Shown piece after piece: positions 1 through 64,000 of a stretch of 64,000 bases of DNA; positions within the stretch are counted from its first letter, which is position 1; each line of letters begins with the position of its first letter. Location: assembly GCF_003990445.1 (NCBI RefSeq), contig NZ_REEZ01000004.1, positions 310,001 to 374,000 on the forward strand, given 5' to 3'. Position numbers and translations under genes: made by a program. Under the pieces are notes generated by a model. The model was not told where the DNA came from, searched no databases, and saw only the letters and a list, made by a program, of their open reading frames with translations. Source of the stretch: Pararhodobacter zhoushanensis. Lineage in GTDB: Bacteria > Pseudomonadota > Alphaproteobacteria > Rhodobacterales > Rhodobacteraceae.

Positions 1-1
1 A

Positions 2-244
2 TGGATGGCGCTGCTCTGCGTCACCTCTGCCACCAGTCATTTCCTGCTGATCCGCGCGTATGAGGTTGCCGAGGCCAGTGCGATCCAGCCGTTCGCTTAC
101 CTGCAACTGGTCTTCGCCAGCACCATCGGGATCACCATCTTCAACGAAACACTACGCCCCAACGTTGCCGTCGGGGCGGTGATCGTGGTCTGCGCCGGGC
201 TGTTCACCCTGTGGCGCGCGCGGGTGGCGGAAGCCCGGCCTTAA
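2..244 (+). CDS. DMT/EamA-family transporter, C-terminal part (5' end outside window)
   Basis: The reading frame is open at the left edge, so only about the last 80 residues are visible. They form two to three hydrophobic helices with the pattern typical of the last EamA repeat: a helix rich in small residues, then the segment containing PFAYLQLVFAS, then a GAVIVVCAGLF helix, and a short basic cytoplasmic tail. EamA/DMT proteins are inner-membrane exporters or permeases of metabolites; the substrate cannot be told from this fragment. The gene converges on the next one, with the stop codons overlapping by a few bases. Confidence 0.75.
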   Translation, partial: WMALLCVTSATSHFLLIRAYEVAEASAIQPFAYLQLVFASTIGITIFNETLRPNVAVGAVIVVCAGLFTLWRARVAEARP

Positions 245-552
245 CCGCTGGTGCAGAGCTGCTCGGCCAGCGCACCAAAAGCACGGTAGCGGGCCCAGAA
301 TTCATTGTCTGCCCGGGTCGGTGACATGCGCACCGTCTGTGCCTCATCGGGATCGGTGAAAAAGCGCGCGGCGCGGCGCTGTTCCGACCGGGTCAGCGTG
401 CGGTCGGCGGCGGCGTCGATGCAGCGGCACAATTCGCGGTTCGACTGACGACGTTCCGAGTCATTGCAGGCGCGCTCGACCGGGCCAGCAAATGCGGTGG
501 CCGGAGCCAAGGTTACAACCGCAAGAAATGCGGCGCTCAACAGATATTTCAT
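241..552 (-). CDS. Small exported protein of unknown function
   Basis: A 103-residue protein starting with a clear Sec signal peptide (MKYLLSAAFLAVVTLAPATAFA, cleavage probably after residue 22). The mature part is hydrophilic, with three cysteines: one in VERACNDSERR, one in the NRELCRCID segment and one near the C-terminus, besides a second in the CRC pair. It contains many Arg residues. Similar short periplasmic proteins are common in Rhodobacterales and are often labelled arginine transporter without evidence; I do not accept that function. The gene stands alone, convergent with the DMT transporter and divergent from the GMC oxidoreductase. Confidence 0.7.
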   Translation of the reverse strand: MKYLLSAAFLAVVTLAPATAFAGPVERACNDSERRQSNRELCRCIDAAADRTLTRSEQRRAARFFTDPDEAQTVRMSPTRADNEFWARYRAFGALAEQLCTSG

Positions 553-589
553 AGATGCCTCGTTCTGGAGTGCAGCCCTTGGCAGGCCG

Positions 590-630
590 TCTTAACAACG
601 CGTTATAACACTACGTTAAATATACCAAAA
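590..630. promoter_or_regulatory. AT-rich divergent promoter region (tentative)
   Basis: The 200-base space between the small exported protein and the GMC oxidoreductase contains a short AT-rich island, unusual in this GC-rich window, with the palindrome GTTATAAC at 602-609 and TTAAATATACC shortly after. It is the natural place for divergent promoters, but no -35/-10 pair with good spacing stands out. Confidence 0.3.
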
Positions 631-753
631 ATGCGGTATCGGGACAACCGCTAGCACTGGTATCGGCGGGTTTCCCCGCCGCAAAATCAGGGTCGCTGCG
701 TGATTGCACGCGAATCGCCCTCTGCTAATCTTACCATAACTTCGGGGGGAACC

Positions 754-2337
754 ATGGCGGATTGGGACTATATCATCGTGGGCGCGGGCAGCGCCGGGGC
801 CGTTCTGGCCAATCGCCTGAGTGCCAGGCACCGGGTGCTGTTGCTCGAGGCCGGGGGCAGCGACAATTACCTCTGGGTGCATATCCCCGTCGGTTATCTC
901 TACTGCATCGACAACCCCCGCACCGACTGGCAGTTGCGCACCGCCGCCGAGCCGGGTCTGAACGGCCGCTCGCTGCTCTATCCACGCGGCAAGGTGCTGG
1001 GTGGCTGCTCGTCGATCAACGGCATGCTCTATCTGCGCGGACAGGCGGCGGATTATGACCAATGGCGGCAGGCGGGGAATACCGGCTGGGGCTGGGATGA
1101 TGTGCTGCCGTTCTTCAAGAAGCACGAGGATTACGCCGCGGGCGATCCCGGTGAGATGCACGGCACCGGCGGCGAATGGCGGGTCGAGAATCAGCGACTG
1201 CGCTGGGATATCCTCGATGATTGGGCGAAGGCGGCGCAAGAGGTGGGCATCCCTGCGGTACAGGATTTCAACACCGGCGATAATGAGGGCGTGGCCTATT
1301 TCAAGGTCAACCAACGCTCGGGCTGGCGCTGGAACACGGCTAAGGCGTTCCTGCGCCCGGCGCGGCGCTCGGGCAATCTGCAGATCCATACCGGCGCGCA
1401 GGCTACCGGGCTGATCTTTGACGGCACCCGCTGCGTGGGCGTTCGATACCTGCGCGACGGCCACCCGACCGAAGCGCGCGCCGCGGCCGAGGTTATCCTG
1501 TCGGCAGGGTCCATCGGGTCGACCCAATTGCTGCAACTGGCGGGGATCGGCCCGGCCGAGCGGCTGCAGGCGTTGGGAATCGCGCCGCGCCGTGACTGCG
1601 ACGCGGGGGAAAACCTGCAAGACCACCTGCAACTGCGGCTTGCTTACAAGGTCACCGGGGGCAAGACACTGAACACCATGGCCAATTCTCTGGTCGGTAA
1701 GGCCCTGATCGCGGCGCAATACGCGCTGATGCGGTCGGGTCCGATGTCGATGGCGCCCAGCCAGCTGGGGGCCTTTGCCCGCTCGGGCCCTGACGTGGAT
1801 CGCGCGGATCTGGAGTACCATGTGCAACCGCTCAGCCTGGACGCTTTCGGTCAGCCGCCGCACTCCTTCCCAGCGATCACCGCCAGCGTCTGCAACCTGC
1901 GTCCCGAAAGCCGTGGGCATGTGCGCATCGCCTCGACCGATGCGCGGGAAGCGCCAGTCATCGCGCCCAATTACCTGAGCGCCGCCGCTGACCGCCGCGT
2001 GGCCGCTGCGTCGATTCGCCTGACGCGGCGGATCATGGCGGCACCGGCCATGGCGCGTTATGCGCCTGACGAGTTCAAGCCCGGCCCACAGGCGCAAAGC
2101 GAAGATGACCTGATCCGCGCCGCCGGCGAGATCGGCACAACCATCTTTCACCCGGTGGGCACCTGTCGGATGGGCACCGATCCGCGCGCGGTGGTCGGGC
2201 CGGACCTGCGGGTGAACGGGGTGCAGGGGCTGCGGGTGGTGGATGCGTCCGTGATGCCGACCATCCCGTCAGGCAACACCAATTCGCCCACCCTCATGAT
2301 CGCCGAAAAAGCCGCTGCGATGATTTTGGCAGGGTAG
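754..2337 (+). CDS. GMC-family FAD-dependent alcohol oxidoreductase
   Basis: A 527-residue enzyme of the glucose-methanol-choline family, which oxidises alcohols to aldehydes using FAD. The N-terminal dinucleotide-binding motif IIVGAGSAGAVLANRLS sits at about residues 6-22, the GMC signature [20 protein letters not shown] near residue 78, and the active-site segment FHPVGTCRMG near residue 470. The C-terminus has the usual GNTNSPTLMIAEKAA motif. I chose the ATG at 754 because GGGGGGA lies just upstream and the fold starts right after it; an upstream in-frame start at 700 has no ribosome site. It is monocistronic. The true alcohol substrate is unknown; choline dehydrogenase would be an over-call. 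Confidence 0.88.
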   Translation: MADWDYIIVGAGSAGAVLANRLSARHRVLLLEAGGSDNYLWVHIPVGYLYCIDNPRTDWQLRTAAEPGLNGRSLLYPRGKVLGGCSSINGMLYLRGQAADYDQWRQAGNTGWGWDDVLPFFKKHEDYAAGDPGEMHGTGGEWRVENQRLRWDILDDWAKAAQEVGIPAVQDFNTGDNEGVAYFKVNQRSGWRWNTAKAFLRPARRSGNLQIHTGAQATGLIFDGTRCVGVRYLRDGHPTEARAAAEVILSAGSIGSTQLLQLAGIGPAERLQALGIAPRRDCDAGENLQDHLQLRLAYKVTGGKTLNTMANSLVGKALIAAQYALMRSGPMSMAPSQLGAFARSGPDVDRADLEYHVQPLSLDAFGQPPHSFPAITASVCNLRPESRGHVRIASTDAREAPVIAPNYLSAAADRRVAAASIRLTRRIMAAPAMARYAPDEFKPGPQAQSEDDLIRAAGEIGTTIFHPVGTCRMGTDPRAVVGPDLRVNGVQGLRVVDASVMPTIPSGNTNSPTLMIAEKAAAMILAG

Positions 2338-2339
2338 AA

Positions 2340-2400
2340 GGGGGCTAGCCCCCTCGGCGCGTTCCGCGCCTCACCCCCAGGATATTTAACAGAGCAAAGA
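2340..2400 (+). repeat. Hairpins plus dispersed repeat core, copy D
   Basis: Directly after the GMC gene come a perfect 14-base palindrome GGGGGCTAGCCCCC (2340-2353) and a hairpin GGCGCG-TTC-CGCGCC (2356-2370). Then comes CACCCCCAGGATATTTAACAG, a variant of the core repeated at 2440-2460 (minus), 7680-7710 and 12892-12920. It probably ends transcription of the GMC gene. Confidence 0.6.
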
Positions 2401-2424
2401 GGGGCGGTTAACGATTTGTTAACG

Positions 2425-2507
2425 CCACATTTTCTGTCTGAAAATATCCTCGGGGGGTGAATTCGGCGTCAGCCGAAGAGGGGGGCGGAAAGCCCCCCTT
2501 GCCCGTC
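2425..2507 (-). repeat. 83-base dispersed intergenic repeat, copy A
   Basis: Read on the minus strand this segment matches 12844-12926 at 78 of 83 positions by my alignment. It lies immediately after the stop of the Lrp-family gene. It contains a GGGGGGC/GCCCCCC-type hairpin, then TTCGGC-TGAC-GCCGAA, then the core CACCCCCCGAGGATATTT. The hairpins suggest a terminator, while the conservation of the downstream core suggests a mobile or REP-like intergenic element. Confidence 0.75.
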
Positions 2508-2508
2508 C

Positions 2509-2964
2509 CTACAGGGGAAGTCCGGCGAAGGTCTTGAGCTGGTTCATCACGATCTGGCTCTGCACCCGTGACACCGCCGGATGTGGTAGGAGCCGCTCGT
2601 GGATCAGCACGTTCAGCGCCCCGAGATCCGCACACCAGACGCGCAGCAGGTAATCGGCCTCGCCGGTCAGGGTCCAGACGCTGACCACCTCGGGCAGCGT
2701 GCCCAGCAGCCGCTCGAAGCTTTTGGCGCGGTCGGGGGTGTGGGTGGCCATCTGCACCTGCACAAAGGCCTGCACACTCAGCCCCACCCGGGCCGGGTCC
2801 AGCCGGGCGGCGTAGCTGATGACATAGCCCTCGGCCTCAAGCCGGGCACGGCGGCGGGCGGCCTGGCTGGGGGACAGGTTGATGCGCGCGCCAAGCTCTT
2901 GCGCGGTGAGCATTGCGTCGGTCTGGATCAGTGCCAGAATGCGCGCATCTGTTTCGTCGATCAT
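2509..2964 (-). CDS. Lrp/AsnC-family transcriptional regulator
   Basis: A 151-residue protein with an N-terminal winged helix-turn-helix (residues about 4-60, opening MIDETDARILALIQ and including INLSPSQAARRRARLEAEGYV) and a C-terminal RAM/ligand-binding domain (about 65-145, with the SVWTLTGEADYLLRV segment typical of the family). I prefer the internal Met at 2964 over the start at 2979 because family members begin two to three residues before the D-x-x-D-xx-IL helix. It is divergent from hppD, and Lrp-type regulators next to tyrosine- and phenylalanine-degradation genes commonly control them, so hppD is the likely target. Direct evidence of binding is lacking. Confidence 0.88.
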   Translation of the reverse strand: MIDETDARILALIQTDAMLTAQELGARINLSPSQAARRRARLEAEGYVISYAARLDPARVGLSVQAFVQVQMATHTPDRAKSFERLLGTLPEVVSVWTLTGEADYLLRVWCADLGALNVLIHERLLPHPAVSRVQSQIVMNQLKTFAGLPL

Positions 2965-3097
2965 GACAGTCCATCGCACTAAAGTGGCAAAATTCGCATA
3001 TCACGCGCATCACCCGCCGCCACACTGCCTCAGTTCGCGCCCCGCGCGCAAGCCATGCGTCCTAAGATGCACCCAACACGCATCATAGGAGAACGTC

Positions 3098-4192
3098 ATG
3101 GGCCCTTTCCCGCATAACGCCCCGCGCGCCACGATCAGCGAAAGCAACCCCGCCGGCACCGACGGGTTCGAGTTCGTCGAATTCGCGCATCCCGAGCCCG
3201 AGACGCTGCGCACCCTTTTCGCCAAGATGGGCTATGAGAAGGTCGCCACCCACAAGACCAAGGCGATCGAGCTGTGGCAGCAGGGCGACATCACCTATGT
3301 GCTGAACGACGAACCCGGCAGCCACGCCCGCGCTTTCGTGGAAGAGCACGGCCCCTGCGCCCCCTCGATGGGCTGGCGTGTTGTCGATGCCCAGCACGCC
3401 TTTGACCACGCTGTCGCCAAGGGGGCCGAGCCCTACACCGGCCCCGGCAAGACCATGGATGTGCCCGCGATCAAGGGGATCGGTGGCAGCCTGATCTATT
3501 TCGTCGATCAGTATTGGGATGCCTCGCCCTATAACGCTGAATTCGACTGGATCGAGACGGCGCATCCGCAGGGCGTGGGCTTCTTCTACCTCGATCACCT
3601 GACCCACAACGTCCACAAGGGCAACATGGACGTCTGGTTCAAGTTCTACGGCGATCTGTTCAACTTCCGTGAGATCCGTTTCTTCGACATTGCCGGCAAG
3701 TTCACCGGCCTGACCAGCCGCGCCCTGACCTCGCCCTGCGGGCGTATCCGCATTCCGATCAACGAGGATCGCGGCGAGACCGGGCAGATCGTCGAATACC
3801 TCAAGCGCTACAAGGGTGAGGGCATTCAGCACATCGCCGTCGGTTCCGAGGATATCTACAGCGCCACCGACGCGATCGCCGAGCGGGGCATCAAGTTCAT
3901 GCCCGCCCCGCCGCATGCCTATTACGAGCTGAGCAAGGACCGCGTCACCGGCCATCAGGAGCCGCTGGATCAGATGGAGAAGCACGGTATCCTGATCGAC
4001 GGTGAAGGGGTGGTAGATGGCGGCGAGACACGCATCCTGCTGCAGATCTTCTCGAAGACCGTGATCGGGCCGATCTTCTTTGAATTCATCCAGCGCAAAG
4101 GCGATGACGGCTTTGGCGAGGGTAACTTCAAGGCGCTGTTTGAATCCATCGAACAGGATCAGATCGAGCGCGGCGTTCTGAAAGCCAGCTGA
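3098..4192 (+). CDS. hppD: 4-hydroxyphenylpyruvate dioxygenase
   Basis: A 364-residue non-haem iron dioxygenase that converts 4-hydroxyphenylpyruvate to homogentisate in tyrosine catabolism, in the cytoplasm. Two vicinal-oxygen-chelate domains are visible. The iron ligands are recognisable as His167 in LDHLTHNV, His245 in GIQHIAVG and Glu329 in FFEFIQRKG. The characteristic C-terminal GFGEGNFKALFESIE is intact. Length is normal for the bacterial enzyme. AGGAGA lies just before the ATG. No homogentisate dioxygenase or fumarylacetoacetase is beside it, so the rest of the pathway must be elsewhere; the adjacent Lrp-type gene is the probable regulator. Confidence 0.96.
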   Translation: MGPFPHNAPRATISESNPAGTDGFEFVEFAHPEPETLRTLFAKMGYEKVATHKTKAIELWQQGDITYVLNDEPGSHARAFVEEHGPCAPSMGWRVVDAQHAFDHAVAKGAEPYTGPGKTMDVPAIKGIGGSLIYFVDQYWDASPYNAEFDWIETAHPQGVGFFYLDHLTHNVHKGNMDVWFKFYGDLFNFREIRFFDIAGKFTGLTSRALTSPCGRIRIPINEDRGETGQIVEYLKRYKGEGIQHIAVGSEDIYSATDAIAERGIKFMPAPPHAYYELSKDRVTGHQEPLDQMEKHGILIDGEGVVDGGETRILLQIFSKTVIGPIFFEFIQRKGDDGFGEGNFKALFESIEQDQIERGVLKAS

Positions 4193-4199
4193 TCGGGCG

Positions 4200-4236
4200 G
4201 GGCACAGAGGGTCGCACGCCTTGCCCTCTGTGCCCG
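4200..4236 (+). terminator. Strong hairpin after hppD
   Basis: A perfect 12-base-pair stem, GGGCACAGAGGG (4200-4211) with CCCTCTGTGCCC (4224-4235), starts seven bases after the hppD stop. There is no T-run, so it may be a Rho-assisted terminator or an mRNA-stabilising structure. Confidence 0.6.
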
Positions 4237-4360
4237 TTCACCCGCCGACGATCTTTATGTTTGATTTCTGAAGCGAGTCAGGCATCCTTTCCCCAGCGTC
4301 GGAACAACCGACGGCAGAGCGACGTCTCTGACACGATAAAAGTCCTTGGGAGGATACCTT

Positions 4361-5374
4361 ATGCTGAAGACCCTGACCCGCGTCGCCGCGGTGGCTGTTG
4401 CCATGTCTGCGCCCTTTGCAGCGACTGCCCAGAACACGCCGCGCGCCTATGTGCTGACCACTGCCGGAACCGGCGGCACCTATTATCCGGTCGGCGTGGC
4501 GCTGGCGACGCTGGCCAAGATCCACCTGCAAAACTCGCAAGGCATGGACATGTCGGCGATCTCGTCCGCCGGTTCGGGCGAGAACGTCGTGCTGATGCGC
4601 GAAAATCAGGCGCAATTCGCCATTCTTCAGGGTCTCTTCGGCGCCTGGGCCCGCAACGGCACTGGCGCGCTGGAAGAGGCCGGACCGCAGGAAAACCTGC
4701 GCTCGATTGCGCTTCTGTGGCCGAACGTCGAGCATTACGTTCTGCGCACCTCGATGGCGCCGACCGGCACTGTCGCTGATCTGCAAGAATTCAGCGGCAC
4801 CTTCAGCCTTGGCGCGCGCAACTCGGGCAACGAGTTCTCGAACAAGTTCATGCTGGAGAATTTCGGCATCGACTGGACCCAGTGGAATCAGGTGTATCAG
4901 GGCTTTGGCCCCTCGGTTGACGGGATGATCAACAGCACCATCGACGGCACGATCATCGGCTCGGGCGTTGGCGTCAGCACGATGACGCAGGTTGCGGCGC
5001 AGATGGGCGATGATGTCACCCTGCTGAACATCACCGATGAGCAGATGGCGGCCATGGATGGCGGCGCGGGGCTGTATTTCCGCTTCACCATTCCGGGCGG
5101 CACCTATCCGGGTATCGACGCCGATACGCAGACCATCGCGCAGCCGAACTTTCTGGCGGTGAATGCCGATGTGCCCGAAGAGGATGTCTATCTCTTCACC
5201 CGCACGATCTATGAAAACCTCGCCTTCCTGTGCAACATCCACCGCGCGACCTGCGACATGTCGCTGGACAATGCCATGTCGGGCCTGCCGCTGACCCTGC
5301 ATCCGGGTGCCGCGCGCTATTATGAAGAGGCCGGGCTGACCATCCCCGCCAACATCGCCCCCGTCGCCGAGTGA
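4361..5374 (+). CDS. TAXI-family TRAP transporter solute-binding protein (system 1)
   Basis: A 337-residue periplasmic receptor of a tripartite ATP-independent transporter. The signal peptide covers about residues 1-23 (MLKTLTRVAAVAVAMSAPFAATAQ). The mature N-terminus has the TAXI hallmark TAGTGGTYYPVGVALATL and the following SSAGSGENVVLMRENQAQFAILQG. The ATG at 4361 is preceded by GGGAGGA at ideal spacing, while an upstream TTG has no such site. The fused permease follows after a hairpin. The ligand is not predictable; TAXI systems carry dicarboxylates, amino acids and other organic acids. Confidence 0.92.
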   Translation: MLKTLTRVAAVAVAMSAPFAATAQNTPRAYVLTTAGTGGTYYPVGVALATLAKIHLQNSQGMDMSAISSAGSGENVVLMRENQAQFAILQGLFGAWARNGTGALEEAGPQENLRSIALLWPNVEHYVLRTSMAPTGTVADLQEFSGTFSLGARNSGNEFSNKFMLENFGIDWTQWNQVYQGFGPSVDGMINSTIDGTIIGSGVGVSTMTQVAAQMGDDVTLLNITDEQMAAMDGGAGLYFRFTIPGGTYPGIDADTQTIAQPNFLAVNADVPEEDVYLFTRTIYENLAFLCNIHRATCDMSLDNAMSGLPLTLHPGAARYYEEAGLTIPANIAPVAE

Positions 5375-5398
5375 CCGGCGCTCACCGCTGACGCTGAG

Positions 5399-5423
5399 CC
5401 GCCGCGCGTTCCCCGCGCGGCGG
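5399..5423 (+). terminator. Hairpin between TRAP receptor and permease genes (attenuator)
   Basis: CCGCCGCGCG (5399-5408) pairs perfectly with CGCGCGGCGG (5414-5423). There is only a weak T-rich tail (TGTTTGTGCTT). The position suggests partial termination or 3'-end protection, giving more receptor than permease. Confidence 0.5.
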
Positions 5424-5448
5424 TGTTTGTGCTTACCGCGAGGGTGCC

Positions 5449-7614
5449 ATGTCCCGATCCCCCGATGCCGCCGCCGCTCCGGCTGCCCCCGAACCCGCAG
5501 TCAATGAGGCGCTCGATACCGGCGAAGAAGTCAATCTGCGGATGCGCCCGGCGGGCAGCCTGCCGGGGCGTGTCGCCTTCTGGTTCGGTGTCGCGCTGTC
5601 GCTGTTCCACATCTGGATGAACACGCTGGGCACATGGCCCGAGCTGTGGCAGGCCTGCTTCCACTTCGCGGGGTTCGGCTTTCTGTGTGCGCTGCTCTAT
5701 CCGGCTTTCGCCGCCACGACCGAACGCGGCAGGCGCTGGGTGCTGGGGCTGGATGTGGTGCTGGGCCTCGGTGCGCTGTCGCTGTTCGCCTATCTCTATT
5801 TCAACGAGCTGAGCTTCTATTCCCGCCAGCAAACCACCGGCTTTGCCTGGTATGACTGGCTGTTCACCGGGATCGCGCTGCTGCTTGCCATCGAATTCAC
5901 CCGCCGCACGACGGGCTGGGTGATCCCGATCCTGATCATCCTCAGCTTTACCTATGTCACCCTGTGGGGTCGCTGGGTGCCCGGGATGCTGACTTTTGCC
6001 GGGCTGCGCTCGGACACCATGCTGTTTCGGATTTTCTATACCGATGACGGGATGTTCGGCACGGTCGGGCGGATCTCGTCATCCTATGTGTTCATGTTCA
6101 TTCTGTTCGGTGCCTTCCTGCTGCGTTCGGGCGCCGGGCATTTCATCATCGACTTCGCACAGGTGCTGGCGCGGCGGATGGTCGGCGGGCCGGGGCTGGT
6201 GGCGGTGATCGGCTCGGGGCTGATGGGCACGATTTCCGGCTCGGCGGTGGCCAATACGGTCAGCACCGGCACCATCACCATCCCCTTGATGAAGCGCGCC
6301 GGGATGCCCGCGCAGACCGCCGCGGCGACCGAGGCCGCAGCCTCGACCGGCGGGCAGATCATGCCGCCGATCATGGGGGCGGGGGCCTTTGTGATGGCCT
6401 CGTTCACGCAGGTGCCCTACCTGACCATCGCCGCCGTGTCGGTGATCCCGGCGATCCTGTATTTCGTCTCGATCGCGTTCTACGTCCGCATCACGGCCAA
6501 ACGCCTGAACCTGAAACCGCAGACCGATGAGGTTATGAAGACGTTGGGACAGGTGCTGCGCGAGAATGGTCTGGCGTTCTTTGTGCCGATCGGCGTTTTG
6601 GTCGGGCTGATGATCTGGGGCTATACCCCGACCTATGCCGCCGGTTTCGCCATCCTTGCCGTGATCGTGGCCAGCTGGCTGACCAAGAACCCGATGGGTC
6701 CAAGGGCGGTGCTGGAAGCGCTGGCACTGGGCGCGCGCAACATGGTGATGACGGCGGTGCTGCTGATCGCCATCGGCGTGGTGATCACGGCGGTGACGCT
6801 GTCAGGCGTCGGCAACACGTTTTCGCTGATGATCGACGAATGGTCCGGCGGCTCGGTGTTGATCGCGATCATGCTGATCGCGCTGGCCTCGCTGGTGCTG
6901 GGAATGGGGCTGCCCGTGACGGCGGCCTATATCGTTGTCGCCACGCTCAGCGCGCCTGCACTGGCCGATATGATCCTGCGGTCCGAGGTGATCGACATGA
7001 TCGCCATGGGCACCATCGGACCGGGACCGGGGGCAATGCTGATGCTGGGCTCGCCGGAGCACGCGGCGGCGATCGGGCAGCCGATGGACCCGGGGCTGGC
7101 GGCGCAGATCCTGTCTGCGGCACCCATCGAGTTCAGCCGGATGATCACCGAACAATCCCTCGCCCCGCAGGCGATTACCGCAGCGTTTCTGGCAGCGCAT
7201 CTGATCGTGTTCTGGCTGTCGCAGGACAGCTCGGTCACGCCGCCCGTGTGCCTGACCGCCTTTGCGGCCGCCGCGATTGCGGGGTCGCGACCGATGGCGA
7301 CCGGGTTCACGGCGTGGAAGATGGCCAAGGGGCTTTACATTGTCCCGCTGCTCTTTGCCTTCTCACCGCTTTTGTCGGGAACGATCTGGCAGCAACTGGA
7401 GATCGCGGTCTTCACCATCGCCGCGCTCTACGCGCTGGCGGCTGCATTCGAGGGGCATATGGAAGCGCCGATTGGCTGGCCGATGCGCGTGGTGCTGCTG
7501 GGCCTGTGCGCGGTGCTGATATGGCCGGTGCAGGAATGGGAGCATTACGCGGCGCTGGTGGTGTTTGGCGTGCTGCTGGCGTGGAACGTTCGGCAGGACC
7601 GCGCGGCGGCGTAG
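5449..7614 (+). CDS. TAXI-type TRAP transporter fused permease (system 1)
   Basis: A 721-residue polytopic inner-membrane protein in which the small (DctQ-like) and large (DctM-like) TRAP subunits are fused. After a hydrophilic N-terminus of about 45 residues, the first helices (about 45-150) correspond to the small subunit. The rest contains the DctM signatures GSGLMGTISGSAVANTVSTG, AAASTGGQIMPPIMGAGAFVMA and GMGLPVTAAYIVVA, and later SQDSSVTPPVCLTAFAAAAIA. It uses an ion gradient to import the ligand delivered by the upstream receptor. Confidence 0.93.
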   Translation: MSRSPDAAAAPAAPEPAVNEALDTGEEVNLRMRPAGSLPGRVAFWFGVALSLFHIWMNTLGTWPELWQACFHFAGFGFLCALLYPAFAATTERGRRWVLGLDVVLGLGALSLFAYLYFNELSFYSRQQTTGFAWYDWLFTGIALLLAIEFTRRTTGWVIPILIILSFTYVTLWGRWVPGMLTFAGLRSDTMLFRIFYTDDGMFGTVGRISSSYVFMFILFGAFLLRSGAGHFIIDFAQVLARRMVGGPGLVAVIGSGLMGTISGSAVANTVSTGTITIPLMKRAGMPAQTAAATEAAASTGGQIMPPIMGAGAFVMASFTQVPYLTIAAVSVIPAILYFVSIAFYVRITAKRLNLKPQTDEVMKTLGQVLRENGLAFFVPIGVLVGLMIWGYTPTYAAGFAILAVIVASWLTKNPMGPRAVLEALALGARNMVMTAVLLIAIGVVITAVTLSGVGNTFSLMIDEWSGGSVLIAIMLIALASLVLGMGLPVTAAYIVVATLSAPALADMILRSEVIDMIAMGTIGPGPGAMLMLGSPEHAAAIGQPMDPGLAAQILSAAPIEFSRMITEQSLAPQAITAAFLAAHLIVFWLSQDSSVTPPVCLTAFAAAAIAGSRPMATGFTAWKMAKGLYIVPLLFAFSPLLSGTIWQQLEIAVFTIAALYALAAAFEGHMEAPIGWPMRVVLLGLCAVLIWPVQEWEHYAALVVFGVLLAWNVRQDRAAA

Positions 7615-7615
7615 G

Positions 7616-7713
7616 GCGAGGGGCTGCTCGCCCCTCGCGCTCCCTCGCCAGAGGGGGGAGCACGCTCCCCCCTCTGGACACCCCCCGTGGATATTTACAG
7701 ACAGATGATCGCG
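7616..7713 (+). repeat. Two hairpins plus dispersed repeat core, copy C
   Basis: Right after the TRAP permease, GCGAGGGGC pairs with GCCCCTCGC (7616-7638) and CCAGAGGGGGGAG pairs perfectly with CTCCCCCCTCTGG (7648-7677). These are followed by CACCCCCCGTGGATATTTACAGACAGATGAT. The second, 13-base-pair stem is a likely terminator; the core is shared with copies A, B and D. Confidence 0.7.
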
Positions 7714-7732
7714 CGGACTGTCGTGAGATCCA

Positions 7733-8173
7733 TCAGGGGCGCAGATAGGCCCAGCCTTGTTGCTGCAGCTCGATCAGATGGACCGCGCCCGAGGGAACAA
7801 TCTGTGCCTCGGGCAGCAGGGAAATGTCGTGTCCGGCTTGCCGTTGCATGCCTTGCAGCGTGTTGTTGCAGGCCTGAAAGCTGATATTCTCGTGCTCCAG
7901 CGACATCTGGCTGATGCGGTCCGCCACCGGTGAGGTATCGGCGCGCAGCATGACCAGACCGGGGCCGTAGGTGACGATCTGGATCTCGACCTCTTCGCCC
8001 TGTTCTTCGTAATACTGGATGATGTTGTTGGCGTTGTTCAGCACCATGTTCATGCGGGCGGGGTCGTTTTCGTCCAGATGAATGGCGACGCGGTTGACTT
8101 CGGCCAGAGCGGCGAGCGGGGCAAGGATAAGCAGCGCGGCAAGGCCTGCGCCGCGCAGGGCGGTGGTGATCAT
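7733..8173 (-). CDS. Exported DsrE/DsrF-like protein
   Basis: A 146-residue protein with a signal peptide (about residues 1-24, ending LAALAE). The mature domain resembles the DsrE/YchN sulfur-relay fold: VNRVAIHLDENDPARMNMVLNNANNIIQYY, then a VEIQIVTYGPGLVML strand pair, and one cysteine in ISFQACNNTLQGM. Periplasmic members of this family are often linked to sulfur oxidation or thiol handling, but no sox genes are nearby, so the role is open. It lies downstream of the tandem GNAT gene on the same strand with a 129-base gap. Confidence 0.75.
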   Translation of the reverse strand: MITTALRGAGLAALLILAPLAALAEVNRVAIHLDENDPARMNMVLNNANNIIQYYEEQGEEVEIQIVTYGPGLVMLRADTSPVADRISQMSLEHENISFQACNNTLQGMQRQAGHDISLLPEAQIVPSGAVHLIELQQQGWAYLRP

Positions 8174-8302
8174 GGGGTGTGTCCTCCCGTGGGTGACACG
8201 CGTCCTCCCAAAACGCGTGGGGCCGATGTGGACCCAGTCGCAGGATAGGCACGAGACAGCAGGTTGCGCAATAAAGAGATGCGCATATACGAATGCACTT
8301 GG

Positions 8303-9208
8303 TCAGACCGACCGCTGATAGGTGATCGATGTCGGGCGGTCATAGCCTGCATGCGCGGTGCGGTCGGTTTCCACGAAGCCCATCGCCTGAAACGCGGCCT
8401 GATTCTGCACCAGCTCCACCCGCGTTTGCAGCGTGACCGAGGGCAGGCCCAATGCCCGTGCGCGCGCGACCGCCAGGTCGACCATCACCCGCGACAGGCC
8501 AGTCCCGCGCTGGGCTTCTGCAACCGCCAGCTTGCCCAGATAGAGCGTGTCCGCCTTGGGCGTCAGGATCACGCAGGCGGCGGGGCCGGGTTCGATGACC
8601 CACAGCTCATTCAGCGCGGCATCGCGGGACAGATCGTCCACCGTCATCCGGTTCAGCGACGACGGCGGGTCGATCACCCCGTCCATATAGGCGAACGATG
8701 CCGTCAGCAGGGCATGAACCGCGCGCATATCCTCATTCTCCTGCATCCGCCGGGGCGCCAACCCGCATTCCATAAACACCGAGGCCGGCACATCCGCATA
8801 ATCGCCGAACGGCCCACACCGGTTGAACCCGTGGCGCTGGTACAGCTTGATCGCCTCGACATTCAGCGGCCCGGTTTCCAGCATCAGCCGGGGGACCGCC
8901 CGCTTTCGCCCCTCGGCCAGCAGCGCGACCATCAGCGCATTCGCCACGCCCTGGCCGCGCGCGGCGGGGTCGACGAACATCGACTTCACCTCGGCATACC
9001 CGTCGCGCAAGGCCAGAGCCGCCGTGCCAACAACCCGCCCGTCCAGACGCGCGGTGAAAAAGGCGATGTCGGGCGTGCAGAGGTCGTCAATCGACAGGAA
9101 ATGATTATCCTCGGGCGCGTAGAGGCTTTGCAGATAAGCATGCGACGCCTGCAGCAGCGCGGTCGCGCCGGGGTCGCGGGGGGAATCGGCGGTGACGGTG
9201 ACAGGCAT
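8303..9208 (-). CDS. Tandem GNAT-domain N-acetyltransferase
   Basis: A 301-residue protein with two GNAT folds. The first spans about residues 1-150, with acetyl-CoA pyrophosphate loop RGQGVANAL and the C-terminal NVEAIKLYQRHGF. The second spans about 155-301, with loop RGTGLSRVMVDLA and NQAAFQAMGF. GNAT enzymes transfer an acetyl group from acetyl-CoA to amines on small molecules or proteins. Both domains keep the acetyl-CoA loop, so neither looks dead. Substrates are not predictable. The gene is followed at distance by the DsrE-like gene. Confidence 0.88.
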   Translation of the reverse strand: MPVTVTADSPRDPGATALLQASHAYLQSLYAPEDNHFLSIDDLCTPDIAFFTARLDGRVVGTAALALRDGYAEVKSMFVDPAARGQGVANALMVALLAEGRKRAVPRLMLETGPLNVEAIKLYQRHGFNRCGPFGDYADVPASVFMECGLAPRRMQENEDMRAVHALLTASFAYMDGVIDPPSSLNRMTVDDLSRDAALNELWVIEPGPAACVILTPKADTLYLGKLAVAEAQRGTGLSRVMVDLAVARARALGLPSVTLQTRVELVQNQAAFQAMGFVETDRTAHAGYDRPTSITYQRSV

Positions 9209-9337
9209 CGGAACTCTCGTGCTTTTCGGCCACGCTGCGGCAGGATGGCGGCGTGGTCAATCCCCGCCTTGTGTGGCGCAGGCACCGCAATATCTTGTGG
9301 ATAACCGCCCTGAAACCGCCACATCCGGCCCTGTTCC

Positions 9338-9366
9338 TTGACTCCCTTTGCGTGCGACAACAGACT
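9338..9366 (+). promoter_or_regulatory. Candidate promoter of smc
   Basis: TTGACT at 9338-9343 is followed after 17 bases by CAGACT at 9361-9366. The -35 is good and the -10 weak. It lies about 30 bases upstream of the TTG start I chose for smc. Confidence 0.35.
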
Positions 9367-9395
9367 GTCGCGACTCACCATCAAAGGTCTTGTCC

Positions 9396-12300
9396 TTGCA
9401 TTTCACCCGCCTGCGTCTGAACGGTTTCAAAAGCTTTGTGGACCCCACCGAACTGGTGATCCGCAACGGGCTGACCGGCGTGGTCGGGCCGAATGGTTGT
9501 GGCAAATCCAACCTGCTGGAAGCGCTGCGCTGGGTGATGGGTGAGAACCGCCCGACAGCGATGCGCGGTTCAGGGATGGAGGACGTGGTCTTTGCCGGAA
9601 CCAACAGCCGCGGCGCACGGGCTTTTGCCGAGGTGGCGCTGACCGTTGATAACTCGGACCGTCTGGCCCCGGCAGGGTTTAACGAGTCTGACACGCTGGA
9701 CATCACCCGCCGCATCACCCGCGACGCCGGGTCGGCCTATAAGGTCAATGGCAAGGATGTGCGCGCGCGCGATGTGCAGATGCTGTTTGCCGATGCCTCG
9801 ACCGGCGCGCACTCACCGGCGCTTGTGCGGCAGGGCCAGATTTCCGAGCTGATCAACGCCAAGCCCAAAGCCCGTCGCCGCATTCTGGAAGAGGCTGCCG
9901 GGATCTCGGGCCTGTACCAGCGCCGTCACGAGGCCGAGCTGCGCCTGAACGCGACCGAGGCCAATCTGGAGCGCGTCGGTGACACGGTGGACCAGCTGGC
10001 GCAGCAAATGTCCGTTCTGGCGCGGCAGGCCCGACAAGCCGCGCGCTACCGCGAGATCGGCGTCGACCTGCGCAAGTTCGAGGGCATGATCCTGTACCGC
10101 CGCTGGCGCGAGGCCTCGCAGGCGCGGGCCGAGGTGCAGGCAGCGCATGGGCAGGCGGTGACGCTGGCCGCCACGGCCGAACGCGCCGCGCGCGAGGCGA
10201 AGACGGCGCGCGAGGGGCGTGAAGACGCGCTTCCGCCGCTGCGCGAGGAAGAGGCGATTGCCGGCGCGATCCTGCAACGCCTGCACGTCCAGCGCGATAC
10301 GCTGACCGATCAGGAGGCCCGCGCGCGTGAAGCCGTGCAGACGCTGATGACCCGCATCGACCAGCTGCGGCAGGACGCGCAGCGCGAGGCCGGGCTGGCG
10401 GCGGATGCCGACGAGACGATCGAGCGGTTGCAGTGGGAAGAGGAACAGCTGGCGCGGGCCTCGGAAGGCCACGATGAAAAGCTGGCCGAAGCGGTGGAAG
10501 CGGCGCGTGAAGCCTCGGATGTGCTGGCCGATATCGAGGCGCATCTGACCGAGATGACCGAGGATGTCGCGCGCCTGTCGGCCCGCCACCAGTCGCTGAC
10601 CCGCCAGGCCAGTGACGCCCGCGCCGAAGGCACCCGCGCCGCCGCCGGGGCGCAGCGCGCTGCCGATGAGGCGGCGCAGGCGACGGCGCGGGTTGAGGGG
10701 GCCGAGCAGGCGCAGGAAGCGGCGAACGAGGCGCGCGATGCGGCGCAGGATATGCTGGAAGCCGCCGAAGAAGCCCTGATCGAGACCGAAGCCGCCCGCG
10801 CCGATGCGCAATCGGCCGAGGTCGAAGCCCGCGCCGCCCGCGCCGGGGCTGAGGGCGAGGCGACGGCGCTGTCGGCCGAGCTGAACGCGCTGGATCGCCT
10901 GATCTCACGCGACCGGGACGCGGCCAGCGATCTGCTCGACCAGATCCGCGTCGCGCCGGGCTATGAGCGGGCTCTGGGCGCTGCGCTGGGTGACGATCTG
11001 CGCGCCGGGGCGGCTGAGGCGGGTTCGGGCTGGCGCGCGCTGCCGGGCTATGACGATGCCGCCGCGTTGCCTGCCGGGGCCGAACCGCTGGCCTTGAACG
11101 TCACCGCGCCGGGGGAGTTGACGCGCCGCCTGTCACAGATCGGTCTGGTCGACGCGGCCGATGCCGAAGCCCTGCACGTCGCCCTGCGTCCCGGCCAGCA
11201 GCTCGTAACCGGTGAGGGCGATCTGTGGCGCTGGGACGGGTTGATGCAGCGCGGCGAGGATGCGCCGAGCGCCGCCGCGATCCGCCTGACGCAGCGCAAC
11301 CGGTTGGATGCCCTGCGCACCGATCTGGACGAGGCCGAAGCGCGGCAAGACGCGGCCCGCGAGGCGCATCAGCAGCTGCAAAGCCGCCTGACCCAGCTGA
11401 CCGAGGCCGACCGCATGGCCCGGGACGCCCGCCGTTCGGCGGAATCGCGGCTGACCGAGGCGACCCGCGCGTTGAGCCGGGCCGAGGCTGATGCCAGCCT
11501 CGCCCAGTCCAAACGCGAAAGTGCTGAACTGGCGCTGGAACGCATGCAGGCCGAGGCGGAAGCCGCCGAGGCACGTCTGGCCGAGGCCGAGGAGGCGCTG
11601 GCCGAACTCGACGATCTGGACGCCGTGCGCAGCAAGCTGGAAACCACCCGCACCCAGGTCGAGGCCGCGCGCATCGCGATGATGGCCCGCCGCGCCGCGC
11701 AGGAAGAAATCCGCCGCGAAGGCACCGCGCGCCGGACCCGCGGGCAGGAAGTGGCGCGCGACATACAAAGCTGGACCGCGCGCAAATCCACCGCCGCCGG
11801 GCGCATCGCCGATCTGGAACGCCGCGAGGAAGAGGCACAGGACGAACTCTCCGAAGCCACCGCCGCGCCCGAAGAAATCCTTGCCCGCCGGGCGGAGTTG
11901 AACGACGCGATCAGCGAGGCCGAGACCCGCCGCACCGCCGCCGTCGAGGCGCTGCTGTCGGGCGAAAGCGCCCTGCGCGCCGCACAGGAAACCGAGCGCA
12001 CCGCCGAACGCGCCGCCGGTGAGGCCCGCGAGGCCCGCGCGCGGGCTGAAGCACGCGTCGATGCAGCGGGGGAGGCCGTCACGCTGGCCGCCAACCGCAT
12101 CGCGGATGAGCTGGACACCACGCCGCAGGGGCTGCTCAACCAAATCGGCACCGATGTGGATGCGATCCCCGACTCGGGCCATCTGGAAACCGAAATCGCC
12201 CGCCTGCGCCGCGCCCGTGATGCGCTGGGCGCGGTCAACCTGCGCGCCGAGGAAGACGCCAAGGCAGTAGAGGAAGAGCACACCACGCTGGTGACGGAGA

Positions 12301-12845
12301 AGGCCGATCTTGAGGCCGCCGTGGCCAAACTGCGCGGTGGCATCTCGGCGCTGAACCGCGAGGGTCGCGAGCGGCTGCTGGCGGCCTTCGATCAGGTCAA
12401 CGGCAACTTCGCCACCCTGTTCACCCATCTTTTCGGTGGTGGCGAGGCGCGTCTGGTGCTGGTGGAAAGCGATGACCCGCTGGAAGCCGGGCTTGAGATC
12501 CTGTGCCAGCCGCCGGGCAAAAAGCTGAGCTCGCTCAGTCTGTTGTCGGGCGGCGAGCAGACCCTCACCGCGCTGGCGCTGATCTTTGGCGTGTTCCTTG
12601 CTAACCCCGCGCCGATCTGCGTGCTGGACGAGGTCGACGCCCCGCTCGATGACGCCAATGTCGTGCGCTTCTGCGACCTGCTGGACGAAATGACCCGCCG
12701 CACCGAGACGCGCTTCCTGATCATCACCCATAACGCGCTGACCATGGCGCGGATGGACCGGCTGTTCGGCGTGACCATGGCCGAGCAGGGGGTGAGCCAG
12801 CTGGTGAGCGTGGACCTCAAGAGCGCCGAATCGCTGGTGGCGTGA
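9396..12845 (+). CDS. smc: Chromosome segregation ATPase SMC
   Basis: A 1149-residue condensin ATPase that compacts and segregates the chromosome with ScpA/ScpB. The N-terminal head has Walker A GPNGCGKS (residues 31-38). Long Ala/Glu/Arg-rich coiled coils follow to about 500 and again from about 630 to 980, separated by a hinge (about 515-630) with VAPGYERALGAALGDDL. The C-terminal head has the ABC signature LLSGGEQ (1049-1055) and Walker B with Asp1078/Glu1079 in VLDEVDAPLDD. I chose the TTG at 9396 because AAAGGTC lies just upstream and family proteins start with HFTRLRLNGFKSF; a further upstream TTG at 9348 lacks a ribosome site. scpA/scpB are not adjacent. Confidence 0.96.
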   Translation: MHFTRLRLNGFKSFVDPTELVIRNGLTGVVGPNGCGKSNLLEALRWVMGENRPTAMRGSGMEDVVFAGTNSRGARAFAEVALTVDNSDRLAPAGFNESDTLDITRRITRDAGSAYKVNGKDVRARDVQMLFADASTGAHSPALVRQGQISELINAKPKARRRILEEAAGISGLYQRRHEAELRLNATEANLERVGDTVDQLAQQMSVLARQARQAARYREIGVDLRKFEGMILYRRWREASQARAEVQAAHGQAVTLAATAERAAREAKTAREGREDALPPLREEEAIAGAILQRLHVQRDTLTDQEARAREAVQTLMTRIDQLRQDAQREAGLAADADETIERLQWEEEQLARASEGHDEKLAEAVEAAREASDVLADIEAHLTEMTEDVARLSARHQSLTRQASDARAEGTRAAAGAQRAADEAAQATARVEGAEQAQEAANEARDAAQDMLEAAEEALIETEAARADAQSAEVEARAARAGAEGEATALSAELNALDRLISRDRDAASDLLDQIRVAPGYERALGAALGDDLRAGAAEAGSGWRALPGYDDAAALPAGAEPLALNVTAPGELTRRLSQIGLVDAADAEALHVALRPGQQLVTGEGDLWRWDGLMQRGEDAPSAAAIRLTQRNRLDALRTDLDEAEARQDAAREAHQQLQSRLTQLTEADRMARDARRSAESRLTEATRALSRAEADASLAQSKRESAELALERMQAEAEAAEARLAEAEEALAELDDLDAVRSKLETTRTQVEAARIAMMARRAAQEEIRREGTARRTRGQEVARDIQSWTARKSTAAGRIADLERREEEAQDELSEATAAPEEILARRAELNDAISEAETRRTAAVEALLSGESALRAAQETERTAERAAGEAREARARAEARVDAAGEAVTLAANRIADELDTTPQGLLNQIGTDVDAIPDSGHLETEIARLRRARDALGAVNLRAEEDAKAVEEEHTTLVTEKADLEAAVAKLRGGISALNREGRERLLAAFDQVNGNFATLFTHLFGGGEARLVLVESDDPLEAGLEILCQPPGKKLSSLSLLSGGEQTLTALALIFGVFLANPAPICVLDEVDAPLDDANVVRFCDLLDEMTRRTETRFLIITHNALTMARMDRLFGVTMAEQGVSQLVSVDLKSAESLVA

Positions 12846-12926
12846 CGGGTAAGGGGGGCCTTCCGCCCCCCTCTTCGGCTGACGCCGAATTCACCCCCCG
12901 AGGATATTTTCGGACAGATGATGTGG
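12844..12926 (+). repeat. 83-base dispersed intergenic repeat, copy B
   Basis: This begins in the smc stop codon and matches the reverse complement of 2425-2507 with five mismatches. It contains GGGGGG-type and TTCGGC-TGAC-GCCGAA hairpins (likely the smc terminator), then CACCCCCCGAGGATATTTTC and GGACAGATGATGTGG. The end runs up to and just before the end of the convergent hydratase gene. Confidence 0.75.
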
Positions 12927-13694
12927 TCAGGTGACGCGCAGCGTGAGCGGCGGCAGGTCGGCGCCGGTGATCTGGGTGGTCCAGTGTTCTCCGGCGGTGA
13001 CCGGCAGCGCGCGGGTCAGGGTGCCGGTGCTGATCACCCATCCGGCGGGCAGCAGATCCCTGCCGCGCTGGGCGGTGAGGTCGCGCAGCGCGGCCAGTGG
13101 TCCGCCACCGAGGACGTTGCTGGCGTGGCCGCTGTCCATCGGTTGATCGTTGCACAGCAGGGTGATGCTGAGGGTAGAGAGGCTGGCGAGCAGATCGGGT
13201 GTGGCAGCGACGAAGGCACCCGTGACCAGCGCGCCGTGCAGGGCGCCGGCGGCGACGGTATCGGCAGCGCGAAACCGCCAGCCGGGGTACGGGCTTTGCA
13301 CGATCTCGAACCCGCGCGCGACGCTGTCGATGCAGGCCATGAGCGCGGTGTCGTCCATCTCGGGCGTGGGTGAGGCGGCGAGTTTGAGGACAATCTCGGG
13401 CTCGATCCGGGGTTCGATGAAGTCGGCGGCAGCAATCGGGCCTTCGCGCCATGTCGTGTCGAAGATGGGGCCGTGGATCGGCGCATGGACGTTGTATTCG
13501 TCCCAGATCGTGGTGTTGGTGAAGCCGGTCTTGACGCCAACGACCCGCGCACCGCGCCGAACACGGGCGGCGGTGAGCATGGCCTGCGCCTGATAGGCGC
13601 GTGGTAGGTCGAAATCAGGGTCGCTGTCTGTGATCGGCGACAGCGACTGGCCGGTGTCAAAGGCGTGCAGCAGCGCGTCAGAGACGGTGATCAT
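12927..13694 (-). CDS. 2-keto-4-pentenoate hydratase / fumarylacetoacetase-fold protein
   Basis: A 255-residue protein of the MhpD/HpcG hydratase group, which adds water to 2-hydroxy-dienoates from meta-cleavage pathways, or decarboxylates related keto acids. Visible family motifs are GVKTGFTN with Lys55, and the metal ligands in PRIEPEIVLKL (Glu98 and Glu100). The start is set at 13694 because its ATG overlaps the stop of the upstream GAPDH-like gene as ATGA, a typical coupled junction; the longer start at 13748 would run deep into that gene. No extradiol dioxygenase is nearby, so the substrate in this context is unclear. Confidence 0.85.
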   Translation of the reverse strand: MITVSDALLHAFDTGQSLSPITDSDPDFDLPRAYQAQAMLTAARVRRGARVVGVKTGFTNTTIWDEYNVHAPIHGPIFDTTWREGPIAAADFIEPRIEPEIVLKLAASPTPEMDDTALMACIDSVARGFEIVQSPYPGWRFRAADTVAAGALHGALVTGAFVAATPDLLASLSTLSITLLCNDQPMDSGHASNVLGGGPLAALRDLTAQRGRDLLPAGWVISTGTLTRALPVTAGEHWTTQITGADLPPLTLRVT

Positions 13695-14671
13695 GCGGAT
13701 GGTCCCATGCGCAGCGCCATGTCGAGCATGCGGCACGAGAAACCCCATTCGTTGTCATACCAGCCGAACACGCGCAGCAGCCCGCCGCCGGTGACGCGGG
13801 TTTCGGGCAAGGCCATGACGATGCTCTCGGGCCGGGCGCGCAGGTCCGAGGATACCAGCGGCTTGTGCGTCGAGCCGATCACCCCGCCTGCGGCGCGCAG
13901 CACGGCGTTGACGGCATCCACATCGGCGGGGCGTTTGGGTACCACGCACAGATCCACCGCCGAGACGCTGGCCGTGGGCACCCGCACGGCGGCGCATTCG
14001 ATCACCCCGGCCAGATCGGGCAGAACCCGGTCCAAGAGCCGCCCGGCGCTGGTGGTGGTGGGGACCATCGACAGCGCAGCGGCACGGTTGCGGGCGGGAT
14101 CGCTGCTGCGGGGCGCGTCAACGGTGGGTTGCGAGCCGGTGTAGCAGTGGATCGTGGTCATCCAGCCAGCGCTGACGCCGAACGCCTCATCGAGCACGCG
14201 CACCAGCGGGGCCAGCGCGTTGGTGGTGCACGACGCATTGGAGACCACGCTCATCTCAGTCCGCAGGTCGGCGTCGTTGGCGCCCAGAACGATGGTGGCA
14301 TCGGCGGCGTCAGACGGCCCCGAGATCAGCACGCGGCGCGCGCCGGCGCGCAACCCGCGCTCGGCCACGTCGCGGGTGTCGGCTTTGCCGGTGCATTCGA
14401 GCACCAGATCGACGCCGCTCAGATCCAGCGTGGAGAGGTCGAGCGCCTGGGTCAGCGGCAGGCGGTGGCCCTGCACGACCAGCACGTTGCCCTCCAGCTC
14501 AACATCGGCGAGCGGGCCAAAGACGCTGTCGTATTCCAGCAGATACGCGCAGGTTTCGGCCGGGGCGATGTCGTTGATGCCGGTGATCTCGATCCCCGGC
14601 CAACCACCCTTGAGCCAGGCGCGCAGCACCGTGCGGCCGATCCGTCCGAACCCGTTGATCATCACCTTCAT
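13691..14671 (-). CDS. gap: Glyceraldehyde-3-phosphate dehydrogenase family protein
   Basis: A 326-residue NAD(P)-dependent dehydrogenase. The nucleotide-binding segment is INGFGRIGRTVLRAW (residues 5-19). The catalytic cysteine is Cys148 in SNASCTTNALAP, and the partner His175 lies in TTIHCYTGSQPTVDAP. The C-terminal VFGWYDNEWGFSCRMLD is intact. The usual second cysteine of the CTTNC motif is Ala here and the phosphate-loop region diverges from glycolytic GAPDH, so it may be a paralogue such as an erythrose-4-phosphate type enzyme or one for another aldehyde. It is coupled by ATGA to the hydratase-like gene, an unusual pairing that argues against a housekeeping role. Confidence 0.88.
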   Translation of the reverse strand: MKVMINGFGRIGRTVLRAWLKGGWPGIEITGINDIAPAETCAYLLEYDSVFGPLADVELEGNVLVVQGHRLPLTQALDLSTLDLSGVDLVLECTGKADTRDVAERGLRAGARRVLISGPSDAADATIVLGANDADLRTEMSVVSNASCTTNALAPLVRVLDEAFGVSAGWMTTIHCYTGSQPTVDAPRSSDPARNRAAALSMVPTTTSAGRLLDRVLPDLAGVIECAAVRVPTASVSAVDLCVVPKRPADVDAVNAVLRAAGGVIGSTHKPLVSSDLRARPESIVMALPETRVTGGGLLRVFGWYDNEWGFSCRMLDMALRMGPSA

Positions 14672-14782
14672 GGCGTGCCTCCGTACTCTCAGGCGTACTT
14701 GCTAGGCCTGTGCAGCGGAAAGCTCAACAGCCAACGCACAGCGCTTTTTTCACGCGCTTTAATCTGAGTAAACGAATCGGGA

Positions 14783-14811
14783 TTGACTCATCAAAGTGTT
14801 TTTGTCAGGAT
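14783..14811 (+). promoter_or_regulatory. Candidate hemP promoter
   Basis: TTGACT (14783-14788), a 17-base spacer and CAGGAT (14806-14811) lie 25 bases upstream of the hemP start. Iron control would be expected for hemP, but I could not recognise a clear Fur, Irr or RirA box. Confidence 0.35.
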
Positions 14812-14836
14812 TAAGCCAGACGCACAGGAGCCCGCT

Positions 14837-15013
14837 ATGTCCCTCTATTCACAACCCGACTTCACCCGCGCCGAACCCGTCATGCAGCCGGAATTGCCGG
14901 TACATTCGGCCCGTGCCCTGACCGGCGGCGGCACGCAGGCGCGTATTGAGCTGGATGGCAAGGTCTATGACCTGCGGATCACCCGCGCGGGCAAGCTGAT
15001 CCTGACGAAGTAA
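14837..15013 (+). CDS. hemP: Hemin uptake protein HemP
   Basis: A 58-residue protein whose C-terminal half is the HemP domain: ALTGGGTQARIELDGKVYDL, then RITRAGKLILTK. HemP family members are small proteins found with haem uptake genes and made under iron limitation; in some alphaproteobacteria and betaproteobacteria they promote expression of the haem receptor. AGGAG (14826-14830) precedes the ATG at 14837 at good spacing, so this start is preferred to one at 14783. No haem receptor, haem ABC transporter or haem-degrading gene is adjacent, so it is an orphan copy here. Confidence 0.88.
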   Translation: MSLYSQPDFTRAEPVMQPELPVHSARALTGGGTQARIELDGKVYDLRITRAGKLILTK

Positions 15014-15018
15014 GGCGT

Positions 15019-16101
15019 TTAGCGGTCGCGCATCAGCCGGATGCCCAGCCTCGCCGTTGTCACCGCCAGCAAGATCCGCGCCAGGTGGTGCATGGTGACA
15101 AAGACCGCGCTCAGATGCAGCGAGAGGGCGACCAGCGCCATCTCGCTGACCCCGCCGGGGGCAAAGGCCAGAATCACGGCTGAGATCGGCTGACCGACGC
15201 GGTCCGCCAGCAGCCAGCCGAACACAGCCGCGACCAGCAGCATCAGCGCCACATTGACCGAAGACAGCAAGAGCGCCTTGCCTGCCTGACCGCGCGTGAA
15301 GCCCGACAGGCGCACCCCCAGCGATGTGCCCATCACCCATTGCGTGACCAGAACTGCCCAGAACGGCGGGGCCGCATGGGTGAAGCCGGTTGCATGCGCA
15401 ATGCCGCTGAACAGCAGCGGGCCGGACAAAACGGCGGCGGGCAGGCGCATCAGTGTGGCGGTGAAATAGCCTGCGGCGCCCAGCCCGGTCAGCACCAGCG
15501 CGTCCCAGGCCGTCAACGGGTCGCGCGACGTGTTCAGCGCCACACCGGCGGCGCTGCCGACGGCGTGGCCTTCGATGAACGAAAATACGATGGGAATCAG
15601 CACGATGCACAGGATCAGCCGCAGGAATTGCAGCATGATCAGCATGGGCATCTCTGCGCCGTCGCGCTCGCCCATGTCCAGCGCTTCGATAAAGCCGCCG
15701 GGCATGGCGGCGTAATAGGCGGTGGACGGCGTCAGCTGGCCGACGCGGCGATAGAACTGGTAGCCCAGAAACTGCGCCAGCGGGATAAAGGCGACCAACG
15801 CGGCCATGCTCATCCACCAGCGCTGGGCCTGCGTGACGAAATCGGCCGGAAAGCTGGCCCCGATCGCCACGCCGACGATCGGGATAAACACCGAGCGCCA
15901 CTTTTGCGGCACGGCGAGCGGCTGGCTTTTGACCCGCACCCCAAGGCGCGCGGCCAGGGTGATGCCAATCATCGGCCCCAGCAGCATGCCCAGCGGCAGC
16001 CCGAGCCACGTCGCCACCAGACCGCAGATCCCCCCCAATCCAAACGTGACCAGAACCACGGATAAAGAGAGGTTGTCGGTCAGGCGGGCGAGGCGGCTCA
16101 T
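15019..16101 (-). CDS. AbrB-family membrane protein (putative ammonia monooxygenase regulator-type transporter)
   Basis: A 360-residue inner-membrane protein with about ten hydrophobic helices arranged as two AbrB repeats, each with a GLGGICGLVATWLGLPLGMLLGP-like or GLGAAGYFTATLMRLPAAVLSGP-like segment, and the family motif AAMPGGFIEAL in the middle and FAPGGVSEMALVALS near the end. Despite the historical name, the family is thought to be transporters of small molecules; function is unproven. The gene starts six bases after the SDR gene stop, so the two form one transcription unit. Confidence 0.85.
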   Translation of the reverse strand: MSRLARLTDNLSLSVVLVTFGLGGICGLVATWLGLPLGMLLGPMIGITLAARLGVRVKSQPLAVPQKWRSVFIPIVGVAIGASFPADFVTQAQRWWMSMAALVAFIPLAQFLGYQFYRRVGQLTPSTAYYAAMPGGFIEALDMGERDGAEMPMLIMLQFLRLILCIVLIPIVFSFIEGHAVGSAAGVALNTSRDPLTAWDALVLTGLGAAGYFTATLMRLPAAVLSGPLLFSGIAHATGFTHAAPPFWAVLVTQWVMGTSLGVRLSGFTRGQAGKALLLSSVNVALMLLVAAVFGWLLADRVGQPISAVILAFAPGGVSEMALVALSLHLSAVFVTMHHLARILLAVTTARLGIRLMRDR

Positions 16102-16107
16102 AGCGGG

Positions 16108-16872
16108 TTACATCTGCCCGCCAGCGATTTCGATGGTCTGACCGTTGACGCTGCTCGACCCCGGGCCGCAGAGCCATTGCGCGGCGGCGGCGACCTCGTC
16201 AGCGGTGACCAGACGCTTGTGGCGGTTGGTTTTTACCATCATCTGACGCGCCTGATCGGTGTCGATCCCGGCGCGGGCCGAGATGGATTCGGTGTTGCGG
16301 GTAACGATATCGGTGTCGGTATAGCCCGGGCAGAGCGCGTTGAAGGTGATGTCCATGCCCAGATATTCCTCGCTCAGACCGCGCATCAGGCCGATCATGC
16401 CGTGCTTGGAAGCGGTATAGGCAGGCGCGCCCTTAAGTCCCTTGATCCCGGCAATGGACGAGATGAACAGCGTGCGGCCATAGCCCTCGGACAGCATGCC
16501 GCCCAGACATTCACGAACGGTCAGATAGGCGCCATCCAGATTGATCGCCATCATTGTGCGCCAGAAAGCCATGTCCATCTTGGCCATGGATTTCCCCTCG
16601 GCGATGCCCGCATTGGCCACGCAAATGGTGATCGGCCCGCGTGCGGCGATGGCGTCGGCGCAGCCCTGCACCACGCTCGCCTCATCAGAAACGTCCATGA
16701 CCAGCGGATACAGACCCGGTGTTGCCTCGGCCGCTGCCGCCAGCACGTCACCGCGACGGCCGGTGATGGTGACCTGGGCGCCCTGAGCGGCCAGCATTTG
16801 TGCGATGGCCAGCCCGATGCCGGTGCCGCCGCCGGTGACCAGCGCGTGGCGGCCCTTGTGATGCAGGTTCAT
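16108..16872 (-). CDS. Short-chain dehydrogenase/reductase
   Basis: A 254-residue classical SDR. The cofactor motif is GGGTGIG (residues 14-20). NAG of the central strand lies at about 87-89, Asn111 in AINLDGAY, catalytic Ser139 in LFISSIAG, and Tyr152/Lys156 in PAYTASKHG. A basic pair after the second strand (GRR) suggests NADP preference. It resembles 3-oxoacyl-ACP-reductase-like and hydroxybutyrate-dehydrogenase-like SDRs, but the alcohol/ketone substrate cannot be assigned. The ATG at 16872 is preceded by GGGAGGA; the longer frame is not supported. It is first in a two-gene unit with the AbrB-family transporter. Confidence 0.88.
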   Translation of the reverse strand: MNLHHKGRHALVTGGGTGIGLAIAQMLAAQGAQVTITGRRGDVLAAAAEATPGLYPLVMDVSDEASVVQGCADAIAARGPITICVANAGIAEGKSMAKMDMAFWRTMMAINLDGAYLTVRECLGGMLSEGYGRTLFISSIAGIKGLKGAPAYTASKHGMIGLMRGLSEEYLGMDITFNALCPGYTDTDIVTRNTESISARAGIDTDQARQMMVKTNRHKRLVTADEVAAAAQWLCGPGSSSVNGQTIEIAGGQM

Positions 16873-16955
16873 GATCGTCCTCCCGTTTTTCGAGGCGAGC
16901 CTAGACCGCAGTTGCAAGGAAGCAAAGCCGCCCCGTGCCGTGACGGCGCGTCCGC

Positions 16956-17789
16956 TCAGCCGCGTGCGTCAGACGCCGGGTAGGTGCCCAGAATATGCAG
17001 CCGTGTGGTGAAATAGGACAGCTCGTCCAGCGCCAGTTTCACGTTGGCGTCGTCGGGATGCCCCTCGATGTCGGCATAAAATTGCGTCGCGGTGAACGAG
17101 CCATCAACCATATAGCTTTCCAGCTTGGTCATGTTCACGCTGTTGGTCGCGAACCCGCCCATCGCCTTGTACAGCGCCGCCGGGATGTTGCGCACCTGAA
17201 ACACGAAGGTCGTCACCATGCCATGCGTGCCGCGCCGGGTCATGTCAGGTTTGGGCGACATGACCAGAAAGCGGGTGGTGTTGTGGTGGTTGTCCTCGAT
17301 GTCGGTCGCCAGCACTTCAAGCCCGTAGATCTGCGCGGCCATCTCGCTGGCCAGCACGCCATGGCCGGGTGTGCGGTGTTTGGCCAGTTCGGCGGCGGCT
17401 CCGGCGCTGTCGGCGGCAGCCTCGGCGCGGATGCCGTGGTTTTGCAAAAAGCCGCGCGCTTGTGGAATCAAGACCATATGGGCGCGAACGTCGGTGACGT
17501 CCTCCAGCTTGGTGCCCGCCAGCCCCATCAGCGCGATGCGGACACGCACGAAGGCCTCGTCAACGATGTGCAGGCCGCTTTCCGGCAACAGCCGGTGAAT
17601 GTCGGCGACGCGACCATAGGTGGAGTTCTCAACCGGGAGCATCGCCAGTTCGGCCCGCCCTTCGCGCACGGCGTCGATTACCTCGTCAAACGTCCGGCAG
17701 GGCAGCGCTTCGAAGTCGGGACGTGAGGCCGCGCAGGCCTCGTGCGAATAGGCGCCCAATTCGCCCTGAAATGCGATGCGTTTGATCAT
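16956..17789 (-). CDS. pheA: Prephenate dehydratase
   Basis: A 277-residue monofunctional enzyme converting prephenate to phenylpyruvate in phenylalanine synthesis. The catalytic domain (about 1-180) carries IAFQGELGAYSHEA, the ENSTYGRVADIHRLL segment and NTTRFLVMS, the TRF motif needed for activity. A C-terminal ACT domain (about 190-270) has GGFATNSVNMTKLESYM, the ESRP-like site that binds phenylalanine for feedback control. I chose the ATG at 17789 because the fold starts immediately there and GGGGAC lies upstream. It is divergent from the cytochrome c gene. Confidence 0.94.
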   Translation of the reverse strand: MIKRIAFQGELGAYSHEACAASRPDFEALPCRTFDEVIDAVREGRAELAMLPVENSTYGRVADIHRLLPESGLHIVDEAFVRVRIALMGLAGTKLEDVTDVRAHMVLIPQARGFLQNHGIRAEAAADSAGAAAELAKHRTPGHGVLASEMAAQIYGLEVLATDIEDNHHNTTRFLVMSPKPDMTRRGTHGMVTTFVFQVRNIPAALYKAMGGFATNSVNMTKLESYMVDGSFTATQFYADIEGHPDDANVKLALDELSYFTTRLHILGTYPASDARG

Positions 17790-17909
17790 GCCGTCCCCTG
17801 CTCGCGAAAACACTGCCGTGCGGTCAATTCGTCGCGGTAACTATCGCTTGAAATCGCCGAGGGGAAGCGGGTAGAAGAACCCGACTTATGCTCTGGCACG
17901 GGATGCGAC

Positions 17910-18434
17910 ATGTTCGATACCATGGTTATCACCAAAACGGTTGGCGCGCTTTGCGCGGCGCTGCTGATTTTCCTCTTCGGCAAATGGGCGGCCGAGACGA
18001 TCTATATGCCCAGCCATGATGCCGCCCATGCCCATGCGGTCTATCCTCTGCCCGTCGAAGAAGGCAGCGAACCTGCTGCGCCCGCCGAAGATGCGGCCCC
18101 GATTGACGTGATGGCGCTGTATGCCGACGCCGATGCTGCTGCCGGTGAGAACCTGTGGCGCAACTGCCGCTCGTGCCACTCGCTGGAAGTTGGCCGCAAC
18201 GGCACCGGTCCGTCGCTGCATGGTGTCGTCGGTCGTCCGATCGATGCGGTCGACGGCTTCAACTACTCGGGCGCGCTGCTGGCTGTGGGTGATACCTGGA
18301 GTGTTGAGAACCTGAACCACTTCCTGACCGATCCTAGCGCGGCTGCACCCGGCACGCGGATGTCGTTCCGCGGTATCCGGGATGTCACCGACCGCCTGAA
18401 CCTGATCAAATACCTCGAGTCGCAGGGCGCCTGA
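17910..18434 (+). CDS. Membrane-anchored class I cytochrome c (CycM/c552 type)
   Basis: A 174-residue electron carrier. An uncleaved N-terminal helix (about residues 7-27) anchors it in the inner membrane, followed by an Ala/Pro/Glu-rich linker and a periplasmic haem domain. Haem c attaches at CRSCH (Cys86, Cys89, His90), and Met151 in GTRMSFRG is the expected sixth ligand. This matches the membrane-bound cytochrome of alphaproteobacteria that links the bc1 complex to the aa3 oxidase. It stands alone and is followed by a strong terminator. Confidence 0.92.
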   Translation: MFDTMVITKTVGALCAALLIFLFGKWAAETIYMPSHDAAHAHAVYPLPVEEGSEPAAPAEDAAPIDVMALYADADAAAGENLWRNCRSCHSLEVGRNGTGPSLHGVVGRPIDAVDGFNYSGALLAVGDTWSVENLNHFLTDPSAAAPGTRMSFRGIRDVTDRLNLIKYLESQGA

Positions 18435-18455
18435 TCGCGTCCTTCTGACCGATCC

Positions 18456-18489
18456 AAAAGGGCCGCCGCCTTTGCGCGCGGCCCTTTTT
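18456..18489 (+). terminator. Rho-independent terminator after cytochrome c
   Basis: AAAAGGGCCGC (18456-18466) pairs perfectly with GCGGCCCTTTT (18478-18488), ending in a T5 run. This is a textbook intrinsic terminator, 22 bases after the stop. Confidence 0.9.
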
Positions 18490-18634
18490 GCTGCGTAACA
18501 CCCCGGCAAGAGGCCCAACTGGCCAATTCCCCGCGCTGCTCACGCAATCGCCACTTGCAACCACCCGGTGGGCTGGCTTTAGCTGGGGAAACGCATTTGA
18601 CCCGCAGAAGGTCAGCCCCAAGCAGGAGAGCCGC

Positions 18635-20572
18635 ATGATCAGACCCGCCACCGCCCGCGCCGCAACGCGCGACACCGCCGCCGCGTTTCGCGCCCTTGCC
18701 GGGGGCCTCACGCTGGCTCTGGCAGGGTTGATCGTCGCAGGCGAGGCGCGCGGCCAGGATGGCATGGTTCTGGCGCATGGCTATTCCTATTACGGCGATC
18801 TGAGCTATCCGCAGGATTTCTCGCATTTCAGCTATGTGAACCCCGATGCGCCCGTCGGTGGCGAAATCTCGGAATATGCGTCGGGCACCTTCGACTCGAT
18901 GAACCCGTACTCACGCCGGGGCCGTGCCGGGCGCTATAGCGCGTCGATCTATGAAAGCCTGCTGCTGATCGGCGCGCCCTTCGGTGACGCCGCGCCTGCG
19001 GATGTGGATGGCGAATACTACTGCCTGCTGTGTGAAAGCCTCGAATATCCTGAATCCAAGGAATGGGTGATCTTTCACCTGCGTCCCGAGGCACGGTTTT
19101 CCGATGGCACCCCGCTGACGGCGCATGACGTGGTGTTCAGCCATGATCTGATTCTCGAACAAGGCCTGCCGTCCTATGCCGAGGCTGTGCGCCGCCGGGT
19201 GATCAGCGCCGTGGCGCTTGACGATTACACCGTGCGCTTTGATTTCGCGCCGGGCATCTCGCGCCGGACGCTGATTGATCAGGTCGGCTACCAGTCGGTC
19301 TTTTCGCAGCGTTGGTACGAAGAGACCGGCGCACGGCTGGACGAGCCGCGGATGGAAATCTCGCCGGGTTCCGGGCCCTACATGCTCGACAGTTTCGAGG
19401 TCAATCGCCGCATCACCTATCGCCGCAACCCCGATTACTGGGGCTGGGATCTGCCGATCAATCAGGGCCGCTATAATTTCGACCGCGTGCGGGTCGAGTA
19501 TTTCTCGGATGATGCAGCGGCGTTCGAGGCGTTCAAGACCGGCGAATACACCTTCCGCTCCGAAGGCAACTCGCGCCAATGGGCGACCGGCTACGACTTC
19601 CCGGCGGTCAACAATGGCTGGGTCGTGCGCGAAGAGATCCCTGACGGCAACCCGCCCACGCCGACTGGCTTCGTCTTCAATCTGGGCCGGCCAGCCCTGC
19701 AGGACGTTCGTGTGCGCGAAGCGATCACGCTGGCCTATAATTTCGAATGGACCAACCAGCAGCTGCAATACGGGCTGATGAGCCAGCTCTATTCCTTCAG
19801 TCAGGGCACGCGGCTGGAAGCGACCGGCGTTCCCGAAGGGGCCGAGCTGGCATTGTTGGAAAGCCTTGGCGATCTGGTGCCGCCCGAGCTGCTGACCGAG
19901 CCCGCCGTGTTGGCGCATACCTCGTCCGCCGATCAGCTGATCGACCGCCGCAACCTGCGCCGCGCCAGCCGTCTGCTGGCAGACGCCGGATGGGAGGTCG
20001 GCGATGACGGCATCCGTCGCAATGCGGCGGGTGAGACGCTGACCATCGAATTCCCTTACTCCACCTCGGGCTCGGCCACGGGCGAGGCCATCATCGAGAG
20101 CTTTCTCGACAACCTGCAGGCCATGGGCATCAACGCCGTCGGCCAGCGCATCGACCCCGCGCAATACACCCAACGCCAGCGGGACCGCGATTACGACATG
20201 ATCCTGGACGCCTATGTCGCGTTTCTGGACACCGGCACCGGCTTGCACCAGCGCTATGGGTCCGAAGCGGCGGCCTATTCGCTGTTCAACCCCGCCGGTC
20301 TGGCCAGCCCGCTGGTCGACGCGGTGATCGACGCCTCGCTGATGGCGGAATCGCCCGAAGACCGCGATACAGCGCTGCGCGCGCTGGACCGGGTGCTGCG
20401 CCACGAGCGCTTTATGGTACCGCTGTGGTACAGTGCAAACCAGTGGTTCGCCTATTGGGACGTTTACCGCCACCCTGCTGAAATCCCGCAGTTTTCGGCG
20501 GGTGTGATGGACTGGTGGTGGTATGACACCGACCGCGCCGCCGAGCTGCGGGCCGCTGGCGCCTTGCGGTAA
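18635..20572 (+). CDS. yejA: YejA-type extracellular solute-binding protein (family 5)
   Basis: A 645-residue periplasmic receptor of a peptide ABC importer. A long signal region (about residues 1-39, hydrophobic core AGGLTLALAGLIVAG, ending EARGQ) precedes the YejA signature with MVLAHGYSYYGDLSYPQDFSHFSY. FTYVNPDAP is replaced by YVNPDAPVGGEI and the SMNPY segment follows. The family-5 motif FSDGTPLTAHDVVFS and RRNPDYWG are present. The ATG at 18635 has AGGAGA just upstream. It heads yejABEF, a system known in enterobacteria for uptake of peptides, including microcin C-like compounds. Confidence 0.92.
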   Translation: MIRPATARAATRDTAAAFRALAGGLTLALAGLIVAGEARGQDGMVLAHGYSYYGDLSYPQDFSHFSYVNPDAPVGGEISEYASGTFDSMNPYSRRGRAGRYSASIYESLLLIGAPFGDAAPADVDGEYYCLLCESLEYPESKEWVIFHLRPEARFSDGTPLTAHDVVFSHDLILEQGLPSYAEAVRRRVISAVALDDYTVRFDFAPGISRRTLIDQVGYQSVFSQRWYEETGARLDEPRMEISPGSGPYMLDSFEVNRRITYRRNPDYWGWDLPINQGRYNFDRVRVEYFSDDAAAFEAFKTGEYTFRSEGNSRQWATGYDFPAVNNGWVVREEIPDGNPPTPTGFVFNLGRPALQDVRVREAITLAYNFEWTNQQLQYGLMSQLYSFSQGTRLEATGVPEGAELALLESLGDLVPPELLTEPAVLAHTSSADQLIDRRNLRRASRLLADAGWEVGDDGIRRNAAGETLTIEFPYSTSGSATGEAIIESFLDNLQAMGINAVGQRIDPAQYTQRQRDRDYDMILDAYVAFLDTGTGLHQRYGSEAAAYSLFNPAGLASPLVDAVIDASLMAESPEDRDTALRALDRVLRHERFMVPLWYSANQWFAYWDVYRHPAEIPQFSAGVMDWWWYDTDRAAELRAAGALR

Positions 20573-20601
20573 ACGGAACAGAAAGAAGATAAGCACAGGC
20601 T

Positions 20602-21690
20602 ATGGGCGCCTATATCCTTAGACGGCTGCTGTTGGTGATTCCCACGCTCATCGGCGTGATGATCATCAACTTTACCCTGGTGCAATTCGTGCCCGGTGGC
20701 CCGATCGAACAGGTCATTGCGCAGATGCAGGGCCAGGGCGACGCGACGCGCGGCTTTACCGGCGCGGGTGACGATGTCACGCGCGGCGGTGGGGGCGACG
20801 AGCGCTATATCGGCGCACGCGGGCTGCCCCCGGCCTTTATCGAACAGCTGGAACGCGAGTTCGGTTTTGACAAGCCGCCGCTGGAACGCTTCTTGCGGAT
20901 GATGTGGAACTATATCCGCTTCGATTTTGGCACCAGTTACTTCACCTCGAAATCGGTGATCGATCTGGTGATCGAGCGAATGCCCGTGTCCATATCGCTT
21001 GGCCTGTGGTCCACGCTGATCGCCTATATCGTGTCGATCCCGCTGGGCATCCGCAAAGCGGTCAAGGATGGCACGCCCTTCGATACCTGGACCTCGGGCG
21101 CGATCATCATCGGCTATGCGATCCCCGGGTTCCTGTTCGCGATCCTGCTGCTGGTGCTCTTTGCGGGTGGCTCATACTGGCAATGGTTCCCCTCGCGCGG
21201 GCTGCATTCCGAGGCCGAGCTGTGGAATGCCATGTCCTGGGGCGAGAAGATCGTCGATTACGCGCATCACATGATCCTGCCGACGCTGGCGCTGACCATC
21301 TCCAGCTTTGCCACGCTGACGCTGCTGACCAAGAACAGTTTTCTGGACGAACTGCGCAAGCAATACGTGATGACCGCCCGCGCCAAGGGGCTGGTCGAAC
21401 GCAAGGTGCTCTACGGCCACGTCTTCCGCAACGCGATGCTGATCGTCATTGCCGGGTTCCCGGCGGTGTTCATCGGCGCGTTCTTTGGCGGTTCGCTGAT
21501 CATCGAGACGGTGTTTTCGCTCGACGGTCTGGGCAAGCTGTTCTTCGAGGCCGCCCTTGCCCGCGACTACCCGGTGATTTTTGGCACGCTCTTTATCTTC
21601 ACGCTGGTCGGGCTGGTCATCGGTATCGTGTCGGACCTGATGTATGTGTGGATCGACCCCCGCATCGACTTTGAGACGCGGGAGAGCTGA
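20602..21690 (+). CDS. yejB: YejB-type ABC transporter permease
   Basis: A 362-residue inner-membrane permease with about six helices, starting [20 protein letters not shown] as in YejB/DppB proteins. It carries the long family-specific periplasmic loop between helices 1 and 2 (including [18 protein letters not shown]), and the cytoplasmic EAA motif region [20 protein letters not shown] that docks the ATPase. It follows yejA by 29 bases. Confidence 0.93.
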
Positions 21691-21694
21691 GTTG

Positions 21695-22800
21695 ATGCAC
21701 ATTTCTCCGCTGAACCGCCGCCGCTGGAACAACTTCCGCGCCAACCGCCGGGCCTATTGGTCACTGTGGGTGTTTCTGGTGCTCTACGGCATCACCCTGT
21801 TCGCCGAGGTGCTGGCCAATGATGTCCCCATCGTCGTCAGCTATCGCGGCGAAATCCAGTTCCCCATTGCCCGTTTCTACCCCGAGACCGCCTATGGCGG
21901 CGAGTTCCGCACGCAGGCCGATTACCGCACAGACGAGGTGCAATGCCTGATCGAAACCGGCGGCATCGAATGGTGTCTGGATGACCCCGATGATGCGCGC
22001 GCCCAGGCGGCCGCCACCGGCGCTGTCGAGGGTGAGGCGGTCACACCCGGCTGGCTGCTCTGGCCGCCGATCCCGTTCTCGTATGACACGATCAACAATC
22101 TGGGCGGCCCGGCCCCCTCGGCCCCCGATGACATTCACTGGCTGGGCACCGACGGCTCGGCCCGCGACGTGCTGGCGCGGGTGATCTATGGTTTCCGCCT
22201 GTCTGTCAGCTTTGCCTTTGTCGTCGTGGCGATTTCGTCTTTGGTCGGCATCACCGCGGGCGCGGTTCAGGGCTTCTTCGGTGGCCTTACCGACCTGATC
22301 GCGCAACGTCTGATCGAGCTGTGGGGCTCGGTCCCGTCGCTTTATGTGATCATCATCGTCGCCGCGATCATCCCGATGAATTTCTGGCTGCTGGTGTTTT
22401 TGATGGTCCTCTTCTCATGGACCGCTTTGGTGGGCGTGGTGCGTGCCGAGTTCCTGCGCGCGCGCAATTTCGAATACGTCCGCGCCGCCCGTGCCTTGGG
22501 CGTGTCGAACGCCCGCATCATGTTCCGCCACGTGCTGCCCAACGCGATGGTCGCCACGGTCACCATGCTGCCCTTCATCATCACCGGCGCCATCGCGGCG
22601 CTGGCGACGCTCGATTTCCTTGGCTTCGGTCTGCCTGCCAGCGCGCCCTCGCTGGGCAACCTGACGCTGCAAGCCAAGCAGAACCTGCAAGCGCCCTGGC
22701 TGGGCTTCACCGCCTTCTTTACCTTTGCCGTTATGCTCAGCCTGCTGGTGTTCATCTTCGAGGGCATCCGTGATGCCTTTGACCCGCGAAAGACCTTCCG

Positions 22801-22804
<4 letters not shown>
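21695..22804 (+). CDS. yejE: YejE-type ABC transporter permease
   Basis: A 369-residue inner-membrane permease. The N-terminus SPLNRRRWNNFRANRRAYWSLW matches YejE/DppC proteins, followed by a first helix, a large periplasmic loop and the C-terminal permease core with EAA region ARALGVSNARIMFRHVLPNAMVA. The ATG at 21695 lies four bases after the yejB stop with GGAGAG just upstream. Its stop overlaps the start of yejF as ATGA. Confidence 0.92.
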
Positions 22805-24428
<1,624 letters not shown>

Positions 24429-24432
<4 letters not shown>

Positions 24433-25655
24433 AAATTCTCTTCGTCCATCAGAATTTCCCCGGCCAGTTCCTGCATCTGGCACCGGCTTTGATGGAACGC
24501 GGTCATGATGTCGTAGCCCTGACCGATGAGAGCAATGCGCGCAAATCCACCATCACCACCTATCGCTACCGCAAGCCCGATGGTCGACCGGATTCCAAGA
24601 TTTCCCAGCTGGGCACCACCTATACCGAGATGACCAACCGCGCCTACCGTGTCGCGCGCGCCGCACGGGTGTTGCGCGATCAGCACGGCTATGTGCCCGA
24701 CGTGATCTTTGGCCACGGCGGCTGGGGCGAAACGCTGTTCCTGCGCGAGATCTGGCCGCAGGCCCGCCTGATCGTCTACGCGGAACTGTACTACGCCCCG
24801 CGCGGGCTGGACGTTGGTTTTGACCCTGAGTTCGCCTCCAAGGATGAGGACAAAGCGCTTTCGGTTGTCGCCCGGCAAGGTCATCAGGCGCTGATGATGG
24901 CGCAATGCGACGCGGCTCTGGCACCGACCGAATTTCAGGCCGACACCTTCCCCGCCTGCTTCCGCGACAAGATCACCATCATCCATGATGGCGTCGACAC
25001 CGACCGGCTGTTCCCTGACCCGACCGCGCGGGTCACGCTGCCCTCAGGCGTTTCGTTTCAGGCGGGCGATGAACTGCTGACTTTCATCAACCGCAATCTC
25101 GAACCCTATCGCGGCTATCATTCCTTCGTGCGTGCCCTACCCGAGGTGATGCGCGCGCGTCCCAACGCGCAGGTGGTGATCATCGGTGGCGATGACGTCA
25201 GCTATGGCGCGCGCCCCGGTGGCGGACGGACGTGGAAGGACATCTTCCTTGACGAAGTCCGCGACCGCATCGACCTGACCCGTGTGCATTTCACCGGCAA
25301 AGTCCCCTACGCCACCTTTACTGGCCTGATGCAATGCACCCGGGCGCATTGCTACCTGACCGTGCCGTTCGTTTTGTCGTGGTCGATGCTTGAGGCGATG
25401 AGCGCGGGTGCGCTGGTCGTCGGTTCACGCACGGCCCCGGTAGAAGAGCTGATCGAGGACGGGGTGAACGGTCTGTTGGTCGATTTCTTCGACACGCGCG
25501 AAATCGCCGAAACACTGATCGACTGCCTTGCCAGCCCCTCGGATTTTACCGATATGCGCCGCGCCGCGCGCGCGCATATCGTGAACAACTATGACCTCAA
25601 GCGGATCTGCTTGCCGCGTCTGATCAGCTTCGTCGAAGGCGCGCTTGAGCCATAG
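24429..25655 (+). CDS. GT4-type glycosyltransferase
   Basis: A 408-residue GT-B fold enzyme. The N-terminal Rossmann half begins KILFVHQNFPGQFLHLAPAL, and the C-terminal half holds the nucleotide-sugar site with HDGVDTDRLFPD, INRNLEPYRGYHSFVRALPEV and the acidic SWSMLEAMSAGALVVGSRTAPVEELIEDGVNGLLVDFFD. It transfers a sugar from an activated donor to an unknown acceptor. The GTG start at 24429 lies inside the yejF stop (GTGA), so translation is probably coupled to the peptide importer, which is an odd partner. It converges on flgI with three bases between the stops. Confidence 0.88.
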
Positions 25656-25658
25656 CGC

Positions 25659-26759
25659 TCAGCGCACCACCAGATCGGCGTGCAGGGCCCCGGCGGCATT
25701 GATCGTGTTCAGAATGTCGATCATGTCGCGCGGTCCGACCCCCAGCGCATTCAGCCCCGCGACCACCTGCGCCAGTGAAGTGCCGCCCGGCACTTCGGCA
25801 AGACCGACGCCGGGCGCCGGGGTGATCGTCGCATCCGTGCGGGGCACAACGACCGTTTCGCCGGGGCTGAACGGGTTCGGTTGGACGGCTTGTGGCGTTT
25901 CCTCGACCCGCAGGGTCAACCCGCCCTGCGCCACGGCGACCCGGCTGATGCGCACGTCTTCGCCCATGACGATGGTGCCCGACCGCTGGTCAATCACCAC
26001 CCGCGCCCGTGTCCCCGGCGCGACCACAAGGTTTTCGATCTGGCTGAGGGCATGCGCTGCCGACGAAGCGCGGGTCGACGCGACATCCAGCACCACGGTG
26101 CCCGAATCCTGCATCGCCGCCACGCCGCGGCCGAAATAGCCGTTGATCACCTGTTCGATCCTGAGCGCGGTGGTGAAATCGGCTTGCCTCAGCGCCAGCC
26201 GGACGCGGGGCAGGGACGCCAGGGCGAAGTCGACCTCACGCTCAACCCGCGCGCCACCGGGGATCGAGCCCGACGTCGGCACCCCCTCAACAACCTGCGC
26301 TGCGTCGCCGCGCGCCGCGACGCCCCCTGCGATCACCGACCCCTGAGCCACGGCGTAAATCTGCCCGTCGGCCCCGTTCAGCGGTGTCATCACCAGCGTG
26401 CCCCCGAACAGACTGCCGGCGTCGCCGATGGCCGACACCGTTACATCGACCCGTGATCCGGTGCGGGCAAAGGGCGGCAGGGTTGCGGTGACCAGAACGG
26501 CGGCCACGTTGCGGGGACGGAACTGCTCGCCGGTCACATTGACCCCCAGACGCTCCAGGATATTGGTCATGATATCCTCGGTGAAGGGCGCATTGCGGAT
26601 ACCGTCGCCGGTTCCGTCCAGACCCACCACAAGGCCGTAGCCGATCAGATCATTGCCCCGCACGCCGTCGAATTCGACAAGATCCTTGAGGCGCACCTGC
26701 GCGGTGGCCGCGCTGGCAAAGAATGCGAGCGCTCCGATCAGCCAGAGCCCATAGCGCAT
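25659..26759 (-). CDS. flgI: Flagellar P-ring protein FlgI
   Basis: A 366-residue periplasmic protein that forms the P-ring bushing around the flagellar rod in the peptidoglycan layer. It has a signal peptide (about 1-20, ending ATAQ) and the FlgI hallmarks VRLKDLVEFDGVRGNDLIGYGLVVGL, GTGDG, NVAAVLVTATLPPFARTGSRVDVTVSAIGDA and C-terminal LNTINAAGALHADLVVR. Its start overlaps the flgL stop. It is last in a motB-flgE-flgK-flgL-flgI run. Confidence 0.96.
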   Translation of the reverse strand: MRYGLWLIGALAFFASAATAQVRLKDLVEFDGVRGNDLIGYGLVVGLDGTGDGIRNAPFTEDIMTNILERLGVNVTGEQFRPRNVAAVLVTATLPPFARTGSRVDVTVSAIGDAGSLFGGTLVMTPLNGADGQIYAVAQGSVIAGGVAARGDAAQVVEGVPTSGSIPGGARVEREVDFALASLPRVRLALRQADFTTALRIEQVINGYFGRGVAAMQDSGTVVLDVASTRASSAAHALSQIENLVVAPGTRARVVIDQRSGTIVMGEDVRISRVAVAQGGLTLRVEETPQAVQPNPFSPGETVVVPRTDATITPAPGVGLAEVPGGTSLAQVVAGLNALGVGPRDMIDILNTINAAGALHADLVVR

Positions 26760-27766
26760 TACAGATACTCCGTCAGATTCAGCCGAGAGGTGCGCGCGGT
26801 GACGGCATAGAGTGTCTCAAGCCGCGCCTGCGCTTCTTCAAGCCGGGTCACGGCCTCATACGGGTCGGCGCCGACCAGATCGCTGCGGGCGATCAACAGG
26901 GCGTCTCGCTCGCCCGAAAGGCGGGTCAGGGTCTGATCCAGCCGTTCTTGCGACGTGCCGACCGCGCCCTGTGTTTCAGCCAGGGCGGGGGCTGCGCCGA
27001 GCAGGGCCTCGGCCCCGGTGCGCGCCAGCGTCCGGCGCTGGCCTTCGGTCAGTGCCAGCGTGTCGTCGCCCGCAACCGCCGACATGACCAACCCCGCCAG
27101 CAGTTGCCGGAGCGAAGGATCGGCAGCGGTGGGCAGCGGCGCAACGGTCGAATCGCGGTCGATCGCGGCGCCCGAGGCAGCAGGCCCGCCTTGATACAGG
27201 GCGGTATCGAACAGCCCGCCGGGGGTGATGATCTCGGTGTTGATCGCGTTCGCGACATCCTGAGCCGAGGTCAGCCCGACCAGCGCGGGAGCCAGTGTCG
27301 CCAGAACTGTTTCGGCGTTTGGCAGGGGGGCCATGTCACTGGCGGTTCCCGAAAACAGAGCGCGACCGGCAATGCGCTGGGACAGGGTGCTGGTCAGATC
27401 CTCAAGCGCGCCGCGCGCGGCGGTTGCGGCGGTGCGCAGGGTCGCCGGCGTGGTGCCTTCGATGGACACGGCGAGCATCCGGCTGGCCGTGTCGCTGCCC
27501 ATCGTCGAGGCGCGCTCGAGCGCCTTTTGTGCGGCTTCAGTGGCGGCGCTCGCCTGTTTGGCGGCCTCAGCATAGGCGGCGATGCGCGTCGTGCGGGCCT
27601 CGATCGCCGAGAGCGCGCCAAGATCACCGCGCAGCTGCTTTTGCGGCGCGACCCGCTCGCCCGTCGTCAGCTCGATCCCGAGGCGCGCGACCTCGGCGCG
27701 CATGGCAAGGCCATGGCGTTTCAGCGTGGCGGGCAGGGCAAGGGTGCCGATGGATAACCATGTCAT
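26759..27766 (-). CDS. flgL: Flagellar hook-associated protein 3, FlgL
   Basis: A 335-residue junction protein between hook and filament. It shows flagellin-like N- and C-terminal helices: an N-terminal stretch with QKQLRGDLGALSAIEARTTRIAAYAEA and the C-terminal ARLEEAQARLETLYAVTARTSRLNLTEYL typical of FlgL. The first residues depart from the classical R-I-S-T pattern. It lies three bases after flgK and overlaps flgI, so the genes are cotranscribed. Confidence 0.9.
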   Translation of the reverse strand: MTWLSIGTLALPATLKRHGLAMRAEVARLGIELTTGERVAPQKQLRGDLGALSAIEARTTRIAAYAEAAKQASAATEAAQKALERASTMGSDTASRMLAVSIEGTTPATLRTAATAARGALEDLTSTLSQRIAGRALFSGTASDMAPLPNAETVLATLAPALVGLTSAQDVANAINTEIITPGGLFDTALYQGGPAASGAAIDRDSTVAPLPTAADPSLRQLLAGLVMSAVAGDDTLALTEGQRRTLARTGAEALLGAAPALAETQGAVGTSQERLDQTLTRLSGERDALLIARSDLVGADPYEAVTRLEEAQARLETLYAVTARTSRLNLTEYL

Positions 27767-27769
27767 GGG

Positions 27770-29197
27770 TCAGATCTCCAGCAAATGGCGAAGCATCGCG
27801 TCAGCCGTCTGGATGACGCGGGCGTTGGCGGCATAGGCCTGTTCGATCAGCAAAAGATGCTGCATTTCTTCATCGGTATCGACGCCCTGCGCCAACAGGG
27901 TTTCGTTAAGGACCTGATTGCGGGTCTGCGCGGTGGTGGCCGTATCTTCGGCGCTCTGGCGCGATCGGGAGAGGGAGCTCATCAGGCCGCCGAGTGTCGC
28001 AGAAGCTGTCTGCAAGGGCGCGCCGGGGCCTGAGGCGATCTGTCTGTCCAACGCGCCGAGCAGTCGGCCGATCTGCGTGCTATCGCCGATGTTTCCGGGC
28101 GCGGCGGCCCCGATGCCGTCGCGGATGCGCCACAGCTCACCGCCCGCATCGGGCAGGATCGCGGTATTGACCGCGATCCGCCCGGCGAGGCCCGGCGTCG
28201 CGGTCAAGGCACCACCGGCGTCGGTGAAGACACCCGGCGCGCCGCCCAGGCTGGGGTCGGTCGCGGGATCGGCAAAGCGGCCAATCAGATCGGCGGCAAA
28301 GCTGTCGATCTGGGTTTGCACCGATGGCGCGTCGGTGTCGCGGATTGCGAAATTCGCCGCCAGACGGCCGCCGCCCATTGGCCCGCTGGGCGCGGTGCTC
28401 AGCGGATTGCCATTCAGCGTCAACCCGGACAGGCCACTGCCGACACTCATGCTGGCGTCGACGGCGGGGGTGCGGGTAAAGCCGAACTCGACCGGTTTGG
28501 AATCCAGCAAAAGCTGGCCCGAGGCCGTATAGAGCATCACGCGCCCATGCTCGCGCGGGTATTCGCGCAAGGGCACGATTTCGGACAGGTGCGAGATCAC
28601 GGCCTGACGCTCGTCCATCAGGCCAACCACGGATTGATCACTGGATTGCAGGCGCACGATCTGGTCGTTGAGTGTGTCGATCCGCGCCAGACCTTCGTTC
28701 AGGCTGCGGACATCCTGCGCGATGGCGTAATCGGCATCAGCCCTGAGTTGTTGCACCGTTTCCTCAATCCGGCCCAGATGCCCGGTCAGCGCGACCGCGC
28801 TGTCGGCCACAGCGGCGAGCCGGCTGTCCAGATCGGGGCGTTCCGCGGCGGATATCAGCGCGGTGTCAAAGGCCGAAAGCGCGGCGGACAGGCCGCTGCC
28901 GGGCAGACCCACGGCGTTTTCCACGCGCTGCCAGAATGCATTGCTGCGCGTGCCAGCATGCGCCGATGCCCCCGAGTCGCGTACGAGACCCAGCAAGGCC
29001 GGATCGACGCGGCGGGTGATCGAAGCCACCCGCACGCCGCCGCCGGTGCCCGCCAAAGAGGCGGACACCAAGTTGATTTCGCGCGCGGCATAGCCGTCGG
29101 TCAGGGCGTTGGCCACGTTGGCCGAGGCCACCTGAACGGCGCGCGCGGATGCCGTCAGGCCCGAGGTGGCGTTGTTGAGTGCGCTGGCAATGCTCAT
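27770..29197 (-). CDS. flgK: Flagellar hook-associated protein 1, FlgK
   Basis: A 475-residue hook-filament junction protein. The N-terminus MSIASALNNATSGLTASARAVQVASANVANALTDGYAAREI is the flagellar rod/hook family motif with the ANxxT-like element, and the C-terminus has NEEMQHLLLIEQAYAANARVIQTADAMLRHLLEI-like sequence. It is shorter than the enterobacterial protein, as is usual in Rhodobacterales. It follows flgE by about 19 bases. Confidence 0.94.
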   Translation of the reverse strand: MSIASALNNATSGLTASARAVQVASANVANALTDGYAAREINLVSASLAGTGGGVRVASITRRVDPALLGLVRDSGASAHAGTRSNAFWQRVENAVGLPGSGLSAALSAFDTALISAAERPDLDSRLAAVADSAVALTGHLGRIEETVQQLRADADYAIAQDVRSLNEGLARIDTLNDQIVRLQSSDQSVVGLMDERQAVISHLSEIVPLREYPREHGRVMLYTASGQLLLDSKPVEFGFTRTPAVDASMSVGSGLSGLTLNGNPLSTAPSGPMGGGRLAANFAIRDTDAPSVQTQIDSFAADLIGRFADPATDPSLGGAPGVFTDAGGALTATPGLAGRIAVNTAILPDAGGELWRIRDGIGAAAPGNIGDSTQIGRLLGALDRQIASGPGAPLQTASATLGGLMSSLSRSRQSAEDTATTAQTRNQVLNETLLAQGVDTDEEMQHLLLIEQAYAANARVIQTADAMLRHLLEI

Positions 29198-29216
29198 GAT
29201 GGCGCCCTTTCACCGG

Positions 29217-30527
29217 TTATCGTTTGATATTTGTGGTTTCTTGCAACATCTCGTCCACGGTCTGGATGACCTTGGCGTTCGACGAATAGGCGCGCTGGGT
29301 CTGGATCATGTCGGTCAGTTCCGCCGCGATGTCGGTTGCGCTTTCCTCCCGGGCGAAGCTGAGAATTTCGCCAGTCGGGCCGTCGCCCGCATCCCACAGG
29401 AACAGGCTGCCGGATTCGGCTGAGGCGCGGAAAGCCTGGCTGTCCAGCGCCGTCAGCCCGTTGGGATTGGGCACGTCGATCAGCGGAACCTGCGCGATGG
29501 TGCGGATCAGGCCCGAGTCGTAATAGGCTTTGACCAGCCCGTTGGCATCAACCTGCACCCCGGCCAGCGCCTGAACCGGCGCACCATTGCGGTCGATGGA
29601 AACCGGAATGAAGTCGTTCGCCATTTGCGAGAGGCTGTCCTCATCCGCGACGGCGCCGATGTTCAGGGCGATGTCCTGTCCGGCGACCGTTACGGTGAAT
29701 TCACCGGTCACCGCGTCATAGGCCCCGCCCGCCGCGCCGACATCCTGCGTCACGCTGAGGATGCGGCCGCCATTGGGCGGTGTGTCGTCAAACGTGATGC
29801 GGTATTCGCCGATCACCGAGCCGTCGTTGGTGTCGGTGATCGTCGCCAGCCATTCGTTCGAGCTGCCGGTGGCCGGAATCGTCGGCTCGAAATGCAGATT
29901 CAGCGATTCGGTGGTGCCCAGAGCGGTGTAATATTCAAGTCCGACATCATGCCCGACGCTTTCGGAATCAAAGCGGGTGGCGGTGGCGGGCAGGTTGGCG
30001 CGGACCGAGATGCGCGAGGTCGGGTCCGACGCGAACTGGTTGGCGTTGATATTGACCGGGACCAGCCCGCCGATGTTGTCGCGCGGGTAGGCACCGATGG
30101 AGCCATCGGCTTCAGCCGGCCAGCCTAGCAGGACCAGCCCGGCGGGGTTGGTCAGGACGCCATTGGCATCAGGGCGGAAGGATCCGGTGGTGGTCATCAT
30201 CAGGGGCAGCGTGCCGCCCGCAAGGACCGCATTGCTGGACGTGACAGGCAGAAAGCCGCGCCCGCTGATCGCAAGATCGGTCGCGTTCGAACTGCCGGTG
30301 ATCGCGCCATGCTGATCAATCAGGCGCAGCGTCGAGGCGCGCACGCCGCCGGCGATATAGGCCCCGGACTGCGCGCCCCCGATGACCATCGACTGAAACG
30401 AGGCGACCACGCGCTTGTAGCCTTGCGTCCCCGAATTGGAGATGTTGTCCGAGATTGCGGCGAGCCGGGTCGAGTTGGCGTTCAGACCGGCGATCCCGGC
30501 GTTGAACGATGAATAGAGGGTAGACAT
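29217..30527 (-). CDS. flgE: Flagellar hook protein FlgE
   Basis: A 436-residue protein forming the hook. The N-terminal motif LYSSFNAGIAGLNANSTRLAAISDNISNSGTQGYKR and the C-terminal DMIQTQRAYSSNAKVIQTVDEMLQETTNIKR are the conserved rod/hook family ends; the D1/D2 middle domains are present. I set the start at 30527, where the conserved N-terminus begins; a longer frame to 30575 adds unconserved residues. A hairpin separates it from motB upstream. Confidence 0.95.
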   Translation of the reverse strand: MSTLYSSFNAGIAGLNANSTRLAAISDNISNSGTQGYKRVVASFQSMVIGGAQSGAYIAGGVRASTLRLIDQHGAITGSSNATDLAISGRGFLPVTSSNAVLAGGTLPLMMTTTGSFRPDANGVLTNPAGLVLLGWPAEADGSIGAYPRDNIGGLVPVNINANQFASDPTSRISVRANLPATATRFDSESVGHDVGLEYYTALGTTESLNLHFEPTIPATGSSNEWLATITDTNDGSVIGEYRITFDDTPPNGGRILSVTQDVGAAGGAYDAVTGEFTVTVAGQDIALNIGAVADEDSLSQMANDFIPVSIDRNGAPVQALAGVQVDANGLVKAYYDSGLIRTIAQVPLIDVPNPNGLTALDSQAFRASAESGSLFLWDAGDGPTGEILSFAREESATDIAAELTDMIQTQRAYSSNAKVIQTVDEMLQETTNIKR

Positions 30528-30579
30528 GGCAGTGGCCTTTCGAGCTGGTGCGGAGCGATTGATCCGACACTGCACGACG

Positions 30580-30602
30580 GGCGTTAATGCGCGCCTAACG
30601 CC
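30580..30602 (-). terminator. Hairpin between motB and flgE
   Basis: GGCGTTA (30580-30586) and TAACGCC (30596-30602) form a 7-base-pair stem ten bases after the motB stop. There is no T-run, so it may be a processing or attenuation site rather than a full terminator. Confidence 0.35.
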
Positions 30603-30611
30603 GATCCACCG

Positions 30612-31412
30612 TCACGATTGCTGCCGCAAAAGGATCAGTTCCAGACGGTTGTTGCGCACCGACATCGGGTTCGGGTCCGCCGGACGACGGTCGGCGTGGC
30701 CGGTCACGCGGGCCAGGCGCGCCGGGTCGAAACCAGCGTCGCCCAGCAGGCGGCGTACCCGGTCGGCCCGCGCGGTCGAGAGGTGCCAGCGCGGGTCATT
30801 GGCCTGCACCACGGTATAGCTGCGCGTATGGCCTTCAATCGACAAGCGATTGACGACCATAGAGAAAATCTGCGACGTGACGATGATGATCTGCTCAAGA
30901 ACCGGCTCGGGCACATCGGTGTCGGTGATGAACAGCGGCGCGCCCGGCAGATCGAAAAGTTCAATCACCAGCCCTTCGTCGGTGACGCGGGTCACCACGT
31001 GGCGCAGCGCCTGATCCATGAGCGCGCTTTCGCCGCCCAGACCGTTCAGATGTTCCTGAAGCTGTTCAAAGCTGGCGGTTTCGGCGCGCGTGTCGGTGCC
31101 TGATTCGGTTGCTTCGTCTTCGGGCCGGGCAGGCGCGGCCTGCGTGCGGGTTTCCACATCGGTGCCGCCAAACATGCCTTCGCCGCCAGAGGAGATCCGG
31201 TGCACCGGTATCGACGGATTGAAGTAATCCGCCAGCCCGCGGCGTTGTGATTCGGTTGTTGCCCCCAGCAGCCACATCATCAGAAAGAACGCCATCATCG
31301 CGGTCACAAAGTCCGCATAAGCCACCTTCCAGGCGCCGCCATGGTGGCCGCCGCCCTTCACGATTTTCTTTCGTTTGACGATGATCGGCGCGGCGTTGTT
31401 TTGCCGGCTCAT
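30612..31412 (-). CDS. motB: Flagellar motor stator protein MotB
   Basis: A 266-residue stator subunit. The basic N-terminus (KRKKIVKGGGHHGG) precedes a single transmembrane helix with WKVAYADFVTAMMAFFLMMWLLG; Asp34 is the proton-carrying residue. The periplasmic OmpA-like peptidoglycan-binding domain (about 145-260) ends with VTGHADRRPADPNPMSVRNNRLELILL. The last motif is NNRLE instead of the more usual NRRVE. motA is not adjacent. It is the first gene of the flagellar run and lies 57 bases after the metallophosphatase. Confidence 0.93.
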   Translation of the reverse strand: MSRQNNAAPIIVKRKKIVKGGGHHGGAWKVAYADFVTAMMAFFLMMWLLGATTESQRRGLADYFNPSIPVHRISSGGEGMFGGTDVETRTQAAPARPEDEATESGTDTRAETASFEQLQEHLNGLGGESALMDQALRHVVTRVTDEGLVIELFDLPGAPLFITDTDVPEPVLEQIIIVTSQIFSMVVNRLSIEGHTRSYTVVQANDPRWHLSTARADRVRRLLGDAGFDPARLARVTGHADRRPADPNPMSVRNNRLELILLRQQS

Positions 31413-31469
31413 CCCATCATTCCTTCAGTCACCCAAGCCAAACGCTAGCAGACAGGTGTGAAGCGGGAG

Positions 31470-32198
31470 TTAAGCGTTGCCGGGCGCGCGAAGCGGCACG
31501 CGGCCTTCAGGCGTCAGCATAAAGACAGCACGGCCTTCAACCACGATGGTGGTCAGCGGCCCGCCATAGGCCGCGCCGCTGTCGATATTCACGCGGTTGC
31601 CGTAATGGGTGGGGGCGTCGATATTGGTGTGGCCGTGGATCACCAGCCAAGGGTGCGGCTGGGTGAACTCAAGAAACGGGCCGCGAATCCAGCTCAGATC
31701 ATCCTCGACCTGATCGTCCAGCGCGACGCCGGGGCGCACGCCGGCATGCACGAAAAGGACATCGCCGCGCAGGCAATAGCCCGGCAGATCGTTCAGGAAG
31801 GCGCGGTGCCCCTGCGGGACGGCGGCGCTGGCCTCGGCCGGGCTGGCGTCGGGCGTGGCGCCGTAGCTTTGCAGCGTCGTGCCGCCCCCGATGCGCGGAT
31901 TCAGATAATCCAGATCGGCCCGCAGGATCGGGTCATGTTTGCCGTCGAGAAACAGTGTGAACATGCGGTCATGGTTGCCCTTGAGGACGACCCAGGGCTT
32001 GCCAGCCAACTGCCCTTTGAGCAGCAGATCCACCACCCCGCGCGAATCCGGGCCACGATCGACCAGATCACCGACATGGACGACCGGCGAGTCAGCATCG
32101 CCAACCCGCGCGCGGTCGGCGGCGATCAGGTCATGGGCCTGATGCAAAAGGTGGATCTGGCCGTGGATGTCGCCGATGGCATAGGTGCGAAGGGTCAT
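31470..32198 (-). CDS. Calcineurin-like metallophosphoesterase (serine/threonine phosphatase type)
   Basis: A 242-residue two-metal phosphatase. The family motifs are in order: GDIHGQ (about residues 9-14), VHVGDLVDRGPDS, LKGNHD, VHAG and the late VIHGHTNID. This set is that of the bacterial PPP/PrpA-like protein phosphatases. The start at 32198 places the GDIHG motif at the usual distance; a longer frame upstream is not supported. Its substrate is unknown. It precedes motB on the same strand, but no functional link is evident. Confidence 0.9.
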   Translation of the reverse strand: MTLRTYAIGDIHGQIHLLHQAHDLIAADRARVGDADSPVVHVGDLVDRGPDSRGVVDLLLKGQLAGKPWVVLKGNHDRMFTLFLDGKHDPILRADLDYLNPRIGGGTTLQSYGATPDASPAEASAAVPQGHRAFLNDLPGYCLRGDVLFVHAGVRPGVALDDQVEDDLSWIRGPFLEFTQPHPWLVIHGHTNIDAPTHYGNRVNIDSGAAYGGPLTTIVVEGRAVFMLTPEGRVPLRAPGNA

Positions 32199-32654
32199 GG
32201 ATCCGTCCGGTTGGCGTTTGGCCCGGTTGTCGGCCAATTCGGACCCAAGTTCAATGCATCCGGGCCGTCGGCTCTTTAAGGGCGCGGCCGAATGCACGCG
32301 CGGACAAGGATTTTCCCCAACGTCAACCACCCCGCGAACCGGCAAGTTGCTGCGTTCGGTGATCCCGGAACAGGAAGACAGTTGCCGAATGCGCGCCGAA
32401 CGGTAAAGTTGGCGTTAGCGCAACACTGCGACCGGTTGATGAAACTTTGACCTGAGTCGCGGAACGCTGAACAGACGGCCGGTCAACGGCGCGCAGAAAA
32501 AGGGGAGCTCTAGCCACGACCTCTGCTCGCAGCCTTTGCGACACGGAGCGTACTGACCCACCGGGCAGTGCGACCGCACAACAACGGCTCTGGAACCGGC
32601 CCGCGAGGCCGGCAACCGGACGGCCACATACTTGATCCACAGGAAGGATACGAC
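32199..32654. other. 456-base intergenic region upstream of the liv-type operon
   Basis: I see no credible gene here. It should hold the divergent promoters for the metallophosphatase and the ABC operon. A candidate plus-strand promoter is TTGCCG (32382-32387), 16 bases, TAAAGT (32404-32409), each element matching four of six consensus bases. A short stem CCGGCC-CGCGA-GGCCGG lies at 32596-32612. A GGAAGGA ribosome site precedes the ATG at 32655. Evidence for the promoter is weak. Confidence 0.4.
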
Positions 32655-33833
32655 ATGAAGAAACTCTTGCTCACTACCGCCCTCGTCGGCTTTGCCGGCA
32701 CCGCGTATGCTGACGATGTTCCGCTGGGCATCATCTTCGGCTTTACCGGCCCGCTGGAATCCATCACCCCGGCCATGGCGCAGAGCGCCGAAATGGCTGT
32801 GGCGGAAGTGAACGCCTCGGGCCTGTTCTCGCTGGGCACGGTCACCACGGTACGCGGCGATGACGGGTGCATCGACTCGGGTCTGGCTGTTGCCACGGCC
32901 GAGCGTCTGGTGACCTCGGACCGCGTTGTCGGCATCGTCGGCGCTGACTGCTCGGGCGTCACCGGCGCGATCCTGCAGAACGTCGCGCGTCCGAACGGCG
33001 TTGTGATGATCTCGCCCTCGGCCACCTCGCCCGCGCTGTCGACGGCTGAAGATGACGGCCTGTTCTTCCGCACCGCTCCGTCGGATGCGCGTCAGGGGCA
33101 GGTTGTGGCCGATATCCTGGTCGATCGCGGCGTCAGCACCATTGCCATCACCTATACCAACAATGACTACGGCGCGGGTCTGGCTGATTCGATTCAGGCC
33201 GCCTTCACCGCTGCGGGCGGCACCGTCACGATGGTTGCCTCGCACGAAGACGGCAAAGCCGACTATTCGGCTGAAGTCGGTGCGCTGTCGGCTGCCGGTG
33301 GTGAAGTGCTGGTGGTTGCCGGTTACGTTGACCAGGGCGGTCGCGGCATCATCCGTTCGTCGCTGGATCTGGGCGCGTTCGACACGTTCGAACTGGTTGA
33401 CGGCATGATCGGCGACAGCCTGCTGGAAGCCATGGGCGACGAGCTGGAAGGCACCTTTGGCCAGCTGCCGGGCGCTGACAATCCGGGCACCGGCATGTTC
33501 CAGGATCTGGCCACCGCTGCGGGCTTCGACGGCTCGTCGGCGTTCGCACCGGAATCCTATGACGCGGCTGCACTGATGCTGCTGGCGATGGCTGCGGCCA
33601 ACTCGACCGCTTCGGCTGACTACAAAGACCACGTCATGGACGTCGCCAACGCCCCCGGCGAGCAGATCTATCCGGGTCAGCTGGCCCACGCGCTGGAAAT
33701 CATCGCGGCCGGCGGTGACGTCGATTACGTCGGTGCGTCGGCGGTCGAGCTGATCGGTTCGGGAGAAAGCGCCGGTAACTACCGTGAGCTGGAAGTCCAG
33801 AACGGCGCGTTCGAGACCGTGCGCTTCCGCTGA
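32655..33833 (+). CDS. livK: Branched-chain amino-acid type ABC transporter substrate-binding protein
   Basis: A 392-residue periplasmic receptor. The signal peptide is MKKLLLTTALVGFAGTAYA (about 1-19), followed by the family-typical start DDVPLGIIFGFTGPLESITPAMAQSAEMAVAEVN. The middle has GADCSGVTGAILQNVARPNGVVMISPSATSPALS, the usual ligand-pocket segment of the LivJ/LivK fold. The name is for the family; the ligand could be an amino acid, amide or aromatic acid. It is followed by a hairpin with a T-run and then the ATPase genes. Confidence 0.9.
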   Translation: MKKLLLTTALVGFAGTAYADDVPLGIIFGFTGPLESITPAMAQSAEMAVAEVNASGLFSLGTVTTVRGDDGCIDSGLAVATAERLVTSDRVVGIVGADCSGVTGAILQNVARPNGVVMISPSATSPALSTAEDDGLFFRTAPSDARQGQVVADILVDRGVSTIAITYTNNDYGAGLADSIQAAFTAAGGTVTMVASHEDGKADYSAEVGALSAAGGEVLVVAGYVDQGGRGIIRSSLDLGAFDTFELVDGMIGDSLLEAMGDELEGTFGQLPGADNPGTGMFQDLATAAGFDGSSAFAPESYDAAALMLLAMAAANSTASADYKDHVMDVANAPGEQIYPGQLAHALEIIAAGGDVDYVGASAVELIGSGESAGNYRELEVQNGAFETVRFR

Positions 33834-33857
33834 TGCAGAAGTTTGGCTGACAACAAG

Positions 33858-33891
33858 CAGCCCGGGACTGACGGTTCCGGGCTGTCTTTTT
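33858..33891 (+). terminator. Attenuating terminator between receptor and ATPase genes
   Basis: CAGCCCGGGA (33858-33867) pairs with TTCCGGGCTG (33875-33884, one G-T wobble) and is followed by TCTTTTT. It sits inside the operon, so partial readthrough would give excess receptor over permease, a common arrangement. Confidence 0.75.
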
Positions 33892-33905
33892 GCAAGGATA
33901 CGCGC

Positions 33906-34697
33906 ATGATCCGGGTCGAAGACCTGCACAAGCATTTTGGCGGCTTCCATGCCGTCGACGGCGCCAGTCTCACCATTGCCGAAGGCTCGATCACCGGATT
34001 GATCGGACCCAACGGCGCGGGCAAGACGACGCTTTTCAACGTCATCGCCGGCGTTCTCAAACCGACCTCGGGCACGGTGTCCATGGCGGGTCAGGACATC
34101 ACCGGACTGGAGCCGCACGAGTTGTTCCACAAGGGATTGCTCAGGACGTTCCAGATCGCCCACGAATTCGGCTCGATGACCGTCCGCGAGAATCTGATGA
34201 TGGTTCCCCCGCGCCAGGCTGGCGAAGGTCTGTTCGCCGCGTGGTTCCAACGCGGTGCCGTCCGGCGCGAGGATGAAGAAATCCGCCGCCGTGCCGATGA
34301 GGTGCTGGAGTTCCTGACCATTTCGCATATCGCGGATGAGAAGGCGGGCAACATCTCGGGCGGGCAGAAAAAGCTGCTTGAGCTGGGCCGTACGATGATG
34401 ACCGACGCCAAGATCGTCTTTCTGGACGAGGTCGGCGCGGGCGTGAACCGGACGCTGCTCAACACCATCGCCGACGCCATCGTCCGCCTGAATCAAGAGC
34501 GCGGCTATACCTTTGTCGTCATCGAGCACGACATGGATTTCATCGGCCGCATCTGCAACCCGGTGATCTGCATGGCCGAGGGCAAGGTGCTGGCCGAAGG
34601 CACGCTGGATGAGATCAAGGCGAATGAGCAGGTGATCGAGGCCTATCTGGGCACCGGCCTTAAAAACAAGGTCAAGGCGGAGGTCGGTCATGTCTGA
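33906..34697 (+). CDS. livG: LivG-type ABC transporter ATPase
   Basis: A 263-residue ATPase of the branched-chain amino-acid class. It shows Walker A GPNGAGKTT, signature ISGGQKKLLELGR and a Walker B followed by LDEVGAGVNRTLL, where the normal proline after DE is replaced by Val. The switch His lies in FVVIEHDMDFI. The ATG at 33906 is preceded by AAGGA. It overlaps livF by eight bases. Confidence 0.93.
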   Translation: MIRVEDLHKHFGGFHAVDGASLTIAEGSITGLIGPNGAGKTTLFNVIAGVLKPTSGTVSMAGQDITGLEPHELFHKGLLRTFQIAHEFGSMTVRENLMMVPPRQAGEGLFAAWFQRGAVRREDEEIRRRADEVLEFLTISHIADEKAGNISGGQKKLLELGRTMMTDAKIVFLDEVGAGVNRTLLNTIADAIVRLNQERGYTFVVIEHDMDFIGRICNPVICMAEGKVLAEGTLDEIKANEQVIEAYLGTGLKNKVKAEVGHV

Positions 34698-35424
34698 ACA
34701 TCCCGTGACACCAGATCCCGAAGCCGTGCTGATCGGCGATGCGATGACCGGCGGCTATGGTGCCGCAGACATCCTGCACGATTGCACCATCGCCGTGGAC
34801 AAGGGCCAGATCGCGGTCATCGTCGGCCCCAACGGGGCGGGCAAATCGACGGCGATGAAGGCGGTCTTCGGCATGCTCAATCTGCGCAAGGGGCAGGTGC
34901 GGCTGAACGGTGAAGACATCACCAGCCTGTCGCCGCAGGACCGCGTGGCCAAGGGCATGGGCTTTGTGCCCCAGACGCGCAACATCTTCCCGTCGATGAC
35001 GGTGCAGGAAAACCTTGAGATGGGCGCCTTCATCCGCGGTGACGATTACCGCGAGACGATGGAGCAGATCTACCACCTGTTCCCCATCCTGCGCGACAAG
35101 CGCAATCAGGCGGCGGGCGAACTGTCCGGTGGTCAGCGCCAACAGGTTGCCGTGGGCCGTGCGTTGATGACCAAGCCGTCTGTCCTGATGCTGGACGAGC
35201 CGACAGCGGGCGTGTCGCCCATCGTCATGGATGAGCTGTTCGACCGAATCATCGAGATCGCCCGCACCGGGATTTCCATCCTGATGGTCGAGCAAAACGC
35301 CCGGCAGGCGCTGGAGATCGCGCATAAGGGCTACGTTCTGGTACAGGGTGCGAACCGCTTCACCGACACCGGGCAGGCGCTGCTGGCCGACCCCGAGGTC
35401 CGCCGCAGCTTTCTGGGGGGGTAG
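34690..35424 (+). CDS. livF: LivF-type ABC transporter ATPase
   Basis: A 244-residue ATPase, partner of LivG. Walker A GPNGAGKST, signature LSGGQRQQVAVGRAL, Walker B LMLDEPTAGVSP and switch His region ILMVEQNARQAL are all canonical. Its start lies inside the livG end, suggesting coupled translation and equal amounts of the two ATPases. Confidence 0.95.
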   Translation: MSEHPVTPDPEAVLIGDAMTGGYGAADILHDCTIAVDKGQIAVIVGPNGAGKSTAMKAVFGMLNLRKGQVRLNGEDITSLSPQDRVAKGMGFVPQTRNIFPSMTVQENLEMGAFIRGDDYRETMEQIYHLFPILRDKRNQAAGELSGGQRQQVAVGRALMTKPSVLMLDEPTAGVSPIVMDELFDRIIEIARTGISILMVEQNARQALEIAHKGYVLVQGANRFTDTGQALLADPEVRRSFLGG

Positions 35425-35426
35425 AG

Positions 35427-35780
35427 ATGCGCTTTCTGCTTCCGCTTCTGCTCGCCGCCTCGCCTGCCCTTGCCGAAGGTCAGCGCGATGCTTTCACCTG
35501 CGACGCCCTGATGACCTGTATCGTGAACCAGCCCTGCACCGACGGAGGAGAGGGTTTTGGTCTGGCTTTCCTCGGTGGCGGGCTGGAAATCGAGATGGGC
35601 GGCACAGTCATTCAGCCTGTTTATGACGGCACCCTGCAGATCGCCGCCTGGGAACGGGGCACCGGCTTTTATCAGCTGCGCCTGACGGGCGACGGCGGAG
35701 GCCTGCTCACGCTGTCCATGGCCAATGGTGCCTCGTTCGAGGAAACAACCGTCCTCTGGCTGCACTGTTCGCCGCAATGA
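35427..35780 (+). CDS. Small exported protein within the liv-type operon
   Basis: A 117-residue protein I do not recognise. It has a short signal peptide (about 1-16, MRFLLPLLLAASPALA) and a small mature domain with four cysteines (CDALMTCIVNQPC and a C-terminal LHC), likely two disulfides, and a beta-rich pattern. It starts two bases after livF and is followed by livH, so it is cotranscribed with the transporter. It might be an accessory periplasmic factor for this importer, but that rests on position only. Confidence 0.75.
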   Translation: MRFLLPLLLAASPALAEGQRDAFTCDALMTCIVNQPCTDGGEGFGLAFLGGGLEIEMGGTVIQPVYDGTLQIAAWERGTGFYQLRLTGDGGGLLTLSMANGASFEETTVLWLHCSPQ

Positions 35781-35811
35781 CCTCAGGTCCGCTGTCTGGA
35801 AAGGCTCCTTT

Positions 35812-36822
35812 ATGGAAATCCTGAATGCTTTGGTCTTGCTGGCCAACTTCGTTTTGATCCCCGCCATTTCGTATGGCAGCCAACTGGCGCTGGGCGCGCT
35901 GGGCATCACGCTGATTTACGGCATCCTGCGCTTTTCGCATTTCGCGCATGGCGACGTGATGGCCTTTGGCACGATGCTGGTGATCCTTGTCACCTGGGCG
36001 CTGCAATCGGCGGGTGTGTCGATTGATCCGCTTCCCACCGCGCTGCTGGCCCTGCCGATTGGCATCATCGGCACCGCGATCCTGCTTCTGGGCACCGACC
36101 GCGTTGTCTATCGCTTTTACCGAAAAGTGCGCGCCGCGCCGATTGTGGTGGTGATGGCCTCGCTGGGGGTGATGTTCGTGGTCAACGGGCTGGTGCGCTT
36201 TGTCATCGGTCCGAATGATCAGAACTTTGCCGATGGTGCGCGCTTCCTGTTCACCGTGCGCGAGTTCCGCAACTATACCGGCCTCGATGAGGGGCTGGGC
36301 ATCCGCTATTCGCAGATGATCACCGTGGCGATTACGGCGCTGGTGGTGGCGGCGTTGTTCTGGTTCCTCAACCGAACACGCACCGGGAAATCCATGCGTG
36401 CTTACTCGGATAACGAGGATCTGGCGCTGCTGTCAGGCATCAACCCCGAGCGGGTGGTGACGGTGACATGGCTGGTCGTCGCGGTGTTGGTGACGGTGGC
36501 CGGGACGCTCTATGGTCTGGACAAGAGCTTCAAGCCCTTCACCTATTTCCAGCTGCTGCTGCCGATGTTCGCCGCCGCCATTCTGGGCGGCCTGGGGAAC
36601 CCGCTGGGCGCATTGGCCGGAGCCTTTGTCATCGCGCTGTCCGAGGTCGGCGTGACCTATGCGTTCCGCAAGTTCTTCCAGTACCTGCTGCCGGAAAGTC
36701 TGGAGCCAAACTCACTGATGCAGCTTCTGTCGACCGACTATAAATTCGCGGTGTCCTTCGTGCTTCTGGTGCTGGTGCTGCTGTTCCGCCCGACCGGGCT
36801 CTTCAAGGGGCAATCCGTATGA
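35812..36822 (+). CDS. livH: LivH-type ABC transporter permease
   Basis: A 336-residue inner-membrane permease with about eight to nine helices. The segment QLALGALGITLIYGILRFSHFAHGDVMAFG is the LivH N-terminal signature and GLGNPLGALAGAFVIALSEVG the C-terminal one; the cytoplasmic loop has MRAYSDNEDLALLSGINPERV. The ATG at 35812 is preceded by GGAAAGG. Its stop overlaps livM as ATGA. Confidence 0.93.
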   Translation: MEILNALVLLANFVLIPAISYGSQLALGALGITLIYGILRFSHFAHGDVMAFGTMLVILVTWALQSAGVSIDPLPTALLALPIGIIGTAILLLGTDRVVYRFYRKVRAAPIVVVMASLGVMFVVNGLVRFVIGPNDQNFADGARFLFTVREFRNYTGLDEGLGIRYSQMITVAITALVVAALFWFLNRTRTGKSMRAYSDNEDLALLSGINPERVVTVTWLVVAVLVTVAGTLYGLDKSFKPFTYFQLLLPMFAAAILGGLGNPLGALAGAFVIALSEVGVTYAFRKFFQYLLPESLEPNSLMQLLSTDYKFAVSFVLLVLVLLFRPTGLFKGQSV

Positions 36823-38123
36823 CCATTCGTCACGCTTCTTATTTCGCGATCATGGCGGTTCTGTTGGTGCTGGTCGGCTGGTTGCAAAGCTGGTCGGTGG
36901 CGATGGGACTGGTCAACATGTGCCTGATCTCGGCGATCATGGCGCTGGGGGTCAACATCCAGTGGGGCTATGCCGGGCTGTTCTCGGTCGGCACCATGGG
37001 CTTTGTCGCGCTGGGGGGACTGGGCGTCGTGCTCACCTCGATGCCGCCGGTGCGTGATGCGTGGTCGGCAGGGGGCGTCGGTGTGCTGGCCGGGCTTGCG
37101 GTCGGTGTGCTGGCCATCATCGCGGCAGTACAGGTTTACCGCCGGATGCAAAAGGGCTGGCTGCGTGCCGCCGTTCTGTTGGTGGTGATCGTCGGCGGGT
37201 TCTTCGCCTTCCGCGCGGTGATGGACCCGGCCGTCGATGCCATCGAGGGCACCAACACCGCCGTTGCGGGCTATCTGGGCGGGGCCGGGATGCCGGTGAT
37301 CTTGTCGTGGCTGGTCGGCGGTCTGCTGGCCGCCGGAGCGGCCTGGGTGATCGGCAAGGTCAGTCTGGGCCTGCGGTCGGACTATCTGGCCATCGCCACG
37401 CTGGGCATCGCCGAGACGATCATCGCGGTCATCAAGAACGAGGATTGGCTGTCGCGCGGCGTGCGCAACGTCAACGGGCTGCCGCGCCCGCTGGTGGTGC
37501 CCTACGAGGTCAATCTGCAATCCAACCCCGAGTTCATCGCCTGGGCGCAATACTTCGGCTTTGACGCGGTCGAGGCGTCGTCGCTGTTCGTCAAGCTGTG
37601 CTACGCGCTGCTCTTCGTCGTCGTTCTGGCGATCATCATGTGGCTGTCCGAGCGGGCGTGGAACTCGCCCTGGGGCCGCATGATGCGCGCCATCCGCGAC
37701 AACGAAACCGCCGCGCGGGCGATGGGCAAGAACGTCACCAAGCGCCACCTGCAGGTGTTTATTCTGGGCTCGGCGGTCTGCGGTATTGCCGGGGCGATGC
37801 TGACCACGCTGGACGGGCTGTTCACGCCGGGCACCTACCAGCCGCTGCGGTTCACCTTCCTGATCTGGGTGATGGTGATCGTCGGCGGGTCGGGTAACAA
37901 CTGGGGCGCGGTGCTGGGCGGGTTCCTGATCTGGTTCCTGTGGGTCGAGGTCGAGCCGATCGGCCTGTGGCTGATCCAGACGCTGACCGACACCATGCCC
38001 GACGACAGCGCCATCCGCGCGCATCTGCTGGAGAGCGCGGCCCATATGCGCCTGATGACGATGGGTATCATCCTGCTTCTGGTGCTCAGGTTCGCGCCCC
38101 GCGGGTTGATCCCTGAGAAGTAA
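36819..38123 (+). CDS. livM: LivM-type ABC transporter permease
   Basis: A 434-residue permease with about ten helices. It has NIQWGYAGLFSVGTMGFVALGG near the N-terminus, LGLRSDYLAIATLGIAETI in the middle, and the coupling loop SPWGRMMRAIRDNETAARAMGKNVTKRHL. It carries an insertion of about 60 hydrophobic residues compared with minimal LivM. It overlaps livH by four bases and ends before a strong terminator. Confidence 0.93.
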   Translation: MTIRHASYFAIMAVLLVLVGWLQSWSVAMGLVNMCLISAIMALGVNIQWGYAGLFSVGTMGFVALGGLGVVLTSMPPVRDAWSAGGVGVLAGLAVGVLAIIAAVQVYRRMQKGWLRAAVLLVVIVGGFFAFRAVMDPAVDAIEGTNTAVAGYLGGAGMPVILSWLVGGLLAAGAAWVIGKVSLGLRSDYLAIATLGIAETIIAVIKNEDWLSRGVRNVNGLPRPLVVPYEVNLQSNPEFIAWAQYFGFDAVEASSLFVKLCYALLFVVVLAIIMWLSERAWNSPWGRMMRAIRDNETAARAMGKNVTKRHLQVFILGSAVCGIAGAMLTTLDGLFTPGTYQPLRFTFLIWVMVIVGGSGNNWGAVLGGFLIWFLWVEVEPIGLWLIQTLTDTMPDDSAIRAHLLESAAHMRLMTMGIILLLVLRFAPRGLIPEK

Positions 38124-38129
38124 GCACTG

Positions 38130-38165
38130 AAAACCCCCGGCTCATAAGCCGGGGGTTTTTCTTTG
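38130..38165 (+). terminator. Rho-independent terminator of the liv-type operon
   Basis: AAAACCCCCGGCT (38130-38142), loop CATA, AGCCGGGGGTTTT (38147-38159) and further Ts form a perfect, strong intrinsic terminator seven bases after the livM stop. Confidence 0.93.
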
Positions 38166-38312
38166 CCGCCGGTGTTACGGCGCGTCCCGCAGTTGCCGCT
38201 CAGGCACTTGGCCCCGCTATCCCCGCTTATCAAACGTAAGACGCGGCCAGCATCGGGGCTGACCGCGTCAAACAGGTTGAGGGCCGCACCATGTCCGTGG
38301 TGCGCGCCGCGC

Positions 38313-40658
38313 TTAGACCGCGATGGCCCTTGTCCGTCTCGTCTTGACCTGATGCCAGCCCAGAATGACAACGCTCAGCGCCACGGCGGGCAGTTGCAGC
38401 GTCAGATCCCCCGACAGCACCAGCAGCGACAGCGCCAGCCGCACCGCGATCTCCCATTTGGGCAGGCGCGTCTGGTCGAACCGCGCCAGCGCGCTGGCCA
38501 GCAGGTACAGTGTCAAGCCCAGCCGTGTCAGCAACCAGAGCAGCGGCAGCAGGTGGAACGCGCCATCATAACCGGTCAGGAACCGCTGGCCGCTGGTGGC
38601 AAAGTCGGGGCTGATCACCGCCGCCTGCACCAGCAGGATCTCAGGGTTGAAGGCAAAGACGAAGGGGATCACGAACATCACGATCCCCGACCGCACCGCC
38701 GAGAACGAGGTCATCACCGGGTCCGATTTGGCGATGGTCGACGCGGCATAGGACGCCACGGCCACAGGCGGTGTGATCGCGCTGACGCAGGCGAAGTAGA
38801 AGATGAACATATGCGCGGTGAAATGCGCCAGTCCCAGCCCCACCAGCAACGGTCCCATCAGCAGCGCCGCGTTCACATAGGCCGGAACTGCCGGCATCCC
38901 CATGCCGAACAGGATCGCCAGCACCATCGTCACGCCCAAAGCGATGAACTGAAACGCCAGCGGCGCACCGTCCCCGATGTTCAGCGCCCTGAGCCAGCCC
39001 AGAATATCCAGCGCGATAAAGCTGGGCAGCGCGGTCAGGTTCAGCGCGATGTCGATCACCGAGACGGCAAGGAACATCAGATACAACCCGGCCGAGGTGA
39101 TCCCGGCATCCGACAGCGCATCCAGCAGCTTGGCCGGGCGCTTGCGGAAGGCGGGCTCGATGAACAGCATCCCCATCAGCGTCACCGCCGCCCACCAGCC
39201 GACGCTACCGGCATCGCCCAGCGTGTTCTGGATCAGTTGCATGATCCACGGCAGGTTCTCGGCCCGGCAGCCGGTGGCGGTCTGGATGATCTCGGCGCCC
39301 AGCATCCGGCTGATCGGATCGCAGCCGATGGCGTCCTTGGGCACCAGCAGCAGCACGATGATGATCGCCAGCGGCAGGAAGATCTGGCTCAGCAACAGCC
39401 CGTCATTGCGGGTCAGGCGCAGCTCGGGCGGCACTTCGCCCACGGCGTCGATGCCCTGCTTGCGCGACTGGAACATGACCGACAGGAACATGCAGATGAA
39501 ATACGCCACCGCCGGGATCGCCGCAGCAATCGCCACGTCGCGGTAGGGCACGCCAGTCATCGCGGCCAGAATGAAGGCGGCGATGCCCATGATCGGCGGC
39601 ATGACCTGCCCGCCGGACGAGGCCGCAGCCTCGACCCCCGCTGAATAGGTGCGTGAAAAGCCGCTTTTGACCATCATCGGAATGGTGATCGTGCCGGTGC
39701 CCAGCACGTTCACGACCGGCGTGCCGGTGGTGGTGCCAAACAGCGCCGAGGCGACGATTGCCGCATGGGCCGAGCCACCGCGCAGGCGGCGGGTGGACAC
39801 CACTGCCAGCTTGATCAGCGTGCGCCCGCCCGCCGAGACCGACAGCAGCGACCCCAGAACGATATAGGGGAACACGGTGTTAAGCATGATGTGCAGGAAC
39901 TGACCCAGCAGGCCCGAGCCCTGATTGACCAGCAAATCCTGCACCCGATAGCGCCCGTCCGCCAGGCTTCGCGGCTCACCCCCCAGCGCGGTGATCAAGT
40001 AGCGGTTCATGCCGTCCGAGCCGAAGGCGTACCAGATCAGCACCGTCGCGATGGCATAGACGGCCAGCGCGATCGAGACCATGACCAGCGAAAAGCCCCA
40101 GACCTGCGTGTTATAGGCCAGAAAGATCACCACCGCCCCGCCGACGATCAGCGTCAGCCAGGGGCCGGTCGTGGCCATGCAGCGCGGGTTGTCGATGCTG
40201 GTGGGGGCGGGCAGGCCCATCATCTGCGCCAGCTCACGCTCGGCGGTCAGCGTCCGCTCGATCAGCGCGGCGCGTTCGCCGGTGATCACGTCGATCAGGC
40301 AGACGGCTTCGTTCTCGATCAGATAGGTCGCGGCGATGCCGACAGCCGCCACCACCAGCGCCGCGTCCAGCGCCAGCCCGAGGCGGCGCTTGGCGGGGCT
40401 GACCTCGCTCCATTTGCGGGCGACCGAATGCCAGATGGCAACGATGATCATCATCCACGCAAAGGCGATGGGGTAGTAATATTCATACGGGAACCGGCGC
40501 ACATCGAGGCTGTCCCAGCCGGTCAGATCACGCCAGAACTGGTCCCAGCCCGGTATGGACGGGGTCGAATTGATCATCCCGACGACCACGAACAGCAGGG
40601 CCATGAGATAAACGACCCGGCGCAAGGCGGGCCGGATGACAGGGGGTTCGGTTTCCAT
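38313..40658 (-). CDS. TAXI-type TRAP transporter fused permease (system 2)
   Basis: A 781-residue inner-membrane protein combining the small and large TRAP subunits. A DctM core includes GSAHAAIVASALFGTTTGTPVVNVLGTGTITIPMM, AAASSGGQVMPPIMGIAAFILAAMTG, GMGMPAVPAYVNAALL and AITPPVAVASYAASTIA. It is longer than system 1 because of extra N-terminal helices and a cysteine-containing loop (RNLPWIMQ region preceded by GCDPISRMLG and ATGCRAEN). It follows its receptor gene after a hairpin and probably imports a substrate of the adjacent catabolic module. Confidence 0.93.
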   Translation of the reverse strand: METEPPVIRPALRRVVYLMALLFVVVGMINSTPSIPGWDQFWRDLTGWDSLDVRRFPYEYYYPIAFAWMMIIVAIWHSVARKWSEVSPAKRRLGLALDAALVVAAVGIAATYLIENEAVCLIDVITGERAALIERTLTAERELAQMMGLPAPTSIDNPRCMATTGPWLTLIVGGAVVIFLAYNTQVWGFSLVMVSIALAVYAIATVLIWYAFGSDGMNRYLITALGGEPRSLADGRYRVQDLLVNQGSGLLGQFLHIMLNTVFPYIVLGSLLSVSAGGRTLIKLAVVSTRRLRGGSAHAAIVASALFGTTTGTPVVNVLGTGTITIPMMVKSGFSRTYSAGVEAAASSGGQVMPPIMGIAAFILAAMTGVPYRDVAIAAAIPAVAYFICMFLSVMFQSRKQGIDAVGEVPPELRLTRNDGLLLSQIFLPLAIIIVLLLVPKDAIGCDPISRMLGAEIIQTATGCRAENLPWIMQLIQNTLGDAGSVGWWAAVTLMGMLFIEPAFRKRPAKLLDALSDAGITSAGLYLMFLAVSVIDIALNLTALPSFIALDILGWLRALNIGDGAPLAFQFIALGVTMVLAILFGMGMPAVPAYVNAALLMGPLLVGLGLAHFTAHMFIFYFACVSAITPPVAVASYAASTIAKSDPVMTSFSAVRSGIVMFVIPFVFAFNPEILLVQAAVISPDFATSGQRFLTGYDGAFHLLPLLWLLTRLGLTLYLLASALARFDQTRLPKWEIAVRLALSLLVLSGDLTLQLPAVALSVVILGWHQVKTRRTRAIAV

Positions 40659-40681
40659 AACTCGCTCGCATCAGGGCGATG

Positions 40682-40703
40682 GGGCCCGCCGGTTGGCGGG
40701 CCC
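40682..40703 (-). terminator. Hairpin between TRAP receptor and permease (system 2)
   Basis: GGGCCCGCC (40682-40690), loop GGTT, GGCGGGCCC (40695-40703) form a perfect 9-base-pair stem just after the receptor stop. There is no T-run; the position matches the hairpin in TRAP system 1. Confidence 0.5.
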
Positions 40704-40711
40704 GGTTGGTG

Positions 40712-41755
40712 TTACTGCGCGCACTCGGGCACGGTGTAACCCGCTTCTTCCCACGCCCGCACCGCGCCGGGGTGGTAGTGAACCGGGTTCAGCCCGCACA
40801 TGCCCGACGCAACCGGATCAAGATCTTCAAGCCCGATGTTGCGGGCATAGAGCGCCTTTTCATAGAGATCGCTCAGCGTTTCGATATGCGCGCGGGTCAG
40901 CTGATAGGCCAGCTCTTCGCTCATCGACTCATTCACGCAGTTGCCGCCGACCGAACCCCGGGTGCGGAACATGCCGTCTTCGGACACGATGGTCGCATTC
41001 TCACCCAGCGCCGCCATCTGCTCGGCGGTCAGGACGAACGGGGCCGAACCGGGCGAGGTCAGCAGGCGTTGCATGCTCTCGCTCTCGAACTGCGCGATCG
41101 GGATCGAATAGAAGTTCATCCGCCCCGCCGACAACGCCTGAAGCGGGCGGTCCGAGGGGATGTATTCCGGCAGCAAGGCTACATCGACCGAGCCTTCGGT
41201 GATGGTGGTGGCCATCTGCGACCAGTCGCTTTCAACAGCGGTGAAACCGGCACCGGCCTCAAGCCCGGTCATCACCTGAATGGTCGAGCGGGCCTCGCTG
41301 GTGGCGGCACCCCGGGGCGGGCCGTCCAGAACGCGGCGGCCGGCCAGATCGTCCCAGCCGGACACACCGGCGGTTTCGTAGCCATAGAGCACGTAAGCGC
41401 CAAAGGAATACGGGTAGAGCACGCGCAGCGAACCTGCCAGTTCCGCGCCGCGCTCGGCGCCCAGATCGGCGAAGGGGCCAACCCCGCGCGACATCAGGAA
41501 GGGAATGATGAACGGACAGATGCCGATATCGGTGCGCCCTTCGGCGACCGCCAGCGTCGCGTTTGCGCCAGTCTGGCCCAGCGTGATCTGAATATCGGCA
41601 ATACCGCGTTGCGAGGCGACCTCGGCCAGATGCGCGACGGTCAGATGGACCGCGACGCCGGGCGTCGAGGTCATCGCAGTCAGGTTCTCTTGCGCCGCGA
41701 CGCCGGTGGCGAAAGCGCCCAGCCCAAAGGCTGCAACTGTGGCTAATGTCTTCAT
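40712..41755 (-). CDS. TAXI-family TRAP solute-binding protein (system 2)
   Basis: A 347-residue periplasmic receptor with signal peptide MKTLATVAAFGLGAFATGVAAQ (about 1-22). The mature part keeps the family pattern but is divergent from system 1: PGVAVHLTVAHLAEVASQ replaces the GGTYYPVG loop, and QTGANATLAVAEGRTDIGICPF follows. Four cysteines are present late in the protein, including NCVNESM and SGMCGLNP. Divergence in the ligand loop suggests a different substrate. GGGAGGACACC precedes the start. Confidence 0.88.
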   Translation of the reverse strand: MKTLATVAAFGLGAFATGVAAQENLTAMTSTPGVAVHLTVAHLAEVASQRGIADIQITLGQTGANATLAVAEGRTDIGICPFIIPFLMSRGVGPFADLGAERGAELAGSLRVLYPYSFGAYVLYGYETAGVSGWDDLAGRRVLDGPPRGAATSEARSTIQVMTGLEAGAGFTAVESDWSQMATTITEGSVDVALLPEYIPSDRPLQALSAGRMNFYSIPIAQFESESMQRLLTSPGSAPFVLTAEQMAALGENATIVSEDGMFRTRGSVGGNCVNESMSEELAYQLTRAHIETLSDLYEKALYARNIGLEDLDPVASGMCGLNPVHYHPGAVRAWEEAGYTVPECAQ

Positions 41756-41823
41756 GGTGTCCTCCCGTTGATGGTTATCGGCAGCGGGGTCGGGTCTGTT
41801 GCCCGTCTTCGGTGCCGTCGAAC

Positions 41824-41859
41824 GAAAACGACCCGGCGCACCTCCTCGCGCGCCGGGTC
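41824..41859 (-). terminator. Terminator after the metallohydrolase gene
   Basis: GACCCGGCGC (41830-41839) and GCGCCGGGTC (41850-41859) form a 10-base-pair stem. Read on the minus strand it is followed by GTTTTCG. It separates the lyase/CoA-transferase/hydrolase genes from the TRAP genes downstream. Confidence 0.65.
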
Positions 41860-41867
41860 TGTGGTTG

Positions 41868-42761
41868 CTATCGGGCCGGGTGACGATACGGCTCGATCGA
41901 GATGTTGCGGCCGATGCGGATGGTCATCAGATCCTCGGCGATCAGCACGGTGCCGTCGTATTCGGCGGCCAGCTGGTCCAGCAGATCGTCCATCGGCAGC
42001 GGATCGGGCGGCAGCAGCGCCAGATGGGTGAGCATCGCCAGCCGCGGCTTGGTCTGGGCAAAGACGCGGCCCACCTCGGACGGCGAGGCGTGGTGGTCAA
42101 TCGCCACCTTCACCTTGGGATAATTCGCCAGCGTCGAGGCGCGCGCGGCGGCGACCTCGTGCACGAACACATCTGCGCCATGGGCCTGCGAGATCAGGTT
42201 CTCATTATACCGCGTGTCGTGCGAATGGACGAAGACGCGGCCCTTGTATTCGACCCGGAACCCGTAGGCCGAGGGGATGTTGTCGCCGTGATCCACCAGA
42301 ATCGCGATGATCTTCAGCCCGCCTTTGTCAAAGACCACGCCTTCTTCGTACTGATGCGGGATGATCCGCATGTGTTCGGCGTCGATCTCGTTGTCATTCA
42401 CCCGGATGTCGCGGTCGGGCTTGGTGACAATCCACGCACCCTCAGCGATATGCTCGATCCCGGCGGGGCCATAGACCGTCAGCGGCTTGCCGCGCCCGGC
42501 CCAGCCTTGCGGGATGGTGCCTGACATCAAAAGATCGAACAGACCTGAATAATGGTCCGAGTGGTAATGCGACAGGATCACCGTATCCACATAGCCAACC
42601 GGAATCCCCAGCTGCGACATGCGGATCACCGCACCCCGGCCACAGTCGAGCAATACGCGCTGGTCGCCCGCCTCGATCAGGGTTGAGGTGCCAAAGGCGT
42701 GGATGCTGGGGTTGGGAATGCCGGTGCCCAGCAGGGTGACTTTAAGAACGTCGGTGGTCAT
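41868..42761 (-). CDS. Metallo-beta-lactamase-fold hydrolase (RNase Z-like)
   Basis: A 297-residue two-zinc hydrolase. The metal motif is SHYHSDH (His65, His67, Asp69, His70), with further ligands in HGDN, the HSHDTRYNENL segment and a late His. It resembles RNase Z/arylsulfatase-type members, but the SGDT motif is replaced by HSHDT. Within a catabolic operon it may open a lactone or hydrolyse a thioester; RNA processing is less likely. It follows the CoA-transferase by 27 bases. Confidence 0.85.
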   Translation of the reverse strand: MTTDVLKVTLLGTGIPNPSIHAFGTSTLIEAGDQRVLLDCGRGAVIRMSQLGIPVGYVDTVILSHYHSDHYSGLFDLLMSGTIPQGWAGRGKPLTVYGPAGIEHIAEGAWIVTKPDRDIRVNDNEIDAEHMRIIPHQYEEGVVFDKGGLKIIAILVDHGDNIPSAYGFRVEYKGRVFVHSHDTRYNENLISQAHGADVFVHEVAAARASTLANYPKVKVAIDHHASPSEVGRVFAQTKPRLAMLTHLALLPPDPLPMDDLLDQLAAEYDGTVLIAEDLMTIRIGRNISIEPYRHPAR

Positions 42762-42788
42762 GTGTTTTCCTCCCTCACGGCGGGCCTG

Positions 42789-43928
42789 TCAGCCGCGCCG
42801 CGCCTTCAGTTCGGCGCGGATCTCGTCGCCATGGGCATCAAGGATCGGCGGTGGCAGCAGATCGGTCTCGGCCTGACCGTCGAAATTGTAGGGCGCGCGT
42901 ACGGTGGTGAAGGTATCGGCCATGACGCCGGGCACCTGCACCTTGATCCCCAGATGGCGCGCCTGCGGATCTTCCAGCGCTTCGTCGCTGTCATAGGCGG
43001 CGGAATAGGGCACGCCCGCCGCTTCCAGCGCCGCGCACCAGTCGTCGCGGGTTTTGGTGGCAAAGACCGGGGCGAAGGCTGCGATCAGCTCGTCCTGATG
43101 ATCAATCCGGGCGGGCCGTTCGGCAAAGCGCGGATCGTCGTTCAGGGCTTGCAGGCCGGTGGCCTCCAGCAACCCCTCCCAGAACTTTACGGGTGAGGAC
43201 AGGTGGAACGCGATCCACTTGCCGTCGGCGCACGCAAACGTATAGCTCTGCGAGACGACGGGGCGCGACAGCGGCCCCATGACTTCGCCCGCACTGTAAT
43301 AATGCGTGAAGCTGTCCAGATTGAAATGGCACATGGCTTCGAGCATCGAGATGTCGATGCGCCGCCCGGTGCTGCCCTCCTTCCGCTCAACCAGCGCCGC
43401 AAGAATCGCCATCGCCGCGTATTGGCCGGTGACGGAATCGGCGATTGCCGGGCCGATCACGCGGGGGTTCTCGGGCGGTGTCAGCAGACGCAGATACCCG
43501 GCAGCCGCCTGCGCGACGGAGTCGAAGGTGGGCCGGTTCATCGCCGGGCCAGAGGGACCAAAGCCCGAGATCGCGCAATAGATCAGGCCGGGGTTGATCG
43601 CCCGCAGCTCGGCCTCACCGGCGCCCAGCTTTTCGGCAACGCCGGGGCGGAAGTTCTGGATGAACACATCCGCCGTGGCGATCAGCTCGTGCAGGGTCTT
43701 GCGATCTTCCTCGCCGCGCGTGTCCAGCGCGATGGAGCGCTTGTTGCGGTTATAGGTCTGGTAATGCGGTGAATAGAGCCCGCCCTTGAACGCACGGAAC
43801 GGATCGCCCGAGCCCGGTAGCTCGACCTTGATCACATCCGCGCCCAGATCGGCCAGATGCATCGCGGCGGCGGGGCCGGTGATATAGGTGCCCAGCTCGA
43901 CCACTCGGATATTCTGCAGGATCTTCAT
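42789..43928 (-). CDS. CaiB/BaiF-family (type III) CoA-transferase
   Basis: A 379-residue enzyme that moves CoA between carboxylic acids. It starts with the typical VVELGTYITGPAAAMHLADLGADVIKVE, followed by YNRNKRSIALD, NFRPGVAEKLG and GPAIADSVTGQYAAMAILAAL, where Asp164 is the expected catalytic residue. The substrate is likely a di- or tricarboxylate, since the next enzyme resembles a citryl-CoA lyase. Its ATG overlaps the lyase stop by four bases. Confidence 0.92.
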   Translation of the reverse strand: MKILQNIRVVELGTYITGPAAAMHLADLGADVIKVELPGSGDPFRAFKGGLYSPHYQTYNRNKRSIALDTRGEEDRKTLHELIATADVFIQNFRPGVAEKLGAGEAELRAINPGLIYCAISGFGPSGPAMNRPTFDSVAQAAAGYLRLLTPPENPRVIGPAIADSVTGQYAAMAILAALVERKEGSTGRRIDISMLEAMCHFNLDSFTHYYSAGEVMGPLSRPVVSQSYTFACADGKWIAFHLSSPVKFWEGLLEATGLQALNDDPRFAERPARIDHQDELIAAFAPVFATKTRDDWCAALEAAGVPYSAAYDSDEALEDPQARHLGIKVQVPGVMADTFTTVRAPYNFDGQAETDLLPPPILDAHGDEIRAELKARRG

Positions 43929-44734
43929 GCGCCGGGCTCCTGCTCTTCGCGGCCAGAGCGTTCTCCGTCATACGAGATCGCCAGATCGGCATGGTTGGAC
44001 ATGATGAAGCCAATCGAGCGCAGGCTTTCCTCATAGAGATGGGCTGACAGCCCCGCCGCGCGGGCCAGCAGAGGCACGGCTTTCAGCGCTTCAAGCGGCC
44101 AGCCCGCATCCAGAATCACTGCCGGGATTGCGCCCGAGACGTTGACCGGCAGCGGGCGGTGCATGATGCCGGGGGCTTGCTCGCCCAGCACGCGCAGGGT
44201 TTCGACATAGCGGCCCGAGAGGCCCAGCTCATCGCAAAGCTCGAGCAGACGCAGCGCGCGTGGATCGCCTTCGGCGTGTTGCGGATGACCAAGGCCTGGT
44301 ACCTTCTTGCGTTCGATCTTCAGCTGCGTGACGTGATCCTGCGCCGAGGCGGCGATATCGCCGTCGGTCGCGCCGGTCAGCACCTCATGCAGGAACCGCC
44401 CCGCCGTTTCCGTCGACCCGGCCACCACCGTGCCCATCCCCAGCAGCCCCGCCGCCATCGCGCCTTGCCAGGATTCCGGTCCTGCAGCCAAGGTCATACG
44501 CGCTGCTTGCACACTGGGCACCAGCCCGTGTTCTGCGATAGAGACCAGACAGGCGTCCAGCATCTTGCTCTGGGCGCTGGTGGGCATTTCACCAACCACC
44601 AGCAGCCAGAAGTAGTCGGTGAAACCGATCTTGCCGATCAGGTCATGGCACAGATCGCGGCCGCGCACCGTGATCGAATGGGCGTCCGATGTGGCGATCG
44701 CCGTATAGGCGTCGGTTTGTTTTCCAATGCGCAT
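43925..44734 (-). CDS. Citryl-CoA lyase-like protein (citrate-synthase fold)
   Basis: A 269-residue protein similar to the C-terminal, citrate-synthase-like part of citryl-CoA lyases. Recognisable are the active-site His150 in GLGHPQHAEGDPRAL, NVSGAIPAVILDAGWP and RAAGLSAHLYEESL. Such enzymes split a 3-hydroxy-3-carboxy-acyl-CoA into acetyl-CoA (or another acyl-CoA) and a keto acid. It is far too short for a normal citrate synthase. It is first in the lyase/CoA-transferase/hydrolase unit; an operator-like inverted repeat lies immediately before its start. Confidence 0.85.
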   Translation of the reverse strand: MRIGKQTDAYTAIATSDAHSITVRGRDLCHDLIGKIGFTDYFWLLVVGEMPTSAQSKMLDACLVSIAEHGLVPSVQAARMTLAAGPESWQGAMAAGLLGMGTVVAGSTETAGRFLHEVLTGATDGDIAASAQDHVTQLKIERKKVPGLGHPQHAEGDPRALRLLELCDELGLSGRYVETLRVLGEQAPGIMHRPLPVNVSGAIPAVILDAGWPLEALKAVPLLARAAGLSAHLYEESLRSIGFIMSNHADLAISYDGERSGREEQEPGA

Positions 44735-44741
44735 GTCATTC

Positions 44742-44758
44742 TTTTCGTATTGCGAAAC
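44742..44758. promoter_or_regulatory. Operator-like inverted repeat 1 (likely IclR site)
   Basis: TTTTCGTATTGCGAAAC differs by one base from the element at 46602-46618. It lies between the divergent citryl-CoA lyase and intradiol dioxygenase genes, close to the lyase start and about 95 bases before the dioxygenase start. TTTCG/CGAAA arms with a 5-base centre resemble sites of IclR-family regulators of aromatic catabolism, and an iclR-type gene lies in between. Confidence 0.75.
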
Positions 44759-44853
44759 TTTTTTCTCTTGCCGAAGACTACGGGCGCAGATTAGGCTTCG
44801 TCAAGCCACTTTGTTCGGCCCTTGCCGGACGTGCGAATGAGGGAGAAGGCACC

Positions 44854-45711
44854 GTGAAGGATATCAACCAGTTCACCATCACCCAGGCGGTGAAGGATTC
44901 GTTCAAGACCGAGCCGGGCAGCCGGTTTGAATCCCTGCTGCACGGTCTGGTCGAGCATCTGCACGACTTCACCCGCGAGCAGAACGTCACCCATGAGGAA
45001 TGGATGGGGGTGCTCAACTTCCTCTACGACTGCGGTAAGATCTCGACGCCTGAGCGCCACGAGTTCATCCTGCTGTCCGACGTGTTGGGCTGGTCCTCGC
45101 TGGTCGATATGATCAACACCAAGGGCGGCGCGACCGAGGGCTCGAACCTTGGGCCGTTCTATCTGGACAACGCACCGGTCAAGCAACTGGGCGGCAATCT
45201 GGCCGATGACCGCGATGGGGTGACGGTGCTGGTGCATGGCAAGGTCAGCAACACGCTGCACCACCCGCTGCCCGGCGCGACCATCGACACCTGGCAGGCG
45301 GACGCGACCGGCACCTATCCTATTCAAGAGGTCGAGCAGGACAAATACGACCTGCGTGGCAAGTTTACCTGCGATGAAAACGGGCGTTATTATTACACCA
45401 CCGTGCTGCCCAAGCCCTATACCGTGCCCTATGACGGCCCGGTCGGTGTGCTGCTGCGGGCGGGCACCCGCCACGCCTGGCGCGCGCCGCATATGCATTT
45501 CATCGTGACTGCGCCGGGTATGGCCGGGATCACCACCGAGATCTTCTTCAAGAATACCGAATATCTGGATAATGACGCAGTGTTCGGCGTCCGGCAGTCG
45601 CTGATTGCCGATCTGAAACCGGCCAAGGATATCGACAAGCTGGGCTACACGCTGGACAAGAAGCCTGATGCCGTGATCGAATTCGACTTTGTGCTGGCAC
45701 CAGAGGGTTAA
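44854..45711 (+). CDS. Intradiol ring-cleavage dioxygenase (catechol/hydroxyquinol 1,2-dioxygenase type)
   Basis: A 285-residue ferric iron enzyme. The helical N-terminal domain (about 8-95) is that of catechol and hydroxyquinol 1,2-dioxygenases and is absent from protocatechuate 3,4-dioxygenase subunits. The iron ligands are recognisable: Tyr155 in TGTYPIQ, Tyr189 in PKPYTVPYDG, and His213/His215 in RAPHMHFIV. The GTG at 44854 has GGGAGAAGG upstream and starts at the family N-terminus; an earlier in-frame start would cross the operator region. Its ring-fission product is probably passed to the divergent CoA-transferase/lyase genes. The exact diol is unknown. Confidence 0.93.
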   Translation: MKDINQFTITQAVKDSFKTEPGSRFESLLHGLVEHLHDFTREQNVTHEEWMGVLNFLYDCGKISTPERHEFILLSDVLGWSSLVDMINTKGGATEGSNLGPFYLDNAPVKQLGGNLADDRDGVTVLVHGKVSNTLHHPLPGATIDTWQADATGTYPIQEVEQDKYDLRGKFTCDENGRYYYTTVLPKPYTVPYDGPVGVLLRAGTRHAWRAPHMHFIVTAPGMAGITTEIFFKNTEYLDNDAVFGVRQSLIADLKPAKDIDKLGYTLDKKPDAVIEFDFVLAPEG

Positions 45712-45717
45712 GACGCT

Positions 45718-46521
45718 GTGAGCGACGACGAAAACAGACCAGCGGGCTTTGTCGAGGCTCTGGCCAAGGGCATCGCGATCCTTGAGAGCTTCGATGCCAG
45801 CCACAGCGAAATGACGCTGTCCGAGGTCGCGCGCCGGGTGGACGTTTCTCCGGCAGCGGCGAGGCGGGGTCTGATCACGCTGATCGAGCTGGGCTATGTC
45901 GGCCAGAACGCCAAGCGTTTTCACCTGAAACCCAAGGTGATGGCGCTGGGCTCGTCGTTCTATTTCGCCACGCGGGTGGATGAGATCATCCTGCCCGATC
46001 TGCGGCGGTTGGTTGAGACGTTTGGCGATGCGGCTTCGGTCGGGACGCTGAACGATCACAACGTGATCTACGTCGCGCATTACTCGCAGCAGCGCGCCCG
46101 GCGCGCCTCGGCCGTGGTGGGGGCCAGCTATCCTGCCTTTGCCACCTCGATTGGCCGGGTGATGCTGGCGGGACTGTCCGATGACGCGCTGGACCGCTGG
46201 CTTGAGGGGCTGACGCCGGTGCCGCTGACCTCGCGCACGCTGACCGACAAGGGGGCCTTGCGCGAAGAGGTGCTGCGCGTGCGCGAGCAGGGCTATGCGA
46301 CGACGGTGGATCAGCTGGATTATGGCATCACCGCCATTGCCGTGCCCATCGTCAACGATGAGGGTCGCACCGTCGCCGCGATCAACAGCTCGGGCTACAG
46401 CGGCATGGTCGCGCCCGAGGCGCTGGTCAGCGAACGCCTGCACGAGCTGCGCGCCGTTGCGTCGTCGATTGCCCTTCAACTGGCCCGTTATCCAACGCTG
46501 CGGGCGGTGCTGGGCGACTGA
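45718..46521 (+). CDS. IclR-family transcriptional regulator (aromatic catabolism type)
   Basis: A 267-residue regulator. An N-terminal winged helix-turn-helix (about 10-75) includes MTLSEVARRVDVSPAAARRGLITLIELGYV, and the C-terminal effector domain (about 90-260) has ASYPAFATSIGRVMLAGLS, YATTVDQLDYGITAIAVPI and SERLHELRAVASSIALQL. This subgroup includes PcaR/PobR-like regulators of aromatic acid pathways. The GTG start lies six bases after the dioxygenase stop, so they are cotranscribed. The two similar inverted repeats on either side are its likely binding sites. Confidence 0.92.
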   Translation: MSDDENRPAGFVEALAKGIAILESFDASHSEMTLSEVARRVDVSPAAARRGLITLIELGYVGQNAKRFHLKPKVMALGSSFYFATRVDEIILPDLRRLVETFGDAASVGTLNDHNVIYVAHYSQQRARRASAVVGASYPAFATSIGRVMLAGLSDDALDRWLEGLTPVPLTSRTLTDKGALREEVLRVREQGYATTVDQLDYGITAIAVPIVNDEGRTVAAINSSGYSGMVAPEALVSERLHELRAVASSIALQLARYPTLRAVLGD

Positions 46522-46601
46522 GCGCGAAATTTACGTGTATCGTCACGCGAACAGGCTTGACGGAGCCTAAACCGCTCCGTACTTTTCGTTATAAGCAAGA
46601 A

Positions 46602-46618
46602 TTTTCGCATTGCGAAAC
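46602..46618. promoter_or_regulatory. Operator-like inverted repeat 2 (likely IclR site)
   Basis: TTTTCGCATTGCGAAAC, with perfect TTTCGC/GCGAAA arms around ATT, lies 55 bases upstream of the demethylase-like gene. A half-site TTTTCG occurs 19 bases earlier (46583-46588). It shares 16 of 17 bases with 44742-44758. Confidence 0.78.
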
Positions 46619-46673
46619 ATTAGACTGCGCCGGGCCAGAAAGCCGCGCACCATCAGACACCAGGGAGGATCCG

Positions 46674-48050
46674 ATGAACAAACCCCAAACCTTCGCCCCG
46701 GCGACGCTGCAAGACGCGCTCGACACCGCAGGCGGCGCGATCAACCTGCTGCGCTCGTCGCAGCTGGGCACCACGATCTTTCCGGGCATCCCGGCTGAAT
46801 TCACCAACTGGCGCGACGAACAGCGCGCGTGGAAAGAAAGCGTCGCGCTGCTGGAGCAGACCTATCACATGACCGAAGTGCATGTGCGCGGGGCCGATGC
46901 GCTGGAGTTCATGTCGCGCCTGTCGACCAACCGGCACGACAATTTCACCACCATGCGCGCCAAGCAGGTGGTCATGTGCGGCCCCGACGGCCGGATGATC
47001 TCGGACGCGGTGGTGTTCCGTGAGGAAGACGATTTCATGCGCGTCGTCGGCCCGCCCACAGCGGCGAACTGGGTTGAGTTCAACGCAACCAAAACCGACC
47101 TGAACGTCACCTCCACCCGCGACGAGAATTTCATCCGCCCGCGCGCCCGGCGTGATGTGTTCCGCTTTCAGGTGCAGGGCCCCAACGCGCTGCCCCTGAT
47201 GCAGGAAGTGACCGACGGCACGCTGCCGGACATCAAGTTCTTCCATATGGGTGCCTTCAAGATCGCTGGTCGCGATGTGCGCGCCGTGCGGCATGGCATG
47301 GCCGGAACGCCGGGTTTTGAGGTGTACGGCGACTGGGACGATCAGGCTGCGGTGCGTGAGGCGGTCGAGCGTGTCGGTGCGAAATACAAGCTGCGCAAGG
47401 CGGGCTCGGTCACCTATGGCACCGCCGCGCAGGAAAGCGGCTGGATGCCGCGCCCGCTGCCCGCGATCTATGAAACCGACGACATGGCCGAATATCGCGC
47501 CTGGATCCCGGCCCAGTCGTTCGAGGCCGCCGGATCGTTGGGCGGCAGCTATATCTCGGACAAGATCGCCGATTACTATGTCGAGCCGTATGAAGTGGGT
47601 TACGGCAATCTGGTGAACTTCGACCACGATTTCATCGGTCGGGCCGCGCTGGAAGAGCTGAAGCTGAACCAGAAGCGCCGCAAGATGACGCTGATCTGGA
47701 ACAATGACGATGTGTTCCGCGTGCTGAAGAACTCGCTGCGCACCGACGGGCCGCGCACCAAGTTCATCTCGCTGCCGGTGCCGATGTATTCGTCGTTTCA
47801 GGCGGATCAGGTGCTCTCGAACGGCAAGCCGGTCGGTGTGTCGAACTGGATGTCGTACTCGTCGAACGCCGGTGCGGTTCTGTCGACGGCGCTGATGGAC
47901 ATTGAGCACGCCGTGGTCGGCAACGAGGTGACGCTGCTCTGGGGCGAGCCGAACAGCCGCCGCAGCACGGTCGAAGAGCACGAGCTGACCGAGATCCGCG
48001 CCACCATCGCGCCGGTGCCCTATTACGACAAGACGATCAAGAAAGACTGA
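46674..48050 (+). CDS. GcvT/LigM-like aminomethyltransferase-fold protein, probable tetrahydrofolate-dependent aryl O-demethylase
   Basis: A 458-residue protein with the glycine-cleavage T-protein fold. It lacks the pattern of true GcvT and instead has the LigM/DesA-type layout: VHVRGADALEFMSRLSTN near residue 70, QVQGPNALPLMQEV near 168, ESGWMPRPLPAIYETDDMAEYRAWIPAQSFEAAGSLGGSYISDKIADYYVEPYEVGYGNLV in the middle as a continuous conserved stretch, and FDHDFIGRAALEEL after it. LigM and DesA move the methyl of vanillate, 3-O-methylgallate or syringate to tetrahydrofolate. GGAGGA precedes the ATG at 46674. DmdA-like demethylation of another methyl donor is the alternative. Confidence 0.82.
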   Translation: MNKPQTFAPATLQDALDTAGGAINLLRSSQLGTTIFPGIPAEFTNWRDEQRAWKESVALLEQTYHMTEVHVRGADALEFMSRLSTNRHDNFTTMRAKQVVMCGPDGRMISDAVVFREEDDFMRVVGPPTAANWVEFNATKTDLNVTSTRDENFIRPRARRDVFRFQVQGPNALPLMQEVTDGTLPDIKFFHMGAFKIAGRDVRAVRHGMAGTPGFEVYGDWDDQAAVREAVERVGAKYKLRKAGSVTYGTAAQESGWMPRPLPAIYETDDMAEYRAWIPAQSFEAAGSLGGSYISDKIADYYVEPYEVGYGNLVNFDHDFIGRAALEELKLNQKRRKMTLIWNNDDVFRVLKNSLRTDGPRTKFISLPVPMYSSFQADQVLSNGKPVGVSNWMSYSSNAGAVLSTALMDIEHAVVGNEVTLLWGEPNSRRSTVEEHELTEIRATIAPVPYYDKTIKKD

Positions 48051-48095
48051 TCCGGCACGCCCCCCGGGTTGGCGGGGGAACACGTCAGACACGCG

Positions 48096-48122
48096 AAAGG
48101 GCGGCCTTTGGGCCGCCCTTTC
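48096..48122. terminator. Bidirectional intrinsic terminator
   Basis: AAAGGGCGGCC (48096-48106), loop TTTG, GGCCGCCCTTT (48111-48121). The stem is perfect and symmetric, with A-tract and T-tract, so it can end both the demethylase gene and the convergent aldehyde-dehydrogenase operon. Confidence 0.9.
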
Positions 48123-48186
48123 TGCACCCGACTGGTGCCACCTGCAGGCAGGCCGCGCCGGGGCGCGACCTGCCGTTCACGTCCGA

Positions 48187-49632
48187 TCAGATCGGGTAGT
48201 GCTGGTGCGGATCTTCGATGGTGATCCAGCGCATCTGGGTGAACTCGGTGATGCCGTCATTGCCGCCAAAACGCCCGTGACCCGAGGCTTTCACGCCACC
48301 AAAGGGCATCTGCGCCTCGTCCGAGACGGTCGGACCGTTGATGTGGCAGATGCCGCTCTCGACCCGCTCGGCCACCGCCATGGCGCGCTTCAGATCGCGC
48401 GAATGGACAGCCGAGGACAGCCCGTATTCGGTGTCATTGGCCACGCGCACCGCTTCGTCGTCGCCCTTGACGCGGATCACCGATTTGACCGGGCCAAAGC
48501 TTTCCTCGCGGTAGATGCGCATTTCCGAGGTCACGCCGTCGATGACACCAGCCGGAACGATCGCCCCGTCGCGCTTGCCACCGGCCAGCAGTTTGCCGCC
48601 CTTGGACACAGCGTCCGCGACCAGCGCGTCGATCTTTTCCGCCGCCCCTTGGGTGATCAGCGAGCCCAGCGCCACCTGACCGCGCGGGTTGCCGACCGGC
48701 AGGGCGGCGGCGCGTTCAGCCAGTTTGGCGACGAAGGCGTCGGCGATTTTCTCGTCAACGATGATCCGCTCGGTCGACATGCAGATCTGGCCCTGGTTCA
48801 TGAACGAGCCGAACACCGCCGCGTTGACCGCGCCGTCCAGATCGGCGTCGTCCAGAACGATCAGCGGGGCCTTGCCGCCCAGTTCCAGCAGCACCGGTTT
48901 GAGGTTCTCACCAGCCAGACGGCCAATGATGCGGCCCACGCCGGTCGAGCCGGTGAAGTTCACATGCTTGACCGCGTCATGTTCGATCAGCGCGGCGACG
49001 AGGCCAGCGGCATCCTCGGGCGCGTTGGTGACGACGTTCAGCACGCCATCGGGCAGCCCGGCTTCGGCAAAGCAGGTGCCGATCAGCAGGTGCGTGGCCG
49101 GGCACATTTCCGAGGCTTTCAGGATCACCGAGTTGCCACAAGCCAGCGCAACCGCCACGGCGCGGACGCCCAGAATGACCGGCGCGTTCCAAGGGGCCAT
49201 GCCCAGACAGATGCCATGCGGACGGCGCTGACCCATGGCCATGCAGCCGGGCTTGTCGGACGGGATGATTTCGCCCTTGATCTGCGTGGTGATCGAGGCC
49301 GCCTCGCGTAGGATGCCCGACGCGAACCAGACGTTGAACCCGCCCCACGGCCCGGTCGATCCGGTCTCGGCCGTCATCAGTTCGGTGAATTCAGCCGATT
49401 TCGACGCCAGAATATCAGCGGCGGCGTTCAGGATGCGGCGGCGCTCGTTCGGGCCGGTCTTGGACCAGACGTCAAAGCCTGCCTGCGCGGCGGCGATGAT
49501 GGCGGGCACGTCGGCGGCGGTGGCGGCGGGCGCGGTGGTGGCAACGTCGCCGGTCACCGGATCGCGGCGATCAAACGTCTTGCCGCTGTCGGCACCCACG
49601 GATTTGCCCGCGATCAGCATGTCTATCTTCAT
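48187..49632 (-). CDS. Aldehyde dehydrogenase, vanillin/benzaldehyde dehydrogenase type
   Basis: A 481-residue NAD(P)-dependent enzyme. It shows MAPWNAPVILGVRAVAVALACGNSVILKASE, FTGSTGVGRIIGRLAG, catalytic Glu in LELGGKAPLIV and catalytic Cys in GQICMSTERIIV. The short spacing and MSTERI motif match vanillin and salicylaldehyde dehydrogenases (Vdh, LigV, DoxF). It is last in the leftward operon, 36 bases after the preceding gene, with GGGAGGAC before the ATG. It would oxidise vanillin released by stilbene cleavage to vanillate, the substrate expected for the neighbouring demethylase. Confidence 0.9.
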   Translation of the reverse strand: MKIDMLIAGKSVGADSGKTFDRRDPVTGDVATTAPAATAADVPAIIAAAQAGFDVWSKTGPNERRRILNAAADILASKSAEFTELMTAETGSTGPWGGFNVWFASGILREAASITTQIKGEIIPSDKPGCMAMGQRRPHGICLGMAPWNAPVILGVRAVAVALACGNSVILKASEMCPATHLLIGTCFAEAGLPDGVLNVVTNAPEDAAGLVAALIEHDAVKHVNFTGSTGVGRIIGRLAGENLKPVLLELGGKAPLIVLDDADLDGAVNAAVFGSFMNQGQICMSTERIIVDEKIADAFVAKLAERAAALPVGNPRGQVALGSLITQGAAEKIDALVADAVSKGGKLLAGGKRDGAIVPAGVIDGVTSEMRIYREESFGPVKSVIRVKGDDEAVRVANDTEYGLSSAVHSRDLKRAMAVAERVESGICHINGPTVSDEAQMPFGGVKASGHGRFGGNDGITEFTQMRWITIEDPHQHYPI

Positions 49633-49668
49633 GGTAGTCCTCCCTTTTGGGCCTGTTGGGGCCCGTTC

Positions 49669-51117
49669 TCAGTGTTGGTGAATGCTCTTGACCACCAGAC
49701 AGGCGGCCAGTCCTTCGGGGCCATCCTCGGACCCGTGGCCCGAGTGTTTGACGCCCTGAAACGGCGCATCGGCATAGGCCATGCGCATCACGTTGATGCC
49801 GACCATCCCGGCCTCCAGCGCGGCCCCGATCCGGTTCGCCATGCGCCCGTTCTCGGTAAACGCATAGGCGGCCAAACCAAAGGGCAAACGGTTGGCTTGC
49901 TCGACGACCTCATCAAAGCTTTGAAACCGGGCGGCGGCGACCACCGGGCCGAACGGCTCTTCGTTCATGATCCGCGCGTCGAGCGACAGGTCAGTCAGGA
50001 CGGTTGGCTGGAAGAAGTAACCCTGATTGCCGATCCGCTCACCCCCCGTCAGCACCCGCGCGCCGCGCGAGGTGGCGTCAGCCAGCAGGCCCTCGACCGC
50101 CTCAGGGCGGCGGGCATTGGCCATCGGGCCCATCTGTGTGGCCGGGTCCAGCCCGTCGCCGATCCGCATCGCCGCCAGCCGCTGGCTGAGGGCCGAGACG
50201 AAGCGGTCGTGGATGCCGTCCTGCACATAAAAGCGCGTCGGTGACACGCAGACCTGCCCGGCGTTGCGCGATTTCGCCATCGCCAGCAGATCGACGGTAC
50301 GGTCGAAATCGCAATCGTCGAACACGATGACCGGCGCGTGGCCGCCCAGCTCCATCGTGGTGCGCAAGGCATTGTCAGCCGCCAGTTTCATCAGGTGCTT
50401 GCCGACCACGGTCGAGCCGGTGAAGCTGCATTTGCGGATGACGGGTGAGGCGAGCAGATGGCGCGAGACCTCATCGGGCACGCCGAACACCAGCTGACAC
50501 ACGCCGCGCGGAAGGCCCGCGTCGAGCAGCGCCTGCACCACGGCCATGGCGGATGCCGGGGCCTCCTCGGCCGGTTTCAGGATCACCGAGCAGCCCGCCG
50601 CGATGGGCGCGCCCAGCTTGCGGCCGGGGTTGTGGATGGGGAAGTTCCACGGCGCGAAGGCGGCGACGGGGCCGACCGGCTCTTTCATCACCAAGGACCG
50701 TTCACCATCCGGGCGCACCAGCACGCGGCCATAGATGCGCTTGGCTTCGGCGGCGTAGAAGTCGAACAGATCAGCGCAGCCGTGCAGCTCGATCTTGGTC
50801 TCCTGCAGGGTCTTGCCCTCTTCCAGCGTGGCGTTGCGGGCGATCATCTCACCCCGCTCACGCAGCAGGCGCGCGGCCCCGGTCAGCACGGCGGCGCGTT
50901 CCTCGGGCGTCGATTTGCGCCAGAGTTTGAAGCCCTTGTCGGCGGACTCCAAAGCGCGGTCCAGATCGGCGGCATTGGCCAGCGGCAGTTCGGCCAGCAC
51001 CTGACCCGTGGCCGGGTGCCGCACCTCAAAGCTGCGGCGCCCCTCGGCGCCCAGCCATTCGCCGTCGATGTGCAGCTTGAGTTGCGGGTAATCCTGCGAA
51101 CCGGTGATGGTTGTCAT
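49669..51117 (-). CDS. Aldehyde dehydrogenase, succinate-semialdehyde dehydrogenase type
   Basis: A 482-residue NAD(P)-dependent dehydrogenase. Motifs: FAPWNFPIHNPGRKLGAPIAAGCSVILKPAEE, FTGSTVVGKHLMKLAA, Glu in MELGGHAPVIVF and Cys in GQVCVSPTRFYV. I chose the ATG at 51117 because GAGGA precedes it by six bases, whereas the ATG at 51123 directly abuts that site. Despite the family name it may act on an aromatic or side-chain aldehyde here, since this cluster is catabolic. Confidence 0.9.
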   Translation of the reverse strand: MTTITGSQDYPQLKLHIDGEWLGAEGRRSFEVRHPATGQVLAELPLANAADLDRALESADKGFKLWRKSTPEERAAVLTGAARLLRERGEMIARNATLEEGKTLQETKIELHGCADLFDFYAAEAKRIYGRVLVRPDGERSLVMKEPVGPVAAFAPWNFPIHNPGRKLGAPIAAGCSVILKPAEEAPASAMAVVQALLDAGLPRGVCQLVFGVPDEVSRHLLASPVIRKCSFTGSTVVGKHLMKLAADNALRTTMELGGHAPVIVFDDCDFDRTVDLLAMAKSRNAGQVCVSPTRFYVQDGIHDRFVSALSQRLAAMRIGDGLDPATQMGPMANARRPEAVEGLLADATSRGARVLTGGERIGNQGYFFQPTVLTDLSLDARIMNEEPFGPVVAAARFQSFDEVVEQANRLPFGLAAYAFTENGRMANRIGAALEAGMVGINVMRMAYADAPFQGVKHSGHGSEDGPEGLAACLVVKSIHQH

Positions 51118-51126
51118 GGTCATTCC

Positions 51127-52617
51127 TCAGGTCAGCGCCACGGTGACGGTTTTCAACTCGGTATAGATTTCCAGCCCGGCGCGCCCGTTTTCACGCCCAA
51201 AGCCCGAGGCCTTGAAGCCGCCCAGCGGCAGCGCCGGATCGGGCGGGCCCGAGCCATTGATGCGCACGGTCCCGGCGCGCAGCCGGTTGGCCAGCTTGTG
51301 CGCGCGGGTGATGTCCTGGGTCCAGATGGCCGAGGACAGCCCGTACTGCGAATCGTTGCCGCGCGCTGCGATGGTGTCGAGATCGTCGTCACCAAAGCGC
51401 ATCAGGCACAGGACCGGGCCGAAGATTTCCTCACGCGAGACGCTCAGATCGGCGCCGGGTTCGAGCAGGATCGTCGGCTCGATGAAATAGCCCGCGTCGC
51501 CCTTGGTGTTGCCACCGGCCAGCAGGCTGACGCCCGCCTCGCGCCCGGCCTCGATATAGCTGGCCACCCGGTCGCGCTGGCGGGCGCTGATCAGCGGGCC
51601 CATCTCGGTCGCCGGATCGGTGCCCGGCCCGACGCGCAAGGATTGCGCGCGGGCGGTCAGCCCCTCGGCCACGCGGTCAAAAACGCTGGTGTGGACGAAC
51701 AGGCGCGAGCCGGCGGCGCAGACTTGCCCTGCATTGCCGAAGATGCCCATCGCGGCGGCGGGGATGGCGCGCTCAAGGTCCGCGTCGCCGAAGATGAAGG
51801 TGGGGGATTTGCCGCCAAGTTCCAGCGTGACGCGCTTCATCGTCGCCGCGCTCTCGCGCAGGATCTGCTGGCCGACGAGGGTGGAGCCGGTGAAGGAAAT
51901 CTTGTCCACGCCGGGATGCGCAACCAGCGCGGCCCCGGCCTGATGGCCATAGCCGGTGACGATGTTGACCACACCCGCCGGAAAGCCTGCCTCAGCCACC
52001 AGCCGGGCGAGGCGCATGGCCGAGAGCGGCGCTTGCTCGGCGGGTTTCAGCACCACGGTGCAGCCAGCGGCCAGTGCGGCGGCCAGTTTGCCCACGGCCA
52101 TGACCAGCGGGAAATTCCACGGGGTGATCGCGCCGACCACGCCGACGGCTTCACGCCGGGTGTAGCCCAGCCATTCACCGGGCCATGAGGGCGTGATCGT
52201 CTCGCCGCCCAGCTTGGTTGCCCAACCGGCGAAATAGCGCAGCATGCCGACCGCGCCCATCACGCCGCCCATCTTGGCCATCATCAGCGGCATGCCGTTA
52301 TCGAGGCTCTCGGTCAGCGCCAGAGCGTCGGCATCGGCGGCGACCAGATCTGCCAGTTTCAGCAACATATCCTGCCGCCGTGCGGGGGGCAGGCCCGACC
52401 AGCGGCCATCGTCGAAGGCTTGGCGCGCGGCCTTCACCGCCGCGTCGATATCCGCCGCCTCACCGGCCGAGGCCTGCGAGAGCAGCGCGCCGGTGGCGGG
52501 GTCGAGGATGTCGATCAGCCCGTCGCCGCAGGGTGTGCGGAAATCGCCGTCGATGAACTGCTGCGCCGGGGCCTGTGCCAGAGCCGCGCGCAGGGGGATG
52601 GTGGGGTCTTGGGTCAT
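51127..52617 (-). CDS. NAD(P)-dependent aldehyde dehydrogenase
   Basis: A 496-residue enzyme of the classical ALDH group. Motifs: ITPWNFPLVMAVGKLAAALAAGCTVVLKPAEQ, FTGSTLVGQQILRESA, Glu in LELGGKSPTFIF and Cys in GQVCAAGSRLFV. It follows the second DUF3237 gene by nine bases and the next dehydrogenase begins nine bases after it. In the inferred pathway it would oxidise the aldehyde made by the GMC enzyme, or 5-formylferulate after stilbene cleavage. Confidence 0.92.
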   Translation of the reverse strand: MTQDPTIPLRAALAQAPAQQFIDGDFRTPCGDGLIDILDPATGALLSQASAGEAADIDAAVKAARQAFDDGRWSGLPPARRQDMLLKLADLVAADADALALTESLDNGMPLMMAKMGGVMGAVGMLRYFAGWATKLGGETITPSWPGEWLGYTRREAVGVVGAITPWNFPLVMAVGKLAAALAAGCTVVLKPAEQAPLSAMRLARLVAEAGFPAGVVNIVTGYGHQAGAALVAHPGVDKISFTGSTLVGQQILRESAATMKRVTLELGGKSPTFIFGDADLERAIPAAAMGIFGNAGQVCAAGSRLFVHTSVFDRVAEGLTARAQSLRVGPGTDPATEMGPLISARQRDRVASYIEAGREAGVSLLAGGNTKGDAGYFIEPTILLEPGADLSVSREEIFGPVLCLMRFGDDDLDTIAARGNDSQYGLSSAIWTQDITRAHKLANRLRAGTVRINGSGPPDPALPLGGFKASGFGRENGRAGLEIYTELKTVTVALT

Positions 52618-52626
52618 CGGATCACC

Positions 52627-53124
52627 TCAGCGAATGGCGTAGTAGCGAAACAGCGAATGGTCGGGCGGGTCATTGGGATCGACCTGTGGGCGGCGCTGCG
52701 CGACGCCGACGATCACCGTGCGGTTGAGCCAGGCATGCGGGCCATTCTCGGGCGCGCGGAAATAGGGCGTGCAGCGGAAATAGGCGGGGACATCGGCGGG
52801 CTCGTCCGGCCCTTGCCCTTGTGTGCGCAGCGGGCGGTGTACGTAGCCCAGATTGCGGATGTAGATCAGCGCGCCGTCGTCGGCCTCGATCATGTAATGC
52901 GCGTTCAGCTCGACCACGTGATCGGCGCGCACCACGGGCCAGTCGGCCCCGGAATAATCGACCAGCTTGCCGTTCAGCAGCGGGCCGGTGATCACGCTGC
53001 CCTCGCCGACCGAGGTATAGCCCTGCACAGCACCGCCATAGATCGGCCCGGTGGACCAGCGGCGGTCAAAGTTGATCTGGATGTCGAAAGCATGCTCATA
53101 GGTGAGCGCCAAAGGATCGGTCAT
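52627..53124 (-). CDS. DUF3237 protein 2 (PhcF/PhcG-like candidate decarboxylase)
   Basis: A 165-residue beta-rich protein. It shares with the first DUF3237 protein the pattern RADHVVELNAHYMIEADDGALIYIRNLGYVHR (as a paralogous stretch) and AYFRCTPYFRAPENGPHAWLNRTVIVG. In Sphingobium SYK-6 two DUF3237 proteins, PhcF and PhcG, are enantiospecific decarboxylases in phenylcoumaran catabolism. The start at 53124 overlaps the GMC stop as ATGA; the longer frame runs into that gene. Function is inferred from family and context. Confidence 0.85.
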   Translation of the reverse strand: MTDPLALTYEHAFDIQINFDRRWSTGPIYGGAVQGYTSVGEGSVITGPLLNGKLVDYSGADWPVVRADHVVELNAHYMIEADDGALIYIRNLGYVHRPLRTQGQGPDEPADVPAYFRCTPYFRAPENGPHAWLNRTVIVGVAQRRPQVDPNDPPDHSLFRYYAIR

Positions 53125-54755
53125 GCGTCTTCCATGTGTTGAGGGGCGGGGGCCGTGCGGCCCAGCAGCAGGTCGGCTGCCTTTTCCGCGATCATGATGG
53201 CCGGGGCCTGGGTGTTGCCACCGGGAATGTCGGGCATCGAGGCACAATCGGCCACCCGCAGCCCGTCGATACCGCGCACGCGCAACTCGGCGTCGAGCAC
53301 AGCATCCGGCCCGGTGCCCATCGCGCAGGTCGAGGTCGGGTGCATCGCTGTGCGCACGGCGGCGCGGACGAAGCTGTCGATCTCGGCATCGGATTGCAGT
53401 GCGTCGGGGGGTAGGATGGCGCGGGTGACCATGCTGGCGGCGGGCTCGGTGGCGAAGAAATCGCGCACCAGCCGGACATAGCGGCGGAACGCGGCGCGGT
53501 CGGCCTCGGCTTGCAGAAGGTTGTACTGGATCAAGGGTTTGGCGGCGGGATCGTTCGAGGCGAGCTTGACCCAGCCCCGGCTTTCGGGATGCAAAAGCAC
53601 GCTGGCGACCGAGAAGCGCGAACCGACAGAGGGGCGCAGGCCGGGCACCCAGACGTGGTTGTTCATCGCCAGCGGGCTGATCAGCAGTTGCAGGTCAGGC
53701 CGGTCGAGACCTTCGCGCGTGCGCACGAACCCTTGTAAACCGACCGGCAGTCCCCCGACGGGGCCCGAGCCATTCGCGGCCCAACGCAGGACCGAGCGGG
53801 CCATGCGGTCAAGCCGCAGCTCGCGGTCAAAGGTGAAATCGCCTGAGGCCTGATAGAAATGCGCGATCGAGGCGTGTTCCTGCAGGTTGCGGCCAACGCC
53901 GGGCAGGTCGTGCAGGGGTGTTATGCCCGCTGCTTGCAGTTCGTCCGCCGGGCCGATGCCGGACAGCATCAGGATTTGCGGCGAGCCGTAGGCACCGGCG
54001 CAGAGGACGACTTCGCGGGTGGCGGTGATCCGTTGGACCGCGCCGCCCGTCTGCACCTCGATCCCCACGGCGCGGCCCGCTTCGATCAGCACGCGGCTGA
54101 CCAGCGCCTTGGAGAGAACCGTCAGGTTACCGCGCGCCATCGCCGGGCGCAGGAACCGCGCGGCGGTCGAGCCGCGACGGCCCTGATGCGTGTTGAATTC
54201 GGGCGTGGCGAAGCCTTCGTGCTGCGCGCCGTTGAAGTCATCGGTGAGCGCATAGCCCATCGCCTGCGCGGTCTGTTGCAGGCGAGGGTGGACGTAGGCG
54301 TCGGGCTGGTGCGCGGCCACGCTCAGTGGCCCGCCTGCCCCGTGGTGCGAGGACGCACCCGCCCAGTGGTTCTCGGACCGTTTGAAATACGGCAGCACGT
54401 CGTCAAACGACCAGCCGCGCAGGCCCTTTTGCGCCCAGCCATCGTAGTCGCTGGCCGCGCCGCGCGAATACATCATTCCGTTGATCGACGAGCACCCGCC
54501 GATCACCTTGCCGCGCGGCACGGGGATGCGGCGGTTGTCGGCGTAGGGTTCGGGCTGGGTTTCATAGCCCCAGCCCAGCGACGGCGTGTTCATCGCCTTG
54601 AACCACGCCAGCGGCATCGAGACGACCGGCGTGCGCTCGGACCCGCCCGCCTCGACCAGCAGCACCCGCAGTGCGGGGTCTTCGGACAGGCGGGCGGCGA
54701 GCACGCAGCCCGCCGACCCGGCACCGACAACGATGACATCGTAGCCGGTGGTCAT
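53121..54755 (-). CDS. GMC-family alcohol oxidoreductase (PhcC/PhcD-like role)
   Basis: A 544-residue FAD enzyme. The FAD motif is [19 protein letters not shown] (about 6-24). GMC signature 1 is [20 protein letters not shown], signature 2 lies in [20 protein letters not shown], and the catalytic His is in [10 protein letters not shown] with [15 protein letters not shown] at the end. It sits between the stilbene-cleaving enzyme and a DUF3237 gene, overlapping both by four bases. In Sphingobium, GMC enzymes PhcC and PhcD oxidise the side-chain alcohol of a phenylcoumaran acid, so I propose a similar role. Confidence 0.9.
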
Positions 54756-56224
54756 GCGGCGGGGGCCTCGGGCAGCATCGACGATGGCACCCAGTTGCCG
54801 TGCAGCCCGCCGCGCAGACGCAGTTCCAGCGGCATGCGGGCGATGGGGCCTTCATCGACGCGCTGCGCATCGAACAGCACCAGATCCGAGCGATGCTCGG
54901 CTAGCATGTTCTCGATGGCGACCAGATAGCCGTCGCCCTCGTTGATGCTGCCGGGGCGCGGGATGAAGGCGGGTTCCTGCAGGGTCGAGGTCGGGCCGGT
55001 CCAGTAGCTTTTGGTCTCGCCGGTGGCGTGGTCCATGTGGCCCAGGACGTTGGTCATCAGGCCCGACATCGAGCGGCCATTGGGCAGCTCCAGCGGGCGC
55101 GCGAAATCCTGCGCCAGCATGTAGCCGTGGCGGTAGGGCATCGAGGCATAGCGGTCGTCGATGCGGGGGAATTCACCGATGAAATCGGACAACTGCACCA
55201 TCGAATGGAACCCGTCCGACTTGCTGCCCAGATCCACGCACCAGCGAGTCATGCGGGCGGCGGATTCGGCGCGGTTGAACTCGGCCCCGTGCACATCGGG
55301 GAAGAAGGGAAAGCCGTTGTTCTTGGCCATCGGGACGTCGAAATAGACCTTCTCGCCGTCGTTGAAGGCATTCATCACATGGCTGGCAAAGCAGTTGGGG
55401 GCCTTGAACCAGCGCACGTCCTTGGCATCACCGCGACGCGGCAGGATGCCCAGATAGACCTCTTTGGTGGTATCAAAACCGAAATGCGGCAGCCCGGCTT
55501 CCAGACGCTCCCATGAGCTGACGATGGGGACGACGTGGAAACAGGCGTAATCCTCGGTCAGGCCAAAGTCGTGCATCATGCAGTAATAGGGCAGCTCGAA
55601 CCAAACCTCGTGCTTGATTTTGTTCTGCGGGTCGATCTCATAGTAAACCATGTCGCGGGTGATCAGACCTTTGGCCGCATAGCCAAACGCGCACATATCG
55701 CCCGTGTTAGGGTCGAATTTAGGGTGGGCGGTGAAGGTCTGGCTGGTGATCTGGCCGCCCAGATCGCTGTAGCCCTCGGTCTCGAGTGTCCAGGGGTCCA
55801 TCATCACCGGCGGGCTGTCTTCTTTCAGCGCCCAGAGCTTCTTGTTCTGCACGACGACGTTGGTGTTGGCAGTGCCGCGATACTCGCCCTTGACGCTTTC
55901 ATCATCGGTCAGCGGGTTGCGGTAGGCGCCGAACAGGGCCTTGCCGGCCTCACGTTCCAGCTTGAACTTGTCGGTGCGCACGTAGCGTTGCTTGAAATCG
56001 ACGCGCCCGTTCTTGAACCGGAAGGACGAGACCATGCCGTCGCCGTTGAACGGGATGTCGTTGCCCAGCCGGGGCGGAAATTGCGCATCGGGAGCGACGC
56101 GGAAAAAGATGCCGTCCAGATCGCTGGGAACCTCGCCGATGACCTCAAGATCCTTGACGTCGGCCTCCATGCGCGAGGGTTTGTTGAAGCCCTGAAAGCT
56201 GGGATGGTTGGGAAAAGCCTGCAT
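54752..56224 (-). CDS. Carotenoid-oxygenase-family lignostilbene dioxygenase
   Basis: A 490-residue non-haem iron(II) enzyme that cleaves the central double bond of a stilbene into two aldehydes. The four iron ligands are visible: His167 (TAHPKFD), His218 (MMHDFG), His282 (ASHVMNAF) and His475 (GLHGNWV). The residues known to bind the phenol of stilbenes in LsdA and NOV1 fall at the same numbers here: Phe59 (DIPFNGDG), Tyr101 (FGAYRNP) and Lys134 (WALKED). There is no signal peptide, so it is cytoplasmic. It is coupled to the GMC gene by a four-base overlap. A carotenoid or apocarotenoid substrate is less likely. Confidence 0.93.
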   Translation of the reverse strand: MQAFPNHPSFQGFNKPSRMEADVKDLEVIGEVPSDLDGIFFRVAPDAQFPPRLGNDIPFNGDGMVSSFRFKNGRVDFKQRYVRTDKFKLEREAGKALFGAYRNPLTDDESVKGEYRGTANTNVVVQNKKLWALKEDSPPVMMDPWTLETEGYSDLGGQITSQTFTAHPKFDPNTGDMCAFGYAAKGLITRDMVYYEIDPQNKIKHEVWFELPYYCMMHDFGLTEDYACFHVVPIVSSWERLEAGLPHFGFDTTKEVYLGILPRRGDAKDVRWFKAPNCFASHVMNAFNDGEKVYFDVPMAKNNGFPFFPDVHGAEFNRAESAARMTRWCVDLGSKSDGFHSMVQLSDFIGEFPRIDDRYASMPYRHGYMLAQDFARPLELPNGRSMSGLMTNVLGHMDHATGETKSYWTGPTSTLQEPAFIPRPGSINEGDGYLVAIENMLAEHRSDLVLFDAQRVDEGPIARMPLELRLRGGLHGNWVPSSMLPEAPAA

Positions 56225-56281
56225 GATCGTCTCGCTGTTCTGTGGGGTCAGGCCGCGCGCTGCGCGGGCCGCAAGGGGCGA

Positions 56282-56740
56282 TCAGGTCACCCGGTAAAAA
56301 CGCACCTTCACGCCGTCGCGATAGCGCGCGCCGGTGCAGACAAAGACGCTGCGGTTGAGCCAGTCGTAGCGGCCTTCGGGCGCGGTGAAGACGGGGGTGG
56401 TGCGGAAATAATATTCGGCCGGATCAACCTCTTGCCCCTGCATCATGCGTTGCATGACGGACGGCGGGCCGTGGCGAACGCCGCGATTGCGGCACTCGAT
56501 GCGCACGCCGTCGTCGGTTTCCAGCAGGTACATCGCGTCGACTTCGGTCACGCCATCGGCGCGGATCAGCTGCCAGTCGAAGCCGCTGACCATATGGCCG
56601 CTGATGTCCGGGCCAACGAAGGGGCCGCCCGCATCAATCGGGATCACCTGCCGCCGCCCTGTGGGCACCGGACCGATAACCTGCGGCGGGCTGACGCCGC
56701 CGGTGGCTTCAAACACGAATTCCAGACCCGGTTCGTTCAT
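56282..56740 (-). CDS. DUF3237 protein 1 (PhcF/PhcG-like candidate decarboxylase)
   Basis: A 152-residue protein paralogous to the one at 52627-53124. Common elements are GFDWQLIRADGVTEVDAMYLLE, CRNRGVRHG and YYFRTTPVFTAPEGRYDWLNRSVFV. No signal peptide is present. A pair of DUF3237 proteins around a GMC enzyme and a lignostilbene dioxygenase is the arrangement expected for enantiospecific decarboxylation of a phenylcoumaran carboxylate to a stilbene. It follows the solute-binding gene after a hairpin and precedes the dioxygenase by 57 bases. Confidence 0.85.
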   Translation of the reverse strand: MNEPGLEFVFEATGGVSPPQVIGPVPTGRRQVIPIDAGGPFVGPDISGHMVSGFDWQLIRADGVTEVDAMYLLETDDGVRIECRNRGVRHGPPSVMQRMMQGQEVDPAEYYFRTTPVFTAPEGRYDWLNRSVFVCTGARYRDGVKVRFYRVT

Positions 56741-56763
56741 TGCAGTTCCCCGTCAAGGCAAGG

Positions 56764-56788
56764 GGGCGCCGGGACAGGCCCGGCGCCC
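56764..56788 (-). terminator. Hairpin after the family-5 solute-binding gene
   Basis: GGGCGCCGGG (56764-56773) and CCCGGCGCCC (56779-56788) form a perfect 10-base-pair stem seven bases after the stop codon. There is no T-run, so readthrough into the catabolic genes is expected. Confidence 0.55.
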
Positions 56789-56794
56789 GCCAGA

Positions 56795-58321
56795 TCAATC
56801 GTCGAGCGTCACTTCAGAGATCATCGCGCGGACCAGATGGCGCGGCGGCGGGTTATAGTGGACCCCGTCGCGCATGGCGTAGACGGCCATGTTGTTCCAC
56901 AGCGAGATCTGCGGCACGTCGTCGTGCAGGATGCGCGTTGCCTCAACCACCAGCGGGCCGCGAACCTCGGGATCGACGGTCTGGACGGCCTGTGCCACCA
57001 GCGCGTCAAACGCCTCGTTCCGGTATTGCGAGAAGGGCGAGGCCGACCAATAGGTGAAGGCCAGCGCGATGGTCGGGTCGAAATATTCGGCCATCGGAGT
57101 GGGCGTGATGCCGACCCAATCCTCGGTCGTCGGGTTCGCTGTCGCGGCGCGCAGGCGGCCGACGAAATCGGGCACGTCCAGACTGGAGACCTGCGTATTG
57201 ATGCCGACCTGTTGAAGATACAGCGCCACAGCCTCGGCCGTTTCGCGCAGGCCCGAGTTCTCGCCGTGCCACCAGATCAGCGGCATATCAAAGCCGTTGG
57301 GGTAACCTGCATCGGCCAGCAACTGCCGTGCCAGCGCCGGATCGTAGCTGTAGTTTTCAAGCGTCTCGTCATAGCCGACTTCGCCGGGCGCAAAGCGCGG
57401 GTGGCGGCCCGGAACGCCGTGGAACAGCCCTTCGACGATACCATCGGCATCAATCGCATGGGCAACCGCCAGCCGGACGCGCACGTCATGCCAGGGCACA
57501 TCGGGGTTGTTGAGGGTAAATTGAACCGAAACCGTCGGTGTGACCGCGATTTGTGCGGTGGTGAAGCCGTCGGCTTCAAGGCGGTCGCGCTCCATGAACG
57601 GGACGTTCAGGATCAGGTCAGCCTCGCCAGCGCGCAGCATGGCCACGCGGGTGCTGTCCTCACCGGCGAACACGAAGCGCAGATGCTTCACGTCAGGCTC
57701 ACCGCCCCAGTAGTCGGGGTTGGCCTCAAGGATCATTTCCTGCGCCGGGGTATAGCTGACAAAGCGGTAGGGGCCGGTGCCGTTGGGGTGCGAGACGAAC
57801 TCGTCCTCACCCACGCGGTCGTAATAGGCCTTGGACACGATCGACAGGTTGCGCGGCGGCAGGAAGGTGACGTCCGCCGAGCTGAAGACCATGCGCACGG
57901 TCATGTCATCGACGCGCTCGATATGGTCGAAATTGCGCAGGCGCGACTGGTAGATGCGCGAGCGTTCCGCCGTGCGTTCGTGGCTGAAAATGATGTCGTC
58001 GGCGGTCAGCGGATCGCCGGAATGGAAGGTCACGCCTTCGCGCACACGCAGCGTCAGGATGCGGCCCTCGTCCGAGTATTCGAACGACAGGACGCCGGGC
58101 ACCAGATTGCCCTGGGCATCCAGACCGACCATCGGCTCGATGATGTTTTCCAGAACCGGGCGCGAGATCACGGTGTTGACCGAAATCGTCGGGTCCAGCG
58201 TGTCGGGCTGGTGGTTGATCGCCACGACGAACATGTCGTCCGAGGCAAGAGCGGGGGCAAAGCTGGCGGCCGTGAGGCCAAGTGCCATCGCCACCGCAGA
58301 GGCGGTGCGTCTCACTGTCAT
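56795..58321 (-). CDS. Family-5 extracellular solute-binding protein of an ABC importer
   Basis: A 508-residue periplasmic receptor. Signal peptide about 1-26 (hydrophobic AVAMALGLTAASFAPALA). Family motifs: VAINHQPDTLDPTISVNTVISRPVLENI, FHSGDPLTADDIIFSHERT and EANPDYWGGEP. Oligopeptide-type receptors are also used for glycosides, opines and aromatic dimers. The matching permease and ATPase genes lie beyond the MarR-type gene at 59766-63560 and are on the same strand. It is first in the apparent stilbene operon, suggesting the ligand is the substrate of the pathway. Confidence 0.92.
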   Translation of the reverse strand: MTVRRTASAVAMALGLTAASFAPALASDDMFVVAINHQPDTLDPTISVNTVISRPVLENIIEPMVGLDAQGNLVPGVLSFEYSDEGRILTLRVREGVTFHSGDPLTADDIIFSHERTAERSRIYQSRLRNFDHIERVDDMTVRMVFSSADVTFLPPRNLSIVSKAYYDRVGEDEFVSHPNGTGPYRFVSYTPAQEMILEANPDYWGGEPDVKHLRFVFAGEDSTRVAMLRAGEADLILNVPFMERDRLEADGFTTAQIAVTPTVSVQFTLNNPDVPWHDVRVRLAVAHAIDADGIVEGLFHGVPGRHPRFAPGEVGYDETLENYSYDPALARQLLADAGYPNGFDMPLIWWHGENSGLRETAEAVALYLQQVGINTQVSSLDVPDFVGRLRAATANPTTEDWVGITPTPMAEYFDPTIALAFTYWSASPFSQYRNEAFDALVAQAVQTVDPEVRGPLVVEATRILHDDVPQISLWNNMAVYAMRDGVHYNPPPRHLVRAMISEVTLDD

Positions 58322-58431
58322 GGTGTTCCTCCCATTCGCTGATCCCGCGACGCAAGGGTCTCCCGCCCCCTGTTTTGCCGCCGCAAGGGCCGGATCTCTG
58401 CGACGCGTTGCACCACAGACCGGCCTTATTC

Positions 58432-58460
58432 GTCATATGTCTGATGGATTAGTGAGTCAA
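58432..58460 (-). promoter_or_regulatory. Candidate promoter of the solute-binding/stilbene operon
   Basis: On the minus strand TTGACT (58460-58455), a 17-base spacer and TATGAC (58437-58432) form a good sigma-70-like promoter. It would give a leader of about 105 bases before the solute-binding protein. Confidence 0.6.
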
Positions 58461-58469
58461 GAAATGAAT

Positions 58470-58484
58470 ATACGGGACCCGTAT
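58470..58484. promoter_or_regulatory. 15-base palindrome, likely MarR-type operator
   Basis: ATACGGGACCCGTAT is a perfect 7+1+7 palindrome. It starts ten bases upstream of the -35 box and lies between the solute-binding gene and the divergent tandem MarR gene. This is the best candidate operator in the 350-base space 58322-58671; the rest of that space shows no gene. Confidence 0.7.
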
Positions 58485-58671
58485 TTGTTCCTTGCTGCGA
58501 TCCAACGGCAGAAGCACCCCTTTGCCGCGCTGCAGCGCCGTTGCCTTCAAGGCCACAGGCGGTGACAAAGCGCCAGACTTGGGAGCTTTAGCCTTGCCAT
58601 AGGGGGGCAAATCCGCCAATCGACAGAGAAATCATCAGATGACACTGCGCGTGGAATGATCAGGGCCCGGG

Positions 58672-59769
58672 ATGAACGCAACTGCCAATGCTGACACGCT
58701 GCTTGCGGCGCTGACCCAAGAGCCGGTCGATGCCGAAGCGCAGCGCATCGCGGCCACGCTGGATACGTTCTATACGCGCCCCGGTTACATGATCCGGCGC
58801 GCGCATCAGATCTCGAACGCATCCTTTGTCGAGGATCTGGGATCGCTGGGCATCACGCCGACGCAGATGTCCTCGCTGGTGGTTGTCTGCGATTGCCCCG
58901 GCATTGATCAGATCACCCTTGCGCGGCGTATCGGCGTGGACCGCACCACCGCGTCCATGGTGGTCAACGGGTTGGCACAGCACGGTTTTCTGCGCTGCGA
59001 ACGCTCGGCCCGTGATGCCCGCCGCAATGAGGTGACGGCGACCCGCGCCGGCATGGCCTGCACCCAGCTGGCGCGCGATTTCGCGATGACCAACAAGGGC
59101 AAGCTGCTGCATGCCTTCACGCCCCAGGATGAGGCAACGCTGCAATCGCTGCTTCAGCGGCTGATCGACAATGTTCCTGCCTCGCCGCCCGAATGGATCC
59201 GCCCGGATGGCACCGTCCATTTCGGCACCGAAGAGGCTTTCGCCGAGGATTTTCCGGGGCATTTCGGTCTGTACACCGCCTTTGGTTTCCTGCTGCGGCG
59301 GGCGCATCAGACGCTGGAGGCCGCGTTCATCGACTGCTGCCAGCCGGTGAACCTGACGCCGCGCCGCTACGGCGTGCTGCGCGTGGTCGAGGTGGCCGAG
59401 CCGCTGGAGCAGATCGCGCTGGCGCGTTGGCTGGCGCTGGATGGCTCGACCGCGGCGTCGGTGGTGACCGAGCTGGTGCGGCGGGGACATCTGGACCGCA
59501 CCCCGCATCCCAGCGACCGCCGCCGCCGTTTGCTGCAGTTGACGGATGAAGGCCGGACGCTGGTGGAAACCGCGCTGCCACTGGCGCGCGCTGCCAGCCT
59601 GCGGGCGCTGGCGGTGCTGGGCGACGATGCCGCCGAGTTCGGCCGGTTGATGCAGCTGTTTCTGGTGTCCAACGACTCGCTGAGCCGCGTGGCGAGCGAG
59701 CGCGCCGTCACCCAGCGCGCCGCTCAGTTCTTGCAAGACGGCCTCGTGCCGTCCGCCGACCCGCGCTAA
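58672..59769 (+). CDS. Tandem MarR-family regulator (two fused winged-helix domains)
   Basis: A 365-residue protein made of two MarR modules. Repeat 1 covers about 37-135 and repeat 2 about 204-302; GYMIRRAHQISNASF aligns with GFLLRRAHQTLEAAF, and VDRTTASMVVNGLAQHGFL aligns with LDGSTAASVVTELVRRGHL. MarR proteins normally act as dimers of about 150 residues, so this is a single-chain version. It probably senses an aromatic ligand and controls the divergent operon through the palindrome at 58470-58484. The ATG at 58672 lies just after a GGGCCCGGG stretch; the ribosome site is weak. Its end overlaps the convergent ATPase gene by four bases. Confidence 0.85.
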   Translation: MNATANADTLLAALTQEPVDAEAQRIAATLDTFYTRPGYMIRRAHQISNASFVEDLGSLGITPTQMSSLVVVCDCPGIDQITLARRIGVDRTTASMVVNGLAQHGFLRCERSARDARRNEVTATRAGMACTQLARDFAMTNKGKLLHAFTPQDEATLQSLLQRLIDNVPASPPEWIRPDGTVHFGTEEAFAEDFPGHFGLYTAFGFLLRRAHQTLEAAFIDCCQPVNLTPRRYGVLRVVEVAEPLEQIALARWLALDGSTAASVVTELVRRGHLDRTPHPSDRRRRLLQLTDEGRTLVETALPLARAASLRALAVLGDDAAEFGRLMQLFLVSNDSLSRVASERAVTQRAAQFLQDGLVPSADPR

Positions 59770-60755
59770 GCCGCGACGCTCTGCGTCAGGGCGTGGCAGG
59801 TCGCCACGGACCCGTCCGGTCCCGGCACGCTGGGGGGTGCCACCTGACGGCAGACATCCATCGCCAGCGGGCAACGCGGGTGGAAATGGCAGCCTTTGGG
59901 CGGGTTCAGGGGCGACGGCACCTCGCCCTCGATCTTGCGCTGTTCGGTTTTCAGCGGCCCCGGATTGACCGTGAGCGCCGAGGCAAACAGCGCCTTGGTG
60001 TAGGGGTGACGCGGGTTGTCGGCGATCTGCCGCGCCGGGCCCTGTTCGACGATGCGGCCCAGATACATCACCGCGATCCAGTCGCACATGCTGGCGACCA
60101 GTTCCAGATGATGCGAGATCATGAAATAGGCCAGCCCGAGTTCGTCCTGCAAGTCGGCCAGCAGGTTCAGGATCTGTGCGCGCACCGACACATCCAGCGC
60201 CGAGACCGGCTCGTCCAGGATCAGCAGCCGTGGGTTCAGCGCCAGAGCGCGGGCGATGGCGATGCGCTGGCGCTGCCCGCCGGAAAACTCGTGCGGTCCC
60301 TGCTGCGCCATGCGCGGGCTCAGGTTGACCAGTTCCAGCAGTTCAGCCACCCGGTGGTCAATCTGCGTGCGGCTGAAACGGCCGGTGGCGATCATCGGCT
60401 CGGCAATGATCTCGCGCACCTTCATGCGCGGGTTGAGCGAGCCATAAGGGTCTTGAAACACCGTCTGGATATTGCTGCGATACGCGTTCAGCGCAGGCCC
60501 CGTCGCCTGATGCACCGGCGCGCCGTCGAACAGGATTTCGCCCTCGGTCGGCTCCATCAGCCGCAAGAGTAGCCGTGCGGTGGTGGACTTGCCGCAGCCG
60601 CTTTCGCCAACCAGACCAAAGGTTTGCCCGGCGCGCACTTGCAGGTTGATGCCATCAACCGAGCGGATCACGCTTTTCGAGCGCGCGAAGGGCAGGCCCT
60701 TGCGAAAGAAGAAGTGCTTGCTCAGGTTGCGGGTTTCCAACAACAGATCACTCAT
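59766..60755 (-). CDS. OppF/DppF-type ABC transporter ATPase
   Basis: A 329-residue ATPase. Walker A GESGCGKST, signature FSGGQRQRIAIARALALNP, Walker B LLILDEPVSALD, and the oligopeptide-type C-terminus with HPYTKALFASAL and the CHFHPRCPLAMDVCR cysteine cluster, which in DppF-like proteins binds an iron-sulfur centre. I chose the ATG at 60755 since it overlaps the upstream stop as ATGA; the longer frame lies in the neighbouring gene. It works with the ATPase encoded just upstream. Confidence 0.93.
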   Translation of the reverse strand: MSDLLLETRNLSKHFFFRKGLPFARSKSVIRSVDGINLQVRAGQTFGLVGESGCGKSTTARLLLRLMEPTEGEILFDGAPVHQATGPALNAYRSNIQTVFQDPYGSLNPRMKVREIIAEPMIATGRFSRTQIDHRVAELLELVNLSPRMAQQGPHEFSGGQRQRIAIARALALNPRLLILDEPVSALDVSVRAQILNLLADLQDELGLAYFMISHHLELVASMCDWIAVMYLGRIVEQGPARQIADNPRHPYTKALFASALTVNPGPLKTEQRKIEGEVPSPLNPPKGCHFHPRCPLAMDVCRQVAPPSVPGPDGSVATCHALTQSVAA

Positions 60756-61747
60756 GCCGGGATCTCCTCGCTGCGCCAGCAGGCGGCGCTGTGGTCCGGG
60801 GTCAGGGCGCGGCGCGGCGGGGCTTCGGCCCGGCACCGCGGTTGCACCATCGGGCAACGCTGTGCAAAGGCGCAGCCCGGCGGCAGGTCGGCCAGATCGG
60901 GCGGCGATCCGTCGATGGTCGGCAGCCGGTTGCCCCCTTCGGGCGCGCCCGAGGAATGCATCAGCGCGCGGGTATAGGGATGCGCCGGGCGGTCGAAGAT
61001 CTGGCGCACAGGGCCCATTTCCACCACTTCACCGGCATACATCACCATGATGTCGTCGCAGATATGCGCCGCGACGCCGAAGTCATGGGTGATCAGCAGG
61101 ATCGAGATGCCCAGCCGGTCGCGCAGCCCTGCCAGCAGATCCAGCACCTGCACCTGAATGGTGGGGTCCAGCGCCGTTGTAGGCTCATCCGCGATCAGCA
61201 GCGCCGGGTTCAGCGCAATCGCAATCGCCGCCACCACGCGTTGCAACATGCCGCCGCTCATCTCGTGCGGGTACTGGTCCAGCCGGTCCTCGGGCGAGGG
61301 GATGCCGACTGAGGTCAGCAACTCGACCGCGCGGGCGTGGCGTTCCGCCTTGCCCATGCGGGCGTGCATGCGCAGCGCCTCGTCGATCTGATCGCCGACG
61401 GAATAAAGCGGGTCCAGAGACACCGAGGGGTCTTGCAGGATCATGCCAATCGCGCGGCCACGCAAGCTGCGCATGGCGCGCGGCGATTTGGTCAGCAGGT
61501 CTTCGCCCTGAAACATCACCCGCCCGCCGGTCACCTTGGCGGCGCGCGGCAGCAGGCGCATCACCGACAGCGCGGTCATGCTTTTACCGCTGCCGCTTTC
61601 GCCGATGACGCCCATCACCCGGCCCTTGCCGACCGAGAAGCTGAGGCCCCGCGCGGCGCGCACGGTGCGGCCTTCGCGGCCTTCGATTTCCACCGAGAGG
61701 TCGCTGACAGCCAGCAGCGGTTCGATTGTGGTCTGGTCAAAGCTCAT
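60752..61747 (-). CDS. OppD/DppD-type ABC transporter ATPase
   Basis: A 331-residue ATPase with Walker A GESGSGKSM, signature MSGGMLQRVVAAIAIALNP, Walker B LLIADEPTTALD and the oligopeptide extension with HPYTRALMHSSG and CAFAQRCPMVQPRC. The signature LSGGQ is MSGGM, a common variant in this group. It overlaps the permease gene upstream and the second ATPase downstream by four bases each. Confidence 0.93.
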   Translation of the reverse strand: MSFDQTTIEPLLAVSDLSVEIEGREGRTVRAARGLSFSVGKGRVMGVIGESGSGKSMTALSVMRLLPRAAKVTGGRVMFQGEDLLTKSPRAMRSLRGRAIGMILQDPSVSLDPLYSVGDQIDEALRMHARMGKAERHARAVELLTSVGIPSPEDRLDQYPHEMSGGMLQRVVAAIAIALNPALLIADEPTTALDPTIQVQVLDLLAGLRDRLGISILLITHDFGVAAHICDDIMVMYAGEVVEMGPVRQIFDRPAHPYTRALMHSSGAPEGGNRLPTIDGSPPDLADLPPGCAFAQRCPMVQPRCRAEAPPRRALTPDHSAACWRSEEIPA

Positions 61748-62661
61748 GCGTAACGGATCCTCGGGTCAACGACGCAGAACAGCAGATCAACCGCCAGATT
61801 GAGCAGGATCAGCATCGTCGCGATGAACAACACGCCAACCTGAATGACCGGATAGTCACGGCTGACGAAACTCTCGATCATCAGACTGCCCAGTCCGGGC
61901 CAGTTGAAGATCGTCTCGGTGATGACCGCGCCGCCCATCAGGTTGCCCAGCTGCAAGCCGCACAGCGCGATCACCGGGATCAGCGCGTTGCGCAGGGCGT
62001 GGCGCCACAGGATGGTGCTTTCGGGCACGCCCTTGATGCGCAGGAATTTGACGTATTCGCTTTCGATCGTCTCAAGGATCGACGAGCGCGTCATGCGCAG
62101 GATGCCCGACAGCGGGAATGTGGCCAGCGTGACGGCGGGCATGATCAGCGACAGAAAGCCGTTGCGCCCCGAGGTCGGCAGCCAGCCCAGCGTCACGGCA
62201 AAGACGAGGATCGCCATGATCGCGAGCCAAAAACCCGGCATGGATTGCAGCATGATCGCGACGACGCGGATCACCCGGTCAAACACCGAACCGCGCCAAT
62301 AGGCCGACAGCATGCCCAGCGTCACACCCAGCACCAGCGCCAGACCGAAGGCCGAGAGCGTCAGCTCCAGCGTGGCGGGCAGACGTTGCAGGATCACTTC
62401 GATGGCAGGTCGCTGATAGCGCAGCGAGGTGCCGAAATCGCCGCCGAGCATGCCCATCAGGAACTGCCAGAACTGTACGATGACCGGCTGATCCAGCCCG
62501 TGCTGGGCGCGGAAGGCGGCGATCATCTCATCGGTCGCATCCTGCGGCAGCATGAGCAGCGTGACGTCGCCCGAGGCGCGCGCGGCGATGAAGATCAGCA
62601 GCAGCACACCAAAGATGGTGATCGCCGCCAGCCCCAGCCGTTTGAGAATATAGTTCAGCAT
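61744..62661 (-). CDS. OppB/DppB-type ABC transporter permease
   Basis: A 305-residue inner-membrane permease with about six helices. It starts MLNYILKRLGLAAITIFGVL, has the periplasmic LGLDQPV-like segment HGLDQPVIVQFWQFL and the EAA coupling loop LRIKGVPESTILWRHALRNALIPV. The ATG at 62661 lies six bases after the upstream stop; a longer open frame reaching 63363 is only an extension into the other permease. Confidence 0.93.
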   Translation of the reverse strand: MLNYILKRLGLAAITIFGVLLLIFIAARASGDVTLLMLPQDATDEMIAAFRAQHGLDQPVIVQFWQFLMGMLGGDFGTSLRYQRPAIEVILQRLPATLELTLSAFGLALVLGVTLGMLSAYWRGSVFDRVIRVVAIMLQSMPGFWLAIMAILVFAVTLGWLPTSGRNGFLSLIMPAVTLATFPLSGILRMTRSSILETIESEYVKFLRIKGVPESTILWRHALRNALIPVIALCGLQLGNLMGGAVITETIFNWPGLGSLMIESFVSRDYPVIQVGVLFIATMLILLNLAVDLLFCVVDPRIRYA

Positions 62662-62666
62662 GGCGC

Positions 62667-63560
62667 TTACCGTTTCTTCAGTTTCGGGTCGAAATAATCG
62701 CGCAGCCAGTCGCCCAGCAGGTTGGCCCCCAGCGCCGTCAGCGCGATGGCCAGACCGGCGAAGGTGGGAATCCACCAGGCGGTCGACAGATACGTGCGCC
62801 CATCCGCCACCAGCAGGCCCCAGGCCGAGGCGGGCGGCTGGATGCCCAGACCGATGAAGGTGATCGCAGCCTCGATCACCAAGGACGCGCCGAATTGCAG
62901 CGTCATCAATACGATGCAGGTGGGGGCGAGGTTGGGCAGCAGGTGGCGCAGGAAAATCCGCCGGTCGCTGACATTGGCCACCTTGGCCAGTTGCACGTAG
63001 CCTGTGCGTTTCAGCGCCAATGTCTCGCCACGGATCACTCGCGCGTAATCGGCCCAGAACACCAGAATGATCGAAATCAGGATCGTCGCCAGCCCGCCGC
63101 CCAGCGCCGCGCCGATCAGGATGGTCAGCAGCACCGGCGGGATCGACATTTTCACATCGACAATGCGCATCAGGATCATGTCGATGACCCCGCCGTAATA
63201 GCCCGCCATCATGCCGACCGCCGTGCCGATCACCGCCGCGACCGAGACGCTGACGGTCGAGACGATCAGCGCGATCCGCGCGCCTTCGATCAACCGGCTG
63301 AACAGGTCGCGGCCGAACTGGTCGGTGCCCAGAATATAGCTCCAGTTGCCGCCTTCCAGCCATGGCGGCGGCAGCAGGCGGATGCCAAAGCTGATGCCCA
63401 GCGGGTCATGCGGCCAGATCCATGGGCCAAACAGGCCGCAGATCACCATGGGGGCGAGCAGCAGCACCGGGATGATCGGCAGGCCGAACAGCGTGGTCAG
63501 CCGCCGCTTGGCGCGGCGCAGCGTGGGCGAGGTGAGGGGCGGGGCGTCCGTGGTGGTCAC
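62667..63560 (-). CDS. OppC/DppC-type ABC transporter permease
   Basis: A 297-residue permease. After a Thr/Pro/Arg-rich cytoplasmic leader come six helices, with ILGTDQFGRDLFSRLIEGARIAL, the periplasmic-loop signature of this class, and the EAA loop AKVANVSDRRIFLRHLLPNLAP. The GTG at 63560 is preceded by AGGAGA at good spacing, and is preferred to the ATG at 63605. It is the first transporter gene after the GMC fragment at the right edge, with a 94-base gap. Confidence 0.9.
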   Translation of the reverse strand: MTTTDAPPLTSPTLRRAKRRLTTLFGLPIIPVLLLAPMVICGLFGPWIWPHDPLGISFGIRLLPPPWLEGGNWSYILGTDQFGRDLFSRLIEGARIALIVSTVSVSVAAVIGTAVGMMAGYYGGVIDMILMRIVDVKMSIPPVLLTILIGAALGGGLATILISIILVFWADYARVIRGETLALKRTGYVQLAKVANVSDRRIFLRHLLPNLAPTCIVLMTLQFGASLVIEAAITFIGLGIQPPASAWGLLVADGRTYLSTAWWIPTFAGLAIALTALGANLLGDWLRDYFDPKLKKR

Positions 63561-63654
63561 CGTGCGTCTCCTGAGGTCGGGGCGCCGGTCCTTTGGGGGA
63601 CGCACAGCGCGAGGTCGTCATAGGACGAAGGGAAGGGCAAAGCGGGCGCGTGCA

Positions 63655-64000
63655 TCACGCCGCGCCCTTGATCAGATCGGCGGCTTTTTCACCGATCATC
63701 AGCACCGCAGCGTTGATGTTCGAACCGGGGATCGTTGGCATGATCGACGCATCCGCAACCCGCAGCCCCGCGACGCCGCGCACGCGCAGATCGGAGGTGA
63801 GGACGGCGGCGTCATCGACGCCCATGCGGCAAGTGCCCGCCGGGTGCTGGGTGACACCGGCCTGCGCGCGGATCGCCGCATCGATCTCGGCGTCGGTTTG
63901 CAGCGGCGCGCCCGGTTGCAATTCGTGCGCCATCAGCGCGGCTTGGGTCGGCATGTCGTAGACATGCCGCGCGGCTTTCAGGCCCCGGCGCAAGGTGGCG
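63655..64000 (-). CDS. GMC-family oxidoreductase, C-terminal part (5' end outside window)
   Basis: The gene enters from the right edge; only about the last 115 residues are visible. They include the catalytic-His motif QHPAGTCRMG, the DAAVLTSDLRVRGVAGLRVADASIMPTIPGSN segment and the final AAVLMIGEKAADLI, which are the C-terminal GMC signatures. It is a second GMC enzyme beside the lignostilbene cluster and could be the partner of the one at 53121-54755, as PhcC and PhcD are in Sphingobium. Confidence 0.85.
   Translation of the reverse strand, partial: ATLRRGLKAARHVYDMPTQAALMAHELQPGAPLQTDAEIDAAIRAQAGVTQHPAGTCRMGVDDAAVLTSDLRVRGVAGLRVADASIMPTIPGSNINAAVLMIGEKAADLIKGAA

Follow-up and report, generated by a model that had tools for sequence, protein, structure and literature searches.

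The best-known pathway for phenylcoumaran-type (beta-5) lignin dimers is that of Sphingobium SYK-6. By the locus tags given in PMC12997858, its phcFG-lsdB-phcCD genes form one cluster and ferD-ligW2-lsdD another. These clusters are about 0.4 Mb apart, with ligV as a further gene. In Novosphingobium aromaticivorans F199, the locus tags in the same source place pcfL, ferD, ligW and lsdD close together, and the gamma-formaldehyde lyase PcfL replaces the GMC and DUF3237 enzymes. The PinZYXWVU system of Novosphingobium rhizosphaerae LY follows a similar logic of oxidation, DUF3237 decarboxylation and LSD-type cleavage with other LSD and DUF3237 clades. The Saro_0803-nov1 system has a MarR-type regulator near an LSD-clade gene. 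According to PMC12997858, no transporters have been implicated for these dimers.

The window analysed here is a 64,000-nucleotide stretch of the Pararhodobacter zhoushanensis genome. It contains most of one contiguous block with relatives of genes from both SYK-6 clusters and ligV. The original prediction described these genes as scattered in Sphingobium, which is half right, since SYK-6 has two clusters and the F199 genes lie close together.

Extent and conservation of the gene block

The features of the block within the window are as follows.

48096-48121, between ALDH1 and the convergent gene: hairpin with an 11-bp stem, probable terminator
48187-49632, minus: ALDH1, LigV (vanillin dehydrogenase)-like, 58.6% identical to the SYK-6 ALDH at 735.6-737.0 kb
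49669-51123, minus: ALDH2, FerD (5-formylferulate dehydrogenase)-like, 62.7% identical to SYK-6 FerD
51127-52617, minus: ALDH3, closest to the SYK-6 ALDH adjoining phcD (61.5% over 480 aa)
52627-53124, minus: DUFb, PhcF-clade DUF3237 protein (43% to PhcF), putative decarboxylase by analogy
53121-54755, minus: GMC1, PhcC-like GMC oxidoreductase by clade (51.7% to PhcC)
54752-56224, minus: LSD, LSD1-4-clade lignostilbene alpha,beta-dioxygenase (RPE65/LSD family, NF053778)
56282-56740, minus: DUFa, lsdD-linked type of DUF3237 protein, 59.3% identical to the one beside lsdD in SYK-6
56795-58321, minus: SBP1, family-5 (Opp-type) solute-binding protein (PF00496, SBP_bac_5)
58322-58671, no strand: intergenic region between the divergent SBP1 and regulator genes, probable promoter/operator
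58672-59769, plus: tandem-MarR regulator with two MarR stretches
59766-60755, minus: OppF-like ABC ATPase (PF00005, oligo_HPY)
60752-61747, minus: OppD-like ABC ATPase, colinear with and 75% identical to an annotated ABC ATPase of Roseinatronobacter sp. S2
61744-62661, minus: OppB-like permease, start set from the S2 gene length
62667-63605, minus: OppC-like permease
63655-64000 (gene to about 65.26 kb), minus: GMC2, partly inside the window, in the clade that holds PhcD

The eight genes from SBP1 to ALDH1 (48187-58321) are all on the minus strand, in the order and with the families originally described. They are separated by 54, 57, -4, -4, 9, 3 and 36 bases. The four-base overlaps also described are at two junctions, LSD/GMC1 and GMC1/DUFb, and the coordinates give two more in the neighbouring ABC unit, OppB/OppD and OppD/OppF. 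The hairpin downstream of ALDH1 has a folding energy of -32 kcal/mol for a 51-nt stretch (z -5.38), and none of 200 shuffles is as stable.

The gene run is real, but its original extent is too small. These genes are half of a conserved block of 17 that continues past the window edge to about 69.2 kb. The rest comprises the tandem-MarR regulator, the Opp-type ABC importer, GMC2, a third DUF3237 gene (DUFc, beyond the window edge), a second binding protein gene (SBP2) and a flavin monooxygenase gene. Both GMC genes directly adjoin a DUF3237 gene (GMC1-DUFb and DUFc-GMC2). On a plasmid of Roseinatronobacter sp. S2, all 17 genes are colinear with 58.8-88.8% identity, and the flanks are different. 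The order from SBP1 to ALDH1 is found again in two other genomes, S2 and its congener G313, and is therefore no artefact of reading. In G313, ALDH3 is in three pieces over two frames, either a broken gene or sequence errors.

Phylogenetic placement of the enzymes

LSD scores 850.4 bits against the NCBIfam equivalog NF053778 (cut-off 800) and is 59.5% identical to LsdD/LSD4. In a quick tree without bootstrap, it falls inside the LSD1-4 clade (SH-aLRT 99). Five His columns are common to LSD, LsdD and LsdB (H167, H218, H282, H399 and H475). The iron of LSD4-type enzymes is presumably bound by four His from among these conserved columns. LSD also keeps F59, Y101, K134 and S281; the LSD4 residues with roles given in PMC8191317 are F59, Y101, K134 and S283. 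Within LSD1-4, that source reports efficient DCA-S cleavage for LSD2, LSD3 and LSD4 only. Since the clade is also internally unresolved, membership in it leaves the LSD substrate unfixed.

In the GMC tree, GMC1 groups with PhcC (98/94). This grouping is retained when two more PhcC sequences are added (97/96). GMC2 is 52.3% identical to PhcD and falls in the clade that holds PhcD in both GMC trees (100/99). Its nearest SYK-6 relative is not PhcD but an uncharacterised GMC at 1214 kb (99/94, and 95/95 in the second tree). The first tree has 35 rows, with 10 of 15 family matches entered as loci (the other five are already present) and 17 of 19 class-level matches (the other two are the window's own) from a search that scored three candidates per genome. 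One row, L209, has an internal stop and is entered as its longest open piece. The second tree has 26 rows, among them 14 of the 27 genome rows and four Aurantiacibacter proteins.

The DUF3237 tree has 32 rows, including seven of eight SYK-6 matches (one at 2935k is left out), all eight from N. capsulatum and all four from the window genome. DUFb falls in a seven-row clade with PhcF (98/96), although their 43% identity is below the 50% threshold used in PMC11323797. DUFa forms a clade with the lsdD-linked DUF3237 protein (95/98) and is thereby ruled out as PhcG. DUFc groups alone with its S2 ortholog and is 36% identical to PhcG. None of the four DUF3237 proteins of the genome falls in the PhcG clade. 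The PhcF/PhcG pair originally proposed is therefore retained in one member only: DUFb is in the PhcF clade, DUFa is not a PhcF/PhcG partner, and a PhcG counterpart is not found in the tree. The DUFa type is an unstudied DUF3237 protein that widely accompanies lsdD; 61 of 80 lsdD loci, mostly from sphingomonads, have it close by.

These placements bear on a pinoresinol/lariciresinol (beta-beta) pathway like PinZYXWVU, for which PMC12607616 describes PinX as a DUF3237 decarboxylase and PinU as an LSD homolog. The DUF3237 proteins of the window all fall outside the PinX clade, and LSD falls outside the SYK-6 LsdF branch, to which a table in PMC12997858 matches PinU. This reading is rejected on the clade placement of both families and is highly improbable.

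The three ALDHs are each nearest to a different SYK-6 gene. ALDH1 pairs with an ALDH that sits where ligV (SLG_07060) is expected by locus-tag interpolation (SH-aLRT 100). ALDH2 pairs with FerD (SLG_12800 by place; SH-aLRT 100), and ALDH3 with the ALDH adjoining phcD (SH-aLRT 99). The vanillin and 5-formylferulate dehydrogenases anticipated for the operon thus have candidates in ALDH1 and ALDH2. The ALDH tree, also quick and without bootstrap, has 33 rows; of 42 matches, 30 have loci, of which 25 are used and five are already present under other names, and the 12 without loci are left out.

Two Aurantiacibacter genomes (A. xanthus and A. rhizosphaerae; two of the 80 lsdD loci) contain an LSD gene divergent to phcC-phcD-ALDH3-like genes, whereas in the window LSD is within the gene run. 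Such linkage is therefore not unique to this operon. GMC1 is 54% identical to the PhcC-like protein of these loci. No DUF3237, importer, FerD-like or LigV-like ALDH gene is seen in the Aurantiacibacter flanks compared. The DUFa type is absent from both loci. Across all 80 lsdD loci, no PhcF/PhcG-type DUF3237 or importer gene is present within the flanks compared.

A generic aromatic alcohol/aldehyde operon with the LSD-DUF3237 pair as a passenger would fit the large size of the GMC and ALDH families and their NCBIfam matches, which, like that of the regulator, are all below their cut-offs. The four-base overlaps joining LSD, GMC1 and DUFb, the S2 colinearity with other flanks and the Aurantiacibacter linkage of LSD to phcC-phcD-ALDH make this improbable.

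Among the 10 PF04909 proteins of the genome, the best is 28.6% identical to the 5-carboxyferulate decarboxylase LigW2, the only LigW compared; of the 80 lsdD loci, 48 have a LigW2 relative nearby. No match is obtained for the protocatechuate 3,4-dioxygenase beta N-terminal domain, and VanA_C reaches only 52.6 bits. No PcfL family member is found among the genes of the block, unlike F199, with which the block shares an LSD and a FerD-like ALDH close together.

Importer, regulator and intergenic region

Unlike SYK-6, the block co-encodes an ABC importer with two binding proteins. By eye, the N-terminus of SBP1 resembles a signal peptide. A tandem MarR gene is also divergent from phcG in SYK-6. 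The N-terminal half of the window regulator shows a sub-threshold resemblance to the Saro_0803 family (140.5 bits, cut-off 200), and the regulator differs from that system in having two fused MarR domains.

The intergenic region contains a perfect palindrome at 58470-58484, which is not significant by rough estimate. A search for common operators used 18-base words and eight shuffles for each of six pairs of regions. In the window genome, the promoter regions of SBP1 and SBP2 have no more in common than expected by chance (13 versus 13-14 in shuffles), and those of S2 score 14 versus 13-14. Only the pair of SBP2 regions, one from each genome, exceeds all of its shuffles (15 versus 12-14). With up to three mismatches, the nov1 inverted repeat occurs 11 times in the window versus 11.14 expected, and none is right of 44753. 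A sigma-70 promoter scan of 48000-64000 gives one site versus 2.1 expected.

Proposed pathway and its meaning

Judged from sequence, the block probably serves the catabolism of beta-5 dimers, such as derivatives of dehydrodiconiferyl alcohol (DCA). The LSD score, clade and catalytic residues, the GMC1, GMC2, DUFb and DUFa clades and the ALDH pairings all point to this reading. It is also favoured by the independent linkage of the same LSD-phcC-phcD-ALDH set in Aurantiacibacter, the tandem MarR beside phcG in SYK-6, the S2 colinearity despite other flanks and the GMC-DUF3237 adjacency. The original prediction had staked itself on phylogeny, and LSD, GMC1 and DUFb lie inside the LSD1-4, PhcC and PhcF clades. 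With GMC2 and DUFc at and beyond the window edge, the tie to the Phc system is closer than it had seen. Its near-complete Phc/Lsd set holds for LSD, GMC1, DUFb and the ALDHs and fails for PhcG, which has no counterpart among the four DUF3237 proteins of the genome; DUFc is a separate DUF3237 type. Nor do the PF04909 proteins of the genome include a LigW-like one, none exceeding 28.6% identity to LigW2. These two absences argue against the beta-5 reading, as do the sub-threshold NCBIfam matches, the protocatechuate dioxygenase and VanA_C results, the nearest relative of GMC2, the unfixed LSD substrate, the split ALDH3 of G313 and the absence of the DUFa type from Aurantiacibacter.

In the proposed route, OppBCDF with SBP1 and SBP2 would import the dimer. 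GMC1 and GMC2, plus an ALDH (perhaps ALDH3), would oxidise the ring-bound CH2OH to the acid. DUFb would open the dihydrofuran by decarboxylation to give the stilbene, and DUFc may do so for the other enantiomer. LSD would cleave the stilbene to vanillin and 5-formylferulate, for oxidation by ALDH1 and ALDH2. The tandem MarR is probably a repressor of the divergent SBP1 operon that is released when a stilbene or dimer binds. Allylic side-chain oxidation, the LigW step and the fate of vanillate and ferulate are outside this route.

A different stilbene-generating compound, such as another neolignan, a stilbenoid or an oxidised dimer acid, could be degraded by this chemistry, in which alcohol oxidation and decarboxylative formation of a double bond are followed by LSD cleavage and aldehyde oxidation. 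According to PMC8191317 and PMC12997858, LSD family members accept several stilbenes. Neither DUFa nor DUFc is an ortholog of PhcF or PhcG, the PF04909 set lacks the LigW-like protein that DCA breakdown should require, and an ABC importer fits a charged or polar substrate. This alternative is nevertheless rather unlikely, as the GMC1, DUFb and ALDH2 clades point specifically to PhcC, PhcF and FerD.

On the beta-5 reading, a broader proposal is possible but tentative. The block would be a self-contained, transferable, non-sphingomonad beta-5 module in which the GMC1-DUFb and DUFc-GMC2 pairs each serve one enantiomer. DUFc would be an independently recruited PhcG replacement, DUFa a third, general LsdD-partner enzyme, and another enzyme would replace LigW. 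The importer would be the first of the ABC type dedicated to a lignin dimer other than the 5-5 type.

The block suggests that a pathway described to date mainly in sphingomonads also exists in compact form, with importer and regulator. Such a block would offer other hosts a ready-made unit for converting lignin dimers. Its natural pairing of GMC and DUF3237 genes bears on the question of stereochemistry, and DUFa draws attention to a common companion of lsdD.

Gene order and extent of the block

The original prediction described a leftward run encoding a solute-binding protein (SBP1), a DUF3237 protein (DUFa), a lignostilbene dioxygenase (LSD), a GMC oxidoreductase (GMC1), a second DUF3237 protein (DUFb) and three aldehyde dehydrogenases (ALDH3, ALDH2 and ALDH1), and this order is confirmed in the window. 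The intergenic distances from SBP1 to the last ALDH are 54, 57, -4, -4, 9, 3 and 36 bases; the four-base overlaps that were claimed are thus present at two junctions. The run ends at a strong hairpin (48096-48121). A tandem-MarR regulator is divergent to the run, and an OppBCDF-type importer lies next to it. The predicted run stands, but its predicted end does not: the block extends over the window edge, where the same contig (L101; window coordinate = L101 + 62000) contains a second GMC (GMC2), a third DUF3237 protein (DUFc), a second SBP (SBP2) and the following gene:

L101:5648-7237, divergent from SBP2: flavin monooxygenase, 63% identity in Roseinatronobacter sp. S2, where it is kept with the block

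A perfect palindrome, ATACGGGACCCGTAT, lies between SBP1 and the regulator (58470-58484). Its end, 58484, coincides with the end of the originally predicted span, and it is absent from the corresponding S2 region.

Phylogenetic placement of the block proteins

The LSD scores 850.4 bits with the lignostilbene dioxygenase model (cut-off 800) and is 59.5% identical to LsdD. It forms a clade with LSD1-4 of Sphingobium sp. SYK-6 and one plasmid LSD (SH-aLRT 99), separate from the remaining four SYK-6 LSDs and from three further RPE65 proteins of the window genome. F59, Y101 and K134, named with S283 in the available text of PMC8191317, are present, and S283 corresponds to S281. The three additional RPE65-family proteins, two of them in tandem (C43:78010-80882 and C55:135025-136398), fall outside the SYK-6 LSD branches.

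SYK-6 was located through its LsdD sequence, with locus tags from a table in the available text of PMC12997858. In the 35-row GMC tree, GMC1 groups with PhcC (98/94) and GMC2 falls in the clade holding PhcD (100/99); with four Aurantiacibacter GMCs added, these values are 97/96 and 100/99. The predicted position of GMC1 and the LSD inside the Phc and Lsd clades is borne out by these trees.

The DUF3237 pair, predicted to be PhcF and PhcG, is recovered in part. DUFb falls in a seven-row PhcF clade (98/96), with lower support (89/82) for the inner fork tying it to the group of PhcF itself. DUFa belongs to a nine-row clade of lsdD-adjacent DUF3237 proteins (95/98), and no PhcG ortholog was found. 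DUFc groups solely with its S2 ortholog. The PhcF and PhcG labels of the SYK-6 proteins are supported because SYK-6 PinX is 42.3% identical to the protein taken as PhcG and 39.2% to that taken as PhcF, close to the values given for LY PinX, 42% and 38% (PMC12607616, available text).

ALDH1 pairs with the SYK-6 ALDH at the expected place of ligV, ALDH2 with FerD, and ALDH3 with the ALDH adjoining phcD. SYK-6 also has a protein with two MarR domains, divergent from phcG. In N. capsulatum, a single run (L161:8184-10891) contains three genes, one PhcG-like, one resembling a hydrolase and one PhcF-like, the last 71% identical to DUFb. None of the ORFs in these 20 kb resembles a GMC, LSD or ALDH at E <= 1e-5.

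Distribution of the block and comparison with lsdD loci

The same 17 genes occur in identical order on the 613-kb S2 plasmid NZ_CP121115.1, with identities from 58.8% (regulator) to 88.8% (LSD). In the same-genus genome G313 the block lies on a contig of 4.4 Mb and is 95.8-100% identical; several of these matches are partial because the comparison was split into two stretches. Its ALDH3 (L154:16539-18026) is in three pieces and two frames, reflecting either a broken gene or sequence errors. LSD is present in 2/19 genomes of the genus (E <= 1e-60) and in 2/295 family genomes, a sample that covers 294 genera with roughly one genome each and from which accessory copies may escape. The second family hit is only a 33% relative, with no further block gene in its 20-kb surroundings. 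The size of the family and the S2 hit would fit Rhodobacteraceae. Since LSD occurs in so few of these genomes and the block's neighbours on either side differ between S2 and the window genome, the block is rare and accessory. It is probably chromosomal in the window genome, as genes resembling serB, serC and serA (judged by eye) lie to its right on the same contig.

The best 80 of 206 lsdD-like loci, nearly all titled Sphingomonadales, were scanned by tblastn with SYK-6 and window protein queries. Flanks are up to 10 kb per side, several ending at contig ends, and the genomes are related, not independent events. An lsdD-linked DUF3237 (>= 60%) is found in 61/80 loci, always on the lsdD strand and within 100 bases in 26. 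With SYK-6 queries, FerD (>= 60%) is found in 41/80, LigW2 (>= 50%) in 48/80, and PhcF or PhcG (>= 50%) in 0/80, a strict line because DUFb itself is just 43% identical to PhcF. With window queries, GMC1-like (>= 48%) and ALDH3-like (>= 55%) genes are each found in 2/80, and ALDH1-like (>= 50%), OppD-like (>= 45%) and SBP-like (>= 35%) genes in none. A blastp search of the 80 loci with seven DUF3237 seeds (E <= 1e-6) returned lsdD-linked types and one PinX type, and nothing else. The two GMC-bearing loci are from Aurantiacibacter. Coordinates of the lsdD-linked DUF3237 gene and of these two loci are:

L001:11550-12026, plus 60 loci among L002-L078, same strand, downstream of lsdD: lsdD-linked DUF3237 gene
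L073:4413-11479, A. xanthus: LSD-phcC-phcD-ALDH, LSD divergent from the other three
L076:4402-11479, A. rhizosphaerae: LSD-phcC-phcD-ALDH, LSD divergent from the other three

Their phcC-, phcD- and ALDH3-like products are 67-68% identical to PhcC, 60-62% to PhcD and approximately 60% to ALDH3, respectively; no DUF3237 or importer is present in the flanks examined. Linkage of an LSD to phcC-, phcD- and ALDH-like genes is thus not peculiar to this operon, and the Aurantiacibacter arrangement supports the functional reading while reducing the novelty of the block. The combination of a PhcF-type decarboxylase, a LigV-type ALDH and an importer beside LSD-phcC-phcD-ALDH was not found in the 80 loci within these flanks.

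In the available text of PMC11323797, PcfL-pathway sets are reported in 82 organisms, only one of them outside the Sphingomonadales, and PhcC/D and PhcF/G homologs in 32, at >= 50% identity. COG3670 (lignostilbene dioxygenase) is named, without pathway detail, as a marker for one alphaproteobacterial group in a paper on sponge-symbiont genomes (PMC6374434, available text). No paper was found that combines lignostilbene with Rhodobacterales and lignin; DUF3237 together with lignostilbene led to one, on pinoresinol, whose available text treats PinX. The genus name was absent among the matches listed for Roseinatronobacter with lignin, stilbene or aromatic. No earlier report of this block was found in the literature searched.

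Neighbouring genes, possibly for aromatic monomers, and predicted pathway

Left of the operon and convergent with it, 42789-48050 contains a LigM/DesA-like O-demethylase, an IclR regulator and an intradiol dioxygenase (plus strand), and a citryl-CoA-lyase-like gene and a CoA-transferase III (minus strand). The O-demethylase scores below both model cut-offs. Together the genes of 42789-48050 are possibly an aromatic monomer unit. Less in keeping with the SYK-6 pathway, the VanA_C match reaches 52.6 bits and the PcaH-type N-terminal domain gave no match, and since the O-demethylase and intradiol dioxygenase adjoin the block, the monomer route may differ from that of SYK-6.

The available text of PMC12997858 states that no transporter has been implicated for these lignin dimers. 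No gene of the block is assigned to allylic side-chain oxidation, and the available text of PMC8191317 called the SYK-6 dehydrogenases for allylic side-chain oxidation unidentified in 2021. The block resembles the SYK-6 pathway in its working and differs in that neither PhcG nor LigW was found in the window genome, where no PF04909 protein of 10 exceeds 28.6% identity to LigW2; these absences set it apart as a variant. Phenylcoumaran breakdown is the best supported reading and a reasonably probable one. The chemistry, in which the substrate would be oxidised, decarboxylated to a stilbene and cleaved, and the resulting aldehydes oxidised, is likelier than the exact substrate.
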